Shown here: positions 1 through 64,000 of the stretch, piece by piece
How positions within the stretch are numbered: the first letter of the stretch is position 1
How the letters are laid out: each line of letters begins with the position of its first letter
DNA from: Thiomicrorhabdus marina
Lineage (GTDB): Bacteria > Pseudomonadota > Gammaproteobacteria > Thiomicrospirales > Thiomicrospiraceae
Reading direction: 5' to 3'
Assembly (NCBI RefSeq): GCF_017571465.1
Contig: NZ_JAGETV010000007.1
Location: forward strand, 62,001-126,000
DNA: 64,000 nucleotides
The notes under the pieces: model-generated
The model's database searches: none
Seen by the model: the letters and a program-made list of their open reading frames with translations, nothing else
Told to the model about the DNA's origin: nothing
Made by a program: the position numbers and the translations under genes

Positions 1-363
1 TACTTTTAGTTCGTCACCGACTTTCAGCTGCGTCAACATTTTGCTGTTTTTGGTTTGGCTGATGCGATAAACCGTGCTCGCACCGATACCGATTCGATCT
101 AGTGCCGTGCTTAGAGAGTCATTGCGCTTGATTTTGACGGTTTTTTCAATCAGTTTTTTGGACACTGCAGTTTGCGTTTCAGCTCTGGCTACAGTGGAAA
201 CATTCGCGTTGGCGACACTAATCGATTCTGGAAGCGGAAGTGGCTGTGGTTCAGCAGTCAAGTTTGCGTCTGAAGCTGTTGGGATGGCGGTAAGTGTCAG
301 CATTAAAGCGCCGCCTAGCATGGCTAGACCTGCGACAGGTAATGTAATAGGCCAGTTTTTCAT
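1..363 (-). CDS. M23-family murein metallopeptidase, N-terminal part (cut by window edge)
   Basis: The reading frame starts at the ATG at 361-363 and runs off the left edge, so only about 121 residues are visible. It opens with a short basic start and one hydrophobic segment (about residues 5-27), then a low-complexity periplasmic linker. Next comes a segment like the OapA/LysM-like region seen in YebA/MepM-type endopeptidases (motifs KIKRNDSL and LTQLKVGDELKV). The catalytic M23 domain would lie outside the window. The predicted role is cleavage of peptidoglycan cross-links in the periplasm, anchored in the inner membrane. The family call rests on the N-terminal domain only. It lies downstream of tusA on the same strand, separated by about 200 bp. 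Confidence 0.6.
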   Translation of the reverse strand, partial: MKNWPITLPVAGLAMLGGALMLTLTAIPTASDANLTAEPQPLPLPESISVANANVSTVARAETQTAVSKKLIEKTVKIKRNDSLSTALDRIGIGASTVYRISQTKNSKMLTQLKVGDELKV

Positions 364-379
364 AATCTTCCACTTTGGA

Positions 380-396
380 AGAGCCTTTTCGGCTCT
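380..396 (-). other. Hairpin just upstream of the M23 peptidase start
   Basis: A 6-bp stem (AGAGCC/GGCTCT) with a 5-nt loop lies 17-33 nt before the start codon, immediately upstream of the GGAAG ribosome binding site. It could influence translation or mRNA stability. The rest of the 364-570 spacer shows only a TATAAT-like -10 hexamer on the minus strand (480-485) with no clear -35 box. Confidence 0.35.
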
Positions 397-570
397 ACCG
401 GTTACTCCAATTTATTGTTTGCGAGGTACGTTTCGAGAGTAAGAATTAACTTTATCCAAGTACCCTAATTTACTCTTCGATTATAGTCAAATTCGTTGGG
501 CTAAAAAAGTCTTGTACATTTACTGCGTAAAATGGAGTAATTGGGAGAAAATGAATCAGAATTAATCTGT

Positions 571-813
571 TTAAGATTCTAATCCGTTCACTTTAATAGT
601 GATCAGCAAACCATAATCCATATTCTCTACAGAGAGTAAGTGATGCTTATTAACGCGAGACCAGCTGCCGATATCTTTTTCCGCACCTTTATCCGTGCAG
701 GCAATGCTGATTTCCGTCCCAGTTTCGGCTTTCCGTACCGCTTGTTGTAATTTAATGACTGGCATTGGACATTTCAGCCCCTTCGCATCAATTTGCAGTC
801 TATCTTTGCTCAT
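571..813 (-). CDS. tusA: TusA-family sulfurtransferase / sulfur carrier
   Basis: This 80-residue protein has the TusA/SirA signature GLKCPMPVIKLQQAVR. The single conserved Cys sits in CPMP near residue 15, and the fold length is normal. TusA proteins carry a persulfide sulfur on that Cys. In Escherichia coli they feed the TusBCD-TusE-MnmA relay for 2-thiouridine in tRNA; in sulfur oxidisers TusA also passes sulfane sulfur to the sHdr or Dsr systems. No tus, dsr or hdr partner lies nearby, so the exact pathway is not decided by context. The gene is monocistronic and divergent from glyQ. Confidence 0.85.
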   Translation of the reverse strand: MSKDRLQIDAKGLKCPMPVIKLQQAVRKAETGTEISIACTDKGAEKDIGSWSRVNKHHLLSVENMDYGLLITIKVNGLES

Positions 814-1015
814 ATGTTTCTCTCATCTATAAGGTTAAACCTAGGATGATTATGCGCTATAATCAGCCAATTTTCTAAAATTCAGACCCTTCGCCAATCT
901 TTTAGGGAAACGCAGAATAAGTCCCCATTGAGTTGTTCTGCGTTTCTTTAGTTTGATAAGTTCATGTTGGCGGTAGGTTTTAATATGTATAAAGTTTTTT
1001 AAAGAGGTTTTCCCT

Positions 1016-1942
1016 GTGTCGGCAAATGCAGAAACAGATATCAACACCTTTCAAGGTTTGATTCAGACCCTTCAGGCCTTCTGGGCCGAGCAAGGTTGTG
1101 TGGTTATGCAACCTTACGATAATGAGATGGGAGCTGGGACTTTCCACCCATCGACGTTCCTGCGTTCAATCGGGCCTGAGCCATGGCGTGCTGCTTACGT
1201 TCAGCCTTGCCGTCGTCCAACTGACGGCCGTTACGGAGAAAACCCGAACCGCCTGCAACATTACTACCAATTCCAAGTAATGTTAAAGCCGTCGCCGGAC
1301 AATATCCAAGAGCTATATCTGGAATCGCTAAAGCGTATGGGCATCGACCCGCTTGAGCACGATATCCGTTTTGTTGAAGATAACTGGGAGTCGCCAACGT
1401 TAGGTGCGTGGGGGCTTGGTTGGGAAGTTTGGATGAACGGAATGGAAGTTACCCAGTTCACTTACTTCCAACAAGTCGGTGGCCTAGAGTGCCGTCCGGT
1501 TACCGGTGAAATCACGTACGGCCTTGAGCGTATTGCCATGTACCTACAAGGAGTGAACTCGGTGTATGACTTGACTTGGGTTGATGGGCCGGGCGGTAAA
1601 GTGACTTACGGTGATGTGTTCCACCAAAACGAAGTGGAAATGTCGACCTATAACTTTGAAAAAGCCGACACGGAAATTCTGTTCCGTACTTTTGACGAGT
1701 GTGAACAGATTTTTGCCAAGCTGGTTGAAGATAAATTACCGCTGCCGGCTTATGAGCAAGTGCTAAAAGCGTCGCACGCATTCAATATGCTGGATGCACG
1801 TCACGCGATTTCGGTAACGGAGCGTGCACGTTTTATCGGGCGTGTGCGTACTATGGCTCGCCAAATTGCCGAAGCCTATTATGAAGGACGTGAAGCACTG
1901 GGCTTCCCTTTGGTTAAAGATTCAAAAGGGGAGGCAAAATAA
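1016..1942 (+). CDS. glyQ: Glycyl-tRNA synthetase alpha subunit
   Basis: This 308-residue protein carries the class II catalytic core of the bacterial alpha2-beta2 GlyRS, including [37 protein letters not shown] and [13 protein letters not shown]. The length matches E. coli GlyQ (303 residues). It starts with GTG at 1016, preceded by AGAGG at suitable distance; no upstream ATG fits. Its TAA overlaps the ATG of glyS by one base (TAATG), which implies translational coupling of the two subunits. It activates glycine with ATP and, with GlyS, charges tRNA-Gly in the cytoplasm. Confidence 0.97.
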
Positions 1943-4011
1943 TGACTCAGACTGTCGATTTTCTAGTAGAAATTGGTACCGAAGAACTACCGCCTAAGGC
2001 TCTGAAAAAACTGAGCCAAGCGTTTGGTGCAGGTATTGAAGCCGGTCTTGCTGAAGCCGAACTGAGCTTTGGTGAAGTCTCTCTATACGCTTCTCCTCGC
2101 CGTCTAGCGGTGCGTATTCAAGAGCTGCAAGCACGCCAAGCAGATAAAACCGTTGAGAAAAAAGGCCCAGCGAAAAAAGCCGCGTTTGATGCCGACGGTA
2201 ACCCAAGCAAAGCGTTGCAAGGTTTTGCGCGCGGTTGCGGAGCTGATGTGGCAGACTTAATTGAAATCGACACGCCGAAAGGGGTGTGGATGGCATTTAT
2301 GCAAGAACAACAGGGCCAAGACGCGGCAGAATTATTGCCTGCAATTGTTAATCAGTCACTGGCTAAATTGCCGATTCCTAAGCGTATGCGTTGGGGTGCG
2401 TCGGATGTTGAATTCGTACGTCCGGTACATTGGGCAGTTATGTTGATGGATGATCAGGTTGTTCCGGCAACGATTCTAGGTCACCAAACAGGCAACACCA
2501 CGCGCGGGCATCGTTTCCATGCGCCGACTGAAATCACCATTGCCAAGCCTGCGGATTACATCGATACGCTATGCACTAAAGGTTATGTGCAAGCGGAATT
2601 CGATACTCGTGCCGATATGATTCGTGCGCAAGTTGAGGCGGCGGCAAAAGCCGAAGGCGGTATTGCCCAGATTGACGAAGATCTATTGGAAGAAGTTACC
2701 GCGTTAAACGAATGGCCGCAGGCGATTGTCGGTGACTTCGACGAGCTGTTCTTGAGTGTGCCTTCCGAAGCATTAGTTTCGGCGATGAAAGATCACCAAA
2801 AATATTTCCATATGTTGGATGCCGATGGCAAGTTGATGGCCAAGTTCATCACTATCTCTAATATCGAAAGCTCAAATCCTGCCTCAGTGAAATCAGGTAA
2901 CGAGCGTGTAATTCGTCCGCGTCTATCGGATGCGAAATTCTTCTGGGATCAAGACCGTAAACAGCCGTTGGATGATTTCCTACCGCGTTTGAAAACCGTG
3001 GTGTTCCAACAGAAGTTGGGTACCTTGTTCGATAAGGTTGAGCGTCTGGAAACCTTGGCAGTTAAAGTTGGTAAGCCATTAGGTGCCGAGTCGCAAATGC
3101 TGGAACGCGCTGCACGTCTATCAAAGTGTGATCTGATGTCGGAAATGGTTGGTGAGTTCTCTGACCTGCAAGGGATTATGGGTCGCTACTATGCGATGGA
3201 ACAGAACGAAGATCAGCAAGTCGCTGACGCTTTGGATGCTCAGTATCAACCGCGTTTTGCCGGCGATGAACTGCCATCTTCTGCGGTTGCACAAGCGGTG
3301 GCGATTGCCGATAAGTTGGATACCATCACCGGTATTTACGGTATCGGGCAGGTGCCAAGCGGTGATAAAGACCCGTTTGCTCTGCGTCGTTCAGCGCTGG
3401 GTATGCTGCGTATTATTATCGAAAAAGAGCTAGACCTCGATCTTGAATTGATGATTCGCTTTGCGTTAGACCTGCACCCAGAAGTGAAAACCACCGACGA
3501 GTTGGTTGCCGATATTTACGATTTTGTAATCAGCCGCTTAAAAGCGTATTTTGCTGACCAAGGTGTTACTGCGGAACAATTTGAAGCGGTGCGTTCTTGT
3601 GCGCCGAGCCATCCGCTCGATTTCGCTAAGCGTATCGAAGCGGTCAAGGCTTTTGCCCAAATTGAAGGTGCAGAAAGCCTAAGTGCGGCAAACAAACGTA
3701 TCGCTAACCTACTTAAAAAAGTGGATGGCGATATTGCCGAAACCGTTGATACCGGGTTGTTTGACAACGATGCAGAATCAGCACTATTTGCGAAGTTGGA
3801 CGAACTACGTGAACAAGTTAGCGATTTGGTCGCAGGCAAAGATTACATTGCCGCCTTGCAACAGTTGGCGACAATCCGTGCCGAAGTAGATGCTTTCTTC
3901 GATGGCGTAATGGTTATGGCCGATGATGAATCGGTCAAAAACAACCGTTTGGCATTACTAAACCAAATCTACCAACTGTTTACCGATATTGCCGATATCT
4001 CGCGTCTGTAA
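1942..4011 (+). CDS. glyS: Glycyl-tRNA synthetase beta subunit
   Basis: This 689-residue protein has the same length as E. coli GlyS. It begins FLVEIGTEELPPKALKKL, the typical N-terminus, and has conserved blocks such as PKRMRWG, EALVSAMKDHQKYFH, NERVIRPRLSDAKFFWDQD and DKDPFALRR (the HD-like region). The beta subunit contributes tRNA recognition through its B3/B4-like, HD and anticodon-binding domains and forms the heterotetramer with GlyQ. The start codon overlaps the glyQ stop. A strong intrinsic terminator follows at 4033-4061, so glyQS is a self-contained two-gene unit. Confidence 0.97.
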   Translation: MTQTVDFLVEIGTEELPPKALKKLSQAFGAGIEAGLAEAELSFGEVSLYASPRRLAVRIQELQARQADKTVEKKGPAKKAAFDADGNPSKALQGFARGCGADVADLIEIDTPKGVWMAFMQEQQGQDAAELLPAIVNQSLAKLPIPKRMRWGASDVEFVRPVHWAVMLMDDQVVPATILGHQTGNTTRGHRFHAPTEITIAKPADYIDTLCTKGYVQAEFDTRADMIRAQVEAAAKAEGGIAQIDEDLLEEVTALNEWPQAIVGDFDELFLSVPSEALVSAMKDHQKYFHMLDADGKLMAKFITISNIESSNPASVKSGNERVIRPRLSDAKFFWDQDRKQPLDDFLPRLKTVVFQQKLGTLFDKVERLETLAVKVGKPLGAESQMLERAARLSKCDLMSEMVGEFSDLQGIMGRYYAMEQNEDQQVADALDAQYQPRFAGDELPSSAVAQAVAIADKLDTITGIYGIGQVPSGDKDPFALRRSALGMLRIIIEKELDLDLELMIRFALDLHPEVKTTDELVADIYDFVISRLKAYFADQGVTAEQFEAVRSCAPSHPLDFAKRIEAVKAFAQIEGAESLSAANKRIANLLKKVDGDIAETVDTGLFDNDAESALFAKLDELREQVSDLVAGKDYIAALQQLATIRAEVDAFFDGVMVMADDESVKNNRLALLNQIYQLFTDIADISRL

Positions 4012-4032
4012 GCGACCGATATTTGCGAATTG

Positions 4033-4061
4033 AAATTCCCGCCCAGTGCGGGAATTTTTTT
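4033..4061 (+). terminator. Rho-independent terminator of glyQS
   Basis: A perfect 10-bp stem (AAATTCCCGC/GCGGGAATTT) with a 5-nt loop is followed by a T run. It begins 22 bp after the glyS stop and lies before gmhB. Confidence 0.9.
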
Positions 4062-4087
4062 CCGTGCCGAAAATGGAATAAATTAAG

Positions 4088-4627
4088 ATGCAAAAAATCA
4101 TTGTCTTAGATCGTGACGGCGTGATTAATGAAGACTCAGATGCTTTTATTAAATCTGCCGATGAATGGCTGCCGGTGGAAGGCTCGATTGAAGCCATTAA
4201 ACTGTTGAAGCAAGCGGGTTGGAAAGTGGCGGTCGCAACCAATCAATCCGGCATCAAGCGCGGTTACTATGGTCGTGCTACTCTGAGTGAAATGCATCGG
4301 AAAATGCAAAATATGCTGGCACCGCACGGCGTTGACTGGATTAGCTACTCGCCTTATCTAGGCGGTGATAACTCCCCGTCGCGTAAACCGGCGCCGGGGA
4401 TGCTGCAGGCAATTGAAAAAGCGTTGGGCATTCCGTTGCAAGGTGCGCCGATGGTTGGTGATACACTGGGCGATATTCGTGCCGCGCAAGCGATGCAGAT
4501 GCAACCGTATCTGGTTCGCAGTGGCAAAGGCGAAAGAACCTTGGCGACGCAAGATACTTTATTGGCGTCCATTCCTGTCTATGACAATTTATTGTCAGTC
4601 GTGCAGCAATTATTGAAGGAGAATTGA
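4088..4627 (+). CDS. gmhB: D-glycero-beta-D-manno-heptose 1,7-bisphosphate 7-phosphatase
   Basis: This 179-residue HAD-superfamily hydrolase has motif I LDRDGVIN, motif II ATNQSGI, a late Lys (SRKPAPGM) and the acidic motif MVGDTLGDI. In the family it removes the 7-phosphate from heptose bisphosphate on the way to ADP-heptose for the lipopolysaccharide inner core. Many GmhB proteins bind structural zinc through a Cys-x-His...Cys-x-Cys loop. Here that loop reads YSPYLGGDNSPSRKP, and the whole protein contains no cysteine, so it is a zinc-less form. Its stop overlaps the start of plsC, suggesting an envelope-lipid operon. Confidence 0.85.
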   Translation: MQKIIVLDRDGVINEDSDAFIKSADEWLPVEGSIEAIKLLKQAGWKVAVATNQSGIKRGYYGRATLSEMHRKMQNMLAPHGVDWISYSPYLGGDNSPSRKPAPGMLQAIEKALGIPLQGAPMVGDTLGDIRAAQAMQMQPYLVRSGKGERTLATQDTLLASIPVYDNLLSVVQQLLKEN

Positions 4628-5391
4628 TGAAACTGCTGTTAATCCTACGTTCGAGCCTATTTGCTATTGGGCAGACTATCTCTTTAGTACTGTTTTCAGT
4701 ATTCGGACAGCTAACTTTGCCGTTTTCTAATAAGGTGCGTTATGGCGTCATGACGCATTGGGCTACGTTTTGTCTATGGTGGTTGCGTATTACTTGCGGT
4801 ATTAAAGTGCGAGTGCATGGCGCAGACCAAATTCTGCCCGAAAAAGCTGGTCTAATCCTTGCTAGACACGAATCGGCATGGGAGACCTTGCAGTTTCAGC
4901 GTATTTTTCCGCGTCAGGCTTATGTGCTTAAGCAAGAGTTGCTACGCATCCCGTTCTTCGGTTGGGGCATGAAATTGCTGCATCCGATTGCCATTGATCG
5001 TAATGCCGGTCGTAAAGCCTTAAAGCAGATTTTGCAGGAAGGGCAGGAGCGTTTGGATAATGGTAATTGGGTGGTGATTTTCCCGGAAGGCACGCGTATG
5101 CCGCCGAACGAGCTTGGGAAGATCAATATCGGTGGTGCTATGCTTGCCAAGCAAGCCAAAGCGCCGATTTATCTGGTGACCCATAACGGCGGAAGCTACT
5201 GGCCGAAAAACAGTTTTATGAAACGTCCGGGAACGGTTGACGTTTATATTAAGCGTATCGACGATGTTTCCGATTTAAGTGCTGCGGACATTAACCAATT
5301 GACCGCGGATTGGTACCAGCAATATTTTTCAACGCCTTCTCTCGCTGAGCAAAAGCCGACAGAGGGCACGGAAGTATCAACTCACTCCTAG
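4627..5391 (+). CDS. plsC: 1-acyl-sn-glycerol-3-phosphate acyltransferase (PlsC-like)
   Basis: This is a 254-residue membrane acyltransferase. The catalytic block is RHESAWET, the His-x4-acid motif with Glu instead of the more common Asp, a variant seen in other PlsC relatives. The substrate-binding motif FPEGTRMPP follows about 90 residues later. One N-terminal hydrophobic helix (about residues 3-30) anchors it to the inner membrane. The expected reaction adds an acyl chain to lysophosphatidate to give phosphatidate. I chose ATG 4627, which overlaps the gmhB stop as TGATG; an in-frame TTG lies one codon upstream. Another lysophospholipid acyltransferase specificity cannot be excluded. Confidence 0.85.
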   Translation: MKLLLILRSSLFAIGQTISLVLFSVFGQLTLPFSNKVRYGVMTHWATFCLWWLRITCGIKVRVHGADQILPEKAGLILARHESAWETLQFQRIFPRQAYVLKQELLRIPFFGWGMKLLHPIAIDRNAGRKALKQILQEGQERLDNGNWVVIFPEGTRMPPNELGKINIGGAMLAKQAKAPIYLVTHNGGSYWPKNSFMKRPGTVDVYIKRIDDVSDLSAADINQLTADWYQQYFSTPSLAEQKPTEGTEVSTHS

Positions 5392-5434
5392 AGTCTGTTG
5401 GCACTTTGCTCAACTAAACGAAGAGGGACGAGCT

Positions 5435-6259
5435 ATGAGCCGGCTTGCTAGTTTTTTAGGAATCGCTTTGGCGATCTTGCTGCTTTCGGCAAGCATGTTC
5501 GATCAAGAGCAACAGCAATTCATTCATGCTTTCTTCAACTGGCAGGCGTTGCTGTTGGTGCTTGGCGGGACTTTTGCAGCCGTGCTAATTAATTATCCGC
5601 TTAATCAAGTTTGGTCGATTTTTCCGGGTGTTTACAAAATCTTCTCGCGTGAGTCGCGTTCAGATGAAGACCTTATCAATGAGATCTTCGATTTGGCTAT
5701 GCTCAGCAAACGAAAAGGGCAATTGGCGGTAGAAAATCATCTGGAAAATGTCGATGATAACTTCCTGCGCATTGCACTGAATGAGATGTTGCTGTATCAG
5801 GATAAAGAGAAGCTACGCAGCGCATTGCAGACACGTCTGATGACCACTCGTTTACAAGAATTGAATTCTCAGGAAGTGTTTATCAATATGGCGTCTTATT
5901 CACCGGCATTTGGCATGATGGGGACGGTGATGGGCTTGATTATTATGATGACCACCGAAGTGAATGTCGATTTGAATTCACTAGCCACTTCGCCAACCAA
6001 TGACATGCTATCCGGTTTATTACATGGTATGGGCTTAGCTCTGGTAACCACTTTTTATGGTGTGTTGCTGGCGAATATGCTGTTCTTGCCGATTGCCGGT
6101 AAATTGAAGGTTTTGAGCGAGCAGGACTTATTGCGCAATGAGATGATTATCCATGCTGTGGTGGCAATGAAAGCCAATGAACCTGCATTGTTAATTAAAG
6201 AGCAGCTCATGTCGTTTGTGCATGAGAAAACGCAACAACGTCTCGGTGAACTTGTTTAG
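5435..6259 (+). CDS. MotA/PomA-type stator-like membrane protein
   Basis: This 274-residue protein has four hydrophobic helices (about 4-22, 36-57, 146-170, 190-214) separated by a large cytoplasmic loop, the MotA topology. The third helix has SPAFGMMGTVMGL, matching the PAFGMxGT proline motif of MotA/PomA; the loop contains charged residues in KGQLAVENHL and LNEMLLYQDKEK. MotA pentamers surround two B-type helices and convert ion flow into rotation. It starts a three-gene set with two B-type partners. It is probably not the main flagellar motA, because a second, more E. coli-like motAB lies at 24,962-26,545. Its partner load is unknown: a second flagellar stator, gliding, or an envelope machine. 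Confidence 0.75.
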   Translation: MSRLASFLGIALAILLLSASMFDQEQQQFIHAFFNWQALLLVLGGTFAAVLINYPLNQVWSIFPGVYKIFSRESRSDEDLINEIFDLAMLSKRKGQLAVENHLENVDDNFLRIALNEMLLYQDKEKLRSALQTRLMTTRLQELNSQEVFINMASYSPAFGMMGTVMGLIIMMTTEVNVDLNSLATSPTNDMLSGLLHGMGLALVTTFYGVLLANMLFLPIAGKLKVLSEQDLLRNEMIIHAVVAMKANEPALLIKEQLMSFVHEKTQQRLGELV

Positions 6260-6273
6260 CGGAGTGTGGCATT

Positions 6274-7056
6274 ATGCTTTCTCTAAGTAAACATTCCAAA
6301 GGCGGTTCTCTGCTTTTCAAAGGTAATCCGGTCGCAGCTACGCCGACTTGGCTGCTGGTGTATATCGGTCTGTTTACTTCGCTATTGGCGATTTTCTTGT
6401 TTATCTTGACCATGATTGAATTGGAAACCGTTCCGCCGAAACGCGCTTATCAAAATATGGTGGTCGAACTTTATCAGCGAGCCGAAAACATTAAACAAGA
6501 ACGTGGTTTAGACTGGTTGCAGGTTGAGAATACCTTGAATAAAGGAGTGCGTCTGACCTTAAATCCGGATGTTTTAGCCGCGCATAATTTGTTCGAATCG
6601 GCACAAGCCACGATTAATCCAGAACTCACTCCTTACTTATTGCAGATGGCGAAACTTATCGAAAGCCTTAATCTGCCGCAAGCGCCTGAATATTATCAGC
6701 GTTGGATTCGCCATTTGCAGGCGGTTGATATTGATGCACAGTTTTTTGTGCGTATTGAAGGCCATACCGATGCGCATCCAATGTTGCCGAATGCACGTTT
6801 TAAAGACAATGTTGAGCTCAGTAGTTATCGTGCTTATGCAGTGATGGAGTTTCTGCGCTTATATAGTCTTTTGCCACGTGAGTATTTTACGATTGCTGGT
6901 TACGGTAGTTTTCATCCGTTGGTCGAAGATAAATTTTCGCCGGAAAATCGCCGGGTGGAGGTTTATCTTTTGCCGAAACTGATCATGTTGGAAAACAGTA
7001 ATCTACCGTTGAAGTCGCTGCGTGAGAGTGCAATGCTTGTGGGAGTGGAGCAGTGA
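6274..7056 (+). CDS. MotB-like/OmpA-domain protein lacking the ion-binding Asp
   Basis: This 260-residue protein has a short cytoplasmic tail, one transmembrane helix (about 25-46) and a periplasmic C-terminal OmpA/MotB peptidoglycan-binding domain (RIEGHTDAHP and ENRRVEVYL). Aligned without gaps to the next gene's helix (WLLVYIGLFT against WLLAFGDVVT), Gly32 stands where the B subunit normally has its proton- or sodium-carrying Asp. So it should anchor to peptidoglycan but not carry ions itself. It lies 14 bp after the MotA-like gene and overlaps the next B-type gene by 4 bp. I infer that it forms a heteromeric stator with its neighbour. Confidence 0.75.
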   Translation: MLSLSKHSKGGSLLFKGNPVAATPTWLLVYIGLFTSLLAIFLFILTMIELETVPPKRAYQNMVVELYQRAENIKQERGLDWLQVENTLNKGVRLTLNPDVLAAHNLFESAQATINPELTPYLLQMAKLIESLNLPQAPEYYQRWIRHLQAVDIDAQFFVRIEGHTDAHPMLPNARFKDNVELSSYRAYAVMEFLRLYSLLPREYFTIAGYGSFHPLVEDKFSPENRRVEVYLLPKLIMLENSNLPLKSLRESAMLVGVEQ

Positions 7057-7811
7057 TTTCGCGTTTGTTGATTCAGTCACCGGAAAAGCGCGCACGGAGT
7101 GGTTGGCTATTGGCATTTGGCGATGTGGTAACCTTGTTGATTACCTTTTTTATTATGGTCATTGTGCTCAATAAGACTCAAGTTTCTAAGTTGCAAGTTT
7201 GGGCTGATCAGCAAGTGAGTGAAGCTTATGAGGAGCTGGCACAGCAGATCACTAACCAAGGACTTCAGGTGGTGTCGGTGGTGAGAACCCCGCAAGGCAT
7301 TCTGCTTAAGGTGCAAAGTGCAGCGGCTTTTAATAGTGCTGATTATTATCCGTCTGAACAGTTAAAAGAAGAATTGCAGTACTTAGGTATTTTATTGAAA
7401 CAGAGTCGGTTGTTTACTTTACAAGACAGCATCAACCCTCAAAAAAGGGCGATTTTGGATTACGCTGCCGAAGAGGGATTTTATTGGAATTCGGAAATTG
7501 TTATTGAAGGGCATACCGATAATGATCCAATTCAACCGACGTCGCCTTTGCGCAATAATTGGTTTTTAAGTGCCATGCGCGCCCAAACGGTTATGGAAGA
7601 ATTATTTAAGGCCTCCGATTTGCCGGCTGAGCAATTCTCGATTTCCGGCTACGGAGAGCATCATCCGGTGCAAAGTAATGACAATGAAACCGGTAAGGAA
7701 CAGAACCGCCGGATTGAGATTCTAATTACTGCTGGCTTTGTGCGTCACCTACAGGATGCTGGATTGGCGGTTGTTGCGTCTGCCCCTGAGCAAGTGGCAG
7801 CTGCCAATTAA
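7053..7811 (+). CDS. MotB-like stator protein with conserved Asp
   Basis: This 252-residue protein has one transmembrane helix, WLLAFGDVVTLLITFFIMV, with Asp24 at the position of MotB Asp32. A linker of about 60 residues follows, then a C-terminal OmpA-like domain (VIEGHTDNDP, ISGYGEHHP, KEQNRRIEIL). The GTG start at 7053 overlaps the previous stop (GTGA) and has a GGAG upstream, so it is translationally coupled. Its 3' end overlaps ung on the other strand by 86 bp. It is the likely ion-conducting partner of the MotA-like protein. Confidence 0.78.
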   Translation: MISRLLIQSPEKRARSGWLLAFGDVVTLLITFFIMVIVLNKTQVSKLQVWADQQVSEAYEELAQQITNQGLQVVSVVRTPQGILLKVQSAAAFNSADYYPSEQLKEELQYLGILLKQSRLFTLQDSINPQKRAILDYAAEEGFYWNSEIVIEGHTDNDPIQPTSPLRNNWFLSAMRAQTVMEELFKASDLPAEQFSISGYGEHHPVQSNDNETGKEQNRRIEILITAGFVRHLQDAGLAVVASAPEQVAAAN

Positions 7812-8472
7812 TCGGCGCTTTACCATGAGCTTGCAGGTATTGATTGGTCTGTGAGAAAGGTCTGCTGCCGAAGAATCCACGATAGGCAGATAGCGGTGAC
7901 GGATGCGGACTTTTAATTACCAGATGGCGCTGCGTATCGATTTTGGCGCCTTTCTTCTGTGCATAAGCACCCCATAAAATAAACACGCAGTGTTCGCAAT
8001 GTTGATTGACCAGTTCAATCACTTTGTCGGTAAAGGTTTCCCAGCCTTTGCCTTGATGTGAGTTGGTATTGCCGGCTTGCACCGTGAGGACCGCGTTCAG
8101 TAATAACACTCCTTGTTCCGCCCAAGGTTGCAAATAACCGCTGTGGCGATTATCAACCCCTAAATCCTCCCATAGTTCTTGGTTAATATTATTGAGCGAT
8201 TTCGGCAATGGTTTAACGTCCGGCATAACCGAAAAACACAGGCCGTGTGCATGGCCGATAGTTGGATATGGATCTTGACCAAGAATCACCACTTTGACAT
8301 TTTCCAGTGGGGTTGAGTTTAAGGCGTTAAACCACAGTGAACCTTGTGGCAGGATCGTGATTCCGTTTGCCTTCTCTTGTTGTAGCATCGCTTTCAGGCT
8401 CTGCATGTAGGGCTGTTCGAATTCGCTTTGTAAATGGGCTAGCCAGCTTGGTTGCAATTTGATTTCGCTCAT
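7726..8472 (-). CDS. ung: Uracil-DNA glycosylase
   Basis: This protein has the family I UDG motifs VVILGQDPYPTIGHAHGL (catalytic Asp in GQDPYP) and HPSPLSAYRGFFG (His-Pro-Ser loop), plus LLLNAVLTV and FILWGAYAQ. It excises uracil from DNA in base excision repair. ATG 8472 has AAGGA 11 nt upstream; an in-frame ATG at 8484 is also possible, but its AGG abuts the codon. The last 20 or so residues are Gln/Pro-rich and lie in the antisense overlap with the MotB-like gene (7726-7811), a C-terminal extension beyond the usual UDG end. It is divergent from parE. Confidence 0.95.
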   Translation of the reverse strand: MSEIKLQPSWLAHLQSEFEQPYMQSLKAMLQQEKANGITILPQGSLWFNALNSTPLENVKVVILGQDPYPTIGHAHGLCFSVMPDVKPLPKSLNNINQELWEDLGVDNRHSGYLQPWAEQGVLLLNAVLTVQAGNTNSHQGKGWETFTDKVIELVNQHCEHCVFILWGAYAQKKGAKIDTQRHLVIKSPHPSPLSAYRGFFGSRPFSQTNQYLQAHGKAPINWQLPLAQGQTQQPPIQHPVGDAQSQQ

Positions 8473-8593
8473 CTTGGTGGTCATCCTTGATTTCGGTCAG
8501 TCGGAGTGACTGATAACACCGCAAATTATGGTATTATCGGCTCTGAAATTTGCGTCATTTTATCACCCGAATTGTCACCTTAGGAGTTTTGCC

Positions 8594-10489
8594 TTGGCCG
8601 AAAATTACAATGCAGCGGAAATTGAAGTCCTAACCGGCTTGGAGCCAGTGCGTAAGCGTCCGGGGATGTACACCGACACTACCCGCCCAAACCATTTAGC
8701 ACAAGAAGTTATCGATAACAGCGTCGATGAAGCGCTTGCCGGGCACGCCAGTGAAATCACCATTACTCATCATGCGGATGGTTCCATGAGTGTGCTGGAT
8801 AACGGTCGTGGTATGCCGGTTGATGTGCACCCGGAAGAAGGGGTTCCCGGGGTGGAAGTGATTATGACGCGCCTGCATGCCGGCGGTAAGTTTTCCAATA
8901 AATCCTACAACTTTTCCGGTGGTCTGCATGGAGTTGGTATTTCGGTAGTGAATGCTTTGTCGACGAAAGTGGAAGTACAGATTCGTCGCGATGCGCAATT
9001 ACATCAAATTACCTTTGCCAATGGTGAACTGCAACAGTCGTTAGAAGTGATCGGTAAGGTCGGCAAGAAAAACACCGGCACGATGGTGCGTTTTTGGCCG
9101 GACGCCAAGTTCTTCGATAGTGCTAAATTTTCGATTAGCAAGTTGTTGTATTTACTACGCGCTAAGGCGGTGCTGTGTTCTGGGTTAAAAGTGAATTTTG
9201 TTGATGAAAAAGACGGCAAAAAAGAAACTTGGCAATATGAGCAGGGCTTAAAAGATTATTTGAATGATGCGCTGGATGGTCGCGACCGCTTGCCGCAAGA
9301 AGGTTTTGTCGGCGAAAGCATTGCCGAGCATGAGCAAGTTGAATGGGCGATTGCATGGTTAGAAGAGCCAAGTGAATCGTTGAATGAAAGTTATGTCAAC
9401 CTGATTCCAACGCCGCAAGGCGGGACCCATGTAAACGGTCTGCGTGCCGGGGTGACAGATGCAATCCGTGAGTTTTGCGAGTTCCGTAATTTGATTCCGC
9501 GCGGTATTAAAATCACCCCGGAAGACGCGTGGTTGAATGTTGCTTTTGTACTTTCGGCTAAAGTTAAAGAGCCGCAATTTGCCGGTCAGACTAAAGAGCG
9601 TCTGTCATCTCGTGAGTGTGTGCCGTTTATTTCCGGCGTGGTTAAAGACGCCTTGAGTTTATGGCTGAACCAACATACCGAAGTGGCCGAAAAAATCGCC
9701 GAGATGGTGATCTCTAATGCCAGCAGTCGTGCGCGTAAAGCCAAAAAAGTAGTGCGTAAAAAAATTACTTCCGGCCCGGCTTTGCCGGGGAAATTAGCAG
9801 ATTGTGTTGACACCGATTTAGCGCGTACAGAACTGTTTTTGGTGGAAGGCGATTCCGCTGGTGGTTCTGCCAAACAGGCTCGTGATAAAAGTTTCCAAGC
9901 GATTATGCCGTTACGAGGCAAAATTCTGAATACTTGGGAAGTTGAATCGAATCAGGTTTTGGCCTCGCAAGAGATTCATGATATTTCTGTGGCGATTGGG
10001 GTAGATCCAGGTTCTGAAAATCTTAGTGCTTTGCGCTATGGAAAAATCTGTATTTTGGCGGATGCCGATTCCGATGGTCTGCATATCGCTACGTTAATCT
10101 GTGCATTGTTTGTGAAACATTTCCCGAAATTGGTTGCAGAAGGGCATATCTATGTAGCCATGCCTCCGTTGTATCGAATCGATGTCGGTAAAAAAGTGTT
10201 CTATGCTTTGGATGAAGCCGAGCGTCAAGGTGTATTGGACAGAATTTCCGCAGAGAAGTTGCCGGGTAAAATTCAGGTTACGCGCTTCAAAGGTTTGGGT
10301 GAAATGAATCCTGCGCAACTGCGAGAAACCACCATGCTGCCGGAAAGCCGTCGTTTGGTGCAGTTGCAGCTGGACGAAGAGAGTCAAGAGCAAAACGTCA
10401 CCGAAGTGATGGATATGCTGTTGGCGAAAAAACGCAGTCCAGATCGTAAATCCTGGCTGGAACAGAAAGGTGATTTAGCCAGTGTTTAA
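8594..10489 (+). CDS. parE: DNA topoisomerase IV subunit B
   Basis: This is a GHKL ATPase plus TOPRIM protein of 631 residues, matching E. coli ParE (630). Motifs are LEPVRKRPGMYT, the ATP-site VIDNSVDEAL and DNGRGMPVD, GGLHGVGISVVNA, and the TOPRIM ELFLVEGDSAGGSAKQARD and LADADSDGLHI. The frame is open upstream to 8528, but the protein family starts at the TTG at 8594, which has AGGAG 7 nt before it. With ParC (22,488) it decatenates sister chromosomes. parC lies 12 kb away, so the two subunits are not in one operon here. Confidence 0.96.
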   Translation: MAENYNAAEIEVLTGLEPVRKRPGMYTDTTRPNHLAQEVIDNSVDEALAGHASEITITHHADGSMSVLDNGRGMPVDVHPEEGVPGVEVIMTRLHAGGKFSNKSYNFSGGLHGVGISVVNALSTKVEVQIRRDAQLHQITFANGELQQSLEVIGKVGKKNTGTMVRFWPDAKFFDSAKFSISKLLYLLRAKAVLCSGLKVNFVDEKDGKKETWQYEQGLKDYLNDALDGRDRLPQEGFVGESIAEHEQVEWAIAWLEEPSESLNESYVNLIPTPQGGTHVNGLRAGVTDAIREFCEFRNLIPRGIKITPEDAWLNVAFVLSAKVKEPQFAGQTKERLSSRECVPFISGVVKDALSLWLNQHTEVAEKIAEMVISNASSRARKAKKVVRKKITSGPALPGKLADCVDTDLARTELFLVEGDSAGGSAKQARDKSFQAIMPLRGKILNTWEVESNQVLASQEIHDISVAIGVDPGSENLSALRYGKICILADADSDGLHIATLICALFVKHFPKLVAEGHIYVAMPPLYRIDVGKKVFYALDEAERQGVLDRISAEKLPGKIQVTRFKGLGEMNPAQLRETTMLPESRRLVQLQLDEESQEQNVTEVMDMLLAKKRSPDRKSWLEQKGDLASV

Positions 10490-10659
10490 GTCTTGATGAT
10501 GCCACATAAAAATATAATTAGTATGGGTGTCCTAGACCTGTTGCCTTTTAACCGATTGTGCAGTTGCTTTAGTTGAGTTCTTTGAATTACTTTTATTAAA
10601 CTGTCACTTACACGTCTTTAAAAAAGGTGAAATTGCCCTTTAGGAGTTTCATTCTCCGG

Positions 10660-10699
10660 TAATACAAAATTTTGTGTTATCTGGGGTAGCCCTTTTTTT
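10660..10699 (+). terminator. Possible weak terminator after parE
   Basis: A 20-bp near-palindrome (TAATACAAAA/TTTTGTGTTA, one G-U) lies at 10,660-10,679. It is followed by a short GGG/CCC hairpin and seven Ts (10,683-10,699). It lies between the convergent parE and sensor-kinase genes. The stem next to the T run is only 3 bp, so termination is uncertain. Confidence 0.4.
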
Positions 10700-10714
10700 A
10701 ATTTACATGGCGCA

Positions 10715-12829
10715 TTAAGTCATTGATCTAAGGTCTAATGGTATGCTGATATTTACTTGACAGCCCTTGGTTTTTTTCCACTTAACTTGTCCTCCTAATA
10801 GTTGACAACGATGACGCATATTGCGTGTTCCTCGACCCAAGTTCCAGTCATTTGGGTCGGTTGTTTTGCCATTGTCTAGAATTTCAATATTTAGCATATC
10901 TTGAGAGTGTTCAATGTTTATCCAGACCTCAGTTGCTTTAGCATGTTTTAGGATGTTGTTGGTTGCTTCACGCAAAATACGCATTATGTGATTTAAGGTT
11001 AAGCTGGAAAATTTTTTGGAGGGCATTGTGCTTTGACTCCAATGCAGTAGGATCTGTTTTTCGCTGAGCCTAATTTGCATTTCTTCTTTCCAATGATAAA
11101 GGCTTTCTACTAAACAGGCGTGAGTTGTATTTGGCTGGGAGACGATATCGCGGAGGTCTTGCAATGCTGCTCGAGTGATTTGTTGCAGGCTTGAGTCTTC
11201 AGTTTTGTATAGCATGGAAAGTAATTTTGCACCGACATCATCATGTAAATCACTAAAAATTCTATTTTTTTCTTCAATGGCTTGCTCGCGCGCACTTAGA
11301 CCGATTAAAGCTTGTTGACCAATTTGACTGAATAAGCTCGCCAAATGAACATCTTGTTTGTTAAACAATCGACTCCCCTTGCTTGGATAGCTAAAGAGCA
11401 AATGAGTTTCGTTAAATAGATGTGGAACTTTTAGTACCTGTCCAGAACCTTTCATTTGAATGGCTTTAATTTTTCCTTTTACCTCTTCCAAATCAAGAGC
11501 ACCCCATGTCTCTTGCAAATTTTCTTGCCATATTTGATTGAGTTCATTGGCGTTTTGGGCGCTAAAAAGCTTTTGTATCAGGTGGTTGATCTGTTCATTT
11601 TGTTTATTTTCCTTTTTAAATAGCTTACCCATAAATAGTTGACGGATAGGAAAATAAAGCCAGCCGATTAAAGCTAGAGATAACATGAGGGCATTTTCTG
11701 AATTCATACCAATAGCGCTAATTAAAAATGCATCAAATAAAATCAGTAGCAGCCCTCCTAAGAACCAAGTCCAAGCATTGAACCACCAGCGATCTAGGTC
11801 GAACAAGCGATAGCGAATAATGCCAAAGGCAATGCCCACAAACATAAATAGAAACACTAAAAACATCATTCCTTGGCTAGCTGTAGGGTCAACGCCAAGG
11901 CTAACCGGTATCAAGATAAAAGCAGCAAATAGACCCGTGCCAAGGTAAATCGACAGTAAGTACCATTTCAAAGAAGCTCTTTCAATAGGCAAGTTGTGTG
12001 TGCGTTGCCACTGTTGGAAAGCTAAGACAAAACTGATAGCAAACAATATTAGTGTGCCTGAGTAAACCCAGCTAGGATCGGGATAAATTTGCATGCTAAA
12101 AAGTATCCAATTCAAACTTCCTGCTAAAACTACCCAAGGTGTTAGGTTAAAACGTTTAAACAATTTTTGTGGATAGTGTCCTAATAAAGCCACTAAAGCA
12201 ACGGTAAAAAATACAGCACCAAATTGATTACTTATGGAAAGTATTAAGATTAGATTGCCATCTAAGAGAAATTCACGAGAACTATAAACGGCCGCACTAA
12301 GAGCGGAAACCCCTAGCGCAAACCCAGCAAAGAAAAATTGTTGCGCACCCACATTATTTACTTTAAAAGCATAAACGCCGGCGGCAATTAAAAACACCAA
12401 GGAGGCAATGACAGCCTGAAGCCAGAATAACCAAGGTAAATCTACTAGTCTTCGCTCTCGCACCGGTAGTTCAATTGACTCTCCATTAATCACGGCACTG
12501 ATTTGGCCTTTCATAGAAGCTTGATAAAGCTGTTTCATATCTACCATGAACTGGTTGTAGTCAGTCCATGAATTTAATTGGTCTGGCTCCTCAACTAACA
12601 GTTCATGCCTAATTTTGATGCCGCCTAATGATTCAATCTTACTGTTATTGCTAAACAAGTTTTGCGTAGAGGGACTTGTTGGAGAAATTAGATACTGCTG
12701 AGAATTTGATTCATACGTGATATGAATGTCTAACATAGGGGCTTTTAGTGCCATTTCAATAGCAGTTAAAACTCCCAGTAATAGAATTATGCTTGCAAAT
12801 AATAGGCGATGTTGGGATGAAATTTTCAT
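10715..12829 (-). CDS. Membrane sensor histidine kinase, NarX/HisKA_3 type
   Basis: This 704-residue protein has an N-terminal hydrophobic anchor and a periplasmic domain of about 100 residues. A cluster of several transmembrane helices follows (about 135-385), then a GAF-like linker, the dimerisation/phospho-acceptor box FSDLHDDVGAKLL (His529) and a HATPase_c domain with REATNNILKHA, EILDNGK and GRGTRNM. HisKA_3 kinases pair with NarL/LuxR-type regulators, and such a gene lies 33 bp upstream on the same strand. The sensed signal cannot be read from sequence. The two lipoprotein genes beyond the regulator are candidate targets, but that is inference. Confidence 0.88.
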   Translation of the reverse strand: MKISSQHRLLFASIILLLGVLTAIEMALKAPMLDIHITYESNSQQYLISPTSPSTQNLFSNNSKIESLGGIKIRHELLVEEPDQLNSWTDYNQFMVDMKQLYQASMKGQISAVINGESIELPVRERRLVDLPWLFWLQAVIASLVFLIAAGVYAFKVNNVGAQQFFFAGFALGVSALSAAVYSSREFLLDGNLILILSISNQFGAVFFTVALVALLGHYPQKLFKRFNLTPWVVLAGSLNWILFSMQIYPDPSWVYSGTLILFAISFVLAFQQWQRTHNLPIERASLKWYLLSIYLGTGLFAAFILIPVSLGVDPTASQGMMFLVFLFMFVGIAFGIIRYRLFDLDRWWFNAWTWFLGGLLLILFDAFLISAIGMNSENALMLSLALIGWLYFPIRQLFMGKLFKKENKQNEQINHLIQKLFSAQNANELNQIWQENLQETWGALDLEEVKGKIKAIQMKGSGQVLKVPHLFNETHLLFSYPSKGSRLFNKQDVHLASLFSQIGQQALIGLSAREQAIEEKNRIFSDLHDDVGAKLLSMLYKTEDSSLQQITRAALQDLRDIVSQPNTTHACLVESLYHWKEEMQIRLSEKQILLHWSQSTMPSKKFSSLTLNHIMRILREATNNILKHAKATEVWINIEHSQDMLNIEILDNGKTTDPNDWNLGRGTRNMRHRCQLLGGQVKWKKTKGCQVNISIPLDLRSMT

Positions 12830-12862
12830 AAAAGAACCTAGGTAGATACTTAGTTTTTCCCT

Positions 12863-13495
12863 TTAGGGTCTGACTAAACCAAGACGTGCCGCTTCCAGGG
12901 TGGCCTCTGCTCGTGAATTAATGCTTAGTTTGCGGTAGATTGTTTTGATGTAGCCATTAATGGTGTGTGGGCTTAAATCAAGTAATTGAGAAACTTCAGG
13001 TTGTGTGTAACCTTTAGCAATCAGAGTGAGTACTTCTTTTTCTCTGGCAGTGAGTAGGGGGCCAGGTTCAGGATTGATTGTGGAAAAATACCGCACTAAT
13101 TTCAGTGTGATTTCAGAACTTAAAGCAGGCTCGCCACTGGTAATTCCTTGTAAGCGCTCAATGAACTTCTCTGCAGGCATGTCTTTGAGTAAATAGCCTT
13201 TTGCGCCAGCTTGCAGGGCTGGAAAGATGTGATGTTCATCGTCATAAATGGTGACAACTATGCTAATGGTTTGGGGGGAGGTTTGACTTAGGTTCAATAT
13301 TAGCTCATTGCCTGTACCATCAGGCAGGTTGATATCAATTAAAGCAAGGTCAAAAGTAATCTTTTTACAATGTTTGAATGCTTGATCAAGGGAACAGGCC
13401 TGCTTAACTTCAATTGTCGGATATGCTTGCAAAAGCTTTTCGGCCATCCAAGTGCGGGCTTCAGGCTGGTCCTCTAGTATTAAGGCATGGTTCAT
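12863..13495 (-). CDS. NarL/LuxR-family response regulator
   Basis: This 210-residue protein has a receiver domain with acidic pocket LEDQ, phospho-acceptor Asp54 in ALIDINLPDG, the switch Thr/Val (VVTIYDD) and KGYLLKDMP. A linker leads to a C-terminal LuxR-type HTH (LTAREKEVLTLIAKGYTQPEVSQLL, about 150-175). The last turn contains SPHTINGYIKTIYRKL. It is transcribed ahead of the sensor kinase and is its obvious partner. A terminator at 13,533-13,564 isolates it from the lipoprotein genes upstream, so its promoter must lie in or just after that hairpin. Confidence 0.9.
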   Translation of the reverse strand: MNHALILEDQPEARTWMAEKLLQAYPTIEVKQACSLDQAFKHCKKITFDLALIDINLPDGTGNELILNLSQTSPQTISIVVTIYDDEHHIFPALQAGAKGYLLKDMPAEKFIERLQGITSGEPALSSEITLKLVRYFSTINPEPGPLLTAREKEVLTLIAKGYTQPEVSQLLDLSPHTINGYIKTIYRKLSINSRAEATLEAARLGLVRP

Positions 13496-13532
13496 GGTTT
13501 TACCCTTGATGTACGACTAAATGGCATAGTAT

Positions 13533-13564
13533 CACAAAAAAAACAGGTGTTTTAACACCTGTTT
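13533..13564 (-). terminator. Rho-independent terminator of the lipoprotein pair
   Basis: An 11-bp inverted repeat (AAACAGGTGTT/AACACCTGTTT, 13,541-13,564) is followed, in the minus direction, by a run of Ts (seen as A8 on the plus strand). It is 28 bp after the end of the 13,592 gene. Confidence 0.85.
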
Positions 13565-13591
13565 AAAGTAGTAATTAAAGTGTTTTTAGCT

Positions 13592-15070
13592 CTAATTAAA
13601 GATGAGTGAACCGTTGATGATCATGGTTCCTTCGCCGGTACAGGTGTTACATGCTTTGGCAGGTAACACCGTGTTGTTGAAGTTAACCGTTTTGGTATCG
13701 GCGTCGATGGTTATATTGAAGTCATTCAGGGTTCCGTTGTCTAAATATTTCTCATAAACAATTGTTCCGTCTTGAGTGTATTTTAGCTGGATAAAGCCTG
13801 GAGACATATCAAATAGATTATTTGTGTAATGTACTTGGAGTGCAATGATTCCCCCTTTTCTTGTCGTGTTGGGAATGACGTTATCAGTAAAGTAGATTGC
13901 CGTCGCTCTTTCAGGAACTTCAAAGCCAGCGCCTGGGCAGAATTCAGTGCCAGTCAGAGCGGTGACATTGGCTTCGCCGGAAAGCGTCACACTTCCATAA
14001 GTACCGCTGCAAGTCGAACCGCTATTGTTTGACGAGGCATCATTAAACTGACCATAAAATTTAAAACCAGTTTGGTCGTAATTTAGATTATTACTAATAT
14101 TGATTTCTCTTAGTGTTTCGCCTGTCACAATGGATGAAGCTGCGTATTTGAGGTTATTGGTGTTGTCTGTCCAGATGGCTTCGTAAGGATTTCCTTTATA
14201 TAACACTGGATTTGTTAGGGTGGTGCTACCGTCAATCACGAGAGAGCCGTCGGTACCTAGTGCAAATGTTCGTTGGGTACCATCAGCAATTCCTGATCCT
14301 GGAGCAGATTCTGTAAAGGTAAAAGTATATTGCTTGGCATGTTCGGCAAGAATCGTTGCTGGACTCTCATTTAAGCCATTGCTGGGATTGCTATTTTCAA
14401 AAGAAATACCATCGACAGAAATTGCTTCATCAAATGTAAAATTGGGTAATGCTGGAATCTCGAATGAGAAACTGCTGTTTGCCAAATCAACACTTACTCT
14501 TATTTCATCCAATAGTTTGTCAAATCCAGTGCTATTGGCAACAAACGGTGTTGTTAAGAAATTGTAGCTATTAGGATCTAACCCCTTTTCAGTTATTTGA
14601 TCACGCAGGTTGGCGTTTATTTTTGCTTGTGCGACAAGTACATTTTCTAGGGTGATATTGCTTCCATCCCAATCATCATAAAGCGTATCAAGGTTGATTT
14701 TATTGACGGCCAGAAAAAGTGCTAGATGGGTTAAGGGGGTGATATTGACAGTTTGATTGTTGGTCTCGGCGAAAGAATAGTAGGTTTTTAAGCCGTCTTC
14801 TGATACCACTTTTAATACAATTGGGGCTGTTAAGTTAGCAGCATCAAGTGTAAAAGAGCCATCTAACATGGTAGCGATGTTGATTTCATTTCCGCTAGCA
14901 TCTTTAGCAAAAACAAAACCTTTAATTGGAGCTCCGGTTGCAGCCGTTCCTGCAAGCCCAGCAGCTGGTGTCGTTTCATTTGATGATGGATTGCTATTAT
15001 TACAAGCGGTAAGGAATAGTCCAAAAATTAAAACTGGAACTATCAAAATGCGTTTTATGATTGTTTGCAT
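13592..15070 (-). CDS. Uncharacterised lipoprotein with a carboxypeptidase-regulatory-like N-terminal domain
   Basis: This is a 492-residue secreted protein. The signal peptide ends in FGLFLTAC (lipobox Cys23), then a Ser/Asn/Thr-rich linker. Residues about 40-120 (TGAPIKGFVFAKD, LDGSFTLDA, NITPLTHLALFLA) resemble the transthyretin/carboxypeptidase-regulatory-like repeat found at the start of many proteobacterial lipoproteins. The remaining 350 residues are polar and beta-rich, with two Cys near the C-terminus (KACNTC). I do not recognise a catalytic motif. It lies 13 bp downstream of another lipoprotein gene and the two are probably co-transcribed. Confidence 0.7.
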   Translation of the reverse strand: MQTIIKRILIVPVLIFGLFLTACNNSNPSSNETTPAAGLAGTAATGAPIKGFVFAKDASGNEINIATMLDGSFTLDAANLTAPIVLKVVSEDGLKTYYSFAETNNQTVNITPLTHLALFLAVNKINLDTLYDDWDGSNITLENVLVAQAKINANLRDQITEKGLDPNSYNFLTTPFVANSTGFDKLLDEIRVSVDLANSSFSFEIPALPNFTFDEAISVDGISFENSNPSNGLNESPATILAEHAKQYTFTFTESAPGSGIADGTQRTFALGTDGSLVIDGSTTLTNPVLYKGNPYEAIWTDNTNNLKYAASSIVTGETLREINISNNLNYDQTGFKFYGQFNDASSNNSGSTCSGTYGSVTLSGEANVTALTGTEFCPGAGFEVPERATAIYFTDNVIPNTTRKGGIIALQVHYTNNLFDMSPGFIQLKYTQDGTIVYEKYLDNGTLNDFNITIDADTKTVNFNNTVLPAKACNTCTGEGTMIINGSLIFN

Positions 15071-15083
15071 GGTTAATTCCCTT

Positions 15084-16121
15084 CTAGTTTTGCATTGGTA
15101 GCGCTTTAACTAAGCGATTAGTTGCTTCATTGAGAACTTTATTGGCGCCAAATTCGTAATACTTAGGCTCTGCTGTAATCGAAATTTCGGTAGTGCTTGA
15201 GCTGCGTCCGCTAAACATGCCTAAGGCTGAGCTCAAAGCGTTTGCTGCTTTTGTGGCGTCGGAAGTTGTATCTTTATTACGGCCATAAGCTCCGATAGCG
15301 ACCACCGGATCTTTTAGGGTTACTGAACTGTTTCTGTTAAAGGTGCCACCGTTATCTTGCATAACGATTAGTTTAGACCCGCTTACAACCTGAATTCCCT
15401 GTCCTAAACTGACACTGGCTGATAAATTTGCTGTTTTCTGCGGGCTCTTACTCCCTAAGGGAACTGACTCGATGTAGTCAACTTTATAATCCGCATCTTT
15501 ATCAAAGTAAGCAAAGTGGACCTTGTAATTGACCGATAAAACAGGCGTTTTTAATTGTTCTGCCAATTCACCAAATTTGCCTAAATAAGGTGCATCAAAA
15601 TTGTAAATTAAGCTCATGTTTGACGGAGCAAAGGCTATCATGTTTTTGCTCCCTTTCATTTTCTGGAATAGCCCTTGAGGCGATGGGAAGTGAGGTGTTG
15701 ACAGCTTTGTCATTGTTTTAAATAGGCTGTTAGTTTGTAGGTCTGCATAATTCTTGACCTGGTAGCCTTTCTTTTCTAAGTCTTTAACAAAGGTGTTATA
15801 AGCTTGATCGGTAATTGCTTGAAATGTATTGTCCGAAACCCCTGATAGTTTTGCGACTAAATGTGCCTTGGCATAATCGCCACTATTGTGCCGTATCATT
15901 GGGCTTTCAGCTTTACTGCTACTTGAGTCCTGAACCACAAAAGTCACACCAAAATTACCAATATAAACAGCTTTTTTATTAACGAGTTTGTCTATATCAT
16001 CTGTTGTAACTCGAGCATTTTCTGAACTTTTGACAAGAGTTTGTTGTGTGCTGTTGTTACTCACGCAGCCAGTTGAAAAGGCGGTGAGTAGACCTAGTGC
16101 GAAGAGAAAGGGTGCTTTCAT
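15084..16121 (-). CDS. Uncharacterised lipoprotein
   Basis: This 345-residue protein has a signal peptide with lipobox FSTGC (Cys19). Residue 2 after Cys is Ser, which favours outer-membrane sorting. The body is mixed alpha/beta with Ser-rich loops, for example KDTTSDATKAANALSSALG. It has no catalytic motif or family that I can name. It is the first gene of a two-gene unit ending at the 13,533-13,564 terminator. The upstream spacer contains a 10-bp inverted repeat (16,236-16,258) shared with the divergent 16,401 gene. Confidence 0.65.
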   Translation of the reverse strand: MKAPFLFALGLLTAFSTGCVSNNSTQQTLVKSSENARVTTDDIDKLVNKKAVYIGNFGVTFVVQDSSSSKAESPMIRHNSGDYAKAHLVAKLSGVSDNTFQAITDQAYNTFVKDLEKKGYQVKNYADLQTNSLFKTMTKLSTPHFPSPQGLFQKMKGSKNMIAFAPSNMSLIYNFDAPYLGKFGELAEQLKTPVLSVNYKVHFAYFDKDADYKVDYIESVPLGSKSPQKTANLSASVSLGQGIQVVSGSKLIVMQDNGGTFNRNSSVTLKDPVVAIGAYGRNKDTTSDATKAANALSSALGMFSGRSSSTTEISITAEPKYYEFGANKVLNEATNRLVKALPMQN

Positions 16122-16235
16122 GAAGGTTCTCCTTAGATTAGAGATTAGAGTTTTATTTTGAATGTAAATTTTTTTTTAATTTTAAAGCTGAATAGTATTT
16201 TTACCCATACCATGAATAAGGGGGGTGGTTATACT

Positions 16236-16258
16236 TATCTCTTTCATTGAAAGAGATA
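16236..16258. promoter_or_regulatory. Inverted repeat in divergent promoter region
   Basis: A perfect 10-bp inverted repeat, TATCTCTTTC and GAAAGAGATA, with an ATT centre lies between the divergent lipoprotein gene (start 16,121) and the exported-protein gene (start 16,401). It has no T run, so an operator is more likely than a terminator. The flanking 280-bp spacer is otherwise AT-rich and holds no gene. Confidence 0.5.
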
Positions 16259-16400
16259 CAGATAACGAGTTGAATAGCTAAGGCGAGCAAATTTACGGTT
16301 TTAGATTTGTATTGATTAAATCATTCGCTTGAAAATTCAATTTAAGACTGAATTTTCAACAGCTTCTAGATCACTACCATTGGTAGAATTTGGGATAAAT

Positions 16401-16985
16401 ATGAAAAGGATAAATTCAGTGATTAAGCAATTTGTTATTGGTGTCGTGATCATTTGCGGTGTTAGCAGTACTGTTTTCGCGCAGCCGGATAAAACCGAGC
16501 AGGTCGGTGCTTATCATCTAAGCCTTTATCAAGATATTCAGGGTGATGTTTTGGATTTGGAGGCTTATACCAAGGTTCCAGATAGGGAGGTTTTTTTTGG
16601 AGTGACGTGTTCGGCAATGTCGCCTTTTCCGGCAATGCAGGTGCTGTTGTTTGAAGATGAGATTATTTCTGAAACGCCGCGTTTTATGAGTGTCAGCTAT
16701 CAACTCGACGGTAAAAACGGAATGGTCCCTTTGCAGGCGATTTTAAAAGCTGAGCTGACAGCAGATCGTTACCTAAACCAGATTCGATTTGAAATCGATA
16801 GCGGTAAAATTGAAAAGAATATGCGTTTAATGCAAGAAACTTATGCACGGTTGTTGAATGGCTTAGAAACCGGTAAGCAAATCACGGTGACGGTTGAGCA
16901 TCGAACACTCGGTCAGCATCAGTATCAATTTACTTTGGAAGGATTGAATAAGGTGTTACAGCCTTATCAACGAATTTGTCGTTGA
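16401..16985 (+). CDS. Uncharacterised exported protein
   Basis: This 194-residue protein starts at ATG 16,401, preceded by GGGAT at 6 nt. The frame extends upstream to 16,329, but the start chosen gives a clean Sec signal peptide (MKRINSVIKQFVIGVVIICG, then cleavage near VFAQ). The mature part of about 165 residues is beta-rich with two Cys (VTCSAMS and near the C-terminus, RIC). I see no catalytic motif. It is flanked by an operator-like repeat upstream and a bidirectional terminator downstream, so it is monocistronic. Confidence 0.65.
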   Translation: MKRINSVIKQFVIGVVIICGVSSTVFAQPDKTEQVGAYHLSLYQDIQGDVLDLEAYTKVPDREVFFGVTCSAMSPFPAMQVLLFEDEIISETPRFMSVSYQLDGKNGMVPLQAILKAELTADRYLNQIRFEIDSGKIEKNMRLMQETYARLLNGLETGKQITVTVEHRTLGQHQYQFTLEGLNKVLQPYQRICR

Positions 16986-17125
16986 GTTAAAGAGTGCTAA
17001 CAACGAAGCTATTCTTGAAAACCTCGCCGAAACGAAGAACTCGACGCCGGAAGGGGTAAGTCGAGACAGAGGCTTTGTAAAATTTTACTTTGCCTAAGGT
17101 CATTTGGACTTGTTCTGCGTTTGCT
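16986..17125 (+). other. Structured intergenic segment, possible small RNA
   Basis: The gap between the exported-protein gene and its terminator is more GC-rich than other spacers. It contains a 6-bp hairpin, CTCGAC/GTCGAG (17,040-17,065), and no open frame worth calling. It could be a long 3' UTR or a small RNA ending at the 17,126-17,167 terminator. Confidence 0.25.
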
Positions 17126-17167
17126 AAAAGCCTCGAAGAGTAATGTTGATGTTCTTCGAGGCTTTTT
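17126..17167. terminator. Bidirectional intrinsic terminator
   Basis: A 14-bp stem (AAAAGCCTCGAAGA/TCTTCGAGGCTTTT) with a 13-nt loop has T runs in both directions. It separates the convergent 16,401 gene and the chemoreceptor gene. Confidence 0.92.
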
Positions 17168-17178
17168 CGTCTTAGCGA

Positions 17179-19500
17179 TTAAAACTCGTCCCAGTTATCC
17201 TGACTATTCGATGTTGGCGTTGTTTCGGAACGAGCGGGCTTAGGTGCTGTAATAGGTTTTTTCTCTGCTACCTTCGCATCGTTCTGTTCGCTTAGTTTAA
17301 AGCGGGCTATAAAGTTTGCTTGGTCGGTGGCTTGCTCACTCATATTGGTCGCTGTGGCCGAAAGTTGCTCAACTAAGGCGGCATTTTGTTGAGTGGCTTG
17401 GTCAAGATGCGCCATCGCTAGGTTAATCTGTTCAATCCCTTTTGCTTGTTCATAAAAGGTTTGCGAAGATTCGGAAACCAGCGATTCGAGCTTTTTGACC
17501 TTTTCTACCATACCTTCAAATACGGTATTGGTATGCTCAACGTGTTCGGTGCCTTTCTCGATTTGCGTGGTGGTTGAGGAAATCAGGCTCGAAATATCTT
17601 TGGCTGCTTCCGCTGAGCGTTGCGCTAAACTACGAACTTCTCCGGCTACTACGGCAAAGCCGCGGCCATGTTCGCCGGCTCGTGCCGCTTCGACCGCTGC
17701 ATTTAAGGCTAATAGATTGGTTTGGAAGGCAATGCTATCGATGACGCCGGTAATTTCGCTGACTTTTTTACTCATCTCGGTGACTTCATGCATTGCCGTA
17801 ATGGTTTGTTTCATAACCTCAATGCCTTCTTGTGCGGTCATCGCGGTTTCTCGGGAAATTTCATCTGCCAGTTTCATATTGTCGGCAGTATGTTTGGTCG
17901 TCGAGGTAATTTCTTCCATACTCGCAGCGGTCTCTTCTAAGCTAGCTGCTTGCTGTTGAGTACGTTCGGAAAGGTCTTCACTGGCGGTAGAAACTTCGTG
18001 TGCCATAGTGCCGATTTCCGTCGCACCGGTGCGGATGTTGTTAAGGGTTGAGTCCATATTGGTCATCGAGTTGTTAATCTCGACTTTCATGGTTTCCAAC
18101 TGACCTTGGAATTCACCGCTCATGCGTTGTGTTAAATCCCCTTCGCTCATTTTACTCAGAACCGCAGAGACATTACTCAACGTGGTTGAGAAGCTAGATA
18201 AAAGAGTGTTAACCGATTTGGAAATCTCTTTCTCGAACTCTTTAAGGTGTTCGGTTTCGATTTTGTTTGCTAATTGACCTTGTGCGGCTTCGGCAATAAT
18301 TCGCTCGATATTGCTTTCAATTTCCAATTGGTGAGTCATGTTTTTCCATTCGGTGATAAAGCCGATACGTTGCCCCTGCTCGTCGTGGATTGGGTCAACG
18401 GTTAAATCCAGAATTACGTCACCGATTTGAATGCGTGATTTGTAAGTGTCTTTCAAATTGTCGAGAATCTGGATTTGATGGCTTGGATTGACGTGAAATA
18501 CATCAATGTTTTTATGAATCAGATTCTGACTGTCGAAATTTGGCAGGTATTTTTGTAGGTCCGGTTCAACTTCTTCGAGCATTTTCTGCAAAGAGTCGTT
18601 GACGAAAATAATGCTACGGAAGCGGTCAGCCACCATAATATTTGTGCTAGCGGATTTTAAGGCTTGTTCGATACGTGTTGCGGAAAGCAAGTCTTCATGC
18701 GCTTGGTCAAGATCAGTCCCGATTTTAATCTGCATTGATTGAATCCGGCCGAGAATTTTTTGCACGCGGTTGCTGCCGAAACTGTCGATATGGTTGTCGA
18801 ATTTTCCACCGGAAATAGCGGTTAGATTGTTCTCTATTAATGTCAGTTTCTGATTGTGCTTGTACATAATGAAGATTATCAACGCGACAAAAGTGAACTG
18901 CAGTAATTCAAATAGCCATATTGGGATCAGTTCAAGGATGTTAGGGAAGAAAGTCGGCACAAAAGCGGTAAACATCTCCAGTGCAGCAATTAGGATGACC
19001 AATGACGCTGTGTTGAAGTGACGCAGTGGGTTAAGGCGGGTTTCGCTGCTTTGAACCACACCGTTTTTGATGGTCATGCGACCGGCCTCAATCTCTTTGT
19101 AGGCAAAGGTGGCAAGTTGTTTTTCTTCTTCGGTTGCAGCCATGCGCAATGACATATAACCGGTGATTTCGCCATCTTCAAATACCGGCGTTGCATTGGC
19201 ATGCACCCAGTAATGATCGCCGTTTTTACAACGGTTTTTAACGATTTGCGACCAAGGTTTACCTGCTTGGATGGTGTCCCAGAAATCTTTGAACACTATT
19301 GCCGGTACATCTGGATGGCGCAGGATATTGTGTGGTTCTCCAACCAGTTCCGACCATTCGTAGCCACTGGCATCGAGGAAGGCTTCATTAACGGCAGTGA
19401 TATTTCCGTAGAGATCGGTGTGAGAAACAATTTTGGTACCAAGTGGTAACACGTGCTCTTTTTGAGTGACAGGTCCGTTATCGCGCATTTTGTTCACCAT
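17179..19500 (-). CDS. Aer-like PAS methyl-accepting chemotaxis protein
   Basis: This is a receptor of about 773 residues. An N-terminal PAS domain of the Aer type ([33 protein letters not shown]) covers about 15-120. Two close transmembrane helices lie at about 165-215, then a second PAS-like region (about 270-375), and a signalling domain with the hairpin tip [21 protein letters not shown]. The extreme C-terminus is NWDEF, matching the xWxxF tether that binds CheR/CheB. It probably senses redox or energy state through an FAD or haem PAS cofactor. ATG 19,500 is preferred over the in-frame TTG two codons upstream. A minus-strand GCTGATAA resembling a sigma-28 -10 box is at 19,573-19,580. Confidence 0.92.
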
Positions 19501-19686
19501 TGTCAATAATGTAAAGAATATCTTATTGCTAGCTGCTTAAAAACGGCTTGTTTGGGAATAAGTATTCACTTTTTATCAGCGGTGCGAATTGCTAAATAAC
19601 AGGCGTTAAAATTTTGTGATGCGTGCTTTTACGAGTGTTGTTAGTGTTGCTTAGAGTAAAATTTTTCAGGGTGAGTTAAACGTGCT

Positions 19687-20037
19687 TTAAAAGCGTGGCT
19701 GACGCTTTTGGCTCATTTGCGCCAAGCGTTGTTTGTATTCGATAAATTCCAGAATATATTGGCGCTGAATCGGTGTAATATTTTGAAAGTGCAATTTTAA
19801 GTATGCCCCTTTGTCATTGTTATGTCGATGGGTGACCTTGCCTAAAATTTTTAAGGTGCGGAAGTATTCGGAAGTAGGGATTTCGAAAACCAGTTCCAGC
19901 TCGGTGCCCACTCTTGCTCCGCGTGGCGACTGCACACCGGCATTTTCTATCGATAAGTCGGCAAGTACTGCCGCAACTTGGCCGTTTTTACCGATAAGAG
20001 TGACCGTGCGGTCGGTTTTCACACTAATAGAATCCAT
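19687..20037 (-). CDS. PilZ-domain protein (weak RxxxR)
   Basis: This 116-residue protein has VLADLSIENAGVQSPRGARVGTELELVFEIP, the D/NxSxxG half of a PilZ domain, followed by the beta-barrel pattern and a helical C-terminus of about 25 residues. The usual RxxxR c-di-GMP clamp at the N-terminus is not obvious, so nucleotide binding is doubtful. It lies 39 bp downstream of a canonical PilZ gene on the same strand and just after the chemoreceptor gene's upstream region. A role in c-di-GMP-linked motility or adhesion is inferred. Confidence 0.7.
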   Translation of the reverse strand: MDSISVKTDRTVTLIGKNGQVAAVLADLSIENAGVQSPRGARVGTELELVFEIPTSEYFRTLKILGKVTHRHNNDKGAYLKLHFQNITPIQRQYILEFIEYKQRLAQMSQKRQPRF

Positions 20038-20076
20038 TACTGTGTTTCCTAGTTTCCCGATTTCTGAATGCTTAGA

Positions 20077-20448
20077 CTATGAATCAAAGCGTTGGTGGTA
20101 GTTAAAAAAAGCGTTAATCTCGTAAGCTTGGTAAGGCTTCATCTGATTAAACGCCAGACCGGTTAAGTACTGACCGCGAACCTTGTCGCAGCGTGCTACG
20201 ACGCAGGATAGATCGATTTTGATGTAGCCGTCCTCACTCGGTAAATTGATATGTACCAAAAACTCGTCTTTCGGTTGTAGCGGTTCACTCATCAAAACAC
20301 CGCAACCGCATAGGGAAAGATCGATCAGTTTGCCGTTCAAAGAACAAGGTTTGATGAACTCCACCGGCAGATTAATACTGACCCTTTCTCCGCAACGTCG
20401 TTCGTATGCGGATTTTGTGCTAGAGCCTGAAGGTTCGGTTACTGACAT
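20077..20448 (-). CDS. PilZ-domain c-di-GMP receptor protein
   Basis: This is a 123-residue single-domain protein. The clamp is ERRCGERVSINLPVEF (RRCGER, an RxxxR motif), followed about 20 residues later by LIDLSLCGCGVLM (DxSxxG). Both c-di-GMP contact motifs are present. Such stand-alone PilZ proteins switch flagella, pili or exopolysaccharide output in response to c-di-GMP. It pairs with the 19,687 gene 39 bp downstream. ATG 20,448 is preceded by a good GGAG-type site. Confidence 0.85.
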   Translation of the reverse strand: MSVTEPSGSSTKSAYERRCGERVSINLPVEFIKPCSLNGKLIDLSLCGCGVLMSEPLQPKDEFLVHINLPSEDGYIKIDLSCVVARCDKVRGQYLTGLAFNQMKPYQAYEINAFFNYHQRFDS

Positions 20449-20523
20449 AATTTCTCCTGAGAAATCGCCGTATAAATGGTGCTAAGCGAAAAGCTCGCCA
20501 AAAAGCGTATTGTAAATGATTTT

Positions 20524-21966
20524 TTACGAAGAGCAGCTAAGAGCGATGCCTTTCATTGCTGCATTTGGCTGTTCCAAAAAGTGGCGGTAATTGTTTTGCA
20601 ATTCTGACGGTGGGTTGTTTGGCGTTTGTAGCCACTGCATGGTTTGGGCAAGCAGTTGGTAATCACCGCTTTCGCAATTTTCGATAATTTCCTGTGCAAT
20701 ATGATTGCGCAGAACAAAATCGACAGTCTGCTGCTGAATTTGTCGTTGGCGATGTTCGCGTTGCTGCTTTTCGGTTCGGGCTAGGTAAGTCTGCTGCCAG
20801 TCGCGCCACGCTTTGCTGTCGCCGATAAAATCATTCCATTGCTGTTCACGCTCGCTTTCAAGTAAAGCCAGTTTTTTGAAAAAGTGATGAAAGTCGATAT
20901 CGCTTTGGTCCATTAAGATCAGACTGTCGGCGATAAAGTCGCGGTCGTTTTCATTAATATCTGCTAGGCCGAATTTATTTCCCATCGCTTGCAGATAAGC
21001 TTGGTTGTAATGAATTACATAAGCGTCCAGCGCTTGTTCAATCTGCTTACTGTCTAATAACATCGCGAAGGCTTGCCCGAGCACTTGGCAATTCCACAAG
21101 CCGATATTGGGTTGCTGGCTATAGGCATAGCGGCCTTCGCTGTCGGAATGATTACAGATGTAGTGAATTTTGAAGTCGTCCAAAAAAGCGTAAGGGCCAA
21201 AATCGAAGGTCTCGCCGGCAATCGACATATTGTCCGAGTTCATAACCCCATGGCAAAAGCCGACCGCTTGCCATTTGGCAATCATCTGCGCGGTGTTGAT
21301 GCAAACCTCTCGTAACAGTTCTGCATAGCGGGTGCTTTCCGGTTCATCGGCAAGATGAGGGTAGACGAGCTCGATCACATAGTCAGCCAACTGAATAAAG
21401 CTGGCGCGGTCATTGATTTCTGCCAGCCATTCAAAATGCCCAAAGCGCACATGGGTTTTCGCGGTACGGATATAGCTAGCACGGTTTTCAATTTTTTCGC
21501 GATAGACCGGTTCTGGACTATGGCACAGACTTAAACAGCGAGTGGTCGGAACATTTAGATAATGTAGTGCCTCGCCAATCAAATATTCACGTACGGCGGA
21601 GCGTAGAACGGCTCGGCCGTCACCTCGACGTGAGAAAGGCGTCATGCCAGCGCCTTTTAGATGCAAATCCCACGAGCGATCATTGTGTAATGTTTGTCCG
21701 AGTAATAAACCGCGTCCATCGCCTAAATCCGGATTGTAGTAACCGAACTGGTGGCCGGTATATTTTTGCGCCAAGGGGGTGAAGTCTTCCGGCATTGCTT
21801 CGCCACTGGTCAGTTGGCGGATTTGCTGATCGTTTAAATCGATACCAATCTCTGCTGCGAGAGAACGGTTGTAGTGCACTAAGCGAGCATCAATCAACGG
21901 TTCAGGGCTGATGACTTGGTAGAAATGGCTTGGTAGTTGTCTGTAGTGGTTAGTGAAGTGATTCAT
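20524..21966 (-). CDS. selO: Protein adenylyltransferase SelO
   Basis: This 480-residue pseudokinase-fold AMPylase has YTGHQFGYYNPDLGDGRG, LKGAGMTPFSRRGDGRAVLR, GFCHGVMNSDNMSI and FDFGPYAFLDDF. SelO transfers AMP to Ser/Thr/Tyr of target proteins under oxidative stress. The conserved C-terminal redox cysteine is present as SCSS (Cys478, third from the end), where animal SelO has selenocysteine. Its E. coli disulfide partner corresponds to the Cys in YICNHSD. The gene is monocistronic and divergent from the HMA gene. Confidence 0.95.
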   Translation of the reverse strand: MNHFTNHYRQLPSHFYQVISPEPLIDARLVHYNRSLAAEIGIDLNDQQIRQLTSGEAMPEDFTPLAQKYTGHQFGYYNPDLGDGRGLLLGQTLHNDRSWDLHLKGAGMTPFSRRGDGRAVLRSAVREYLIGEALHYLNVPTTRCLSLCHSPEPVYREKIENRASYIRTAKTHVRFGHFEWLAEINDRASFIQLADYVIELVYPHLADEPESTRYAELLREVCINTAQMIAKWQAVGFCHGVMNSDNMSIAGETFDFGPYAFLDDFKIHYICNHSDSEGRYAYSQQPNIGLWNCQVLGQAFAMLLDSKQIEQALDAYVIHYNQAYLQAMGNKFGLADINENDRDFIADSLILMDQSDIDFHHFFKKLALLESEREQQWNDFIGDSKAWRDWQQTYLARTEKQQREHRQRQIQQQTVDFVLRNHIAQEIIENCESGDYQLLAQTMQWLQTPNNPPSELQNNYRHFLEQPNAAMKGIALSCSS

Positions 21967-22084
21967 GTTGAGGTCATTGGCGATGGATGAGAAATGCTTA
22001 TTCTATCGAATTTTGTGAGCTTAACTGCGATCAGAGCGCCTTGATTGCTGAATTTTTCAGCCGAAACAGAGTCAAATATGAATT

Positions 22085-22112
22085 TTCAACAGGCCTTATG
22101 CTAAGCTAAAAT
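22085..22112 (+). promoter_or_regulatory. Candidate sigma-70 promoter for the HMA-parC unit
   Basis: TTCAAC (22,085-22,090), a 16-bp spacer and TAAAAT (22,107-22,112) lie about 50 bp before the HMA gene. The match is moderate. Confidence 0.35.
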
Positions 22113-22162
22113 GCTGAGATTCAAATTTTTATCGCTTATTTGGTTAGCGAAAGGAGGCCGAG

Positions 22163-22453
22163 ATGGAATATCAATTACAGGTTGATAATATCAAGTGCGG
22201 CGGTTGCGCCGGTTCGATTAGCAAAAAGCTAAATCAGATAGAGCAACTGAGTGACGTACAGGTCGATATTGAACAAGGTATGGTTGCTTTTCAAAGCGAT
22301 GATGATTCTGGACAAATTCTAATCGAAGTTAAAGCGGCATTATTAAAAATGGGTTATCCGGAAACCGGTTCGGTGGAAGGTGCTCGTGCTATGGGCGCAA
22401 AGGCTAAATCATTTGTCTCTTGCGCAGTTGGTAAGATGTCGGACTCAGAATAA
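22163..22453 (+). CDS. HMA (heavy-metal-associated) domain protein
   Basis: This 96-residue protein consists of a CopZ/Atx1-like HMA fold: VDNIKCGGCAGSISKKL carries the metal-binding CxxC, then the betaalphabeta pattern ending KMGYPETG. About 20 extra residues follow with one more Cys. It is a likely cytoplasmic copper(I) or other soft-metal chaperone. A perfect AAGGAGG stands before ATG 22,163. There is no copper ATPase nearby; the next gene, 34 bp on, is parC, so co-transcription may be incidental. Confidence 0.8.
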   Translation: MEYQLQVDNIKCGGCAGSISKKLNQIEQLSDVQVDIEQGMVAFQSDDDSGQILIEVKAALLKMGYPETGSVEGARAMGAKAKSFVSCAVGKMSDSE

Positions 22454-22487
22454 AACAGCATTGCTTTCTGGATAGAGGGGATAAGGC

Positions 22488-24719
22488 GTGGATCAAACCA
22501 CAATGAATTACGATGGTGTCGAGCAACGCAGTGTTGCCGATTTTGCCGAACAGGCGTATTTGGATTATGCGATGTATGTCATTCTGGATCGCGCCTTGCC
22601 GCATATCGGCGATGGCCTGAAACCGGTACAACGACGCATTCTGTACGCCATGTCTGAATTGGGGTTAAAGGCAACGGCTAAATTCAAAAAATCGGCGCGT
22701 ACTGTCGGTGACGTACTTGGTAAATTCCATCCGCATGGTGATTCTGCTTGCTACGAGGCGATGGTGTTGATGGCGCAGGATTTCTCCTATCGTTATCCGT
22801 TGATTGATGGACAGGGTAACTGGGGTTCTCTGGATGATCCGAAATCGTTTGCGGCGATGCGTTATACCGAATCCCGCTTGTCGAAATTCAGCCAGTTGCT
22901 TTTGCAGGAAATTGGCCAAGGTACGGTCGATTGGACACCGAACTTTGACGGCACCATGGATGAACCGACTATTTTGCCGTCGCGTGTGCCGCATGTGCTA
23001 CTGAACGGCACTTCGGGCATTGCTGTCGGTATGGCGACCGACATCCCTCCGCATAATTTGCGTGAACTGATTAATGCCTGTGTGGCACTGCTTGAATCGC
23101 CAAAGATTACCTTGGAAGAGTTGCTGGAATATTTGCCCGGGCCGGATTATCCGAACAAAGCGCAGATTATCAGTAGCGCCGACGAGCTGAAGAAAATGTA
23201 TCAGACCGGTCAGGGTTCAATTAAACAGCGTGCCGGTTATCAGGTCGAAGACGGCGTCAATGTGGTGGTCGATGCTTTGCCTTATCAGGTTTCCGGTTCC
23301 AAGGTTTTAGAACAAATCGCAACCCAAATGCGTGCTAAGAAACTGCCGATGGTAGTGGATTTGCGTGATGAATCGGATCATGAAAATCCGGTGCGTTTAG
23401 TGGTTGAACTCCGTTCCAAACGTGTTGATGTCGAAACCACTATGTTGCATTTGTTCGCGACGACGGATTTGGAAAAGAGCTATCGCGCCAACTTCAATGT
23501 TATCGGTCTGAACGGTCGTCCGCAGGTCAAGAATTTGCATATGATGCTGAGCGAATGGCTGGAGTATCGTCAAGAGACCGTACGCCGACGTTTGCAATAT
23601 CGATTGGATAAGGTGTTGGCTCGCTTGCATATTTTGGACGGTTTGTTGATTGCCTTCCTGAATATTGATGAAGTGATTGCTATTATCCGTGAAGAGGACA
23701 AGCCAAAACCGGTACTAATGGAACGTTTTGGTTTGACCGATATTCAAGCGGAAGCGGTATTGGAATTAAAACTTCGTCACTTGGCGAAACTCGAAGAGAT
23801 GAAAATTCGCGGCGAGCAGGAAGAATTAGCGAAAGAGCGCGATAAGTTAGAGAAGATTCTCGGTTCGGCAGCGCGATTGAAAACCTTGGTGAAAAAAGAA
23901 TTATTGGCCGATGCCGAAGAGTATGGCGACGAGCGAAATTCGCCGTTAATCGAAGCCAAAGGCGCGCAAGCGATGAGCGAGCAAGACTTATTGCCGTCGG
24001 AAGCGGTGACTGTTGTCTTATCCGAAAATGGTTGGGTGCGCGCTGCCAAAGGCCACGATATTGACGGTCAAAATCTTGGTTATAAGTCCGGTGATTCTTT
24101 CTTGGCGCAGTCGAGCGGGCAGAGTCGGCAAATGGCTGTATTCCTCGATACGACTGGACGAAGCTATTCACTGCCGGCGCATAGTTTACCGTCGGCACGT
24201 TCGCATGGTGAACCATTAACCGGTAGCTTAAAACCCTCTGTCAATAGCAGCTTTACGAAGGTGCTGTTAGCGAATCCGAAAGACAAATTTGTACTGGCAA
24301 GTAGTGCTGGTTATGGCTTTGTTACCGAGTTTGAAAATCTCTATTCGAAAAACAAAGCCGGTAAAGCGATGATTACCTTACCAAAAGGTGCCAAGGTATT
24401 GACGCCTTCAGCGGTTGCCGATAATCCATTGTTGGCGGTGGTTACCAGTGAACCGCGTTTATTGGTGTTTCCGATGGAGGAATTGCCGGAGTTGGCGAAG
24501 GGCAAGGGCAATAAATTGATTCAACTACCAAAAGGCGAAGAGGTCAATGCGGTCTTGGCCTTTAACGAAAACGATAAACTGACCTTAAGAACGGATAAGT
24601 ATGAAAAGCAGTTCGGGCCGACTGCACTGCAAGAAGCTTTGGGTTCGCGCGCTAAACGCGGCATTGTTTTGCCGCGTACCCTGAAAAAAGTCATCGCGAT
24701 CGACAAGGTGGAAAACTAG
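22488..24719 (+). CDS. parC: DNA topoisomerase IV subunit A
   Basis: This 743-residue type IIA topoisomerase A subunit begins [19 protein letters not shown]. It has the QRRILYAM and [18 protein letters not shown] blocks and catalytic Tyr in [11 protein letters not shown] coiled-coil connects to a shortened C-terminal beta-pinwheel region (about 500-740). With ParE it unlinks replicated chromosomes. It starts at GTG 22,488 with GGGG/AAGG upstream; the internal ATG six codons later is less likely because residues before it match the family start. Confidence 0.95.
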
Positions 24720-24851
24720 GTCTGCTAGTCGCTTTTAAGTTGATGATAATTAAGAGTAAATTAGGTTGACCGTAATTAGTCAGAAGCGCTGTCTGATTGG
24801 GTGTTATAACTTCTGGTACAGCAATTGCTTAATTCAATTTCTGGTCTATGC

Positions 24852-24877
24852 TAAAGATTTTTGCTTATGGCCGTTAA
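24852..24877 (+). promoter_or_regulatory. Sigma-28 (FliA)-like promoter of motAB
   Basis: TAAAGATT (24,852-24,859), a 10-nt spacer and GCCGTTAA (24,870-24,877) resemble the flagellar sigma-28 consensus (TAAAGTTT, 11 nt, GCCGATAA) with one mismatch in each half. It lies 84 bp before motA in the otherwise gene-free 24,720-24,961 spacer. Confidence 0.55.
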
Positions 24878-24961
24878 CTCTTTTACGTCAATTTTTTAGA
24901 AGGGCGCACTCCGCGCTTTCGTTGTCTTATATGTCTCATGTAAGTCGTTTATAGGTCGCTT

Positions 24962-25804
24962 ATGATTGCTAAACCGATTGCCATCTTGATTATCATCGCC
25001 AGCTTTTTAGGTGGTTTTGTGATGATGGGTGGAAACCTCGCCGCTTTGTGGCATCCATCTGAATTGGTGGTCATTTTAGGGATTGCGATTGGTGCCTTTA
25101 TGGCTTCAACACCAGTCAATGTCTGGATGCGTACCATGCGTTTTCTCGGACGCTACTTTGCCGGAGACCGTGTTTCCAAAGAGCTTTATCAAGAGACCTT
25201 GGCGCTATTGGAAGAGTTATCTCGCCTATCTCGCAGTTCCGGTGTTTTGGCATTGGAAAAGCATCTTTTGGCGCCGGAAGATAGTCCTATTTTCTCGCAA
25301 TATTCTCGTGTTTTGAAGCATCCTGACTTGAAGAAGTTCATCACTGAAAATTTCAGCTACTTATTATTAAACCCGCCTGCGTCACAGAATTTTCATGACC
25401 ATTTGCACCGTCAGATTAGTGCCATGATTAACTCAATGATGGAAGTGCCGCGTGCTGCCGGTAAGGTTGCCGATTGGTTACCGGGTTTTGGGATTGTCGC
25501 CGCGGTTATGGGCGTTATTCTGACCATGGATATGCTAGGCGGTGATATGGATGTTGCTGTGATTGGTGGTGCTATAGGAGCCGCTCTGGTTGGTACTCTA
25601 ACGGGAGTCTTTGTCGCTTTTGCAGTGATGGCGCCGTTTGTGCATGCTATAGAAGTGATGATTCGTCAGGATAGAAATTTGTTTGAAATGGCGGCCTCAT
25701 TTATGGAATCTTATGCTAACGGTGTATCGCCGAGTTTATCGGTGGAAATTGGTCGTCAGATTGTGCCGCCGGAGTTCGCTGTTCCAAGGCCGGATGAGGA
25801 ATAA
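24962..25804 (+). CDS. motA: Flagellar motor stator protein MotA
   Basis: This 280-residue protein shares the E. coli MotA layout: four helices, starting IAILIIIASFLGGFVMMGG and HPSELVVILGIAIGAFM. The large cytoplasmic loop has RSSGVLALEKHLLAPEDSPIFSQ (the MotA R/E-type charges). DWLPGFGIVAAVMGVILTM carries the conserved Pro at the channel. The C-terminus SLSVEIGRQIVPPE is MotA-like. It forms the ion channel ring with MotB, encoded 3 bp downstream, and should drive flagellar rotation. The sigma-28-like promoter upstream supports a flagellar role. Confidence 0.92.
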   Translation: MIAKPIAILIIIASFLGGFVMMGGNLAALWHPSELVVILGIAIGAFMASTPVNVWMRTMRFLGRYFAGDRVSKELYQETLALLEELSRLSRSSGVLALEKHLLAPEDSPIFSQYSRVLKHPDLKKFITENFSYLLLNPPASQNFHDHLHRQISAMINSMMEVPRAAGKVADWLPGFGIVAAVMGVILTMDMLGGDMDVAVIGGAIGAALVGTLTGVFVAFAVMAPFVHAIEVMIRQDRNLFEMAASFMESYANGVSPSLSVEIGRQIVPPEFAVPRPDEE

Positions 25805-25807
25805 TGT

Positions 25808-26545
25808 ATGTCGGATATGGATGAAGGCGGCGCGCACGGAGGTTCATGGAAAATAGCTCTCGCGGATTTAATGACCGTCCTGATGGTGTTGTTCTTAGTT
25901 CTGTGGCTGATTTCGATTGTCGATCCTAAAGACCGTCAAGCTTTTGTCAATGCCATGCAAGGTGAACCGCCAATAGGTGCCGAAGTCGATGATCAACAAC
26001 TGTTTACGCCGCAAGTTGAGTTGATTGATCTGGAGATGAAGCCTCCGGTTAGCCGCGATGAAGTCGAGAAAGCGCTTAAGGACGTGAATCCGAAAGATGT
26101 TGAAATCGAAGAGACTGCCGACTACTTGAAAATCACTTTACACTCGGATAGCTTTTTCGAGAGCGGTCGCGCCACCATTACCGACGCTACGCGTGAACAG
26201 TTAGAGGTGCTGGGCGAGACCTTAGCTGGTCGTGATCAGGCGATTACCATCACCGGTTATACCGATAATATTCCCATTAGTAATCTCGTCTATCCATCTA
26301 ATTGGGAGTTGTCGGCAGGGCGTGCAGCGACGGTTGCCAGAACTTTTATTTATATGGGGTTGGCTTCATCACAAATAACTATTTCCGGTAAGGCGGATAA
26401 TAATCCTGTGGCGGATAATGACACGGCTTATGGTCGCTCGTTGAATCGTCGGGTGATTATCTTTGTAGATAAGTATCCGGAGGAAACAGAGAAGCCGGTT
26501 AGCGAGCCGCAAGGTAATCCGTTTAAAGCCGGACGCGTCCAGTAA
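25808..26545 (+). CDS. motB: Flagellar motor protein MotB
   Basis: This 245-residue protein has an N-terminal helix KIALADLMTVLMVLFLVLWL, with the ion-binding Asp20, then a periplasmic plug/linker (about 45-110). Its C-terminal OmpA-type domain has ITGYTDNIPI, NWELSAGRAATVARTFI and GRSLNRRVIIFV. It anchors the stator to peptidoglycan. It follows motA by 3 bp and ends 24 bp from the convergent moeB, so no room remains for a separate terminator. Confidence 0.92.
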   Translation: MSDMDEGGAHGGSWKIALADLMTVLMVLFLVLWLISIVDPKDRQAFVNAMQGEPPIGAEVDDQQLFTPQVELIDLEMKPPVSRDEVEKALKDVNPKDVEIEETADYLKITLHSDSFFESGRATITDATREQLEVLGETLAGRDQAITITGYTDNIPISNLVYPSNWELSAGRAATVARTFIYMGLASSQITISGKADNNPVADNDTAYGRSLNRRVIIFVDKYPEETEKPVSEPQGNPFKAGRVQ

Positions 26546-26569
26546 TTTATTATTGTGAGTTTTCTTTGT

Positions 26570-27328
26570 TTAAGAGCAGTGCTGGCACTCTGGGTCTTTT
26601 TTCAGATTTAGGGTGCGAATCATCATTGTGTAAGCGTCAATAATCATTAGCTTTCCTGTTAGAGTCGGTAAGCCAAGCAGCGCTTTGACCGCCTCGATTG
26701 CCTGCATCGAACCGACCATGCCGACCACGGGCGACAGTACGCCATTTTGTGAACAGGTCAGTTCTTGACCGCTGTCTTCCGAGTAAAGGCATTGATAACA
26801 TGGGCTGTCAGGATTGCGGAAATCATAGGTGCTCAGTTGACCTTCCCAGCGAATTGCCGCACCGGAAATCAACGGCTTTTGTGCTTTGTGACAAGTGCGG
26901 TTCAGGGCAAAGCGCGACGCGAAATTATCGGTACAATCCAGAACCACATCAGCACTGATAACCAATTCTTGTATCTCTTCTTCACTTAATTTGCGGTCGA
27001 TAGTTGCAATCTCAATTAGGCGGTTTAGTTGGGCTAAATTGCTTTTTGCCGAGGCGACTTTTGCTTGGCCGACATTGAGTTCGCGATGCACGATTTGACG
27101 TTGCAGATTGGAGTCATCGACTTCATCGAAATCGACCAGCGTTAGTTTGCCAATGCCAGCGGCAGCCAGATAAAGCGATGCCGGCGAGCCTAGACCTCCT
27201 AAACCGAAAATCACCGCGTGCGACTGCGCCAAGGTCAGTTGACCGCTGTAGTCGATTTCCGGCATTAGAATTTGGCGGCTGTAGCGTGAAAGTTCTTCGT
27301 TACTTAGTTCGGTTTTATTGGGATTCAT
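26570..27328 (-). CDS. moeB: Molybdopterin-synthase adenylyltransferase MoeB / HesA-ThiF family
   Basis: This 252-residue E1-like enzyme has the ATP-binding GLGGLGSPASLYLAAAG, DDSNLQRQIVH, the catalytic-region LDCTDNFASRFALN, and two zinc CxxC pairs (CYQC and CQHC). It adenylates the C-terminal Gly-Gly of a small sulfur carrier (MoaD; ThiS for ThiF). The length matches E. coli MoeB (249). It is the last gene of hemA-prfA-prmC-moeB and lies 8 bp after prmC, a common arrangement. No moaD or thiS is in the window, so the MoeB-versus-ThiF choice is by similarity only. Confidence 0.88.
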   Translation of the reverse strand: MNPNKTELSNEELSRYSRQILMPEIDYSGQLTLAQSHAVIFGLGGLGSPASLYLAAAGIGKLTLVDFDEVDDSNLQRQIVHRELNVGQAKVASAKSNLAQLNRLIEIATIDRKLSEEEIQELVISADVVLDCTDNFASRFALNRTCHKAQKPLISGAAIRWEGQLSTYDFRNPDSPCYQCLYSEDSGQELTCSQNGVLSPVVGMVGSMQAIEAVKALLGLPTLTGKLMIIDAYTMMIRTLNLKKDPECQHCS

Positions 27329-27336
27329 AATCCGTC

Positions 27337-28197
27337 CTATTTGCTGCTTGGCATCTGCCCGAAAGTAATGCGGTCATTAGTGCCGTAATCTTGGCGGCTT
27401 TCGATATTGATATAACCGTCTTGGCGCAGAATTTCTTGCACCGCTTGTGCTTGATTATACCCGTGCTCAATTAGCAACCAGCCCGCTGCTTTGAGGTGCG
27501 CTTTGGCTTGTTCGCTAATCAAGCGAATATCGTCCAGTCCATCGGCGCCAGAAGTTAAAGCGGTAATCGGTTCAAAGCGTACATCGCCTTGCTCAAGATG
27601 CGGGTCTTGTTCTTCAATGTAGGGTGGGTTGCTGGCAATAAGGTCAAATTGTTTACCGGCCAAAGGTTCGCACCAAGAGCCGTGTAAGCAGGTAATCGGG
27701 AGGTTTAGAGTTTCGCTGTTGTTCTTAGCGACGGCCAGCGCGGCTTCAGAAAAATCGACGGCGCTGATAGTGGCATGTGGCAATTCGGATTTTAGTGCTA
27801 GGGCAATAGCACCGGTGCCGGTACCTAAATCGGCAATCTCTGCTTGCGGTTTGTCGGCGAGAAGTTGCAGTGCGGTTTCCACTAGGGTTTCAGTGTCTGG
27901 ACGCGGGATAAGCGTGTCTGGCGTGACTTTAAGGCTTAACCCCCAAAACTCGCGTTCACCAATCAGGTGGGCAATCGGTTTGCCGAGCATGCGTTCACGA
28001 CATAAATTGCGAAACTGTACGACGACATCATTATCGACAATTTTTTCCGGCCAAGTGTATAGATAGGTGCGGTCTTTATCGAGCAGATGTGCCAGCAGGA
28101 TTTCAGCTTCCAGTTTTGGAGAATCGACAAAGGCACAAGGCTCCATGGCTTGAGAACCTTGTGTCAGCACCTGCTCAATGGAATAGCCGACCTGCAT
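27337..28197 (-). CDS. prmC: Peptide chain release factor N5-glutamine methyltransferase
   Basis: This 286-residue SAM-dependent methyltransferase has an N-terminal helical domain, the SAM loop IADLGTGTGAIALAL and the N5-glutamine motif ASNPPYIEEQD. It methylates the Gln of the GGQ motif in RF1 and RF2. It lies 4 bp downstream of prfA, its substrate's gene, in the hemA-prfA-prmC order conserved in gammaproteobacteria. Confidence 0.96.
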   Translation of the reverse strand: MQVGYSIEQVLTQGSQAMEPCAFVDSPKLEAEILLAHLLDKDRTYLYTWPEKIVDNDVVVQFRNLCRERMLGKPIAHLIGEREFWGLSLKVTPDTLIPRPDTETLVETALQLLADKPQAEIADLGTGTGAIALALKSELPHATISAVDFSEAALAVAKNNSETLNLPITCLHGSWCEPLAGKQFDLIASNPPYIEEQDPHLEQGDVRFEPITALTSGADGLDDIRLISEQAKAHLKAAGWLLIEHGYNQAQAVQEILRQDGYINIESRQDYGTNDRITFGQMPSSK

Positions 28198-28201
28198 CTA
28201 T

Positions 28202-29290
28202 TTAGCTGTCTGCGTTCAATGAGGCAAGCTGTTCCGCTTGATGTTCCTGAATCAGCGGGTCAATGACATGATTCAAGCCGCCGTTCATCACTTCATCCAA
28301 TTTATAAAGGGTTAGGTTGATGCGGTGGTCGGTGACGCGGCCCTGCGGATAATTGTAGGTGCGAATTCGTTCTGAACGGTCACCGCTGCCGACTAAGCTC
28401 TTACGCTCTTGGGCGATTTCAGCATCGTGTGCTTGCTGTTTGGTATCCATAATACGTGCTGCCAAAAGCGACATGGCACGGGCACGGTTTTTGTGCTGCG
28501 AACGTTCATCTTGACATTCCACTACTGTGCCGGTCGGCAAGTGAGTGATACGGATTGCTGAATCGGTTTTGTTAACGTGCTGACCACCTGCACCCGAGGC
28601 ACGGAAAGTATCCACTTTTAGGTCGGACGGATTCAGTTCGACCTGTTCGACATCCGGTGCTTCCGCCATGATAACCACCGTTGCTGCTGAAGTATGGACA
28701 CGGCCTTGAGTTTCAGTGGCTGGTACACGTTGTACGCGATGTGCGCCGGATTCAAACTTCAAGCGCGAATAAGCGCCGGCACCGATAATACGCGCGATAA
28801 TCTCTTTATAACCGCCATGCTCGCCTTCATTGGAGTTGATGACTTCGACCTTCCATTTCATCGATTCTGCATAACGAGAATACATTTTGAACAGGTCGCC
28901 GGCGAAAATCGCGGCTTCGTCTCCACCGGTACCGGCACGTACTTCCAAGAAGATATTGGACTCATCGCGAGGATCTTTCGGTAGCAGCATTTTCTGCAAA
29001 TCTTGTTCGAAACCTTCAATCGCCGCTTTCAGTTCAGGAATTTCTTCCTTAGCCATTTCTGCCATCTCTGGATCGCCGGAACGGAGCATTTCGTCGGCTT
29101 CATTCAAGTCGCTTTCGGCACTAATATAGGAATTGAATGTCTCCACCACTGGCGTCAATTGTGCATGCTCTTTAGTCAGTGCTGTGAATTTGTTCATATC
29201 AGCCATGACATCCGGATCGGAAATCAGGTGGTTTAGCTCTTCAAGGCGTTCCACTAAGGTTTCTAGTTTTATGCGAATCGACTGTTTCAC
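28202..29290 (-). CDS. prfA: Peptide chain release factor 1
   Basis: This 362-residue class I release factor has the peptidyl-transferase motif [15 protein letters not shown] and the [19 protein letters not shown] block. The domain 1 coiled-coil is N-terminal. It reads UAA and UAG and releases the nascent peptide. It lies between hemA (71 bp upstream) and prmC (4 bp downstream). The length is normal (E. coli 360). Confidence 0.97.
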
Positions 29291-29361
29291 GGTGGTTATC
29301 TCTTAAATTTGTATGAATAGGGTGAATGCTGCCGTGCAGGAGGTACGGCGAGTTGGCCTAG

Positions 29362-30639
29362 CTATTTTTTGCAGACCGGATCGTCACGGCAGATAAGTAG
29401 CTGTGCGGCATTATCGATAAGGTTCTGATCGCCTTCCAGACCGGCTTTATTCAGCTTGGCAGTCGGAGTATGTAGTAGACGGTTGGTCAATTGATTGGCA
29501 AGACGTTTAATGACGTCTTCGATATCATTGCCTTGTTCAATTTGATGCAAGGCGTGTTCTAACGCTTGTTCTTTAATCTGCATCGCTTGTTGGCGATACT
29601 CTTGGATAATCGGTTTAACCTGCGCGATGGCGTTTTGTTGCGCCATGAAGTTTTCCGCTTGCAGATCGATGATTTCTTCGGCTTGCAGGGCGGCGCTTTG
29701 GCGCGATTGTTTATTGCTCTCGATAATCTCTTGCAGGTCATCGACGGTATATAGATAAACATTGTCTAAATTGCCGATGCTGGCTTCAATGTCTCGTGGC
29801 ACGGCAATATCAACCATAAACATCGGACGGTTTTTGCGTTTCTTTAAGGCTTGCTTAACTTGGTCGCGTTTTAGAATCGCATAAGGGCTACCGGTCGAGC
29901 CGATAACAATATCCGCTTCATGAAGGTGGTCGTCTAACTCTTCTAACTGAATACCGTAACCGGCAACGCTTTCCGCCAGACGATGGGCGCGTTCGTATGT
30001 ACGGTTAGCGATAATCAGCTTGCCGATATTGGCTTCTTTTAAATGACGTGCCACTAATTCGATCGTCTCACCGGCACCGAGCAAAACAGCCGTTTGTTCG
30101 CTAAGATCACCAAAGAACTGTTTAGAAAGCGAAACAGCCGAGAATGCGACTGAAACCGGGCTAGTGCCGATAGCGGTGTCGGTACGGACTTGCTTGACGG
30201 TTTTAAAGATGTGCTGGAACAGCGTGTCCATAGTTTGGTGGATGCCGTCATTCTTGTGCGCAGCATTGTAGGCGTCTTTAATCTGTCCGAAAATCTGCGG
30301 TTCACCTAGTACTAGGGAGTTCAAACCTGAAGCAACACGCATAATGTGCTTAACCGCATCAATGTCTTGATGTTGGTATAGGAATGGCTCGATACTACGT
30401 TCCGGTAAATTAAAAAAATCATGTAGCCATTGGCGAATTTTTTCAACGTCAGCTTCGTTCTTCTGAGTGCTGTAAATCTCGGTGCGATTGCAGGTAGAAA
30501 GGATAATGCATTCGGAAACTAAGGATTGCGCTTTCAGTTCTTGAAAGGCTTTTTTGGCTAAGTCAGGGGTAAACGATACGGTTTCACGGATATCGACAGG
30601 AGCCGTTTCGTGATTGACACCGAGAGTGATTAGCTTCAT
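29362..30639 (-). CDS. hemA: Glutamyl-tRNA reductase
   Basis: This 425-residue protein has the catalytic Cys block ECIILSTCNRTEIY and the preceding LGVNHETAPVDIRE. It also has GLNSLVLGEPQIFGQIKDAY, NADPH-binding VLLGAGETIELVARHL and a C-terminal dimerisation helix. It reduces Glu-tRNA to glutamate-1-semialdehyde, the first step of tetrapyrrole synthesis by the C5 route. It heads the hemA-prfA-prmC-moeB group and is divergent from the TPR lipoprotein gene. Confidence 0.97.
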   Translation of the reverse strand: MKLITLGVNHETAPVDIRETVSFTPDLAKKAFQELKAQSLVSECIILSTCNRTEIYSTQKNEADVEKIRQWLHDFFNLPERSIEPFLYQHQDIDAVKHIMRVASGLNSLVLGEPQIFGQIKDAYNAAHKNDGIHQTMDTLFQHIFKTVKQVRTDTAIGTSPVSVAFSAVSLSKQFFGDLSEQTAVLLGAGETIELVARHLKEANIGKLIIANRTYERAHRLAESVAGYGIQLEELDDHLHEADIVIGSTGSPYAILKRDQVKQALKKRKNRPMFMVDIAVPRDIEASIGNLDNVYLYTVDDLQEIIESNKQSRQSAALQAEEIIDLQAENFMAQQNAIAQVKPIIQEYRQQAMQIKEQALEHALHQIEQGNDIEDVIKRLANQLTNRLLHTPTAKLNKAGLEGDQNLIDNAAQLLICRDDPVCKK

Positions 30640-31042
30640 ATTAAGTGTTTACCGTTGACCCAAAAAGCGTATGCAGACGCATCCAAAGAGGCGTAATTCT
30701 GCTAAATTATCGACATAATTGCAAGTTTTTGTCTATCGCCCGGCATTGTCGTTGCTTCGGTAATGGAATCATTTATTTAGGCATATCGGGCAAGGTGAAA
30801 AAATGCGATAAATCGCTCTACGTAGGAATATTCAAGGTTTCCCCAAGATTGATGGCAGTTAACCTTTTTACTTATCGTTACAATATTAAGATTGCAGTTT
30901 TGCAGTAGACCTGAAAAGATGGTTCTCGTGAACCTGGTTCAAATCTGTCGTATTCTGTGACCAGAAGTGCTTTATAAGCATCATTTTTCATCACTTCTAA
31001 ACTTAATGACCGCTCGTCTATAGCTTTAACATTTGAGACATT
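30640..31042. other. Gene-free divergent spacer between hemA and the TPR gene
   Basis: About 400 bp should hold the promoters of hemA (minus) and the TPR lipoprotein gene (plus). I found no convincing hexamer pair, RNA motif or coding sequence; the 87-codon open frame at 30,645-30,908 has no ribosome site and atypical composition. Confidence 0.5.
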
Positions 31043-32893
31043 ATGAAAACAAAATTGCCACAGTTTATACCTCTACCTTTTAAACCGACTGCGATTCGTT
31101 CATTGGTACTTTGCGCCAGTTTGCTCGGTATACAAGGTTGTGCATCGGTAGATGCAGGTATTGAGAAAAATAATGCCCCTGTGATTAATTTGGCTAATAG
31201 TGAGCAAGCGGAACCGAGTAAAGAGGTCAGTGAGAAAACGGATTCTGTTATAGCGGCGGTTGAGCCAATTCATAATTTTATTTCCGATAAACGTCTGACT
31301 GCCGAGCAGATGTTTATGTTACTGCAAGCTGAAATGCGTCTTAAGCGCGGTTTAACCGGTCAGGCTTATCAGATCTATTATCAACTGGCAGAAGAGACGC
31401 AAGATACGGAAATTGCCAAGCACTCCTTTAATGTCGCTATGGCAACTTTCAGTGCTGATAACATTAATGAGGCCGTGGCTTTATGGCGTAAGTTGGATCC
31501 TAAAGCCGAGGATGCTTGGCGTGCAAGTTTTGTGCTGAGTTTGCGAGCCGGTAATTTATCGCAGGCGTTAGAAGAGTGGCAGAATTATGCAGACCTGACT
31601 CCGGCTGATATCAACCAGGATATTTTAGTTGCTGCAAAACGTGCTGTGTCCGGCATGATTGGCGATTTAGTGATTGCGCAGGATTTCATGAACTTGATTG
31701 TCGAGCGATATTCTCAACAATGGGCAAGTTATCTCGGTCAAGGCATGATTGCTGCGGCTAAGAAAGATTATCCTCTTGCGTTGGAGGGATTAAATAAGTC
31801 GCTGTCATTTGATGATTTTGAAGAAAGGGATCAAGTTTACACTCTATTGGCTAAGATTTATCTGCAGATGGGGCAATACCAGCAGGGTATTGCGCAACTC
31901 CGCAGCTATGCCGAGAAAAATCCCGAAGATATTGAATTGCAGGAACGCCTAGCACGTCTTGAAGTGCAAGCTGGTATGAATGCCGATGCACAAGTGCGTT
32001 ATCAAAAAATTGTTGATGCGAATCCTGAACAATATTCAGCCAAGTTTGCTTTGGCATTATTACAGTTAGAAAATAAAGAGTTTGTCCCGGCGAAACAGGC
32101 GTTTACCGAATTGCTGGAAATTCCGGCCTATACAGAAATTGGTAATTATTATCTTGGTTATGCGCTGCAAGAAGAAGGCCGAAATGAAGAAGCGTTACAG
32201 TTTTTTTCCAAGGTAGAATCGCCGGTTTATCAAACTGATGCGCTGTTACATCAAGCGGAGATTTATTTTTCGCAGAATGAAAAAGATAAGGCTTATCAAA
32301 GTTTAGCGAAGGTTGATGTTAGTAAACAAGCCAATCAGGTTAAGATGCTATTGGCTAAAGCGATTTTTTTGCGTTTAGAAGATAAATATTCCGAAGCAGC
32401 CGATGTATTACAACAATTATTGGATGTACAGCCAGATAATCAACGCGCTCTGTTGGAACAGGCGAATATCTTTTATGCCTTAGAACGTTTTGCAGATTAC
32501 GAAACAAACATGCAACAATTGCTGCATCTGGATGAAAACAATGTCGATGCGTTGAACGGCCTAGGTTATTACTATGCCGAGCAGGGTATTAATTTGCCGC
32601 AAGCTCAGCTTTTAATTGAGCGTGCTTTGCAAATAGAGCCGGATAACTTTTTCATTCTTGATAGTATGGGTTGGGTTCTATTTCAACAAAAACGGTATGC
32701 AGACGCGGTGCCTTATCTGGAAAAAGCTTACGCCGTCAAAGACGATGAAGTGGTTGGCGAGCATTTGATTCGTGCCTACTGGATGGCGGGGATGAAAGGC
32801 AAAGCGCAAGCGTTATGGGATGAATTTTCCGAGCGTTTTAAGAAAAATCAAGAGTTTACGAATTTACAAGAATGGATTCAGAAAGGTAGTTGA
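31043..32893 (+). CDS. TPR-repeat lipoprotein
   Basis: This 616-residue protein begins with a basic stretch and a hydrophobic segment ending LGIQGC (lipobox Cys33). Tetratricopeptide repeats fill most of the rest, for example EQMFMLLQAEMRLKRGLTGQAYQIY, VYTLLAKIYLQMGQYQQGIAQL, and near the end LNGLGYYYAEQGINLPQAQLLIERAL and GWVLFQQKRYADAVPYLEKAY. Proteins of this type next to hemA are common in gammaproteobacteria. They are thought to scaffold envelope complexes, but no function is established for this one. It precedes tRNA-Gln with no gene between. Confidence 0.82.
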   Translation: MKTKLPQFIPLPFKPTAIRSLVLCASLLGIQGCASVDAGIEKNNAPVINLANSEQAEPSKEVSEKTDSVIAAVEPIHNFISDKRLTAEQMFMLLQAEMRLKRGLTGQAYQIYYQLAEETQDTEIAKHSFNVAMATFSADNINEAVALWRKLDPKAEDAWRASFVLSLRAGNLSQALEEWQNYADLTPADINQDILVAAKRAVSGMIGDLVIAQDFMNLIVERYSQQWASYLGQGMIAAAKKDYPLALEGLNKSLSFDDFEERDQVYTLLAKIYLQMGQYQQGIAQLRSYAEKNPEDIELQERLARLEVQAGMNADAQVRYQKIVDANPEQYSAKFALALLQLENKEFVPAKQAFTELLEIPAYTEIGNYYLGYALQEEGRNEEALQFFSKVESPVYQTDALLHQAEIYFSQNEKDKAYQSLAKVDVSKQANQVKMLLAKAIFLRLEDKYSEAADVLQQLLDVQPDNQRALLEQANIFYALERFADYETNMQQLLHLDENNVDALNGLGYYYAEQGINLPQAQLLIERALQIEPDNFFILDSMGWVLFQQKRYADAVPYLEKAYAVKDDEVVGEHLIRAYWMAGMKGKAQALWDEFSERFKKNQEFTNLQEWIQKGS

Positions 32894-32946
32894 TAAGTAG
32901 CGTGGTATAAGGTCATAAAGTTTGCCGAATTTTTTCTAAAAAAATG

Positions 32947-32974
32947 TTGAACTTTCAAAAAATGGCTGTATCAT
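32947..32974 (+). promoter_or_regulatory. Promoter of tRNA-Gln (and probably prs)
   Basis: TTGAAC (32,947-32,952), a 16-bp spacer and TATCAT (32,969-32,974) are followed by the GC-rich discriminator ACGCACC. The tRNA-Met promoter at 36,690-36,717 has the same discriminator. Confidence 0.65.
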
Positions 32975-33005
32975 ACGCACCTGTCTCGAATGACACAGAT
33001 ACAAC

Positions 33006-33080
33006 AGGGATATGGCCAAGTGGTAAGGCATCTGGTTTTGATCCAGTGTACCGCAGGTTCGAATCCTGCTATCCCTGCCA
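33006..33080 (+). tRNA. tRNA-Gln (anticodon TTG)
   Basis: The 75-nt gene folds as a cloverleaf: acceptor AGGGATA with TATCCCT, discriminator G, encoded CCA, T-loop GGTTCGAATCC, and a CTGG/CCAG-stemmed anticodon loop TTTTGAT with anticodon TTG. It lies just before prs, as in many gammaproteobacteria. Confidence 0.95.
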
Positions 33081-33136
33081 TTATCTGCCTTCCGAATTCC
33101 CCAAATCATTTTTTCCTCTGAACAGGAGCGCCTTAA

Positions 33137-34093
33137 ATGGCTACAAAAAATGTCATGATTTTTGCGGGAAACGCAAATGTCAGTCTAGCAGAAAAGATCT
33201 CTGAATATTTAGATATCCCACTCGGCAAAGCGGACGTTGGTCGTTTCAGCGACGGCGAAATCATGGTCGAAATAAAAGAATCTGTTCGTGGACAGGATGT
33301 TTACGTTTTACAGCCTACCTGTACTCCAGAACCTGCAGTTAACCTAATGGAAATGCTGGTGATGATTGATGCGCTAAAACGTGCTTCAGCCGGACGTATT
33401 ACAGCTGTAATCCCCTATTATGGTTTTGCTCGCCAAGACCGTCGCCCTCACTCTGCACGTGTTCCAATCACAGCGCGTTTATCCGCTGATATGATTACCT
33501 CAGCCGGTGCTGACCGTGTAGTAACTGTTGACTTGCACGCTGACCAGATCCAAGGTTTCTTCAATATCCCGGTAGATAATATCTACGGTTCTCCGCTTTT
33601 GGTTGAAGATATGAACCAAACTCAGGATTTGCAGAATGTAACTATTGTTTCACCGGATATGGGTGGCGTGGTACGTGCTCGTGCGGTTGCGAAAGCGATT
33701 GACGCTGATATGGCGATTATCGATAAGCGTCGTCCAAAAGCGAATGTTGCACAAGTGATGAATATCATTGGTGAGATTGAAGGGCGTGACTGTATTATTA
33801 TTGATGATATGGTCGATACCGCAGGTACGCTTTGTAAGGCGGCAGGCGCTTTAATGGAACGTGGCGCTAAAAGTGTTTCAGCTTATGTTGTGCATGCGGT
33901 ACTTTCCGGCCCGGCAGTTGAAAATATTCAAGGCTCGGTCTTGAAAGAATTGGTGGTTACCGACTCGATTCCGGAAAGCGATGCGGCACGTAAGTGCGAA
34001 AAAATCCGTCGCGTCAGCGTTGCGGAGTTGCTAGGCGAAACTATCCGTCGCATTAACTTAGAAGAGTCGGTAACGGCGTTAATGAAGCATTAA
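33137..34093 (+). CDS. prs: Ribose-phosphate pyrophosphokinase
   Basis: This 318-residue PRPP synthetase has the N-terminal [15 protein letters not shown], the flexible loop [15 protein letters not shown] and the metal/ribose-phosphate motif [15 protein letters not shown]. It transfers pyrophosphate from ATP to ribose 5-phosphate, giving PRPP for nucleotide, His and Trp synthesis. It follows tRNA-Gln by 56 bp and ends at a strong terminator. Confidence 0.97.
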
Positions 34094-34113
34094 GCCGTTA
34101 TCGAACTCCTTAT

Positions 34114-34138
34114 AAAGCGCCTTTTTAGGCGCTTTTTG
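34114..34138 (+). terminator. Rho-independent terminator of prs
   Basis: AAAGCGCC and GGCGCTTT form an 8-bp stem with a TTTTTA-type loop and a following T run, 21 bp after the prs stop. Confidence 0.88.
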
Positions 34139-34211
34139 CGTTTTAGGCATTTTGTAATCAAAGGTTATTCTTACAGGCTTTTTCTTTTTGGCTAAGGTAT
34201 TGAAAAAGCAG

Positions 34212-34239
34212 TGGAAATTTTTTGGAATTTTAGTATAAT
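34212..34239 (+). promoter_or_regulatory. Promoter of rplY
   Basis: TGGAAA (34,212-34,217), a 16-bp spacer and a perfect TATAAT (34,234-34,239), then a CCGCGC discriminator. This fits a growth-rate-controlled ribosomal protein gene. The leader to rplY is about 80 nt. Confidence 0.6.
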
Positions 34240-34327
34240 CCGCGCTCTGCTTGTGTTTGGTCGCGAACACGAGTTTTATTAATTTGATAAGCATGCATTA
34301 AACGCTTATCTACTTTGGAGAAAAGCA

Positions 34328-34915
34328 ATGAGCCAAAATTGGACAGCAGAAATCCGTTCTGAAGAAGGGAAAGGTGCGAGCCGCCGCCTTCGTCACGCGG
34401 GTCGTGTACCAGCAATCATCTACGGTGGCGATAAAGACGCCGTTTCAGTTTCTTTCGACGGTAACTTCGTAGCCCACGTTTTCGATAACACAGCAATGTT
34501 TAACTCTGTTGTAACTGTTGACGTAAACGGTGGTGATGCTGAGCAAGTCGTTGTTAAAGACATTCAACGTCACCCAGCAACTAACGAAGTAGCACACATG
34601 GACCTACAACGCGCGAGCGGTGATATGGTTGTTACTAAGAAAGTTCCTCTGAACTTCTCTGGTAAAGCAGCTGCGCCTGGTGTGAAAATGGGTGGTCTTA
34701 TGTCTTTCCTACAACCTACTGTAGAAGTACGTTGTGCTGCGAAAGATCTACCAAGCTCTGTTGAAGTTGATGTTTCTAAAATGGAAGCTGGTAGCAGCCT
34801 ACGTCTATCTGAGTTGACTATGCCAGAAGGTGTTATCCTAACTGCATTGACTCACGGCAACACTGACTATGACCAAGCGGTTGTTAACATCGGTAAGCCT
34901 AAGCGTAAAGGTTAA
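34328..34915 (+). CDS. rplY: 50S ribosomal protein L25/Ctc
   Basis: This 195-residue protein is the long Ctc-type L25: an N-terminal 5S rRNA-binding domain (GKGASRRLRHAGRVPAIIYGG, HPATNEVAHMDLQR) and a C-terminal beta domain (about 95-190). It binds 5S rRNA in the central protuberance. It begins at ATG with TTGGAG upstream and lies in the conserved prs-rplY-pth-ychF order. Confidence 0.96.
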   Translation: MSQNWTAEIRSEEGKGASRRLRHAGRVPAIIYGGDKDAVSVSFDGNFVAHVFDNTAMFNSVVTVDVNGGDAEQVVVKDIQRHPATNEVAHMDLQRASGDMVVTKKVPLNFSGKAAAPGVKMGGLMSFLQPTVEVRCAAKDLPSSVEVDVSKMEAGSSLRLSELTMPEGVILTALTHGNTDYDQAVVNIGKPKRKG

Positions 34916-34952
34916 TTTAACCTCAATCGCTTAACACTGAGAGCCAGCGTTT

Positions 34953-35528
34953 ATGTCACAGATTAAACTTATTGTCGGTCTTGGAAATCCGGGCGACAAG
35001 TATGATTTAACTCGACATAACGCTGGTTTTTGGTTTGTGGACGAAGTAGCGCGACAATACGGTGCGGTATTTCGTCCAGAAACCAAATTTTTAGGTGAAG
35101 CGGCGCGCGTTCAAAGTAATGGTATGGACTTCTGGTTATTGAAGCCGGCTACCTTTATGAACCGCAGCGGCCAATCGATTTCGTCTTTGGCAAAGTTCTA
35201 TAAAATTCCGGTTGAATCGATTCTTGTTGTGCACGATGAATTGGATTTACCGCCGGGTACGGCAAAATTGAAAAAAGCCGGCGGTCACGGCGGCCATAAT
35301 GGTCTTCGTGATACCATCGCGGCGATGGGTAAAGAGTTCATGCGTTTGCGTCTTGGTATCGGTCATCCCGGGCATCGAGATCAAGTTGTCGATTATGTTC
35401 TTAAAGCGCCATCCAAAACCGATCGCCAGTTGATTGATGACGCCAGTTACGCTGCCAGTAAAGTCGTTCCCGAGTTAATTTCGGGTCAAATCGAAAAAGC
35501 GATGATGACGCTACACACCAAATCCTAA
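34953..35528 (+). CDS. pth: Peptidyl-tRNA hydrolase
   Basis: This 191-residue protein has [23 protein letters not shown] with catalytic His, FLLKP-like [24 protein letters not shown] and [14 protein letters not shown]. It recycles peptidyl-tRNA dropped from ribosomes. It lies 37 bp after rplY and 52 bp before ychF. Confidence 0.97.
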
Positions 35529-35580
35529 TTTAACCAATACCTTTTCTTACCTACCCTGCAACGCAAGCGAGGAAACTTTC

Positions 35581-36672
35581 ATGGCAATTAAATGCGGTAT
35601 TGTTGGTCTGCCAAACGTTGGTAAATCAACTCTTTTCAACGCTCTAACCAATGCCGGCATCGAGTCTGCAAACTATCCGTTTTGTACTATCGATCCGAAT
35701 ATCGGTGTGGTTGCGGTTCCAGACCCTCGCGAAAATGCGTTAGCGGAAATCGTAAACCCTGAGCGTGTGTTATCGGCAACGGTTGATTTCATGGATATTG
35801 CCGGTCTGGTTGAAGGGGCTTCTAAAGGCGAAGGTCTGGGCAATAAATTCCTGCAGAACATCCGTGAAACAGATGCCATTGTACAAGTCGTACGTTGTTT
35901 TGAAAATGACGATATCGTTCACGTCGCAGGGCAAGTTGATCCGGTCACTGATATTGAAATCATCAATATGGAATTGGTTTTGGCGGACTCAGAATCGCTA
36001 GAAAAAAATGCTCAGCGCCAAGCCAAGCTAGGTAAGAGCGGTAATAAAGAAGCGCAAGCGCGTCAGGCACTGTATGAACGTGTTTTAGAAGAAATCAAAG
36101 ATGGTAAGCTGATTCGTCTGGTTGAACTAACCGATGATGAAAAACTGCTATTGCGAGACCTTCAACTACTGACTATCAAGCCGATGATGTATATCGCGAA
36201 CGTTAATGAAGACGGTTTTGAAAATAACCCTCTGCTAGACAAGGTTCGTGAAATTGCAGAAGCGCAAGGGGCGGTAGTGGTGCCGGTTTGTGCAGCAATC
36301 GAGGCGGAAATCGCAGAGTTGGATGACGAAGATAAAGTCGACTTCCTCGAAGAGATGGGACAAGAAGAGCCGGGTCTAAACCGTGTAATTCGCGCTGCTT
36401 ATGATTTACTAGGTCTACAGACCTACTTCACTGCGGGCGTGAAAGAAGTTCGTGCTTGGACGGTTAAGAAAGGTGCGACGGCTCCGCAAGCGGCTGGTGT
36501 AATCCATACCGACTTCGAAAAAGGCTTTATCCGTGCCGAAGTCACTTCTTACGAAGATTTCGTTGCTTGTAAAGGTGATTCTGGCGCCAAAGCGGCCGGT
36601 AAACAGCGTTTGGAAGGTAAGGAATATATCGTCCAAGACGGTGATGTCATGCATTTTAGATTTAATGTTTAA
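35581..36672 (+). CDS. ychF: Ribosome-binding ATPase YchF (OLA1 family)
   Basis: This 363-residue Obg-related P-loop protein has [35 protein letters not shown] and the altered NVNE specificity motif that favours ATP. The TGS-like C-terminal domain ends [15 protein letters not shown]. It binds 70S ribosomes and 50S subunits and responds to oxidative and translational stress. It follows pth, the usual pairing. Confidence 0.97.
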
Positions 36673-36689
36673 AAAAAATCAAAATGGGG

Positions 36690-36717
36690 TTGACGCTATC
36701 TATATTTTCCATATAAT
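36690..36717 (+). promoter_or_regulatory. Promoter of tRNA-Met
   Basis: TTGACG (36,690-36,695), a 16-bp spacer and TATAAT (36,712-36,717), then the discriminator ACGCACC, the same seven bases as downstream of the tRNA-Gln -10 box. Confidence 0.8.
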
Positions 36718-36731
36718 ACGCACCACATTTA

Positions 36732-36808
36732 GGCTACATAGCTCAGCTGGTTAGAGCACATCACTCATAATGATGGGGTCCCAAGTTCGAATCTCGGTGT
36801 AGCCACCA
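36732..36808 (+). tRNA. tRNA-Met (elongator, anticodon CAT)
   Basis: A 77-nt cloverleaf: acceptor GGCTACA with TGTAGCC, discriminator A, encoded CCA, anticodon loop CTCATAA. It closely resembles the E. coli elongator tRNA-Met. Its last 14 bases are part of the attL core of the downstream integrated element, so the element preserves the tRNA. Confidence 0.95.
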
Positions 36809-36813
36809 TATTT
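36795..36813 (+). repeat. attL: 19-bp direct repeat at tRNA-Met 3' end
   Basis: CGGTGTAGCCACCATATTT is identical to 46,860-46,878. It spans the last 14 bases of the tRNA plus 5 bases. Confidence 0.9.
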
Positions 36814-36820
36814 CTAAATT

Positions 36821-36845
36821 AAGCCGTCTCATGACGGCTTTTTTT
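36821..36845 (+). terminator. Element-borne terminator after tRNA-Met
   Basis: AAGCCGTC/GACGGCTT form an 8-bp stem with loop TCAT, then T7. It lies just inside attL and replaces the original tRNA terminator, now displaced to 46,880-46,906. Confidence 0.88.
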
Positions 36846-36930
36846 ATGCCTGAAATAACGTGTTTACAGGCTTTTCCTGTAATTTAGCGTCTTATTACGT
36901 CTCTCTGAATCCATTGACATTTCTATAAAA

Positions 36931-36983
36931 TCGACGGTACTCTTGACGGTACTGGAGTTTGGTTTGTGTCTCAATACCGTCAA
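36931..36983. repeat. Integrase arm-type sites, left end
   Basis: TCGACGGTACT (36,931-36,941) and TTGACGGTACT (36,943-36,953) are direct repeats with a 12-bp period. A third copy in inverse orientation, TTGACGGTATT, lies at 36,973-36,983, directly upstream of int. Two more copies with the same 12-bp period lie at the right end. Confidence 0.7.
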
Positions 36984-37021
36984 TTTCTCCGGAAAACCTT
37001 TAAATTAAAGGGATTGGAGTC

Positions 37022-38197
37022 ATGCCTTTAACTGATGTTCAAGTTAAAAACCTAAAAGCCAAAGAAAACGCCTATAAGCAGTCAGATAAAGACGGGCTGT
37101 ATATTCATGTTTCAAAGACTGGTCATAAGTCATGGCGCAGGGATTACCGATTTAATGGTAAGCGTCAAACAATCACGATCGGGGTCTATCCAATCCTTTC
37201 ACTAAAAGAAGCCCGGCTGAAAAACAGTGAATTAACGGCTTTGTTGCATAACAAAGTTGATCCGAAGGAATCTAAGGAAAAAGCCAAGCCTAAGCCGACC
37301 TTTAAAGATGTTGCTCTTGAGTTTATGGATAAACAGCTAAAAGGCAAAAAGTGGACTCCGGGTACATTTGAGAAAAACTCGCAAAAGATGGAAAAGAATC
37401 TGTTTCCATTTGTTTCTAATAAGCCAATTGGCGATATTTCTCCCTTAGAGTTTTTGGAAGCTTTACAGCCAATGGAAGATCGGGGTGTTCATGCCACGGT
37501 GAAAAAGGTTAGAGGGATTGCAGTTCAAATTTTTGATTATGCAATTCTTAAAGGGCTATGCACTACAAATCCAGCGAGGGGGATTGCCAAAGCTTTAACT
37601 CCTCATAAAGAACATCATTACAAAACGTTAACGGACACCCGTGATATAGCTAAATTAATGCAAGCCATTAATGGATATAAAGGGGATTTCAAAACGGTGG
37701 TTCTATTGAAGTTAGCTCCATTAACGTTAACGAGACCAACAGAGCTGAGAAGTGCGAAGTGGGATGAGTTTAATTTTAGCGCGAAAGAGTGGCGAATTCC
37801 GGCAAGTAAGATGAAAAGCAGGAGAGAGCATATTGTTCCATTGTCAAAGCAGGCGTTAAAGCTTCTACAAGAGCTTCAACTGGTTTCAGGGCACCGAGAG
37901 TATCTTTTCTTTAGTAATACGGCTAAGACAGGGTTTCTAAGTGAAAATACAGCTTCTAAAGCTCTTCATAGTCTTGGATTCAAAGGAAAGATGACCGTTC
38001 ACGGTTTTAGGGGAATGACTTCTACTCGTTTAAACGAAATGGGCTGGCCTTCTGATGTGATTGAGCGTCAGTTGTCCCATTTAGAAGGTAATAAAACCCG
38101 GGCGGCTTATAACCATGCCGAGTACTTGGATCAACGTAGAGAGATGATGCAAGAGTGGGCTGATGAATTAGACAGAATAACAGCCAGGGAGGAATGA
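37022..38197 (+). CDS. int: P4-type tyrosine recombinase / integrase
   Basis: This 391-residue protein has an N-terminal DUF4102 arm-binding domain (MPLTDVQVKNLKAKE, DGLYIHV, ITIGVYPILSLKEAR), a SAM-like core-binding domain, and a C-terminal catalytic domain. Visible active-site residues are Arg in LTLTRPTELRSAKWDEF, His-x-x-Arg in VHGFRGMTSTRLNEMGWP, and Tyr in TRAAYNHAEYLDQR. It starts at ATG 37,022 after TTGGAG. It sits next to attL and faces inward, the P4 arrangement, and should integrate and excise the element at tRNA-Met. Transcription could be autoregulated through the arm sites just upstream. Confidence 0.95.
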   Translation: MPLTDVQVKNLKAKENAYKQSDKDGLYIHVSKTGHKSWRRDYRFNGKRQTITIGVYPILSLKEARLKNSELTALLHNKVDPKESKEKAKPKPTFKDVALEFMDKQLKGKKWTPGTFEKNSQKMEKNLFPFVSNKPIGDISPLEFLEALQPMEDRGVHATVKKVRGIAVQIFDYAILKGLCTTNPARGIAKALTPHKEHHYKTLTDTRDIAKLMQAINGYKGDFKTVVLLKLAPLTLTRPTELRSAKWDEFNFSAKEWRIPASKMKSRREHIVPLSKQALKLLQELQLVSGHREYLFFSNTAKTGFLSENTASKALHSLGFKGKMTVHGFRGMTSTRLNEMGWPSDVIERQLSHLEGNKTRAAYNHAEYLDQRREMMQEWADELDRITAREE

Positions 38198-38200
38198 TTT

Positions 38201-38806
38201 GTGTCAAAACGACGAATAAAAAATCTCGTTAAACAGAGCTTGGTTAATTCCGGTTTTGTTAAACAGCCCTTTGGAGAGTTTTCGAATTTCTTTCTGGACT
38301 CGATTATTTCTCAAAATGATTTTCAATACAGAGATTTAAGAGTGTTAGCGAATTTGAGTCGTGATGAAATGGCTAAGATAGCTGGCATTTCGCCTGAAAC
38401 TATTCGTCGATATGAAAATGATATGAGCTATCAAGCTAGAGTTCCGAAGTGGTATTACATTTTGCTTCGATTGGTTAATGGGGATCTGTCTTTTTATGGT
38501 GATAAATGGACAAACGCAAAGATTCAGAATCACGATCGAAAACTAAAAACCAGTTATTCACAAAAGGCAGTTGTTCCCATGGAAATGGTCTCAAGTTATA
38601 ACAGAGCGGCTTTAAATGCTCGTCATGAATTGCGGGAAGAGCAAGCAAAATCAAAACAGTTACAAGCAAAAGTCGAATTTTTGGAAAATGAGCTAACTCA
38701 ATCCAGAATTCAGAATGAACAGCTTTCGCAACGGGTAGCACAGTTGGAAAATAGAAAACGTCTAATAGATGAACGGAAGATTATTCCTCTGTTTTCTCAC
38801 CAGTAA
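38201..38806 (+). CDS. HTH protein with C-terminal coiled coil
   Basis: This 201-residue protein starts at GTG 38,201 with GGAGG 8 nt upstream, 3 bp after int. Residues about 45-75 (SRDEMAKIAGISPETIRRYEND) form an XRE/phage-type helix-turn-helix, followed by a Trp-rich stretch (VPKWYYILLRLVNGDLSFYGDKW) seen in small phage regulators. Residues about 130-190 are a heptad-rich coiled coil (ELREEQAKSKQLQAKVEFLENEL), suggesting dimers. It could be the element's regulator. Near-palindromic repeats with AACGTT cores lie right after its stop (38,811-38,872), a plausible target. Confidence 0.65.
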   Translation: MSKRRIKNLVKQSLVNSGFVKQPFGEFSNFFLDSIISQNDFQYRDLRVLANLSRDEMAKIAGISPETIRRYENDMSYQARVPKWYYILLRLVNGDLSFYGDKWTNAKIQNHDRKLKTSYSQKAVVPMEMVSSYNRAALNARHELREEQAKSKQLQAKVEFLENELTQSRIQNEQLSQRVAQLENRKRLIDERKIIPLFSHQ

Positions 38807-38810
38807 ATCC

Positions 38811-38872
38811 GTTAACGTAACGTTAAACGTTACGGAATTTGCTACCCGTTAACGTTTACGGGTTTAAAGCAA
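38811..38872. promoter_or_regulatory. Cluster of AACGTT palindromes, candidate operator
   Basis: The segment contains TAACGT-A-ACGTTA, flanked by CCGTTAACG and CGTTACGG, and an 18-bp near-palindrome, CCCGTTAACGTTTACGGG. It lies between the HTH gene and the small membrane-protein gene. It could be an operator for the HTH protein or a secondary iteron region. Confidence 0.5.
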
Positions 38873-38898
38873 GCGTAATGACTAAGTGTGAGGTAGGA

Positions 38899-39135
38899 AT
38901 GATATCAACTAAAGAAATCAATGAGCGCTTGGCTATGGTCTATTTAGGTTATGCAGGCACTTTTCAGCAGATGAATCATTCCTCTTATTTCTTGATCGGT
39001 CTGGTTGGTTTGTTTTATTTAATGAATTGTCCTTGGTTTGCCAAAGTTACGTTACGAATAGCAAGAAAACATATCAGTTCATTAGATTGGGCAAAGGTAG
39101 TTGTTCACTTGGAAAGCAATTCCTTTCAAGCATAA
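38899..39135 (+). CDS. Small predicted membrane protein
   Basis: This 78-residue protein starts at ATG 38,899, chosen because GAGG lies 5 nt upstream; the frame extends to 38,839 without a ribosome site. It has one hydrophobic segment (SSYFLIGLVGLFYLMNCPWF, about residues 27-46) with a basic tail after it. No family is recognised. It lies just downstream of the palindrome cluster, so it may be controlled by it. Confidence 0.5.
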   Translation: MISTKEINERLAMVYLGYAGTFQQMNHSSYFLIGLVGLFYLMNCPWFAKVTLRIARKHISSLDWAKVVVHLESNSFQA

Positions 39136-39249
39136 TCTTTATCTAAAAGTTTCAGTGAGCAGAAAGTGCAATATTTCTTTTGAAAGGGATACATCCTATT
39201 TTTTTAGGGTGTTAAGCTATTTTCAAATTTTTGAAATTGAAGGTACTTG

Positions 39250-40020
39250 ATGGCGATCCCAATTCTTGATGAATACTTATTGTCCCAATTTTTAGAGATG
39301 GAATGCTTGGGCGAATTTTCTGAAACCTCTGTTCATACCTTGAATCAATTGATAAGAAAATATGACTTAAAGCTTTTTATCAGGCTTAAATCTGGCGAAA
39401 ACTCTTTTTGTTTTAATCGAGAAGGGGATTCAAAAGAGCTTTTTAGCATGAAGAGTAATAGCGTTTTTATAAAAAAACTTCAATTCAGTAAGCCTGTTTT
39501 TTCAAAGCCAAGGGTGAGTATAAGCTTGGTCGAGCACCACTCAAAAATTGATGGTTCAAGAAAATTGTTATTTCCTTTTAGGTGGGTAACTATCCCTGGG
39601 TTTGATGCCGAAACTCAGAAACGTAAGGATACTAAGCACTTCGGCCGGTTTTCTATTTCTAGATTCCCTTCTGAGATTTTCATCACGAGTGCGGATTATC
39701 AAAGTTATAAAGAGTGCTTAGATAATCATAGTTCTAAAGCAATTGAAGTAACAAAAAGGGCTAAGGTGCCGGTTCAGGTTCGCAGGCTAGAAAAATTAGA
39801 AGACTATTTGGTGTTGCTTGGCTTGGATTTGAATGATGCCCCTTTTTCCAAAAGTCAGCATGGCTTTGAAGGTCGTGAGCAAGCTTGGCGAGTTTTAGAT
39901 GAGTTTTATCATGAAGATAAGCTATTTCCTCCTTCAAGTGAAAAAACAATAGGTGGATTTTTTGATAATCAGAATTTAGTTCATTTCAAGGCTAATAAAG
40001 GGAAGCTTAAGAAAAATTAG
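39250..40020 (+). CDS. Hypothetical protein of the satellite
   Basis: This 256-residue soluble protein starts at ATG 39,250 (an in-frame TTG precedes it) with AAGG upstream. The N-terminal half is mixed and rich in Phe and Lys. The C-terminal quarter (LEKLEDYLVLLGLDLNDAPFSKS, GREQAWRVLDEFYHEDKLFPPSSEKTIGGFF) looks like a small helical domain, which may be DNA-associated. I do not recognise the family. It ends at a strong terminator, so it belongs to the int-side transcription unit. Its composition is like the rest of the element. Confidence 0.6.
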   Translation: MAIPILDEYLLSQFLEMECLGEFSETSVHTLNQLIRKYDLKLFIRLKSGENSFCFNREGDSKELFSMKSNSVFIKKLQFSKPVFSKPRVSISLVEHHSKIDGSRKLLFPFRWVTIPGFDAETQKRKDTKHFGRFSISRFPSEIFITSADYQSYKECLDNHSSKAIEVTKRAKVPVQVRRLEKLEDYLVLLGLDLNDAPFSKSQHGFEGREQAWRVLDEFYHEDKLFPPSSEKTIGGFFDNQNLVHFKANKGKLKKN

Positions 40021-40032
40021 AGCTTTTCTGAT

Positions 40033-40072
40033 AAAACCCTATTTCTTCGTAAAAGCGAAAAAATAGGGTTTT
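40033..40072. terminator. Intrinsic terminator inside the element
   Basis: AAAACCCTATTT and AAATAGGGTTTT form a 12-bp stem, extended by a CTTCG/CGAAA inner part, with T and A runs on both sides, so it may work in both directions. Confidence 0.8.
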
Positions 40073-40101
40073 GTTTCCAGCCATTACAAACAGCCTATTT
40101 C

Positions 40102-40131
40102 AAATACCTAAACACCGTTTTTTAGGTATTT
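40102..40131 (+). other. Hairpin upstream of alpA
   Basis: An 11-bp stem, AAATACCTAAA and TTTAGGTATTT, with an 8-nt loop is followed by a pyrimidine tract. It is either a second terminator or an operator; it lies 107 bp before alpA in a spacer with no gene. Confidence 0.5.
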
Positions 40132-40238
40132 CTCTCTTTTTTCTGGGTATGTTCTTACCCTTTCTCAATCCGTCTAATGACCTCCAAGCAAGGCTCGTAA
40201 CGTCTTGTTTTTTGTAATTCAAAAAAGAGAGGTCAGAA

Positions 40239-40436
40239 ATGATTTTAAAAGTGAATCAAGTTGCAAAGAGATGTGGTTTAAGCCGCGCGACGATCTATAA
40301 GAAAGCCAAAGAAGGTACTTTTCCTAAACAAATCAAACTATCAGAGCGTTCTAGCGGTTGGCTTGAAGAAGAAATCAACGAATGGATTGAAAAGCGTGTT
40401 CAAGAGAGGGAAATCTCTTTGGAGGTGGTGTCATGA
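40239..40436 (+). CDS. alpA: AlpA-family transcriptional regulator
   Basis: This 65-residue MerR-like winged helix protein has LKVNQVAKRCGLSRATIYKKAKEGTFPKQIKL, then SGWLEEEINEWI, the AlpA/Cox-like signature. In P4 and related islands such proteins activate or repress integrase and direct excision. An AGAGAGG-type site precedes it. Its stop overlaps the next start (ATGA), which begins the replication operon. Confidence 0.9.
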   Translation: MILKVNQVAKRCGLSRATIYKKAKEGTFPKQIKLSERSSGWLEEEINEWIEKRVQEREISLEVVS

Positions 40437-40819
40437 TGAAAAAGAAAACCACCATGGGCGATGGTGGCTCTCACGTAGCGGCAATCAAAAGAGCCTTCAT
40501 CGAAAAAAAAGCACTTTTTTATTCCGGAAATCATCATAGCAAAGCTGATGCTAACTTAGCAAAGTTAAAACAAAGTTTTGATGCGATGGGGTACCTGTCA
40601 CCTGAATCACTATCTACCGAGCATTGGGCTGCTTTAATACCTAAATCCAACCCGGATTTATTCCCTCATTTGAGGGTTTATATCTCTTCTGATTTTCAGT
40701 CAATGCACTTTTTGAATGTAGAAACCGGTGCATTGGGTTTCTATTCGTTTAATGGATGCAAGCCGGATTATTCTGATGATTCAATTTTTGAAAAATTAGG
40801 TTTTGGAGGTGTGGCATGA
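40433..40819 (+). CDS. Hypothetical protein between alpA and the leader gene
   Basis: This 128-residue protein is translationally coupled to alpA (ATGA overlap; GGAGG upstream). It is mixed alpha/beta, with HHSKADANLAKLKQSFDAMGYLSPESLS and VYISSDFQSMHFLNVETGALGFYSFNG. No family is recognised. Its stop overlaps the start of the next frame by 4 bp, so it is part of a tightly packed replication operon. A role in replication control is possible but unsupported. Confidence 0.6.
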   Translation: MMKKKTTMGDGGSHVAAIKRAFIEKKALFYSGNHHSKADANLAKLKQSFDAMGYLSPESLSTEHWAALIPKSNPDLFPHLRVYISSDFQSMHFLNVETGALGFYSFNGCKPDYSDDSIFEKLGFGGVA

Positions 40820-41469
40820 GTAGCCAAAAGATGATGTTCGCACCGTCAATCAATGGAAAAATCATTTTCAATGGATTTAAACGTGCTTATAATGGCTACG
40901 AGTTTGCAAATTCAAACTCCGGTTTTAGCAGGCCGTTTTATCAAGGCGTAGAAATAGCGCCGTCATTGTCTTATGATCTTGGCGTTTTTTTATGTCCATT
41001 CTATTGTGGTGCCCGGAAGTTGGGAGGACTTTTGTCCTGCCGTTCCCTTGGTAGCGGTCTGCTAACCCGACTTTCGGTCGCCTCCATGTTTTTAGCAGGA
41101 CAGGAAGTGACTCCTAAAATACCAAGGAGAACACTCATGGATAACTGTATCCAGAATTTGCCGTATCCGGTAAATACTCACCAAAAACAAATTCTTAATA
41201 AGCTTTTAGGGCGTAAGCGTTTCAATCGAGATGTTTTGCTTGAACTCAAAAAGCATCAATTCATTACTGAAATCAAAGCAAGAGCTGTGAACGTTGGTTG
41301 GGTTGTCGATCTGTTAACGATAGATCAGCAAGTTTCAACGTTGAAAACGCTTGATGGTTCCAAAGATAAGATTTTCAAATCTCTCGATACCGTTAACGAG
41401 TTTTTGATTGAACTTGGTTGTTTTGGCTTTGTGGTTACTTTCGAAAATAAGGAGGTGACTCATGGCTGA
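40816..41469 (+). CDS. Leader-spanning frame with internal start; hypothetical satellite protein
   Basis: The frame has 217 codons, but the last 110, from ATG 41,137, have their own strong AAGGAG site 7 nt upstream. They form a compact soluble protein (MDNCIQNLPYPVNTHQKQ, KHQFITEIKARAVNVGWVVDLL). The first 107 codons cross a structured RNA region (41,033-41,129) and are rich in Ser, Gly, Leu and Cys, like a leader peptide. Either one long protein or two nested products could be made. P4-like elements often have an ash/icd-like leader frame overlapping their immunity RNA here; similarity to that family is not established. The stop overlaps the primase start. Confidence 0.55.
   Translation: MSSQKMMFAPSINGKIIFNGFKRAYNGYEFANSNSGFSRPFYQGVEIAPSLSYDLGVFLCPFYCGARKLGGLLSCRSLGSGLLTRLSVASMFLAGQEVTPKIPRRTLMDNCIQNLPYPVNTHQKQILNKLLGRKRFNRDVLLELKKHQFITEIKARAVNVGWVVDLLTIDQQVSTLKTLDGSKDKIFKSLDTVNEFLIELGCFGFVVTFENKEVTHG
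41033..41129 (+). ncRNA. Leader with mutually exclusive hairpins (P4-like immunity/attenuator candidate)
   Basis: TGTCCTGC (41,033-41,040) can pair with GCAGGACA (41,095-41,102), while CTGCTAA (41,059-41,065) can pair with the overlapping TTAGCAG (41,092-41,098). CCTTGGTA (41,046-41,053) can pair with TACCAAGG (41,120-41,127), which covers part of the AAGGAG ribosome site of the 41,137 gene. A small CGAC/GTCG hairpin sits in the middle. These pairings compete, as in attenuators and P4 CI-type RNA control. Confidence 0.45.
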
Positions 41470-42406
41470 GAGAATTAGTTTGCAAGAATTTGCATCATTA
41501 AACGGGTATTCATTGCCGGCACATTTACCGGTAGAGAAGTGGGTTCGAATTCCAGCAAAAGGAAAAACGCATCCGAACAAATCTGCTTCGATTCGAGTTT
41601 TTTCCGATGGAAATGCCTTAATCAAAGATTTTACTACCGGTGAAGATTTGGTTTATTTTCCGGAAAACTCCCGTAAATCACCGGAAGAAATTGCACGAAT
41701 TAAAAAAGAGCAGGCTAAGCAAAAAGCCAAAGAAGTGCAGAATTACCGAAAAGAGGTTTTGCGATCGGCCGGTAATGCCGAAGTTCTGTTTGAACTAAGT
41801 TCGGAAAATGTTCCGGCAAATTATCCCTATCTTTTGCGAAAAGGGATTCAACCTAATGGGGTTCGGTTTTTCTCTGGAAAAACACCGGTACCGCCGGAGT
41901 TAGCAAAGCTAATTCATCATTTGAAAAGACAAGATTGTTTGATGATTCCTCGGTACAGTTCCGAAAGTTTTCTAGAAGGAAAAATTCAAACAGTTGAGTT
42001 TATTAAGCCAAATGGCGGAAAGTTTCCTCCACTGCAAAGTAAGCCTAAAGGTTCCTATTTCATTATTCCGGGAAATGCCGGGCAGATCGTTACCTGTGAG
42101 GGATTTGCTACTGGAGCAACCTTAAAAGAACGTTACGTTAATGATGCCATGGTGGTGGTTGCGTTTAATGCCGGAAATTTGCTACCGGTTTCCCGGTATT
42201 TCCGAGAAAAGTTTCCAAGCAGTGAAATGATAATTGCCGGAGATAATGACTTTAAGAACCCGGTAAATACCGGAAGAGATAAAGCTATTGCTACCGCGAG
42301 ACTTGTTAATGCCTCTTATTCAATACCGGAGTTTTCCGAAGGTGAGTCCGGTTCTGATTGGAATGACCGCTTCCTTTTAGATTGCAAGGGAGGTCAGTCA
42401 TGTTAG
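41462..42406 (+). CDS. Toprim-domain primase
   Basis: This 314-residue protein is a phage/plasmid-type primase. An N-terminal region (about 1-90) resembles the SSB/DUF-type lead domain without zinc cysteines. A charged helix follows (IARIKKEQAKQKAKEVQNYRKE). The Toprim domain has the catalytic Glu in IVTCEGFATGATLKE, Asp-x-Asp in IIAGDNDF, and GSDWNDR at the end. It probably makes primers for element replication. A perfect AAGGAGGT precedes ATG 41,462. It overlaps the helicase frame; in P4 the primase and helicase are fused as alpha, but here they are two genes. Confidence 0.88.
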   Translation: MAERISLQEFASLNGYSLPAHLPVEKWVRIPAKGKTHPNKSASIRVFSDGNALIKDFTTGEDLVYFPENSRKSPEEIARIKKEQAKQKAKEVQNYRKEVLRSAGNAEVLFELSSENVPANYPYLLRKGIQPNGVRFFSGKTPVPPELAKLIHHLKRQDCLMIPRYSSESFLEGKIQTVEFIKPNGGKFPPLQSKPKGSYFIIPGNAGQIVTCEGFATGATLKERYVNDAMVVVAFNAGNLLPVSRYFREKFPSSEMIIAGDNDFKNPVNTGRDKAIATARLVNASYSIPEFSEGESGSDWNDRFLLDCKGGQSC

Positions 42407-44175
42407 ATCAAGTAAAAGCACCGGAAGACCAAAACGAGTTTGAAAAAGCGAAGGAAAAGCCGACTCAGTTGCCTTATGGATTTTCACTGGAAAAGGATGG
42501 GGTTTATTACGAGGATCCAAATGATGAAAAAGAAAGTCGAGTTTGGATCTGTGGTGCCTTGGAAGTAATTTCTTATCAAAGTGATGTTGATTCAAAAAAC
42601 TGGGGTATTCAGCTTAAATTTACCAATGATGACGGCCATACACATTTTTGGTCTATGCCGAAAAGTATGCTTAGTGGTAATGGTGAAAAATACCGAGAGC
42701 AGCTATTGAACATGGGGCTTAATATTTCCCACACTTCAAAAGGCCGAAACCTTCTAAGCCAGTACCTAAACAACTGTAAACCCTCAAAGCGAGCAACAAG
42801 CGTAGAGAAGGTTGGCTGGTATAAAGATGTTTACGTTCTTCCCGGTAAGACGTTTGGTAAATTGCCGGAAAATGAGTCGGTAATTTATCAGAGTACGAGC
42901 AGTTCAAATCTAGGGTTTGTGAATCATGGTAACTTGATTCATTGGAATGCTCAAATAGGTAAGTACGCTGTCGGAAATTCTCGGTTAATCTTTGCCGTAT
43001 CTTTGGCATTAGCCGGTACTTTGATGCGAGATTTAAATGTTACTGGAGGTGGCTTTCATGTGGTTGGCGGTTCTTCAATTGGTAAGAGCACCATTAACCA
43101 TGTTGCGGTAAGTGTTTGGGGTGATCGAAGTCGTTTTAAAACGTGGCGAACGACTGACAATGCCTTAGAAGAAGTGGCCTTGGTTCATAACGATAATACA
43201 TTAATCCTTGATGAAATAGGGGAAGCTGACCGCCTGAAAATGGATAACACTGTTTATATGTTGGCTAATGGTCAGGGGAAAGAAAGAAGTAATAAAGGTT
43301 TTGAGAATCGGGAAACCAAAACATGGAGACTCTTGTTTTTGTCGAATGGGGAAATTGATCTTCGTTCAATGATGCAAAGTATCGGGAAAAGTCCGAAAGA
43401 TGGCCAGACTCTTCGTATTGCCAATATTCCGGCTGATACAGGGAAATTCGGGGTGTTTGAAAATCTGCATGAATTTTCTAATGGTAGTCAGTTGGCAGAT
43501 CATTTAAAGGAAAAGGCGGAATATCATCATGGTTCGTTAGGAATGGAATTTATTGAGAAATATATAGAAAACCATTCTCGAAATAAGGAACAGGCAAAAT
43601 TCTTTTATGACGAATTCAGAAATAGAATTGAAATTGGGAGTGATAGTCAGGTATCTAGGGTACTCTCCCGGTTTGCTCTTGTTGCTGCGGCCGGTGAGTT
43701 GGCTTACGAACTCGGCTTAGTTTCTTGGGAGCCAGATGATGCCATGAAGGCAATTTCAGAGTGCTTTAAGGCATGGCTGGAGGATAGAGGTTCCGGCAAT
43801 ACCGAAGCTGAAGAAGCCCTGAATCTGGTTAAGAGCTTTATTGAACGTAATGAGGAAGGGAGGTTTGAAGCTTTGCAAACGAATGCTCAGCCGCTATCAG
43901 GGAAACCGGCCTTTGTTGCTAATGTTATTCGGGATCGTGCCGGCTTTAAACATCATGAGAACCGGCAGGATGTTTATTACATTTATCCTGAAACGTTTAA
44001 GAATGAGGTCTGTAAAGGAATTAGCTACAAGATGGCTTTATCAGAGTTGCAAGAGAAAGGCTTCTTGAAGCATGATGCAGATCGTTTTGATTGCAAGCTT
44101 CCGTCGAATACGACGAAAAAGCGTCCGAGAATGTATGCAATTTTAGGGGAGCTGCTAGGTGAAACAGATGACTGA
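42400..44175 (+). CDS. DUF927-type replicative helicase
   Basis: This 591-residue protein starts at ATG 42,400, with GGGAGG 6 nt upstream; it overlaps the primase end by 7 bp. The N-terminus matches DUF927 (PYGFSLEKDGVYY, VWICGALEVISY). A P-loop GGSSIGKST and Walker B TLILDEIGE follow, then the arginine-finger region SKSPKDGQTLRI. The C-terminal part has a winged-helix-like end. DUF927 proteins are superfamily III-like ATPases paired with Toprim primases in mobile elements. It should unwind the origin, and a candidate origin begins 25 bp after its stop. Confidence 0.88.
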   Translation: MLDQVKAPEDQNEFEKAKEKPTQLPYGFSLEKDGVYYEDPNDEKESRVWICGALEVISYQSDVDSKNWGIQLKFTNDDGHTHFWSMPKSMLSGNGEKYREQLLNMGLNISHTSKGRNLLSQYLNNCKPSKRATSVEKVGWYKDVYVLPGKTFGKLPENESVIYQSTSSSNLGFVNHGNLIHWNAQIGKYAVGNSRLIFAVSLALAGTLMRDLNVTGGGFHVVGGSSIGKSTINHVAVSVWGDRSRFKTWRTTDNALEEVALVHNDNTLILDEIGEADRLKMDNTVYMLANGQGKERSNKGFENRETKTWRLLFLSNGEIDLRSMMQSIGKSPKDGQTLRIANIPADTGKFGVFENLHEFSNGSQLADHLKEKAEYHHGSLGMEFIEKYIENHSRNKEQAKFFYDEFRNRIEIGSDSQVSRVLSRFALVAAAGELAYELGLVSWEPDDAMKAISECFKAWLEDRGSGNTEAEEALNLVKSFIERNEEGRFEALQTNAQPLSGKPAFVANVIRDRAGFKHHENRQDVYYIYPETFKNEVCKGISYKMALSELQEKGFLKHDADRFDCKLPSNTTKKRPRMYAILGELLGETDD

Positions 44176-44200
44176 TTTTTTATTTTTTGTGATAAATACT

Positions 44201-44390
44201 TGGGGCAGGTGGGGCAACTGGGGCAAGCCCATAACCATGCGGGTTTGAGCCATGTTTTACCGTGGGGCAGAACTGGGGCAGGCTTGGGGCAAGTGGGGCA
44301 GCTGCCCCAACTGCCCCAACTCTGCCCCAAATGTTTGGGCAGCCGAAACCCTTATAAACACTGACCTGCCCTGCTTGCCCCATCTGCCCA
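44201..44390. repeat. TGGGGCA iteron cluster, candidate replication origin
   Basis: Seven direct copies of TGGGGCA start at 44,201, 44,210, 44,219, 44,263, 44,274, 44,285 and 44,294. Four inverted copies (TGCCCCA) start at 44,303, 44,312, 44,323 and 44,376, with several partial ones nearby. Spacing within groups is 9 or 11 bp, close to one helical turn. A T-rich stretch (44,172-44,200) borders the array, as an unwinding element would. It lies immediately downstream of the primase/helicase genes, where P4-like origins can lie. Confidence 0.75.
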
Positions 44391-44399
44391 AATAGATCA

Positions 44400-46688
44400 T
44401 TAATCTCTGTATTCTATTGAGGAGAAAAGAATTTCAGTTGTGTTATCGAAGCCTAAATTTGTTAAATCGTATTGTAATTTAAGGAAATAATGTTCTTTGT
44501 CTTTTACTTTAGGGCCAATGGTGATTTTTGATTTTGGCCAGGAGAATAGAAATGGTTTGGTAGTCATAAATAGTCTTCCAGGTGTACGATACTCGTCAAT
44601 TTTAAGAAGGTTTGATGACATTTTCTGAGATGTAATTATCCGAGCCTCTTTTTCACTGGAGTACTCTTCATTTTTATACAAATACAAAAGATCACTTAAA
44701 ACGACTTTTAAGGTGTTTTTAATCATTCTTCTTGGCTTATCTTCGATGGATTCGAGTATTGCTTTGATATTCTTGATGTATGGACTAATTAGATCAATAG
44801 TTTCTTGGGTTGAACGATTGTCGTAAATAACTTTGTACAAGTTAAAGTTAAGCCCGTCTTCATCGTTATTTTGAACGGTATTATCACTGCTGTAACTAGA
44901 TTGAATTAAATGAGAGTTATTATTATTTATAAAAATTGAAGATGGTACTGATATGCTGAAACCATCCCCGTCATTTCCATAAGCTCTCCATAAATCCAGT
45001 CGATCTGCTTTTTCTAAAGTAAATGATGCTAAATAGATTGAATACTTTTGTTTTCCAAAGTCATAAGAATGCAATTCATGTTTATTTTCTCTGTCGAAAA
45101 TCCATTCAAGAAGAGAAGTTTCTCTTGTAAGAGTTCTGCCTTCAAGTGGATCATTCATATAAGCAGCGTTGTAGAGTCTTAGCACATTGGTAGAGTTATT
45201 TTGCAACATGCTCTGTAATGCCGAATATGATGTGAAATGTGATATTTCTCCAAATTCACTGGCATTAACTTTGTGTTTATTTTCTTTTATCTCAATTATT
45301 TTTTTGTGAAGCTCTAAAAGGTTATAAATTATTATTGTCAAAGATTCTTTTGTCATCACAGAGCTATTCTTTGATGCTTCGATTGAGTTAGCATAAATAA
45401 AACCTCTTAGTCCATTCGCTTTAAACTTTTCAACTATTCTGAAAAGCTCTTCAGCTTTATCTAAGTCTTCTGGGAATGCCCGTTTTTCTTGTGCAATTGA
45501 ACCGAAGTAGTAATATTCAGCTAGGAAATGAATTGAATTAGGATCCCCTATCTCAGCTGCTTTTTCTAGTAGTTCGATATGTTTGTCGTAATCGACATTC
45601 ACTCCAATACCAGATAAATATGCATGTGCAAGATTTGCTAAAGATGGCGCATAGTTGGATTCTGCTGCTTTTTCTAACCAATATATATAGTTGCTGAGAT
45701 TAACGGTCTCGTGATAGCCTTCTTTGTGCATTATTGCAAGGTTATGCTGAGATTGAGGAATATTATTTTCAGCTCCAAACCTAGTCCACTTTAATGCTTC
45801 TTCAGAGTTACCAGAGTCTTTGAAGTAAAAAGCTAGGTTGACTGAAGCATCAACAAAGCCGAGTTTTGCTGCTGCTTCTAGTAAGCGAACAAACCGTTCA
45901 TTGTTTTGTGGAAAAATTCCATTCGAATAGTATTCCATACCCAGTTGGAAGTGAGCCCGACCACTGTTTAGATCAATAGCTTTATTCAGCCAGTATTTGT
46001 AGCTATTAATGTCTACAGGTGTTAATAGCCCTTTTTTGTGTATCAGTCCTAAATTTAATACCGCTTCTGGATGATTTAAATTAGCTCCTTTTATTGTCCA
46101 GCTTACAAAAGATTCATCACTTTGCGGAACTCCATCTCCTGATTGATAGCATAGGCTTAAATTGTAGATTGCATCAGCGTAATCTTGCTCAGCAAGCTCC
46201 CTAAGAATTGATGTATAAGCATTGAGGTTTTTTTCAGTGCCAAGCCCGTCTCTCTGAGCGATCGCGTAATTAAATAAGCTTGTTAAATCTCCTGTAGAAG
46301 CTGCAGTTTGAGTTAATTCATAAAACTTATTTAAATTTTTTTCAATAACTTTTCCATTTAAATATTCATTTGCGAGTAGGTTTAGAGCTTCTATGTTTTC
46401 TTTTTTTGCTGCTCCTGATAAGTAGTGAATATATAAATCATTATCTGTTTGTATGTCTGGTTCGAGTCCATCTTTGTAAGTTTTTGCTAGAGTCATTAAG
46501 GCATCAATATTGCCTAATTCTGCAGCTTTCTTTTCACATTCAAGAAATTTTGAGAGATTTTGCTCAAATGGATCACCTTGTTTATTGGATTTGCCATCCT
46601 TGTACATCATTGCTAATAGATGTAAAGCAGCAGGGTCATTCTGTTTAGCTTTTAGTTTTACAAGCTCAAGGTATTCTTCGTTTGTCAT
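44400..46688 (-). CDS. Sel1-repeat protein with C-terminal DUF2971 domain (cargo, candidate defence)
   Basis: This protein has about 762 residues. Roughly ten Sel1/TPR-like repeats (about 15-430; for example AVLNLGLIHKKGLLTPVDINSYKYWLNKA and ANLAHAYLSGIGVNVDYDKHIELLEKA) form a solenoid. A C-terminal DUF2971 domain (about 480-750) has HFTSYSALQ, YNAAYMNDPLEG, YLASFTL and SSEKEARI. DUF2971 has no established function; the spaced His, Ser and Glu recall ADP-ribosyltransferase-like folds, which is only a guess. ATG 46,688 is chosen (GGA 7 nt upstream) over the TTG four codons earlier. It opposes all other element genes and sits beside attR, the usual cargo position of P4-like islands, which often holds anti-phage genes. 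It is very AT-rich. Confidence 0.75.
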   Translation of the reverse strand: MTNEEYLELVKLKAKQNDPAALHLLAMMYKDGKSNKQGDPFEQNLSKFLECEKKAAELGNIDALMTLAKTYKDGLEPDIQTDNDLYIHYLSGAAKKENIEALNLLANEYLNGKVIEKNLNKFYELTQTAASTGDLTSLFNYAIAQRDGLGTEKNLNAYTSILRELAEQDYADAIYNLSLCYQSGDGVPQSDESFVSWTIKGANLNHPEAVLNLGLIHKKGLLTPVDINSYKYWLNKAIDLNSGRAHFQLGMEYYSNGIFPQNNERFVRLLEAAAKLGFVDASVNLAFYFKDSGNSEEALKWTRFGAENNIPQSQHNLAIMHKEGYHETVNLSNYIYWLEKAAESNYAPSLANLAHAYLSGIGVNVDYDKHIELLEKAAEIGDPNSIHFLAEYYYFGSIAQEKRAFPEDLDKAEELFRIVEKFKANGLRGFIYANSIEASKNSSVMTKESLTIIIYNLLELHKKIIEIKENKHKVNASEFGEISHFTSYSALQSMLQNNSTNVLRLYNAAYMNDPLEGRTLTRETSLLEWIFDRENKHELHSYDFGKQKYSIYLASFTLEKADRLDLWRAYGNDGDGFSISVPSSIFINNNNSHLIQSSYSSDNTVQNNDEDGLNFNLYKVIYDNRSTQETIDLISPYIKNIKAILESIEDKPRRMIKNTLKVVLSDLLYLYKNEEYSSEKEARIITSQKMSSNLLKIDEYRTPGRLFMTTKPFLFSWPKSKITIGPKVKDKEHYFLKLQYDLTNLGFDNTTEILFSSIEYRD

Positions 46689-46775
46689 TTCTATATCCAA
46701 AATTTGTGAACGGAAAATAGTTTAATCAAAATATGAAGAGAGTTGGGTTAGATTGGTGGTATTTGGATTGTGTTG

Positions 46776-46798
46776 TTGACGGTGTTAGTGACGGTATT
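46776..46798. repeat. Integrase arm-type sites, right end
   Basis: TTGACGGTGTT (46,776-46,786) and GTGACGGTATT (46,788-46,798) repeat with a 12-bp period, matching the left-end copies in sequence and spacing. Confidence 0.65.
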
Positions 46799-46859
46799 TT
46801 GGTTTTTTAATTTTAAAAATGTGTTAAATATCAAGTTATTATCATCGCTTTTTGCACTC

Positions 46860-46878
46860 CGGTGTAGCCACCATATTT
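46860..46878 (+). repeat. attR: 19-bp direct repeat
   Basis: This is identical to attL at 36,795-36,813. Upstream bases do not continue the tRNA sequence, so it is a tRNA 3'-end remnant marking the right boundary. Confidence 0.9.
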
Positions 46879-46879
46879 T

Positions 46880-46906
46880 AAAACCCGGTTTTATACCGGG
46901 TTTTTT
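46880..46906 (+). terminator. Original tRNA-Met terminator, displaced by the insertion
   Basis: AAAACCCGGT and ACCGGGTTTT form a 10-bp stem with loop TTTAT and a T run directly after attR. It is where the tRNA-Met transcript ended before integration. Confidence 0.85.
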
Positions 46907-47048
46907 CGTTTCTAAGAGCGCTAAATTTGGTGCTGAGTGATTGATTTTAAGTTGGTTATTATTTGGCTTGGATACACGGTTGATCAATGCTCTACTTTCT
47001 ATTTATTCTTTAAATTTCCTTCCTTATTGGTTCGTCTAATGTAATTTT

Positions 47049-47056
47049 TTGGTGCA
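47049..47056 (+). promoter_or_regulatory. NtrC-like half-site
   Basis: TTGGTGCA is one good half of the NtrC palindrome; the other half is degenerate (TGTAA). It lies 63 bp upstream of the sigma-54 promoter, a usual enhancer position. The same octamer, inverse, lies upstream of the other sigma-54 promoter. Confidence 0.4.
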
Positions 47057-47118
47057 ATTTTTTTGATTGTTTTCAGGAAAGGAGCCAGTAAACCTTTGTA
47101 TTAAGCGTTTTTTACATT

Positions 47119-47135
47119 TGGTATGCCCATTGCTT
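47119..47135 (+). promoter_or_regulatory. Sigma-54 (-24/-12) promoter of the carboxylase operon
   Basis: TGGTATGCCCATTGCTT matches the consensus TGGCACG-N4-TTGCW with two mismatches. The invariant GG and GC are separated by exactly 10 bp. The transcript would start near 47,145. Confidence 0.7.
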
Positions 47136-47220
47136 ATTACGTTTTTAGTAATTAGTAATAAATTGGCGTTTGCGGTGTATTCTTAGCTGCGAAAGGCCTA
47201 AACCGAATGGTAATGAGCAC

Positions 47221-48198
47221 ATGAATGAGCGTTTTTCCAGTTGGGCGAGTCCCAGAACTGAATTAGACAAAACTTCAAAACGTCTTCTCACCGCCGCCAG
47301 TTTTCTGCTGCCGATTCTTTTGTGGTGTTTGGTGAGCTACAGTCCATATATTTGGCATCCGCAGATGGAAATCACCAGCCCTGGGCAGGTCAGTTATTTC
47401 CGTGAAGGTTCTTTGGTCGATAGAGAAGTCTTTGAAATCGAGCGTAACAAGATTCTGGAAAAAACACCTGAAGCAACTGTGGAGCAACTGCCGCAAGGGA
47501 TTCCGTCGAACCCCGTTTATTTGCCGGCACCGCATGAAGTGATGACGGCGATGTACACCGCCTTTACCACGCCTCCAAAACGCAGTAATGAACCTTGGTT
47601 GCACGAGAGCTTATTGCACTCAATTCAGGTCATTGCATGGGGCTTTTTCTGGGCGATGCTGTTCGGTGTGCCGCTGGGGATTTTAGCCGGTACTTACAGT
47701 TCAGCATCTTACCTAATTGAACCCTTTACCGAATTTTTCCGTTATCTACCGGCTCCGGCCTTTGGAGCTTTGGCGGTTGCGGTCTTAGGGATCTATGACG
47801 CGCCGAAAATCGCCATTATCTTTATTGGAACTTTCTTCCAGATGGTACTGATTGTCGCGGCAACCACTCGAAAATTGAATATCGCGCTGATTGAAGCGTC
47901 GTTAACACTTGGCTGTAAAGGTCGCAGAATGATTGGCAAAGTGATTCTGCCGGGCGTGTTGCCAGATTTATACCGCGACATGCGTATCTTGCTCGGGTGG
48001 GCTTGGACTTATCTAATTGTTGCTGAATTAATCGGAACCAGTTCAGGGATTACATGGTTTATTACTCAGCAGGCGCGCTATAAGAATTTCGACAATGTGT
48101 TCGCAGCTATTTTGATGATTGGTTTAATCGGTCTGATTACCGACATGATTTTAGCGCACTTCGGTAAACGCCTGTTCCCATGGCACCAAAACAAATAA
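47221..48198 (+). CDS. ABC transporter permease, urea-carboxylase-associated (TauC/SsuC type)
   Basis: This 325-residue integral membrane protein starts at ATG 47,221 (the frame extends 17 codons upstream without a ribosome site). The first helix is at about 20-40, then a periplasmic insert of about 75 residues, then the binding-protein-dependent transport domain. The latter includes HSIQVIAWGFFWAMLFGVPLG and the cytoplasmic coupling loop EASLTLGCKGRRMIGKVILPGVLPDL (EAA motif). It imports a small organic solute with the 48,213 ATPase. No binding-protein gene is adjacent; a fitting one lies at 62,620-63,606 in the convergent operon. Confidence 0.9.
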   Translation: MNERFSSWASPRTELDKTSKRLLTAASFLLPILLWCLVSYSPYIWHPQMEITSPGQVSYFREGSLVDREVFEIERNKILEKTPEATVEQLPQGIPSNPVYLPAPHEVMTAMYTAFTTPPKRSNEPWLHESLLHSIQVIAWGFFWAMLFGVPLGILAGTYSSASYLIEPFTEFFRYLPAPAFGALAVAVLGIYDAPKIAIIFIGTFFQMVLIVAATTRKLNIALIEASLTLGCKGRRMIGKVILPGVLPDLYRDMRILLGWAWTYLIVAELIGTSSGITWFITQQARYKNFDNVFAAILMIGLIGLITDMILAHFGKRLFPWHQNK

Positions 48199-48212
48199 TC
48201 GAGGGGAATCTT

Positions 48213-49121
48213 GTGACAACAGAGCATCCGTTAGCTAAGTGGAATACGCCGGAAATTGAAGATCGAAACCAGAGGATTCTACAACGTCCACCAAGTTTGA
48301 AGATTTCCGGCATGCATAAGAGTTTTGGGCATGACGGCAAGATGGTCAAAGTTTTAAACGATATTGATTTTACCGCCTACAAACGTGAATTTGTCTGCGT
48401 GGTTGGACCATCTGGCTGCGGTAAATCGACCTTGGCACGTTTGATTGCCGGATTAGAAACCTATGAAGAAGGCGTGATTAGTATCAATGATGAAGTGGTT
48501 TCAGGTCCTGGTCCGGATCGCGGAATGGTTTTTCAAAGTTACTCGCTATTCCCGTGGCTGACGGTTAAGAAGAATGTCATGTTTGGTTTGGTGGAAAACG
48601 GTATGTCGGAAATCTCTGCTGAAGCAGAAGCCTTGCAGTGGATTGATTTGGTTGGGCTAGAGCGTTTTGCCAACTCTTATCCGCATCAGTTGTCGGGTGG
48701 CATGAAACAGCGTGTGGCGATTATCCGTGCTTTGGCTAATAAGCCAAAGGTATTGTTGATGGATGAACCCTTCTCGGCGCTGGATCCAAAGAACCGTTTG
48801 AAGATGCAAAAGTATCTGTTGGAGATTTGGAAAAACATCGATATCACCATCTTCTTTATCACGCACGATTTAGAAGAGGCGATTTACCTAGCAGACCGTA
48901 TTTTGGTGTTGAAGGCGCATCCGGGCGAGGTGGTGGAAACCCTGAATGTGCCCTTGCCAAGACCTCGTAAAGAAGATACTTTTCTATCGGAAGAGTTCCT
49001 TGCCACCAAAGCGTATTTAGAAAGCTTGGTGCATTCGGAAGAAGAGGAAGTCGATATGGAAGAGAAACTGAGCATGGTTCGCATGGTTTCCGTTAAATCA
49101 GATGTACCGGATATTTTTTAG
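48213..49121 (+). CDS. ABC transporter ATP-binding protein (TauB/SsuB type)
   Basis: This 302-residue protein has Walker A GPSGCGKST, Q-loop FQSYSLFPWLTV, signature LSGGMKQRVAIIRAL, Walker B VLLMDEPFSALD and H-loop FITHDLEEA. It powers the permease encoded upstream. I chose GTG 48,213 because GAGGGG lies 6 nt upstream and it follows the permease stop; an ATG at 48,180 lies inside the permease gene. A C-terminal extension of about 50 acidic residues (EEEEVDMEEK) follows the ATPase core. Confidence 0.93.
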   Translation: MTTEHPLAKWNTPEIEDRNQRILQRPPSLKISGMHKSFGHDGKMVKVLNDIDFTAYKREFVCVVGPSGCGKSTLARLIAGLETYEEGVISINDEVVSGPGPDRGMVFQSYSLFPWLTVKKNVMFGLVENGMSEISAEAEALQWIDLVGLERFANSYPHQLSGGMKQRVAIIRALANKPKVLLMDEPFSALDPKNRLKMQKYLLEIWKNIDITIFFITHDLEEAIYLADRILVLKAHPGEVVETLNVPLPRPRKEDTFLSEEFLATKAYLESLVHSEEEEVDMEEKLSMVRMVSVKSDVPDIF

Positions 49122-49123
49122 AT

Positions 49124-49561
49124 ATGAGTAGTGAATTAATTAGAACCAGCGTCTCCCTACCGGGAAGTGTCGCGGAAGAGTTGGAATTTTTAGTCAAGGC
49201 CAATGGTTACAACAACCGTTCGGCTTTGATTGCCGATTTAATTCGTAAAGAGGCGGCGGCTTTCCGTCAGGATCATACCAATGAGATCATGGCCGGAACT
49301 TTCACCATGGTGTACGACCATTCGGTGCCGGATTTGCAGCAGAAGTTAAACGCACTGAAACATAAATATGTGGCGGAGATTATTTCCAGTCTTCAGATTC
49401 AACTGATGGATCAACACACTCTGGAAGTCAATTTAATGCAAGGCAAGGCGCAGGATTTAAAGAAAATCAGTGCCGAGTTAAAAGCGAATCGTGGGGTAAA
49501 GAACGGCAATCTGTATTTGACCCATTCAGCACTTCCGCCAATCTACACCAAGCAAAATTAA
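49124..49561 (+). CDS. NikR-like ribbon-helix-helix regulator without nickel ligands
   Basis: This 145-residue protein has an N-terminal ribbon-helix-helix (IRTSVSLPGSVAEELEFLVKANGYNNRSALIADLIRKE, compared in pieces with NikR GYNNRSEAIRD) and a C-terminal ACT-like domain. The alignment to E. coli NikR is ungapped across the metal site. The position of His76 keeps His (LKHKY), but His87, His89 and Cys95 are replaced: LHVH is LQIQ and Cys is Thr. So it should not be a classical nickel sensor. It probably senses a pathway metabolite and regulates this operon. It starts 2 bp after the ATPase stop. Confidence 0.8.
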   Translation: MSSELIRTSVSLPGSVAEELEFLVKANGYNNRSALIADLIRKEAAAFRQDHTNEIMAGTFTMVYDHSVPDLQQKLNALKHKYVAEIISSLQIQLMDQHTLEVNLMQGKAQDLKKISAELKANRGVKNGNLYLTHSALPPIYTKQN

Positions 49562-49576
49562 GACAGGAGAGATCAC

Positions 49577-50329
49577 ATGACACAAGCCGCAGCAAGCGAA
49601 ACTTATCAAGGGCATATTTGGACAGAGTCCTTTCCTGGTGGGGCGCACTGGTCCGGCGTGATTCGCCGCGGTACGGTTTTGCGTATTACTGACATTAACG
49701 GTGCTGCGAATGTTTCGATGCTTATCAATAACCTTGAAGTGAAGAACGAACGTTACAACATGCCGGATACTCTGAAAGCGCAGAAAACTGCATTTTTGAC
49801 TGTGCCGAATATGTGTTTTAGCGATATGGGACGAGTGATGTGTTCGGTGATTGCCGACACTTGCGGTTGGCACGATACCATCGGCGGTATTTCCAATGCG
49901 GCTTCGGTGAAGAAAAAGTACGGCGAAAAAGATTATCAGCAAGCGCATAACGACTACTACAAAAACGGTTTTGAAAACCTGTTAAACGAGCTCGAAAAAT
50001 GGGGGCTAGGCACTAACGACATCATGCCGACCGTTAACTGGTTCAGCAAGGTTCGTGTCAGCGATGAAGGCACAATGGAATTTATTGAAGGCAATTCGAA
50101 AGCTGGTGATTATGTCGATTTGCGTTTTGAAATGGACTCGATTGTCAGCCTGAGTTTTGCTCAGCATCCGATGGACCCGAACCCGGAATATGCGCCGCAA
50201 CCAATCGAGTTGTCAGTATTCAAAGCCAATCCGGTGGCACAAGACGACCCATGTCGTTTGCACCGTGGCGAAAATGAACGCGCTTACTACAACACCAAAG
50301 TTTACTACGGAGAAAACCCAAATGACTAA
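49577..50329 (+). CDS. cgdA: DUF1989 urea carboxylase-associated protein 1 / carboxyguanidine deiminase subunit
   Basis: This 250-residue DUF1989 protein has [18 protein letters not shown], a likely metal/active-site block, and SRGAAN-like [14 protein letters not shown]. Proteins of this type (UAAP1) next to urea carboxylase were shown in Pseudomonas syringae and relatives to be carboxyguanidine deiminase subunits that release ammonia to give allophanate. It overlaps the next DUF1989 gene by 8 bp, so the two are made together. An AGGAGAG site precedes ATG 49,577. Assignment as the A subunit follows gene order. Confidence 0.85.
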
Positions 50330-50966
50330 GCCTGAATTTGATGAAAACCGCATTGTGTATCGTGAAGTGGTCAAGGCAGGCGATCCTTGGATGCATGAGG
50401 TAAAAGCCGGTCAATATTTTCGCATTGTTGATTTGGAAGGCAACCAAGCCGTGGATACCTTGTTCTATAAAGCCGATGACCAAGCTGAGCGCTATTCGGC
50501 GACCGATACCATTCGCGAGCAGGGCAATATTTATCTGACCACTGGCAGTGTTTTGCGCTCTAATCTGGGGAATCCGATGCTGACGATTGTTGACGATACC
50601 TGCGGTCGTCACGACACCATTGGTGGTGCTTGTTCGGCGGAAAGTAACACCGTGCGTTATTCGATTGATAAACGTCATATGCATTCTTGCCGCGACTCCT
50701 TTTTAAAGGCGTTGAGCAAATGTGAATGCAATCACGGCAAAGCCATGACCAAAGATGAGCTTTCCTCCAATATCAACTTCTTTATGAATGTACCGGTATC
50801 GCCGGACGGTCATTTGGATTTTGACGACGGTATCTCTGCTCCGGGACGTTATGTCGAAATGCAGGCGGATATGGATGTATTAGTGCTGATTTCCAACTGC
50901 CCTCAGTTGAATAACCCTTGTAATGGTTATAACCCGACGCCGGTCGAATTAATCGTTTGGGAATAA
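50322..50966 (+). CDS. cgdB: DUF1989 urea carboxylase-associated protein 2 / carboxyguanidine deiminase subunit
   Basis: This 214-residue DUF1989 protein is a paralogue of the previous one, with [21 protein letters not shown]. It also has [17 protein letters not shown], the counterpart of the first protein's DINGAAN segment. It starts at ATG 50,322 inside the end of cgdA; the frame is open upstream to 50,157 but that part overlaps cgdA. With CgdA it would form the heteromeric deiminase acting between carboxylase and allophanate hydrolase. Four extra Cys ([10 protein letters not shown] and KCEC) distinguish it. Confidence 0.85.
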
Positions 50967-51048
50967 AAACGATTACGACGTACTCATGTCGTTGCGACTA
51001 ACTCAAACAATAAAAAGACTGTTTTAGCTCGGAATTAAAGGAAAGTAA

Positions 51049-54000
51049 ATGTTTAATAAAGTGCTCATTGCAAACCGTGGGGCGATTGCCACTCGTGTCA
51101 TCCGCACCCTCAAAAAAATGGGAATGGGTTCGGTTGTTCTGGCATCGGAAGCGGACCGCGCTTCACTGCATGTTCAAATGGCGGATGAAGTGATCTTCCT
51201 GCCGGGCAATGCGGCCAGCGAAACCTATTTAAATGTGCCTTTAATTATTTCTGAAGCGGTCAAACTCGGTGTCGAAGCGGTTCATCCGGGCTATGGTTTT
51301 TTAAGTGAAAACACCGGTTTTGCCGATGACTGCGAAGCGGCTGGAATTCGTTTTATCGGTCCGACGCCTGAACATATTCGCGATTTCGGTTTGAAACACA
51401 CCGCGCGTGAACTCGCGACCAAAGCCGGTGTTCCGTTGCTACCGGGTTCGTCTTTATTGGAAAGCCCAGAAGAAGCGCTTACTGAAGCGGCTCGAATCGG
51501 TTATCCGGTAATGCTGAAGAGCACCGCTGGTGGTGGCGGTATCGGTATGCAGAAATGCGATAGCGAAACGGAATTAAGTGAAGCCTTTGCACAAGTTCAG
51601 CGTTTAAGCCAAAACTCTTTCGGTCAGGCTGGGTTGTTCTTGGAGAAATTCGTCGTCAATGCACGCCATATTGAAATTCAAGTGTTTGGTGACGGCCGTG
51701 GTGAAGTGGTATCACTTGGTGAGCGTGATTGTTCTTTGCAGCGCCGTAACCAGAAAGTGGTTGAAGAAACTCCGGCTGTCGGCATTAATCCGCAACAGGT
51801 TGCCGAGATGGAGGTCTATGCGGTTGAATTGTGTAAATTGGTTAACTACCAATCGGCCGGTACGGTCGAATATGTCTATGATAGTGATACCAATGATTTC
51901 TATTTCTTGGAAGTGAATACTCGCTTGCAAGTAGAGCACGGTATTACCGAAGAAGTGCGCGGTGTCGATTTGGTCGAATGGATGATTCGCGTCGCCTATG
52001 ACAATACCTTACCGCTTAGTGCCGCACAGATTCCTGCCGCAGACGGCCATTCGATTGAAGTGCGTATCTACGCCGAAGACCCGTTTAAGAATTTCCAGCC
52101 GAGCACCGGCAAGATTACTCAGTGGTCAATTGCTGATGGCTGTCGAATCGAAACGTGGTGTAAAAGCGGCATCGAGGTCAGTTCTTTCTATGACCCGATG
52201 TTGGGCAAGCTGATTGTTAAAGGCAAAGACCGTGAAGAAGCGGTACAAAAGCTACAACAAGTTTTGCATGAATCGCGAATCCACGGCTTTGAAACTAACC
52301 TTGCTTACCTTGCTGCTTTGAGTAAGAACAATAATTTTGTTCAGGGCGCAGGTCTGTTTACCCGTTTCTTGAACGGCTTTAGCCATACGCCGAATACCAT
52401 TGAAGTCACCAACCCGGGAACGCACTCAATGCTGGTGAGTTATCCGGGGCGTGTCGGTTTTTGGGATATTGGTGTGCCGCCGTCCGGGCCAATGGATGCT
52501 TTGTCGCACCAGTTGGCGAACCGCTGTCTGAATAATGATAAGGAAGTCGCGACCATCGAGATGACAGTCTCCGGTATCAGTCTGAAATTCGATACCGATA
52601 CGGTTATCTGTTTGACCGGTGCCGATGTGCAGCCGAAGCTAGATAAAAAAGCGATTCCGATGTATCAGCCGGTCAAGGTTAAAGCCGGTCAGCAATTGAA
52701 AACCAAAGTCATAAAAGCGTTGGGGCAACGCGCTTATCTAGCGGTACTTGGCGGTTTTGATGTGCCGGATTATATGGGCAGTAAAACCACTTTCTCGCTA
52801 GGCGGTTTTGGCGGCCATGGCGGTCGTTTGTTGCGCACCGGTGATGTGTTACGACTGCATAATCTGGAGATCCCAGAAGAGTTGCCAAGCCTGAGCGAGC
52901 AACAGATTCCGGAACTAACCAATCACTATGAAATCGCGGTGGTTTATGGTCCGCAAGGTGCGCCGGATTTCTTTACCGAAAGTGATATTGAAAAATTCTT
53001 TAATGCCGACTGGGAAGTGCATTACAACTCCAGCCGTACCGGTATTCGTCTGGTCGGTCCGAAACCGGATTGGGCCCGTTCCGACGGGGGCGAAGCCGGT
53101 CTGCATCCTTCCAATATTCACGATAATGCCTATGCTATTGGCGCGGTCGATTTTACCGGTGATATGCCGGTCATTCTGGCGCAAGACGGGCCAAGCCTAG
53201 GGGGCTTTGTCTGTCCGGTCACCATTATCGAAGCTGAGCAGTGGAAGATGGGGCAACTGCGTTCCGGCGATAAAATTCGCTTTAAGGCGGTATCGATTGA
53301 AACCGCCGAAGCGGCTTTGCAAGCGCAGGGTGCGGCGATTGCCGAATTGAATGCGCCGGTTTGTCCTGAACTGACTTTCTTAAATGAAGCAACCGAACAA
53401 GATTGCTTAGCGTTGGAAGTTGACGACTCCGAACATGAATTCGGCGTTAAATATCGTCGTTCCGGTGACAGCCGAGTGCTGATTGAATACGGCAAGATGG
53501 AATTGGATTTGGCATTACGTTTCCGAATTCAGGTGTTATTGGAGCGTTTAAAAGCCAATAAAGCAGACGGTTCTTGGGCGTTTATCAAAGAGTTGACGCC
53601 GGGAATTCGTTCCATGCAGGTGCATTACGACCCACGTCAAATTTCGCAAAACCAAATCATCGAAAAACTGTATGCACTGGAAGCGGAAATCTCCTCCGGT
53701 AAGGATTTAACCGTTAAGAGTCGTATTGTTCGTTTGCCATTGTCTTGGGATGACCCGAGCACGCGTTTGGCGATTGAAAAATACATGACCACAGTGCGCC
53801 CGAATGCGCCGTGGTGTCCGAGTAATATCGAGTTTATCCGCCGCATTAACGGCTTGGATAGTATCGAAGATGTTAAACGCATTGTTTTTGATGCTAAATA
53901 TCTGGTGATGGGACTTGGCGATGTTTATCTTGGCGCGCCGGTGGCAACGCCGATGGATCCAAGACATCGTTTGGTAACCACTAAATACAATCCAGCGCGA

Positions 54001-54684
54001 ACGTGGACACCGGAAAATGCAGTCGGCATCGGCGGTGCATATATGTGTGTTTACGGGATGGAAGGGCCGGGTGGTTATCAGTTCGTCGGTCGTACTATTC
54101 AGATGTGGAACGCCTATCACCGTACTAACCGTTTCACCGAAGAGAAGCCTTGGTTATTGGATTTCTTCGACCAGATTCAGTTCTATCCAGTTAGTGAAGA
54201 AGAGCTGAAGCAGGCTCGCGTCGATTTCCCGCTAGGGCGTTTTGATATTGAAATCGAAGAGACCGAATTATCGCTAAATGCCTATCAAGCGTTTATTGAA
54301 GAGAACCAGAGTAGTATTAGCGAATTTAAAACCAAACAGCAAAATGCCTTTGATGCCGAACGCCAATACTGGGAAGAATCCGGTTTGGCGAATTTTGAAA
54401 CCGAAACCGCACAGGATGAAGTACAAAGTGAAGGCATGATTGAAATTCCGGAAGGTTATGAAGCGGTCACTTCGCCGATTACCGGCAGTATCTGGAAAAT
54501 CGAAGCCAAACCGGGCGACAAAATCGAAGAAGATCAGACGATTGCCATTCTGGAAGCGATGAAAATCGAGGTGCCGATTGGTGCGGAAATGGGTGGAACC
54601 ATCACCGAAATTCTGGTCAATGAAGGTGATCTGATTCAGACCGGTCAGACCTTAATGATTATGCAAGTGGAGGAAGAAGCATGA
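51049..54684 (+). CDS. Biotin-dependent urea/guanidine carboxylase
   Basis: This is a 1211-residue single-chain carboxylase. Biotin carboxylase spans about 1-450 ([42 protein letters not shown]). A KipA/AHS2-type domain follows ([18 protein letters not shown]), then KipI/AHS1 ([11 protein letters not shown]), a linker, and a C-terminal biotinyl domain with ILEAMKIE (Lys near 1172). It carboxylates urea to allophanate or guanidine to carboxyguanidine. The two DUF1989 genes next to it favour guanidine, but I cannot confirm the substrate-specifying residue from sequence alone. The stop overlaps the hydrolase start (ATGA). Confidence 0.93.
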
Positions 54685-56495
54685 GCAATAACTTAACGGA
54701 TTTGCGCATCGCTTTGCTGAAACAATCCTATGCGGCCGGTGAGACTACGCCGCAACAAGTGGTGACTGAAATTCTAAGCAAAGCGGCCGAATATGCCGAC
54801 TATAACCTGTTTATTACCTTGTTTGATAACTCGCAGGTTGCGCCTTATTTACAAGGTTTGCAGAGTACCGAAATTAATAGTCTGCCGCTGTGGGGGATTC
54901 CATTTGTCATTAAAGACAATATTGATTTAGCCGGTATTCCGACAACTGCCGGTTGTGCGGAATATGCATATACTCCAGAAGAATCGGCGAGCGTAGTGCA
55001 AGAACTGATTGATGCGGGGGCGATTCCAATTGGTAAATCCAATCTGGATCAGTTCGCGACCGGCTTGGTCGGCACGCGTTCGCCGTATGGGGTTTGTCAT
55101 AATGCGTTTGATTTCGAGAAGATTTCCGGCGGCTCCAGTTCGGGGTCGGCAGTTGCTTTGGCGTTGAACTTGTGTAGTTTTTCTTTGGGAACCGATACCG
55201 CTGGTTCCGGTCGAGTTCCGGCGGCGTTTAACAACCTGATTGGCCTTAAACCGTCTAAAGGTTTATTAAGTACCAAAGGTGTGGTTCCGGCGGTGCGCTC
55301 ACAAGATGTGGTCAGTATTTTTGCCCTGAATTCACAAGATGCCTACAGTGTTTTTGAAGTGGCGGCGAGCTTTGATACGAAAGATGAGTTTAGTCGAAAG
55401 GAAGTCGATTTAACGCCACCGCCTTGGCCGACTAAGCCGGTTATCGGCATTCCTGATAAAGCCAGTCTTATCTTCTCTGATGATGCTATGGCTGAGACTA
55501 ATTTCCACGACACTTGTAGCCAGTTGCAGTCGTTGGGTTTTGAATTAAAAGAAGTGCCTTTCAGTGCTTGGTTGGAAACCGCCAAACTACTGTATGGCGG
55601 CGCTTGGGTAGCGGAACGTTATGCAGCGATTGAAGATTTCATAGAACAACATGAAGCGATTATGGACCCGACCGTTGCCGGTATTATCGCTTCGGCTCGT
55701 AATCTTTCCGCTGCGGATGCCTACAAAGGCAGTTACGCTCTGCAGAAAGCGATTCGCGAAACCGAAATGCTTTGGCAAGCAGCGGGTGTTGATTGCATGA
55801 TGACACCAACCACGCCGACGATTTATTCGCTTACTGAAGTGGCCGAAAATCCGGTTGGGCTGAATTCGATTTTGGGGACTTATACCAATTTTATGAATTT
55901 GCTGGATTATGCGGCAGTCGCCATGCCGACCGGTTTCCGTGCTGATGAGCTACCGACTGGCGTAACCTTCTTTTCGCCTGCCGGTAGCGATCGCCAGTTA
56001 TTGAAACTATGCGATGAATTACATCCGCAGTTTGTTGAATTTTCTGGTTCAAAACAGACGCCGGTGCCACAGAGCAATCCGGAAATGTTTGCCAATCCAG
56101 CGGTGATTCCTTTGGCAGTGGTTGGTGCGCATCTCAGTGGTTTTCCATTGAATAGTCAGCTTTTAGAGCGTGGTGCCAAGTTATTGGAAACCACTAAAAC
56201 GGCTGAAAAATACCAATTCTATGAGTTAGCCAGTCGCCCGATTCTGAAACCCGGTTTAGTTAAGCAGCAACAGGGTGGCAGTTCAATTGAGTTGGAAATT
56301 TGGGCGATGCCGAAAGAACATCTCGGTAGCTTTCAAGCACTGATTCCATCACCGCTAGGGTTAGGTAAAGTTGAACTCATCGACGGTCGAGAAGTGGTTG
56401 GGTTTATCTGCGAACCTTATGGCATCGACGGTGCGAAAAATATTACTGCAACCGGCGGCTGGCGCAATTGGATGAATCAACGCGAAGCAGATTAA
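54681..56495 (+). CDS. atzF: Allophanate hydrolase
   Basis: This 604-residue amidase-signature enzyme has catalytic Lys78 in [11 protein letters not shown], the Ser block [14 protein letters not shown], and nucleophile-region [22 protein letters not shown]-terminal domain (about 460-604) ends ATGGWRNWM. It converts allophanate to ammonia and bicarbonate, the last step of the urea/guanidine route. It is translationally coupled to the carboxylase and closes the operon at a strong terminator. Confidence 0.93.
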
Positions 56496-56519
56496 TCACA
56501 TAAAAATAAGCCGTAAATA

Positions 56520-56556
56520 AAAACGCCCTTAAGATTCAATTTTAAGGGCGTTTTTT
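56520..56556. terminator. Terminator between the two convergent nitrogen operons
   Basis: AAAACGCCCTTAA and TTAAGGGCGTTTT form a 13-bp stem with a 9-nt loop. T runs lie on both sides, so it serves both operons. Confidence 0.92.
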
Positions 56557-56612
56557 ATGTCTTAAACTAATCCCTGTAAATGCAAGATTGAACTGCATTT
56601 ACAGGAAAGAGA

Positions 56613-57974
56613 TTAGAACAAGTGGCTATAGCGTTTAATTTCCCAAGCAGAAATCGTTTCGTGATACTCACGCCATTCTCGACGCTTGTAAGTGATGAAT
56701 TCATCGCTCAGTTCTTTACCAAGCACTTCTTCAACAAACGGATCGGCCTCAAAAGCTTCAACCGCTTCCAATAGGTTTTGCGGTAGGAAGTCGATACCGC
56801 GAGCAGAACGTTCTTCATCACTCAATTCGTACAAGTTGTCTTCTTGTGGGTGACCTGGATCGAGTTTTTCACGAATCCCTTGCAGACCTGCTGCCAGTAC
56901 CAAAGTAGCCGCTAGATAAGGGTTAACCGCACCGTCGGCATTACGCGATTCAAAACGGCCGCCGCCCATCGGAACACGAACCGAGTTGGTTCGGTTGTTA
57001 GAGCCAAACGAGTTAAATACCGGTGCCCATGAGAAGGTTTTCATGTCGCCTTGACGAACCAGACGTTTGTAGCTGTTTACCGTTGGCGAGAAGACCGCGC
57101 ACAGCGCCGGGCCGTGTTTAATCACGCCGGCGATAAATTGATAACCGAGTTCGGTTAGTCCTAAGCCGCGAGGATCGTCTTCCGGTTTGCATTTAAAGAC
57201 GTTCTCGCCGGTCTCTTTATCGAATAGCGACATATTAAAGTGCGCGCCATTCCCGGTTTTGTCGGCGTAAGGTTTCGGCATAAAGGTTGCCAAGAGACCC
57301 TCTTCTTGTGCATAGTGTTTTGCCATATAGCGGAAGAAGATAAAGCGGTCGCACATGGTTAGGGCATCGCTGTACTGGAAGTCGAATTCATACTGACCAT
57401 TCGCGTCTTCATGGTCGAAAGAGTACAAATCCCAACCAAGGTCGTTAATGGTGGTCGCCATTTTATCCAACCAAGTGAAACGGTTCATAAAACTACGCAC
57501 GTCATAACAAGGCTTGACCAGACGGTCGTCCGGATCAGGCACCGATAAGCTGCCGTCCTCTTCTTCTTTCAGCACGAACAGTTCGCATTCGATACCTAAG
57601 TTGAAACCAAAGCCCATCTCTTCGGCTTCGGCCAGTACTTTTTTTAGTGCGACACGAGTATTGATTTCGTATGGTTCGCCATGCAGTGTGTTGTCGGCGG
57701 CCATCCACATCATTTCCGGTTGCCACGGCAGTTGGATGGCGCTGTTTAAATCTGGAACCGAAGCGATTTCATCTTCATTCGGTTTTTGTCCAAGACCGTC
57801 CAGCGCGTAACCGGTGTAAAGTTCCGAACCTTCAACCATATGTTCCAAGTGATTAATCGGCACCACTTTACCTTTCGGGATACCGTGAATATCGACATAA
57901 GCGCCAAGGCAGTATTTCACGCCTTTCGCTTTCCATTCTTCTTTGAGTTGTTTGACATCTACTTCGTGGTTCAT
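56613..57974 (-). CDS. glnT: Type III glutamate-ammonia ligase (GlnT/GMAS-like)
   Basis: This protein of about 453 residues belongs to the glutamine synthetase fold. It has [17 protein letters not shown] (active-site Glu), [25 protein letters not shown], the ATP-grasp-like NSYKRLV and [23 protein letters not shown]. GlnT-type enzymes make glutamine from glutamate and ammonia; close relatives make gamma-glutamylmethylamide or other gamma-glutamylamides, so methylamine or another amine could be the substrate. ATG 57,974 is chosen because AGGAG lies 7 nt upstream, whereas the ATG at 57,980 abuts that site. It is the last gene of the minus operon. Confidence 0.88.
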
Positions 57975-58024
57975 TTGCATTCTCCTATTTAAAGATGCGA
58001 TTCAGTAATCAATTACCGCTGACG

Positions 58025-58795
58025 TTATTCGTCATCGGTTAATGTTTGGTGATAAGAATGCGGTAGCGGCGGTTGCTCTTTCAGCCCTGCGCGAATAGTT
58101 TCGGCTAAGTCTTCCCGCATCCATTCAAATAGCTCTTCGCCTTTATTAACGGTTGCGAGGCTTGGTTTACCGGTGACGCCATTGGCGCTGGTTCGATTGA
58201 CCGGATGCGAGAAAACGCAATTTTCGGTGCGATCAGGGTCGTCGCTGTCGGTAAGTTTGTCTTGGCGCACGATTTGTGGCGCCAACGCCATCATTAGCGA
58301 GGTTTCCGCTTCATTGGCATGCCAGTCTTCGGCATCCTCAAAATGGCGCTGTTTGACTCGCTCGCTGACGGTGGCTGAATTAATCAGAGCGACCATTAAG
58401 TCGTCGTGTTCGGCTCGCAGCATTTCCAGTGCGCAGCGCAAAGGAGCAAAGTTGGAAACGTGACTATTAAGGATAAACAGACGCTTAAAACCGCTGTAAG
58501 CGACCCAGTCGCCAACTTCTTTGACGACATCGATTAGGGTTTTCGGTTGCAGGGCTATCGTTCCCGGCCAACGTTTGGAGTGGCCGATTGAGCAGCCGTA
58601 AGGTAAGGTTGGCAGTATAGCGATGTCGGTTAAATCACCGACGGCTTTAGCAAGTTGGTCGGCAATTTCCGAATCCATGCCGCAGCCTAAATGCGGGCCA
58701 TGCTGTTCGGTCGCGCCGACCGGTAATAAAGCGGCGCAGTTGTCAGCTTGTGCGTATTTGGCGATTTCAGGCCAAGTCATGTTATGCCATTGCAT
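58025..58795 (-). CDS. Creatininase-family amidohydrolase
   Basis: This 256-residue protein has LLPVGATEQHGPHLGCGMD (metal-binding Glu, His and Asp), SIGHSKRWPGTIAL, the usual NGHGGN-type loop as LNSHVSN, and WHANEAETSLMM. Creatininases open cyclic amides; family members act on creatinine, formamidopyrimidine intermediates and mycofactocin precursors. The Glu of true creatininase (NGHYEN) is Ser here, so creatinine is unlikely to be the substrate. It lies 44 bp upstream of glnT in a nitrogen-controlled operon, fitting hydrolysis of an amide or lactam intermediate. Confidence 0.85.
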   Translation of the reverse strand: MQWHNMTWPEIAKYAQADNCAALLPVGATEQHGPHLGCGMDSEIADQLAKAVGDLTDIAILPTLPYGCSIGHSKRWPGTIALQPKTLIDVVKEVGDWVAYSGFKRLFILNSHVSNFAPLRCALEMLRAEHDDLMVALINSATVSERVKQRHFEDAEDWHANEAETSLMMALAPQIVRQDKLTDSDDPDRTENCVFSHPVNRTSANGVTGKPSLATVNKGEELFEWMREDLAETIRAGLKEQPPLPHSYHQTLTDDE

Positions 58796-58880
58796 GCTTC
58801 TTTCCTTTTTTTATTATCTTTTTTAGAAAAGGTAATACCTTTTGGGTAAAAAAATTCCGAATGTCTTACCTTTTCGGTTG

Positions 58881-59822
58881 TTAATCTTTGAGCTTTTGAT
58901 CTGCTAAATAAGACTTGGGAATCGCTGCTACGTTTTGTGAGACAGGCTTTTTATTGCTTTGTTGTTTGTTGCGGGCCGAGAGGGTTTCCAATAACGCGGC
59001 GATAAAGATTAGTAAGCCACCGAACATTTCGATTGGCTTCATGGTTTCACCAAGAATCAGACTGGCGGAGACAACGGCCGTGACCAGTTCCAAAATAAGG
59101 ATGATCGAGGATTTGCCGGATTCCATTTGTGTTACTGCCCATTGAGTTCCGTAATTTGCCAGTAGCATCCAAATCATGGCAAAACCGATTAATGTCAGCC
59201 AAGCATGGCTAGAGACCTCCGGTACGATTGAGAGATCCATTTGCAGAAGTGCTAATAAGGCCAAAAGGGTTGTACCCAAAAACATGAAATTCAGTTTGAG
59301 TACCGTCGGTAATTCAGGGGTGGCGCGAAAAATGACATTATTCATTGCAAACAGGAATCCGGCGCTGATTGCCAGTAAATCAATCCAGCTCGGTGCTGAG
59401 TTAAACGCATTAAAGCCGCCGACCACAAGAAAAGCACCGATGATCGATAAGCCCATACCGATACTGCGAATCGGGGTGATTTTTTCACCCAAAAACAGCC
59501 TGCCTCCGATAAGTCCCCATAACGGCAAGAGATAGAACAGCACCATAGCGCGGATGACATCGCCGAAAATCATAGAGGTATTAAAGGCTAATAGGGCGCC
59601 GCCACCGAACAACAGTATTCCAAGTAAAGCCAACCAGTTTTGTTTGATTTGCGTTGGATAACGCCACAGAAAAGCGGAGATGGCGATAAACATCAAGGCA
59701 TAGACCCAAAACGAAATCGCTATGCCGTTAAAGCCGTAGTCGTGCAGAATTTTTAAGGGCAGCCAAGTCATTCCCCAGATAACAGCGGTGGTTAATAAAA
59801 TAATGACAGCGAAAGAGGGCAT
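58881..59822 (-). CDS. EamA/DMT-superfamily transporter
   Basis: This 313-residue protein has about ten hydrophobic helices in two EamA repeats (ILLTTAVIWGMTWLPLK near the start; SGKSSIILILELVTAVVSASLILGE in the second half). The C-terminal tail of about 30 residues is polar. DMT proteins export or exchange small metabolites, often amino acids or amines. In this operon it could export a toxic by-product or move a pathway intermediate. The substrate is not readable from sequence. Confidence 0.88.
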   Translation of the reverse strand: MPSFAVIILLTTAVIWGMTWLPLKILHDYGFNGIAISFWVYALMFIAISAFLWRYPTQIKQNWLALLGILLFGGGALLAFNTSMIFGDVIRAMVLFYLLPLWGLIGGRLFLGEKITPIRSIGMGLSIIGAFLVVGGFNAFNSAPSWIDLLAISAGFLFAMNNVIFRATPELPTVLKLNFMFLGTTLLALLALLQMDLSIVPEVSSHAWLTLIGFAMIWMLLANYGTQWAVTQMESGKSSIILILELVTAVVSASLILGETMKPIEMFGGLLIFIAALLETLSARNKQQSNKKPVSQNVAAIPKSYLADQKLKD

Positions 59823-59850
59823 GGTTAAGTTATTTCCGTTTTATAGAGTG

Positions 59851-60699
59851 TTAGCGATTTTCAATCGAGTTATATTCAGAAAATTCTTGTTTAAGGCGTT
59901 GGTTTACCCACTGATTGACTTCCCAAATATCGACCACCGGCATTTGCGTATAAGGTTGTAGATGGCAATAACCGTCTGGACCAAATTCCGGTGTCATCGT
60001 GGTTTGCGAGGATTTATTGAAGGCTCTGTACTGTATGATTTTTTGCCAGAAACGAAGATGTGACTGCAATGCGGTTCGATATTCCGGGGCACGCGGATCG
60101 GGAACTTGTGGCCCTTGATCATAACCGACGCGAGCGTGTAGGTGATGAATCTGCGGAATTAGGCGTTCCAAGGTTTCGTTTTCCGAATCCATTAAGCGTT
60201 CGCATACCACACACCAGTGACTGATATCGGCGGTGAGTTTTAAATCTGGCAGAGCTTGTGCAATACGCAAGGTTGACCAAGGGTTATAAGTTGGGCGACT
60301 GCGATGGGTTTCAAAACTAAGCGTTAAACCGTATTGCTCTTGAAGCGCCATCGCTTTGCTGAAAAACTCGATAGATTCGGTTTCTGACCATGCATCGCAA
60401 CCGACTATGCAGTTTGCAAAAAGAGGGTTGAGCGGTAGAGCTTGCGTGATTTGTTGTTCGATATCGTCCAAATGTTGTTGTGGTGTCCAAGAACGGTCAG
60501 GAACATAGTCTCCGCCAGAAACAATTTCAGCAATGTAATCGCACTGTTCGGCTTGTATTGCCGAAATCCAAACCGGAAGTTTTTCGCGATTTGGGGCGCG
60601 TGCTTCAATACCGTCGAATCCCGCTGCTGTCGCACTTCGACAGGCTTGAGCAATCGGCAAGCTATTGCCCCATAGGGTTTTAAAGGTTTTCAGTTTCAT
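59851..60699 (-). CDS. TIM-barrel sugar isomerase/epimerase-like protein
   Basis: This 282-residue protein belongs to the xylose isomerase-like TIM barrel (AP_endonuc_2) family: GFDGIEARAPN, LTLSFETHRSRPTYNP (metal-binding Glu and His), LKLTADISHWCVVCERLM (Asp and His) and IHHLHARVGYDQGPQVPDP. The metal-ligand pattern Glu...Asp...His...Glu (MTPEFGPDGY) is intact. Such enzymes isomerise or cleave hydroxy-acids and sugars, or carry out dehydrations in degradation routes. It is 28 bp upstream of the transporter gene. Its reaction here is unknown. Confidence 0.8.
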   Translation of the reverse strand: MKLKTFKTLWGNSLPIAQACRSATAAGFDGIEARAPNREKLPVWISAIQAEQCDYIAEIVSGGDYVPDRSWTPQQHLDDIEQQITQALPLNPLFANCIVGCDAWSETESIEFFSKAMALQEQYGLTLSFETHRSRPTYNPWSTLRIAQALPDLKLTADISHWCVVCERLMDSENETLERLIPQIHHLHARVGYDQGPQVPDPRAPEYRTALQSHLRFWQKIIQYRAFNKSSQTTMTPEFGPDGYCHLQPYTQMPVVDIWEVNQWVNQRLKQEFSEYNSIENR

Positions 60700-60723
60700 G
60701 GCGCGGCTTTCACTTATGCGTGG

Positions 60724-61506
60724 TTATTCAAAGTGCTTCGGAAAGCGATTATGTTGCAGATAAAACTGCCAGTCGTGGTTCGGCCAAAGATTGGCTTTTT
60801 CTTTTTCGCTGAGCGTTTTCAGTTTGCGGATACTGTCTATAGCCAGTGCTTCGTTATCCTGCCAGCACAAGCCGGGGGCGATTTCTTGCTCAATATTTTC
60901 TTGGAGATCGGCGGCATCACCAGCCAGAATAATCGGTGGGCCTTTCGGCATCTCAATCATCATCGACATGTGACCGGCAGTATGTCCCGGGGTTTCGATG
61001 GCATGCACTCCCGGCACCAATTCGTATTCGCCGGTTTGGATTTTCCAATTTAGCGGCAGGTCAAAATCGCTGGCGAAATAAGCATCGTCAGCGGGTTCTT
61101 TAGCGGCCTGCATCTCTCGTTGATGAACATGAACTTCTGCACCACAGAATTCGCAGAGCCCTCCGGCGTGATCAAAATGCAGGTGGCTGCAAAATACCAT
61201 GTCAATGTCTTGCGGTTTTAGGCCGAGGATTTCCAGCTTGTTTGGTAGTCGTTGTTCTTCGGTCATTTCCGGTGGCCCGAAAGGAAAGCCTTCGTGCTCG
61301 TAGTATTGGGCTTTTAGTTCCGGTTGATTGATTTTTTGGTAATCACAGCCAACATCAAACAAGATTCTGCCGTTTTTGGTTTCAATCAGATAAGCCATGA
61401 TCGGCGCTTTAATAATTTCACCATGCCCGTGATTGCGGGTAGAAAGTGTCTTTTCGTAGGTGTGTTCACCTGTGAGAATCGACCAGAATTTGCTTACCTG
61501 AGTCAT
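60724..61506 (-). CDS. Metallo-beta-lactamase-fold hydrolase, N-acyl-homoserine-lactonase-like
   Basis: This 260-residue protein has the di-zinc motif FCSHLHFDHAGGLCEF, IETPGHTAGHMSM, LAGDAAD and the final His of NHDWQF. The layout matches AttM/AiiB-type lactonases. In a nitrogen-catabolic operon it more probably opens a lactone, lactam or ester of a pathway intermediate than quenches quorum signals; some relatives are 4-pyridoxolactonases. The start at 61,506 lies 11 bp after the desaturase stop. Confidence 0.85.
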   Translation of the reverse strand: MTQVSKFWSILTGEHTYEKTLSTRNHGHGEIIKAPIMAYLIETKNGRILFDVGCDYQKINQPELKAQYYEHEGFPFGPPEMTEEQRLPNKLEILGLKPQDIDMVFCSHLHFDHAGGLCEFCGAEVHVHQREMQAAKEPADDAYFASDFDLPLNWKIQTGEYELVPGVHAIETPGHTAGHMSMMIEMPKGPPIILAGDAADLQENIEQEIAPGLCWQDNEALAIDSIRKLKTLSEKEKANLWPNHDWQFYLQHNRFPKHFE

Positions 61507-61517
61507 CGCTGGCTTCC

Positions 61518-62531
61518 TTAGTGGGCGGTTAAAAATGAAACACCGTCGACACCAATAAAGCTTTCGCCTTCATCGTGTTTTACGGGCAGGTTAATTGGAT
61601 CGCCGTTGAGAATTCGCGGCACACGGTACTTGTGGAAGCTTTTCATTAGATGACGGAAGGTCAGTACTTGTGTCTGATCTGCGCCGTATAATTCTTTATG
61701 TATCTTTGGTAGTCGATACCAAGGTTGTAGTTGTTGGCGATGATGCACATTGTGGTAAGAAAAGTTCAAGGCAATTAGATTCAGCCAAGGATGTTTAACC
61801 GAAAAGAGGTTGGAATAGGTATTGTGTTCCTCAAAATGCTTATCGCGAAGTTTGGCTTCCGGTCCGCGTTTCTGGTCGAGAGTCTCAAACACTTCATAGG
61901 TGTGTTGATGAACATCCATAAAGCGCATAAAGGTTAAAAACAGCAGATAAGCGATGGCATATAGCCAGAGAAAATCCAAAGAAATCGAAGCCAGATAGCT
62001 GAATAGCGCCAGCCGGATAACCAGTACCGATAAGACTCGGGCACGGCGCTTATGGCGGTTTGGTTTGATAAACGGCAAGATAATCACCAAGGCATGCATA
62101 AGAATTTCCAGAGCCGGAATATATGCCCATTCCAGAATTTGTAATGTTTTCAGTGCAACTGGATGACGCTGTAATATCGGACGAAAATCAAAGCTGACAA
62201 TGTCTGCTCGATCAGAGTGATGACGGGCATGTTTGTGAGAAATATCGTCGAAATTTGAATAGCTACAGCCGGTTATCCAAAGCATGAGTTCGCTAAACCA
62301 GCGATTGTGTTTGCGTTCTCTAAATATACTGAGATGCGCCGCTTCGTGGATAAGGTACGCACCGATGACCATGGAATGGGCAAACCATAAGACCCCGAAC
62401 AGATTCAAATACCAAACATCGGTTAACATGCTTAAGCCGCCAAGAAGGTAGCCAGCTAAAACGTAGCTGCTTGCCAGTAAGGTTGGCAGCAACGCATCAT
62501 CATGTCGAAAGGTTTTTGCTGAACTAGGCAT
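61518..62531 (-). CDS. Membrane di-iron fatty-acid-desaturase-family oxygenase
   Basis: This 337-residue membrane protein has the three histidine boxes HEAAH, HARHH and HNVHH, plus the extra metal-shell HQHTYE and EEHNTYSNLF. Several transmembrane helices surround them. The family includes acyl desaturases, alkane/sterol hydroxylases and amino-acid-derived substrate oxygenases such as RtxC. The context (nitrogen catabolism; no fatty-acid genes) suggests hydroxylation or desaturation of an imported nitrogen compound. It is the first gene after the binding-protein hairpin. Electron donors are not encoded here. Confidence 0.82.
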   Translation of the reverse strand: MPSSAKTFRHDDALLPTLLASSYVLAGYLLGGLSMLTDVWYLNLFGVLWFAHSMVIGAYLIHEAAHLSIFRERKHNRWFSELMLWITGCSYSNFDDISHKHARHHSDRADIVSFDFRPILQRHPVALKTLQILEWAYIPALEILMHALVIILPFIKPNRHKRRARVLSVLVIRLALFSYLASISLDFLWLYAIAYLLFLTFMRFMDVHQHTYEVFETLDQKRGPEAKLRDKHFEEHNTYSNLFSVKHPWLNLIALNFSYHNVHHRQQLQPWYRLPKIHKELYGADQTQVLTFRHLMKSFHKYRVPRILNGDPINLPVKHDEGESFIGVDGVSFLTAH

Positions 62532-62567
62532 TGTGGTTTACTCACTTAATATTTTTAAATAACGGTT

Positions 62568-62597
62568 AAAGAAAGCGGCCAAAGAGGCCGCTTTCTT
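62568..62597 (-). terminator. Strong intra-operon hairpin after the binding-protein gene
   Basis: A 12-bp GC-rich stem (AAGAAAGCGGCC/GGCCGCTTTCTT) with a 5-nt loop lies 23 bp after the binding-protein stop. In the minus direction only three Ts follow, so it is probably a partial terminator or a 3' stabiliser giving more binding protein than downstream enzymes. Confidence 0.6.
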
Positions 62598-62619
62598 GTT
62601 TATTTCCGTTATCGAACGG

Positions 62620-63606
62620 TTACATACCTTCGGTAATGCTGCCGTCAAAATAGCTATTTACATCTTGTGGTGTGTCATAAACTTTATTGTTGACATTAAA
62701 GTCATCAGAAACCTTTGACGAACCGAAGATTGAGTCAAGCCCAGTGCCTTTTTTGTAAGCCGCCTTTGCTTCTTCAAGAGTTAATAGTTTGGTGCCTTCT
62801 AGGAAGGGAGCATATTCTTCAGGCGTTAGACCAACGCGAGAAGACATGATTTTTAGAGCGTCGTCGCGAGTTTTCGGGTCTTGGATATAGCCCACTGCTT
62901 GATACCAAACTTTCACCACTTTTTCCCAGTCTGCATGACGAGCCGCTAGGCTTGCAGGGTTAACAGAAAGGCCATCGTAGATAATCCCTTTCTTGTCGGC
63001 AGAGGTGAATACCGCGGTTGACCCCGGTACCATTTTTAGAGCTTGTCCCGAACTTGGTTGCCACGCAACAATTGCGTCAACTTCGCCAGAAGCCAATACT
63101 TGTGGGGTTTCGTTAGTAGGAACGTTAACTAAAGTGACGTCCGACTCTTGCATACCGTTTTCTTCAAGCGCGGTTAACAGCAGTAGATGACCCACGAAAC
63201 CGACTTCAACACCGATTTTTTTGCCTTTTAAGTCCTTGATTGAAGAAATACCCGGTTGTGCAACCACCATATCGTTACCGTTTGAATAGTCGTTGATTGC
63301 AATCATTACGCTCGGTGCGCCGGTTGATCCGGTTACCAGTGCATCGCCATTGGTCATGCCAACGGCATCCAATTGACCGGCCGCAAAAGCATCCATTGAA
63401 GCCACGTAGTCAAACCATTCGAATTGCACATCGACGCCTTCTTTAGCGAACCAATCTTTTTCGACGGCGACTTCCCAGGCTACCCAGCCAGGCCAGTCGC
63501 TGTAACCGATTTTTAATGGTTCTGCCGCGTTTGCTGTCCAGCCCATCGCTGAAAGTGCCAGACCGGCAAGGATATTTTTAGATTTAGAAAGAAAAGTCGA
63601 CTTCAT
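62620..63606 (-). CDS. ABC transporter periplasmic substrate-binding protein (TauA/SsuA/NMT1-like)
   Basis: This 328-residue exported protein has a Sec signal peptide ([18 protein letters not shown], cleaved near ANAA). The mature part is a type II periplasmic fold: [63 protein letters not shown] and [17 protein letters not shown] 63,606 is chosen (GGAG 8 nt upstream); the frame is open to 63,792 but that part contains the sigma-54 promoter. It is the missing partner for the permease/ATPase of the convergent operon. Relatives bind taurine, sulfonates, nitrate, cyanate or thiamine precursors. Confidence 0.92.
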
Positions 63607-63655
63607 GCTAGAACTCCAATAATTATTACGAAAACTATATTTGGTAATAAAGTGG

Positions 63656-63672
63656 AAGCAGTAGTCGTACCA
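63656..63672 (-). promoter_or_regulatory. Sigma-54 (-24/-12) promoter of the minus operon
   Basis: On the minus strand, TGGTACGACTACTGCTT matches TGGCACG-N4-TTGCW with two mismatches and exact GG-N10-GC spacing. It should start transcription near 63,646, about 40 nt before the start codon. Confidence 0.72.
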
Positions 63673-63767
63673 GAAATGTAAAATTCCCTTTTCATGAGGG
63701 ATGGAGTGCTTTTTAGCTAGCTGAAGTTGTCTTGTAAAGACCTTTTTTGGTGAAGGGTTGTTAGCTA

Positions 63768-63775
63768 TTGGTGCA
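63768..63775 (-). promoter_or_regulatory. NtrC-like half-site upstream of the minus operon
   Basis: Minus-strand TGCACCAA is a perfect NtrC half-site, about 95 bp upstream of the sigma-54 promoter; the second half is degenerate. The spacer 63,673-63,924 holds no other gene. Confidence 0.4.
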
Positions 63776-63924
63776 AAAGTGACTGAGTACAAGATGTCGC
63801 AGTTACAGGTAATAAATGTTGCTGTAGAAGGCTTTATTGTAAATTTAATTTAACAAATATCGCATTTTGCAGTTAAAGCTATGTTTTAATATCAGTATGT
63901 ATTAATACGTATTTTTGGAGAGAT

Positions 63925-64000
63925 ATGTTACCTGGTTTATCGTTGCGGCTTGTTTCCGTGTCATTGCGTCACTCTGTTGCATTGGCGAGTTTGACTTTGT
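63925..64000 (+). CDS. Start of an unidentified gene (cut by window edge)
   Basis: ATG 63,925 has GGAGAG just upstream and opens a frame of 25 codons to the edge (MLPGLSLRLVSVSLRHSVAL...). The start is hydrophobic with arginines, like a membrane anchor. It is divergent from the binding-protein operon. A function cannot be given. An AATACGTATT palindrome precedes it at about 63,904-63,913. Confidence 0.45.
   Translation, partial: MLPGLSLRLVSVSLRHSVALASLTL

Follow-up and report, generated by a model that had tools for sequence, protein, structure and literature searches.

DNA binding by NikR, the ribbon-helix-helix (RHH) nickel sensor described from E. coli, H. pylori and P. horikoshii, is promoted by nickel. 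Its high-affinity, square-planar nickel site is formed by His76, His87, His89 and Cys95, and in the Ni-NikR-DNA complex a potassium ion is held by Glu30 and Asp34 (PMC7055735). The regulators considered here share with NikR the RHH plus NikR_C fold, a predicted 28-bp operator of two half-sites and a frequent position beside a transporter operon. They differ from it in the absence of the HHHC nickel site, in a new C-terminal tail, in the regulon, in the potassium site (Glu30 is altered, Asp34 in most) and in the half-site, which is GTATTAC in nearly all of their clusters and GTATGAC in NikR.

Two further systems are relevant. The guanidine-I (ykkC) riboswitch controls the same operons, with genes for a substrate-binding protein (SBP), UAAP proteins and carboxylase, but it is an RNA and not a protein, and its occurrence is largely complementary to that of the regulator. 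CdbA is an RHH DNA-binding protein that answers a small organic molecule, c-di-GMP; its ligand and role are different, and its abstract mentions no NikR_C domain (PMC7156744). Guanidine-binding transcription factors are an open question according to a 2025 review (PMC12186494), and a comparative nickel survey of 2009 treats NikR and urea carboxylase separately (PMC2667541). Among open-licence papers we found no description of a NikR or CopG protein with guanidine or urea carboxylase, and one in a subscription journal is possible.

The regulator and its gene cluster

The regulator is encoded by an intact ORF of 145 amino acids in the analysed stretch of 64,000 nucleotides, hereafter the window (table 1). 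It contains RHH_1 and NikR_C domains (NikR_C E=2.4e-21), and its closest solved structure is that of P. horikoshii NikR (2bj1, E=8e-25). The AF2 model, predicted with the proteins of plasmid records left out, has a pLDDT of 86, its top Foldseek matches are all NikR, and its C-domain matches 1q5y at 1.0 Å. By architecture and fold the protein thus belongs to NikR, and its score against the NCBI NikR equivalog model (107.6 bits, cut-off 105) means that genes of this type risk being mislabelled as nickel-responsive. In the alignment with NikR of E. coli and P. horikoshii, H76/H87/H89/C95 of the E. coli protein correspond to H80/Q91/Q93/T99 (window numbering), and the square-planar nickel site is therefore absent. 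The potassium site is also incomplete, with Asp34 kept and Glu30 replaced by Ala; Arg33 is likewise Ala. The H/Q/Q/T quartet and the operon order are common to 16/16 Thiomicrospiraceae sequences (alignment A1).

Table 1. Features of the guanidine cluster and its predicted control elements in the window
Feature	Coordinates	Strand	Evidence or remark
Predicted sigma-54 -24/-12 promoter TGGTATGCCCATTGC, abutting operator	47119..47133	+	8/10 consensus positions
Operator dyad TTATTACGTTTTTAGTAATTAGTAATAA upstream of permease	47134..47161	.	0 mismatches
ABC transporter permease, first gene of the operon	47221..48198	+	
ABC transporter ATPase	48180..49121	+	
NikR-like regulator (RHH_1 + NikR_C)	49124..49561	+	domains, quartet H80/Q91/Q93/T99, AF2 model
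UAAP1 (DUF1989), carboxyguanidine deiminase subunit by family	49577..50329	+	TIGR03425 342 bits
UAAP2 (DUF1989), carboxyguanidine deiminase subunit by family	50322..50966	+	TIGR03424 352 bits
Urea/guanidine carboxylase	51049..54684	+	Asp in GAVDFTGD motif, predicts guanidine
Allophanate hydrolase	54681..56495	+	
Type III glutamine synthetase (GlnT)	56613..57980	-	accompanies regulator in other clusters too
Creatininase-like amidohydrolase	58025..58795	-	
Weaker operator-like dyad upstream of creatininase-like gene	58811..58838	.	2 mismatches
ABC transporter SBP, TIGR03427-like	62620..63606	-	
Second operator dyad TTATTACGAAAACTATATTTGGTAATAA upstream of SBP gene	63623..63650	.	0 mismatches
Predicted sigma-54 promoter TGGTACGACTACTGC of SBP gene	63658..63672	-	sequence

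The regulator gene lies between those for the ATPase and UAAP1, the order being permease, ATPase, NikR-like regulator, UAAP1, UAAP2, carboxylase and allophanate hydrolase. The convergent GlnT, creatininase-like and SBP genes are counted as part of the cluster because they are contiguous with it in other organisms. The window carboxylase has Asp in the GAVDFTGD motif where urea carboxylase of K. lactis has Asn, in an alignment column that we take to be the published position, residue 1330, and the guanidine-type Asp is present in all 29 carboxylases of the cluster loci. Asp marks guanidine carboxylases and Asn urea carboxylases (PMC12186494). All components of the guanidine carboxylase pathway are thus found together: UAAP1/UAAP2, carboxylase with the active-site Asp, allophanate hydrolase and an ABC importer. 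Given the UAAP genes and the carboxylase Asp, guanidine is the likely substrate, and 'guanidine operon' is a better name than 'urea operon'.

These results bear on a first-pass annotation of the same DNA, which had described a NikR-like protein with the H/Q/Q/T quartet in a nickel-independent urea/guanidine operon and had suggested structure prediction as a check. The ORF, the domains, the alignment and the model all agree with its description of the protein. The nickel independence of the operon also stands, as neither urease nor [NiFe] hydrogenase, nor any further NikR_C protein, was found in the genome (99.99% complete). Guanidine is retained as the pathway, and urea is not.

Homologues and the loss of the nickel site

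We searched 369 genomes of Gammaproteobacteria, 398 of Pseudomonadota and 194 of Verrucomicrobiota, together with plasmids, and worked with 100 distinct homologues, which come from Gammaproteobacteria, Alphaproteobacteria and Verrucomicrobiota. The HHHC quartet is kept in 49 and missing in 51. Guanidine-cluster genes, counted as UAAP/carboxylase or as transporter and/or GlnT genes, lie beside all 51 homologues without the quartet except one near-duplicate (L183), and no UAAP, carboxylase or permease genes were seen within the approximately 1.5 kb examined around the 49 HHHC homologues. Cys95 is replaced in every one of the 51 cluster homologues (by Thr, Ser, Ile, Val or Tyr), whereas the other three positions differ between clades, giving HHHT, YNNT, RHLT, AHFS, HHHY and others beside the HQQT of the window clade. 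The earlier statement that three of four ligands are replaced therefore describes the window clade; judged from these sequences, the general mark of cluster regulators is the loss of Cys95. The proposed look at homologues beside the carboxylase gave a uniform answer, since they always lack the full ligand set. The suggestion that the fold has been reused for another signal holds in that a NikR fold is present without its nickel site, but not in the sense of the old pocket as a conserved new binding site, because positions 76, 87 and 89 vary widely.

Other parts of the protein have changed as well. Glu30, Arg33 and Asp34 are altered in most of the cluster clade (Glu30 to Gln or Ala, Asp34 mostly to Glu), and the clade has acquired a new C-terminal tail with an invariant proline (P138 in the window). 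Outside the former metal site the C-domain is conserved, as at Q106, S89 and V102. The idea that a new, conserved ligand cage has formed where nickel was once bound was considered and rejected, the quartet being too variable across the clade. In a maximum-likelihood tree of 82 rows, all 38 cluster members then known fall into a single, long-stemmed clade (support 100/99), which points to a single conversion of NikR to a cluster regulator. Plasmid pSA1 of Novosphingobium resinovorum (L061) carries two regulator copies in one cluster (9989-10414 and 13531-13953), with a dyad near each.

Predicted operators and sigma-54 promoters

A search upstream of the operon's first gene for shared operators, as the first-pass annotation had recommended, was successful. 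The 28-bp dyad TTATTAC-N14-GTAATAA occurs upstream of the permease gene in 18/18 relatives with at most two mismatches, and the dyad before the SBP gene is kept in 10/10; in the 2.83-Mb genome the only two exact dyads are those at the permease and SBP promoters. Some relatives have an exact dyad whose distance from the SBP gene is equivalent to that of the weaker site at 58811-58838. Across the cluster loci, 214 kb in all, no further dyads with 0-1 mismatch were found (shuffled sequence gave 0 and 0.2). Since dyads with up to two mismatches show no genome-wide enrichment (24 sites, while the reversed pattern has 36), only exact or conserved dyads were used. At least two core sites are present in 14/14 genomes of the genus with the regulator and in 2/18 without it (Fisher 5e-7, a value that ignores relatedness).

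The dyad extends beyond the genus. With a matrix trained only on sites of the window's family, the top-scoring site in 16 of 17 clusters from other families and classes is a 28-bp dyad before cluster genes. Similar dyads occur in four of seven further Verrucomicrobial clusters, and a good one was not found at the Verrucomicrobial locus L031; in sphingomonads predicted dyads also precede the regulator's own gene. The dyad is as long as the E. coli NikR operator and has its half-site changed to TTATTAC/GTATTAC, while the dyad of one cluster (L098), GTATGAC-N14-GTCATAC, contains the E. coli operator GTATGA-N16-TCATAC itself. At 13 of the 18 permease promoters a predicted sigma-54 element abuts the dyad, and at 15 it lies within 1 bp. 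Independently, a published survey counts COG3665 genes among the sigma-54 targets, and over half of these genes carry a urea carboxylase annotation.

Distribution relative to guanidine riboswitches

No riboswitch was found in the 64-kb window. All seven regulator-free UAAP/carboxylase clusters have a guanidine-I riboswitch, including five from Pantoea, Caballeronia, Rhizobium, Thioclava and Paraburkholderia that carry it at their head (5/5, chosen for taxonomic spread and not randomly). Among 34 regulator-bearing clusters it occurs in two, both from Acinetobacter (Fisher 4e-5 against the five regulator-free clusters). At the level of whole genomes, 42 of 44 with the regulator have no guanidine-I riboswitch anywhere, and in the two exceptions it heads a separate UAAP/carboxylase cluster without the regulator. 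Four clusters (L097, L099, L101 and L103) combine a dyad before the SBP gene with a guanidine-II riboswitch before the carboxylase or UAAP genes.

In the Acinetobacter clusters (L062 2827-2984, L064 142-316) a dyad is followed directly by the guanidine-I riboswitch before UAAP1, and these clusters are apparently under dual control by protein and RNA. In three loci of the Thiomicrorhabdus group a guanidine-II riboswitch lies just 3' of the allophanate hydrolase gene (L026 16580, L029 16509, L030 16480). Two Verrucomicrobial loci match the Rfam 5' ureB sRNA family (L197 4655-4953, L199 5101-5390), which is unexpected so far from Helicobacter; these matches are possibly spurious or the family misnamed.

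Proposed function and alternatives

The NikR fold, the lost nickel site, the single clade, the link to the cluster, the conserved dyads, the promoter type and the complementarity with the riboswitch can all be read from sequence, and control of the guanidine cluster by the regulator is well supported by these comparisons. We lean, with some reserve, towards a NikR-derived local repressor of the guanidine uptake and assimilation genes, with guanidine or a close derivative as its inducer. The RHH tetramer would bind the 28-bp dyad, with the consensus TTATTAC/GTATTAC-N14-GTAATAC/GTAATAA. The bound regulator would cover the start site and block the start of transcription, as is expected from a dyad placed immediately after the -12 element of a sigma-54 promoter. 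Guanidine, or a close guanidino compound, would bind the ACT-like C-terminal domain and release the operator, and general nitrogen control would be supplied by sigma-54. The chief weakness of the guanidine-repressor reading is the former metal pocket, which is variable and has no conserved ligand cage; its variability suggests a ligand site in another part of the ACT-like domain, or ligands that change from clade to clade. Relief by a ligand would also require inverted allostery, since NikR binds DNA more readily with nickel, and this counts against the reading, as do the Acinetobacter clusters with both regulator and riboswitch and the locus L031.

In three clusters (L095, L096 and L098) the regulator is accompanied by transporter and/or GlnT genes, and carboxylase and UAAP genes are lacking, so that the signal may extend beyond guanidine and may be the imported substrate. 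The same cluster and dyads could then answer urea, allophanate, a nitrogen-status metabolite such as glutamine, or another transporter substrate. All clusters do share a core in which the regulator is joined by transporter and/or GlnT genes, the variable pocket is compatible with another ligand, and the C-terminal domain is ACT-like. We regard such a signal as unlikely, though it deserves serious weight, because guanidine-I riboswitches hold the equivalent place in regulator-free clusters and nitrogen control is already given by sigma-54.

The variable pocket, together with the dyads before the regulator's own gene in sphingomonads, would also suit a repressor or autoregulatory brake that has no ligand and simply damps the sigma-54 promoter, with a nickel domain that has decayed to an oligomerisation scaffold. 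The conservation of the C-domain outside the site, including the new P138 tail, and the replacement of a ligand-responsive riboswitch make this very improbable. That the protein is still a metal-responsive NikR, using the remaining His or new ligands to tie guanidine metabolism to nickel or a different metal, is also very improbable: the window clade retains H76, some other clades have HHHT or HHHY, and the NCBI equivalog cut-off is passed, but Cys95 is gone in all cluster homologues, the residues at 30, 33 and 34 are changed in most, the quartet is intact in 49/49 non-cluster homologues, and the genome search revealed none of the nickel-related proteins sought.

The lost nickel site, the conserved dyads and the position at guanidine uptake and degradation genes in many bacteria make this nickel-sensor-like protein a strong and testable candidate for the guanidine-sensing protein that is still missing. 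In a wider form of this reading, for which we find the balance even, a metal-sensor fold would have been converted once to an organic-cation sensor, giving a widespread protein receptor for guanidine that takes over, at the same promoters, from the guanidine-I riboswitch in at least two phyla. If true, a metal sensor has turned into a sensor of an organic ligand and a protein stands in place of a riboswitch. With a concrete protein, an operator and a conserved regulon at hand, the question of the guanidine sensor reduces to a binding assay.

Flanking genes

GlnT and/or creatininase-like hydrolase genes accompany the regulator and transporter in the window (56613-58795) and in L095, L096 and L098, sometimes without carboxylase or UAAP genes; they possibly represent a second pathway for guanidine, or for a different guanidino compound, that has gone unnoticed. 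Upstream of the guanidine operon, the segment 37022-46700 contains an integrase gene beside a tRNA, a C4 antisense RNA (41002-41088) and primase-like and DUF927-like ORFs, which suggests that a P4-like satellite has integrated immediately 5' of the operon.

Follow-up and report, generated by a model that had tools for sequence, protein, structure and literature searches.

The window analyzed, a stretch of 64,000 nt, belongs to a Thiomicrorhabdus-group bacterium from a sulfur-oxidizing family. A preliminary description of this DNA had reported seven adjacent minus-strand genes, all of which were found where it had placed them, with families identified by Pfam and NCBIfam. They encode an NMT1/SsuA-like substrate-binding protein (SBP, 62620..63606; Pfam NMT1), predicted to serve an ABC importer of guanidine or a guanidino compound; a putative membrane di-iron hydroxylase of the fatty-acid-desaturase family (DES, 61518..62531; Pfam FA_desaturase); a metallo-beta-lactamase-fold hydrolase (MBL, 60724..61506; Pfam Lactamase_B); a xylose-isomerase-like barrel protein (TIM, 59851..60699; AP_endonuc_2); an EamA (DMT superfamily) transporter assigned by Pfam (58881..59822), probably exporting a product; a creatininase-family amidohydrolase (CRN, 58025..58795; PF02633, 245 bits); and a TIGR03105 glutamate-amine ligase (GS3, 56613..57980; NCBIfam). 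Converging on them, the plus strand carries genes for an ABC permease (47221..48198, its start taken as the ATG after a palindrome; the listed ORF begins at 47170), an ABC ATPase (48180..49121; Pfam), a NikR-like ribbon-helix-helix regulator (49124..49561; Pfam and NCBIfam), the carboxyguanidine deiminase subunits CgdA (UAAP1, 49577..50329) and CgdB (UAAP2, 50323..50966, start approximate), a guanidine carboxylase (51049..54684) and an allophanate hydrolase (54681..56495). A terminator-like hairpin flanked by A and T runs, read from the sequence, lies between the converging operons (56519..56556). A sub-threshold Rfam trpB match (56513-56605) overlaps this hairpin.

The carboxylase had been described as a urea/guanidine enzyme, and its residues point to guanidine and not to urea: Asp occupies the equivalent of K. 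lactis position 1330 and Asp 1584 is kept (hand-counted in an alignment with 5i8i), these positions of the K. lactis urea carboxylase numbering being diagnostic of the guanidine type according to the available text of PMC11410670. CgdA (342 bits against the NCBIfam UAAP1 cut-off of 205.95), CgdB (353 bits against 284.7 for NCBIfam UAAP2) and the allophanate hydrolase (739.8 bits against 511.05 for TIGR02713) exceeded their thresholds. Compared with the pathway of guanidine carboxylase (Gca), CgdAB and allophanate hydrolase, as outlined in the accessible parts of PMC11410670 and PMC12186494, the window holds the complete set, diagnostic residues included, and adds an upstream oxidative module.

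A 26-bp palindrome, TATTAC-N14-GTAATA, proposed as an operator, has only two exact copies in the 2.83-Mb host genome, one before each operon: at 63624..63649, 17 bases upstream of the SBP start, and at 47135..47160, before the permease operon. A third copy with one mismatch (58812..58837) precedes the CRN/GS3 pair. In the host-family genomes read, the palindrome preceded the permease in 11 of 12 and SBP in 20 of 22, and the CRN leaders of relatives contained it in exact form in 4 of 13 cases. Matches to TGGYRYRNNNNTTGCW, which we take to be the sigma-54 promoter consensus, occurred at 63657..63672 on the minus strand, before the SBP-DES operon (one mismatch), and at 47119..47134 on the plus strand (no mismatch), the latter abutting the palindrome. 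The NikR-like protein barely exceeded the NF003381 cut-off (107.6 against 105); compared with 2bj1 it carries QIQ for HVH and Thr for Cys, so that three of the four nickel ligands are absent (the high-affinity ligands of NikR being presumably His, His, His, and Cys). This candidate repressor, with most of its nickel ligands lost, probably recognizes the palindrome adjoining each sigma-54-like promoter and takes guanidine or methylguanidine as its signal. Guanidine riboswitches frequently, though not always, control the guanidine carboxylase pathway; a scan of positions 46650-64000 of the window revealed none at E values up to 1, and seven host-family loci likewise gave none at the gathering score.

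The distribution of these genes was clearly non-random. DES was present in 24 of the 62 host-family genomes, and TIM and MBL were found in exactly the same 24. A full-length carboxylase occurred in 23 of the 24 genomes with DES vs. none of the 38 without it (Fisher P = 4e-16 over the 62 genomes, shared descent being ignored), and all 10 TIM genomes fell among the 34 carboxylase genomes in a set of 370 from the class (P = 1e-11, genomes taken as independent). This clustering is far beyond chance. The expectation that the genes travel together held for DES, TIM, MBL, and the carboxylase but failed for GS3, whose orthologue appeared in only 16 of the 24 DES-bearing genomes; CRN was observed in only 10 of 19 host-family loci. 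In locus L087 (genome G162) a single strand carries SBP-permease-ATPase-CRN-GS3-DES-TIM-CgdA-CgdB-carboxylase-allophanate hydrolase, with an incomplete carboxylase. SBP adjoins the permease and ATPase there and in L055, L057, L060, and L061, and CRN lies next to GS3 in L055, L057, L087, L163, and L165. The seven minus-strand genes are thus modules, namely SBP with the ABC genes, DES-MBL-TIM-EamA, and CRN plus GS3, and this division, together with the incomplete distribution of GS3, speaks against the single linear pathway in which they had been arranged. Co-occurrence, contiguous arrangements elsewhere, the shared palindrome and the sigma-54-like promoters nevertheless argue that the two convergent operons are one system, as had been proposed, and a role in nitrogen scavenging is very likely. 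An oxygenase plus a partner gene is attached to the guanidine carboxylase operon. The earlier view of the di-iron oxygenase as an oxidizing step was supported, with this step tied to the carboxylation of guanidine.

DES matched PF00487 with 114.1 bits (cut-off 29.7) and contains three histidine boxes; H62, H66, H101, H104, H105, H260, H263, and H264 were invariant in the 16 aligned members, and its structure model was of moderate confidence (pLDDT 78.8). Among 22 DES loci outside the host family, a guanidine-II riboswitch lay directly upstream of DES in 10, and DES was not preceded by a guanidine riboswitch in 11. The TIM of the window scored 27.6 bits with PF01261 (AP_endonuc_2), below the cut-off of 31.1; 19 of 20 TIM members matched this profile at E <= 0.01, and the fold matches Art22 isomerase and D-tagatose 3-epimerase.

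A methylguanidine route was published in 2025 for Vreelandella boliviensis, in which the hydroxylase MgdH, a soluble 2-oxoglutarate dioxygenase, and the lyase MgdL, a beta-barrel protein, lead into the guanidine carboxylase pathway; the available text reports MgdL as narrowly specific for N-(hydroxymethyl)guanidine and dependent on D49 and R51 (PMC12508155). All four pairings with DES and TIM were seen: MgdH with MgdL (L111, L112), an MgdH-like oxygenase with TIM (L086, L088, as read at the locus, the search for DES covering these loci), DES with MgdL (L158, L161), and DES with TIM (the window and its relatives). L111 has the published V. boliviensis layout, its guanidine-I and guanidine-II elements also being where they were reported. 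In L161 a guanidine-I riboswitch precedes an operon ordered DES-MBL-MgdL-EamA, where MgdL holds the place of TIM in the window; the genome concerned (G272) gave no carboxylase match at 1e-200. D49 and R51 were kept in all eight aligned MgdL-like sequences, and the DES-adjacent MgdL copies shared only 34 and 27% identity with the L111 protein. TIM and MgdL never occurred in the same genome (0/10 TIM genomes with MgdL, 0/7 MgdL genomes with TIM), a non-overlap that is weak by itself (P = 0.10 among carboxylase genomes). MgdL had no match in the host genome at E values up to 1e-5, and MgdH had none in the 62 host-family genomes at 1e-20, in a search that included no positive control (among 370 genomes of the class, a related query had matches in 12). 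Neither TIM nor MgdL was found at 6 of the 22 DES loci outside the host family, five of the six ending at a contig edge within a few kb; the sixth, Nitrosospira L070 (DES 41%), had none of the tested partner genes within 21 kb.

Because these genes are swapped with MgdH and MgdL, and MgdL stands in the place of TIM, we read DES as a hydroxylase and TIM as a lyase. DES would most likely hydroxylate methylguanidine (or an N-alkylguanidine) as a membrane di-iron enzyme, and TIM would be an N-(hydroxymethyl)guanidine lyase, a functional stand-in for MgdL giving guanidine and formaldehyde. The choice of methylguanidine derives from MgdL, and the DES-adjacent MgdL copies are divergent, so another N-alkylguanidine may be the substrate. 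TIM may also act more widely, since TIM and the MgdH-like oxygenase adjoin ureohydrolases in L086 and L088, that of L086 lacking the guanidinase Thr and Trp. The window resembles the MgdH/MgdL system, as far as the accessible text of PMC12508155 describes it, in hydroxylase and lyase genes joined to an ABC importer, CgdA, CgdB, and guanidine carboxylase, in guanidine riboswitches at related loci and in the same predicted chemistry. It differs in having a putative membrane di-iron hydroxylase in place of the soluble dioxygenase, a TIM barrel in place of the beta-barrel and additional MBL, EamA, CRN, and GS3 genes; host-family loci moreover have the NikR-like gene and the palindrome, whereas a riboswitch was not found in the loci scanned.

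MBL, CRN, and GS3 are predicted to be accessory. MBL often adjoins DES and is present as well at L158 and L161, where DES is paired with MgdL. It keeps HxHxDH, but reached 156.8 against the AiiA family cut-off of 375 and has Asp200 aligned with AiiA Tyr194, which we take to be the diagnostic residue; assignment as an AHL lactonase was not supported, nor was the supposed lactonase ring opening. CRN scored 127.4 bits against the TIGR04448 creatininase cut-off of 235, and the hydrolytic creatininase step was likewise unsupported. GS3 belongs to TIGR03105 (666.8 bits, NCBIfam cut-off 469.6), labeled type III glutamate-ammonia ligase, whereas its closest solved relatives are a glutamate-methylamine ligase (9qur) and 7cql, titled type III glutamate-ammonia ligase. 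In alignments, GS3 has Thr and Ala at the ammonium-site Asp and Ser positions, presumably Asp50 and Ser53 of glutamine synthetase, and 9qur also lacks these residues. Given this relative and these replacements, the nitrogen capture attributed to GS3 as an ammonia ligase is doubtful.

Other readings of the locus were weighed. The same architecture could act on creatine, guanidinoacetate, agmatine, arginine, 4-guanidinobutyrate, or a similar compound, in which case DES would hydroxylate the carbon beside the guanidino nitrogen, TIM would split the hemiaminal into guanidine and an aldehyde or oxo acid, and EamA would export that carbon product. Consistent with this, GntB of guanitoxin biosynthesis, a transmembrane enzyme acting on a guanidino compound (PMC10367076, in its available part), has an NCBIfam profile that weakly matched 7 of the 16 DES members; the nearest solved relative of the L088 oxygenase carries the annotation of an ethylene/succinate-forming enzyme (244 bits), a class reported to release guanidine from arginine; L086 and L088 have ureohydrolases beside their TIM and MgdH-like oxygenase genes; and a gene above the creatininase cut-off lies 2.7 kb upstream of TIM in L088. 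However, DES operons can have MgdL, with its reported narrow specificity (PMC12508155), where TIM would stand, and the profiles matched by all 16 DES members were those of lipid and carotenoid enzymes, not GntB; GntB makes hydroxyarginine for biosynthesis (PMC10367076), whereas the DES gene lies in an operon for degradation and DES shows no particular closeness to GntB. We consider such a substrate unlikely.

Degradation of creatinine or creatine, with CRN opening creatinine, DES and TIM demethylating or cleaving creatine and guanidine as the nitrogen product, appears more improbable still. CRN does belong to PF02633 and the L088 gene near TIM passes the creatininase cut-off (272 against 235), but the CRN of the window falls below it and has HVSN for the HYEN segment, CRN was not observed at many host-family loci, and L163 and L165 hold CRN-GS3 inside carboxylase operons without adjacent DES or TIM. 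Two neighboring but unrelated nitrogen systems, one for guanidine and an oxidative pathway for another compound on the opposite strand, would fit the convergent strands, the hairpin separating them and the distance between DES and carboxylase in some genomes (30 kb in G010, 39 kb in G015, separate contigs in G012 and G025). This reading is strongly disfavored by the co-occurrence in 62 genomes, the shared palindrome, the location of SBP in one operon and of its permease and ATPase in the other, the guanidine-II riboswitches on DES and the contiguous arrangements in other lineages.

The two convergent operons are thus probably one regulon through which the cell, when nitrogen is limiting, obtains it from methylguanidine (or a close N-alkylguanidine) and from guanidine. 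In the scheme that we infer from sequence, down to the enzyme activities, the precise substrate and both the target and the ligand of the regulator, the ABC importer (SBP, permease, and ATPase) would bring the compound in, DES would hydroxylate its N-methyl carbon at the membrane, TIM would free guanidine and formaldehyde, and guanidine carboxylase, CgdAB, and allophanate hydrolase would yield ammonia and CO2, with EamA as the probable exporter of a product. Tentatively, we further suggest that this new pair, in which a membrane di-iron enzyme hydroxylates methylguanidine and a TIM barrel acts as the N-(hydroxymethyl)guanidine lyase, replaced MgdH/MgdL, and that in the host family the role of guanidine riboswitches passed to a protein, a nickel-blind NikR-type repressor that senses guanidine or methylguanidine. 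The pathway had been considered without precedent; its class was already published in 2025, and what stands is that the window system looks like the MgdH/MgdL job done by unrelated enzymes (PMC12508155). If so, two more protein families, unrelated to the one enzyme pair for which methylguanidine demethylation was described and combining with it in various ways, would perform this reaction, and two uncharacterized protein clades would gain functions. The use of methylated guanidine would then reach a sulfur-oxidizer family and several lineages known from metagenome bins, and loci in which no riboswitch was found would have a candidate guanidine sensor that is a protein.

The two operons were located in a contig of 150 kb of the host genome (2.83 Mb). 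On the minus strand, from 63606 down to 56613, the gene order was an ABC binding protein (SBP), a fatty-acid-desaturase-like membrane di-iron protein (DES), a metallo-beta-lactamase-fold hydrolase (MBL), a xylose-isomerase-like barrel (TIM), a DMT transporter (EamA), a creatininase-family protein (CRN) and a TIGR03105 glutamate-amine ligase (GS3). These genes converged with a plus-strand set (47170-56495) composed of permease, ATPase, NikR-like regulator, the carboxyguanidine deiminase subunits CgdA and CgdB, carboxylase and allophanate hydrolase, with a terminator-like hairpin between both operons. The carboxylase presented Asp at the position of urea carboxylase Asn 1330 and kept Asp 1584, and is thus of the guanidine type by the published rule, as given in the accessible part of its source. 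A trpB RNA motif at 56513-56605 was discarded, as it scored under the gathering score and overlapped the hairpin. Elsewhere in the window, a C4 antisense RNA (41002-41088; Rfam RF01695, 52.5 bits) suggests phage-derived sequence in that part. Beyond the right end of the window, upstream of the cluster (L023:8348-18289), a rubredoxin/reductase fusion and a cyanase-like gene were recognized by eye, with ABC transporter genes around them; the fusion could be the electron supplier of DES.

DES was present in 24 of the 62 genomes of the host's family, and TIM and MBL occurred in the same 24. A full-length carboxylase was found in 23 of these vs. none of the 38 genomes without DES, the exception (G011) being an assembly of about 120 contigs; GS3 orthologues (83-95% identical) were confined, within the family, to 16 of the 24. 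In the 19 family loci read, one of them a second copy in G015, DES was accompanied by MBL, EamA and a close SBP in 18, by TIM in 17, and by CRN and GS3 in 10; the same 20 kb also contained carboxylase or allophanate hydrolase in 14 of the loci. TIM was absent beside DES in G010 and G015, where a TIM relative (48-50% identity) adjoined the carboxylase operon. The co-occurrence of DES, TIM, MBL and carboxylase across the 62 genomes bore out the expectation of the preliminary description that the genes travel together, and both its observation of the gene set and its idea of the two operons as one system proved right.

Some family genomes carried additional genes. Next to DES in G015 (L034:16721-19811) we found an OHCU decarboxylase (TIGR03164, 125.6 bits for a cut-off of 96.25) together with another ABC transporter, suggesting a wider nitrogen island. 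The carboxylase operon of G015 (L042:3825-13564) and G025 (L090:14018-18400) was followed by a LysR-like regulator and a binding protein that scored 374 bits against TIGR03427 in L042, and continued with a biuret-hydrolase-type protein (280 bits in L042, under the cut-off of 370) and a second ABC transporter; these extra genes possibly represent a guanylurea or biuret branch.

Class-wide, all 10 genomes with TIM out of 370 were among the 34 with carboxylase. Several lineages outside the family united the set in one stretch. One such stretch, in Arenicellales (L057), contained DES-MBL-EamA, TIM on the opposite strand, and SBP-permease-ATPase-CRN-GS3-CgdA-CgdB-carboxylase, whilst in L087 (G162) SBP, permease, ATPase, CRN, GS3, DES, TIM, CgdA, CgdB, carboxylase and allophanate hydrolase succeeded each other on one strand, with no MBL or EamA in the set. 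The carboxylase copy of L087 is incomplete, since its match spans only residues 443-1118 with one internal stop. Beside DES, the 22 loci outside the family (L083, L081, and L082 being second designations of L057, L060, and L056) displayed TIM in 14 cases, the published methylguanidine lyase MgdL in two (L158 and L161) and neither in six (L052, L053, L062, L064, L065, and L070), all but L070 being cut by a contig end. The DES relative of L070 (9929-10981; 41%), from Nitrosospira, had none of the tested partner genes within 21 kb and no guanidine riboswitch, and on this basis the DES family may act on other substrates too. Next to EamA, L161 (2739-3434) and L062 (5525-6214) encoded a protein of about 230 residues, class I glutamine amidotransferase-like by eye.

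Of the 22 loci outside the family, 10 (L052, L053, L055, L056, L058, L063, L066, L068, L084, and L087) had a guanidine-II element directly 5' of DES; in five of the ten it stopped 1-13 bases short of the extrapolated N-terminal residue of DES. L161 had a guanidine-I element in this position. The other 11 (L057, L059, L060, L061, L062, L064, L065, L067, L070, L085, and L158; DES start cut off in L059 and L067) showed no guanidine riboswitch before DES at the gathering score. The window yielded none at E values of up to 1, nor did the seven family loci scanned at the gathering score. According to the accessible part of PMC12508155, the guanidine-II element tested there binds guanidine and methylguanidine about equally.

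A palindrome, TATTAC-N14-GTAATA, obtained post hoc with a script that screened leaders for common words and inverted repeats, preceded the permease in 11 of the 12 family genomes read (all but G025) and SBP in 20 of 22 (all but G007 and G013). Depending on the family genome, SBP stood in front of DES or of CRN. The host genome had exactly two copies, at both operon starts, plus a one-mismatch copy before CRN; the reversed control pattern occurred once in this genome, and shuffled window sequences contained no palindrome copies. Summed by hand, exact copies amounted to 58 in the 24 DES genomes vs. 21 for the reversed control, and to 18 vs. 19 in the 38 genomes without DES. Among 57 listed of those 58 copies, 48 shared a contig with DES or carboxylase at a distance of 15 kb or less and nine did not, those of G011 and G012 among the latter being near contig starts. 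Leaders were compared with what we take to be the sigma-54 promoter consensus. Of the 10 permease leaders examined, nine carried the palindrome, and seven of these nine matched with up to one mismatch, vs. 0.3% of random 51-base windows; of the 22 SBP leaders examined, 20 carried it, and 13 of these 20 matched with up to two mismatches, vs. 3.1% of the random windows, the leaders coming from related, non-independent genomes and the random windows from whole loci, not only intergenic regions. The four CRN leaders, out of 13, that carried the palindrome gave no match with fewer than four mismatches. In many genomes the sigma-54-like promoter abutted the palindrome or ended seven bases before it; such promoters at the palindrome are as expected for nitrogen limitation.

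The host NikR-like protein kept one of the four residues (His, His, His, and Cys) that we take to be the high-affinity nickel ligands of NikR. The HVH motif appeared as QIQ (10), QVQ (2) or QSQ (1) in 13 family genomes, all with Thr instead of the ligand Cys; in five genomes outside the family Cys was lost in every case and HVH was kept in L055 and L165. We propose that the NikR-like protein may bind the palindrome and sense guanidine.

The ring opening attributed to MBL as a lactonase was not sustained: the equivalent of AiiA Tyr194, the residue that we assume to be a lactonase criterion, was missing, and the score fell under the AiiA cut-off. MBL adjoined DES with either putative lyase (TIM or MgdL); it was absent beside DES in L063, L066, L068, L084, L085, and L087, being located past the carboxylase in L066. 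The creatininase step lost its footing as well, CRN scoring under the creatininase cut-off, and a creatinine pathway was rejected. CRN and GS3 were inside the carboxylase operon in G398 (L165) and G188 (L163), with DES-TIM, or TIM with an oxygenase like the methylguanidine hydroxylase MgdH, on another contig. The nearest relative of GS3 was the glutamate-methylamine ligase 9qur (395.8 bits). GS3 presented Thr and Ala in place of the Asp and Ser of ammonia-using enzymes, presumably the ammonium-site residues of glutamine synthetase, and their replacement weakens the ammonia capture formerly assigned to it.

PDB sequence searches gave only chance matches for DES and none for TIM, and Foldseek matches of DES were weak (best 1.8e-3). 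The TIM model (pLDDT 87.7) had Art22 isomerase and D-tagatose 3-epimerase as nearest folds, and E130, D158, H186, H188, and E238 were invariant in 20 of 20 members.

In the V. boliviensis operon, as described in the accessible part of PMC12508155, methylguanidine is hydroxylated by MgdH and the hemiaminal is split by MgdL, reported there as narrow for N-(hydroxymethyl)guanidine. L111 (G375) has this operon's layout, as far as that part of PMC12508155 gives it: guanidine-I element, SBP-permease-ATPase-CgdA-CgdB, guanidine-II element, carboxylase, dioxygenase and a protein of 225 residues whose D49 and R51 stand exactly at the published MgdL positions; by this sequence likeness, the last two were taken as MgdH and MgdL. 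Relatives of the L111 dioxygenase (71 and 56% identical) accompanied TIM in L086 and L088, whose genomes gave no MgdL match at 1e-5; the L086 cluster extended into CgdB, carboxylase and allophanate hydrolase in G396 (L156), and in G188 the carboxylase was on a separate contig (L163). MgdL was found as DES-MBL-MgdL in L158 (G381) and as DES-MBL-MgdL-EamA under a guanidine-I riboswitch in L161 (G272), and neither genome was among those with TIM (1e-25) or dioxygenase (1e-40). DES-MBL-MgdL-EamA vs. DES-MBL-TIM-EamA is a position-for-position exchange, whose simplest reading is that DES would work as MgdH and TIM as MgdL.

As a further variant, L086:9046-17221, beside a guanidine-I riboswitch, encoded TIM, CRN, a GS3-like protein, a ureohydrolase, a nitrilase-like protein and an MgdH-like dioxygenase. 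The ureohydrolase was rejected as a guanidinase, with Ile and Val at the equivalents of Thr105 and Trp313 and His222 kept (residues were counted manually, the chain numbers differing by two from those of the paper).

Given the narrow specificity reported for MgdL in the accessible part of PMC12508155, methylguanidine would be the leading substrate, made less certain by the low identity of the MgdL copies of L158 (34%) and L161 (27%) to the L111 protein. A methylated guanidine would undergo oxidative demethylation first and guanidine carboxylation next, a sequence of events that appears better supported than the chemistry initially put forward. The accessible open-access papers yielded no report linking guanidine carboxylase with creatininase and fatty acid desaturase, or mini-ykkC with fatty acid desaturase, and, by title or abstract start, nothing on such a system for methylguanidine and desaturase; the words desaturase, creatininase, TIM barrel and isomerase are absent from the text of PMC12508155. 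Compared with the published route, the one described here is predicted to do the same job by means of enzymes unrelated to MgdH and MgdL.
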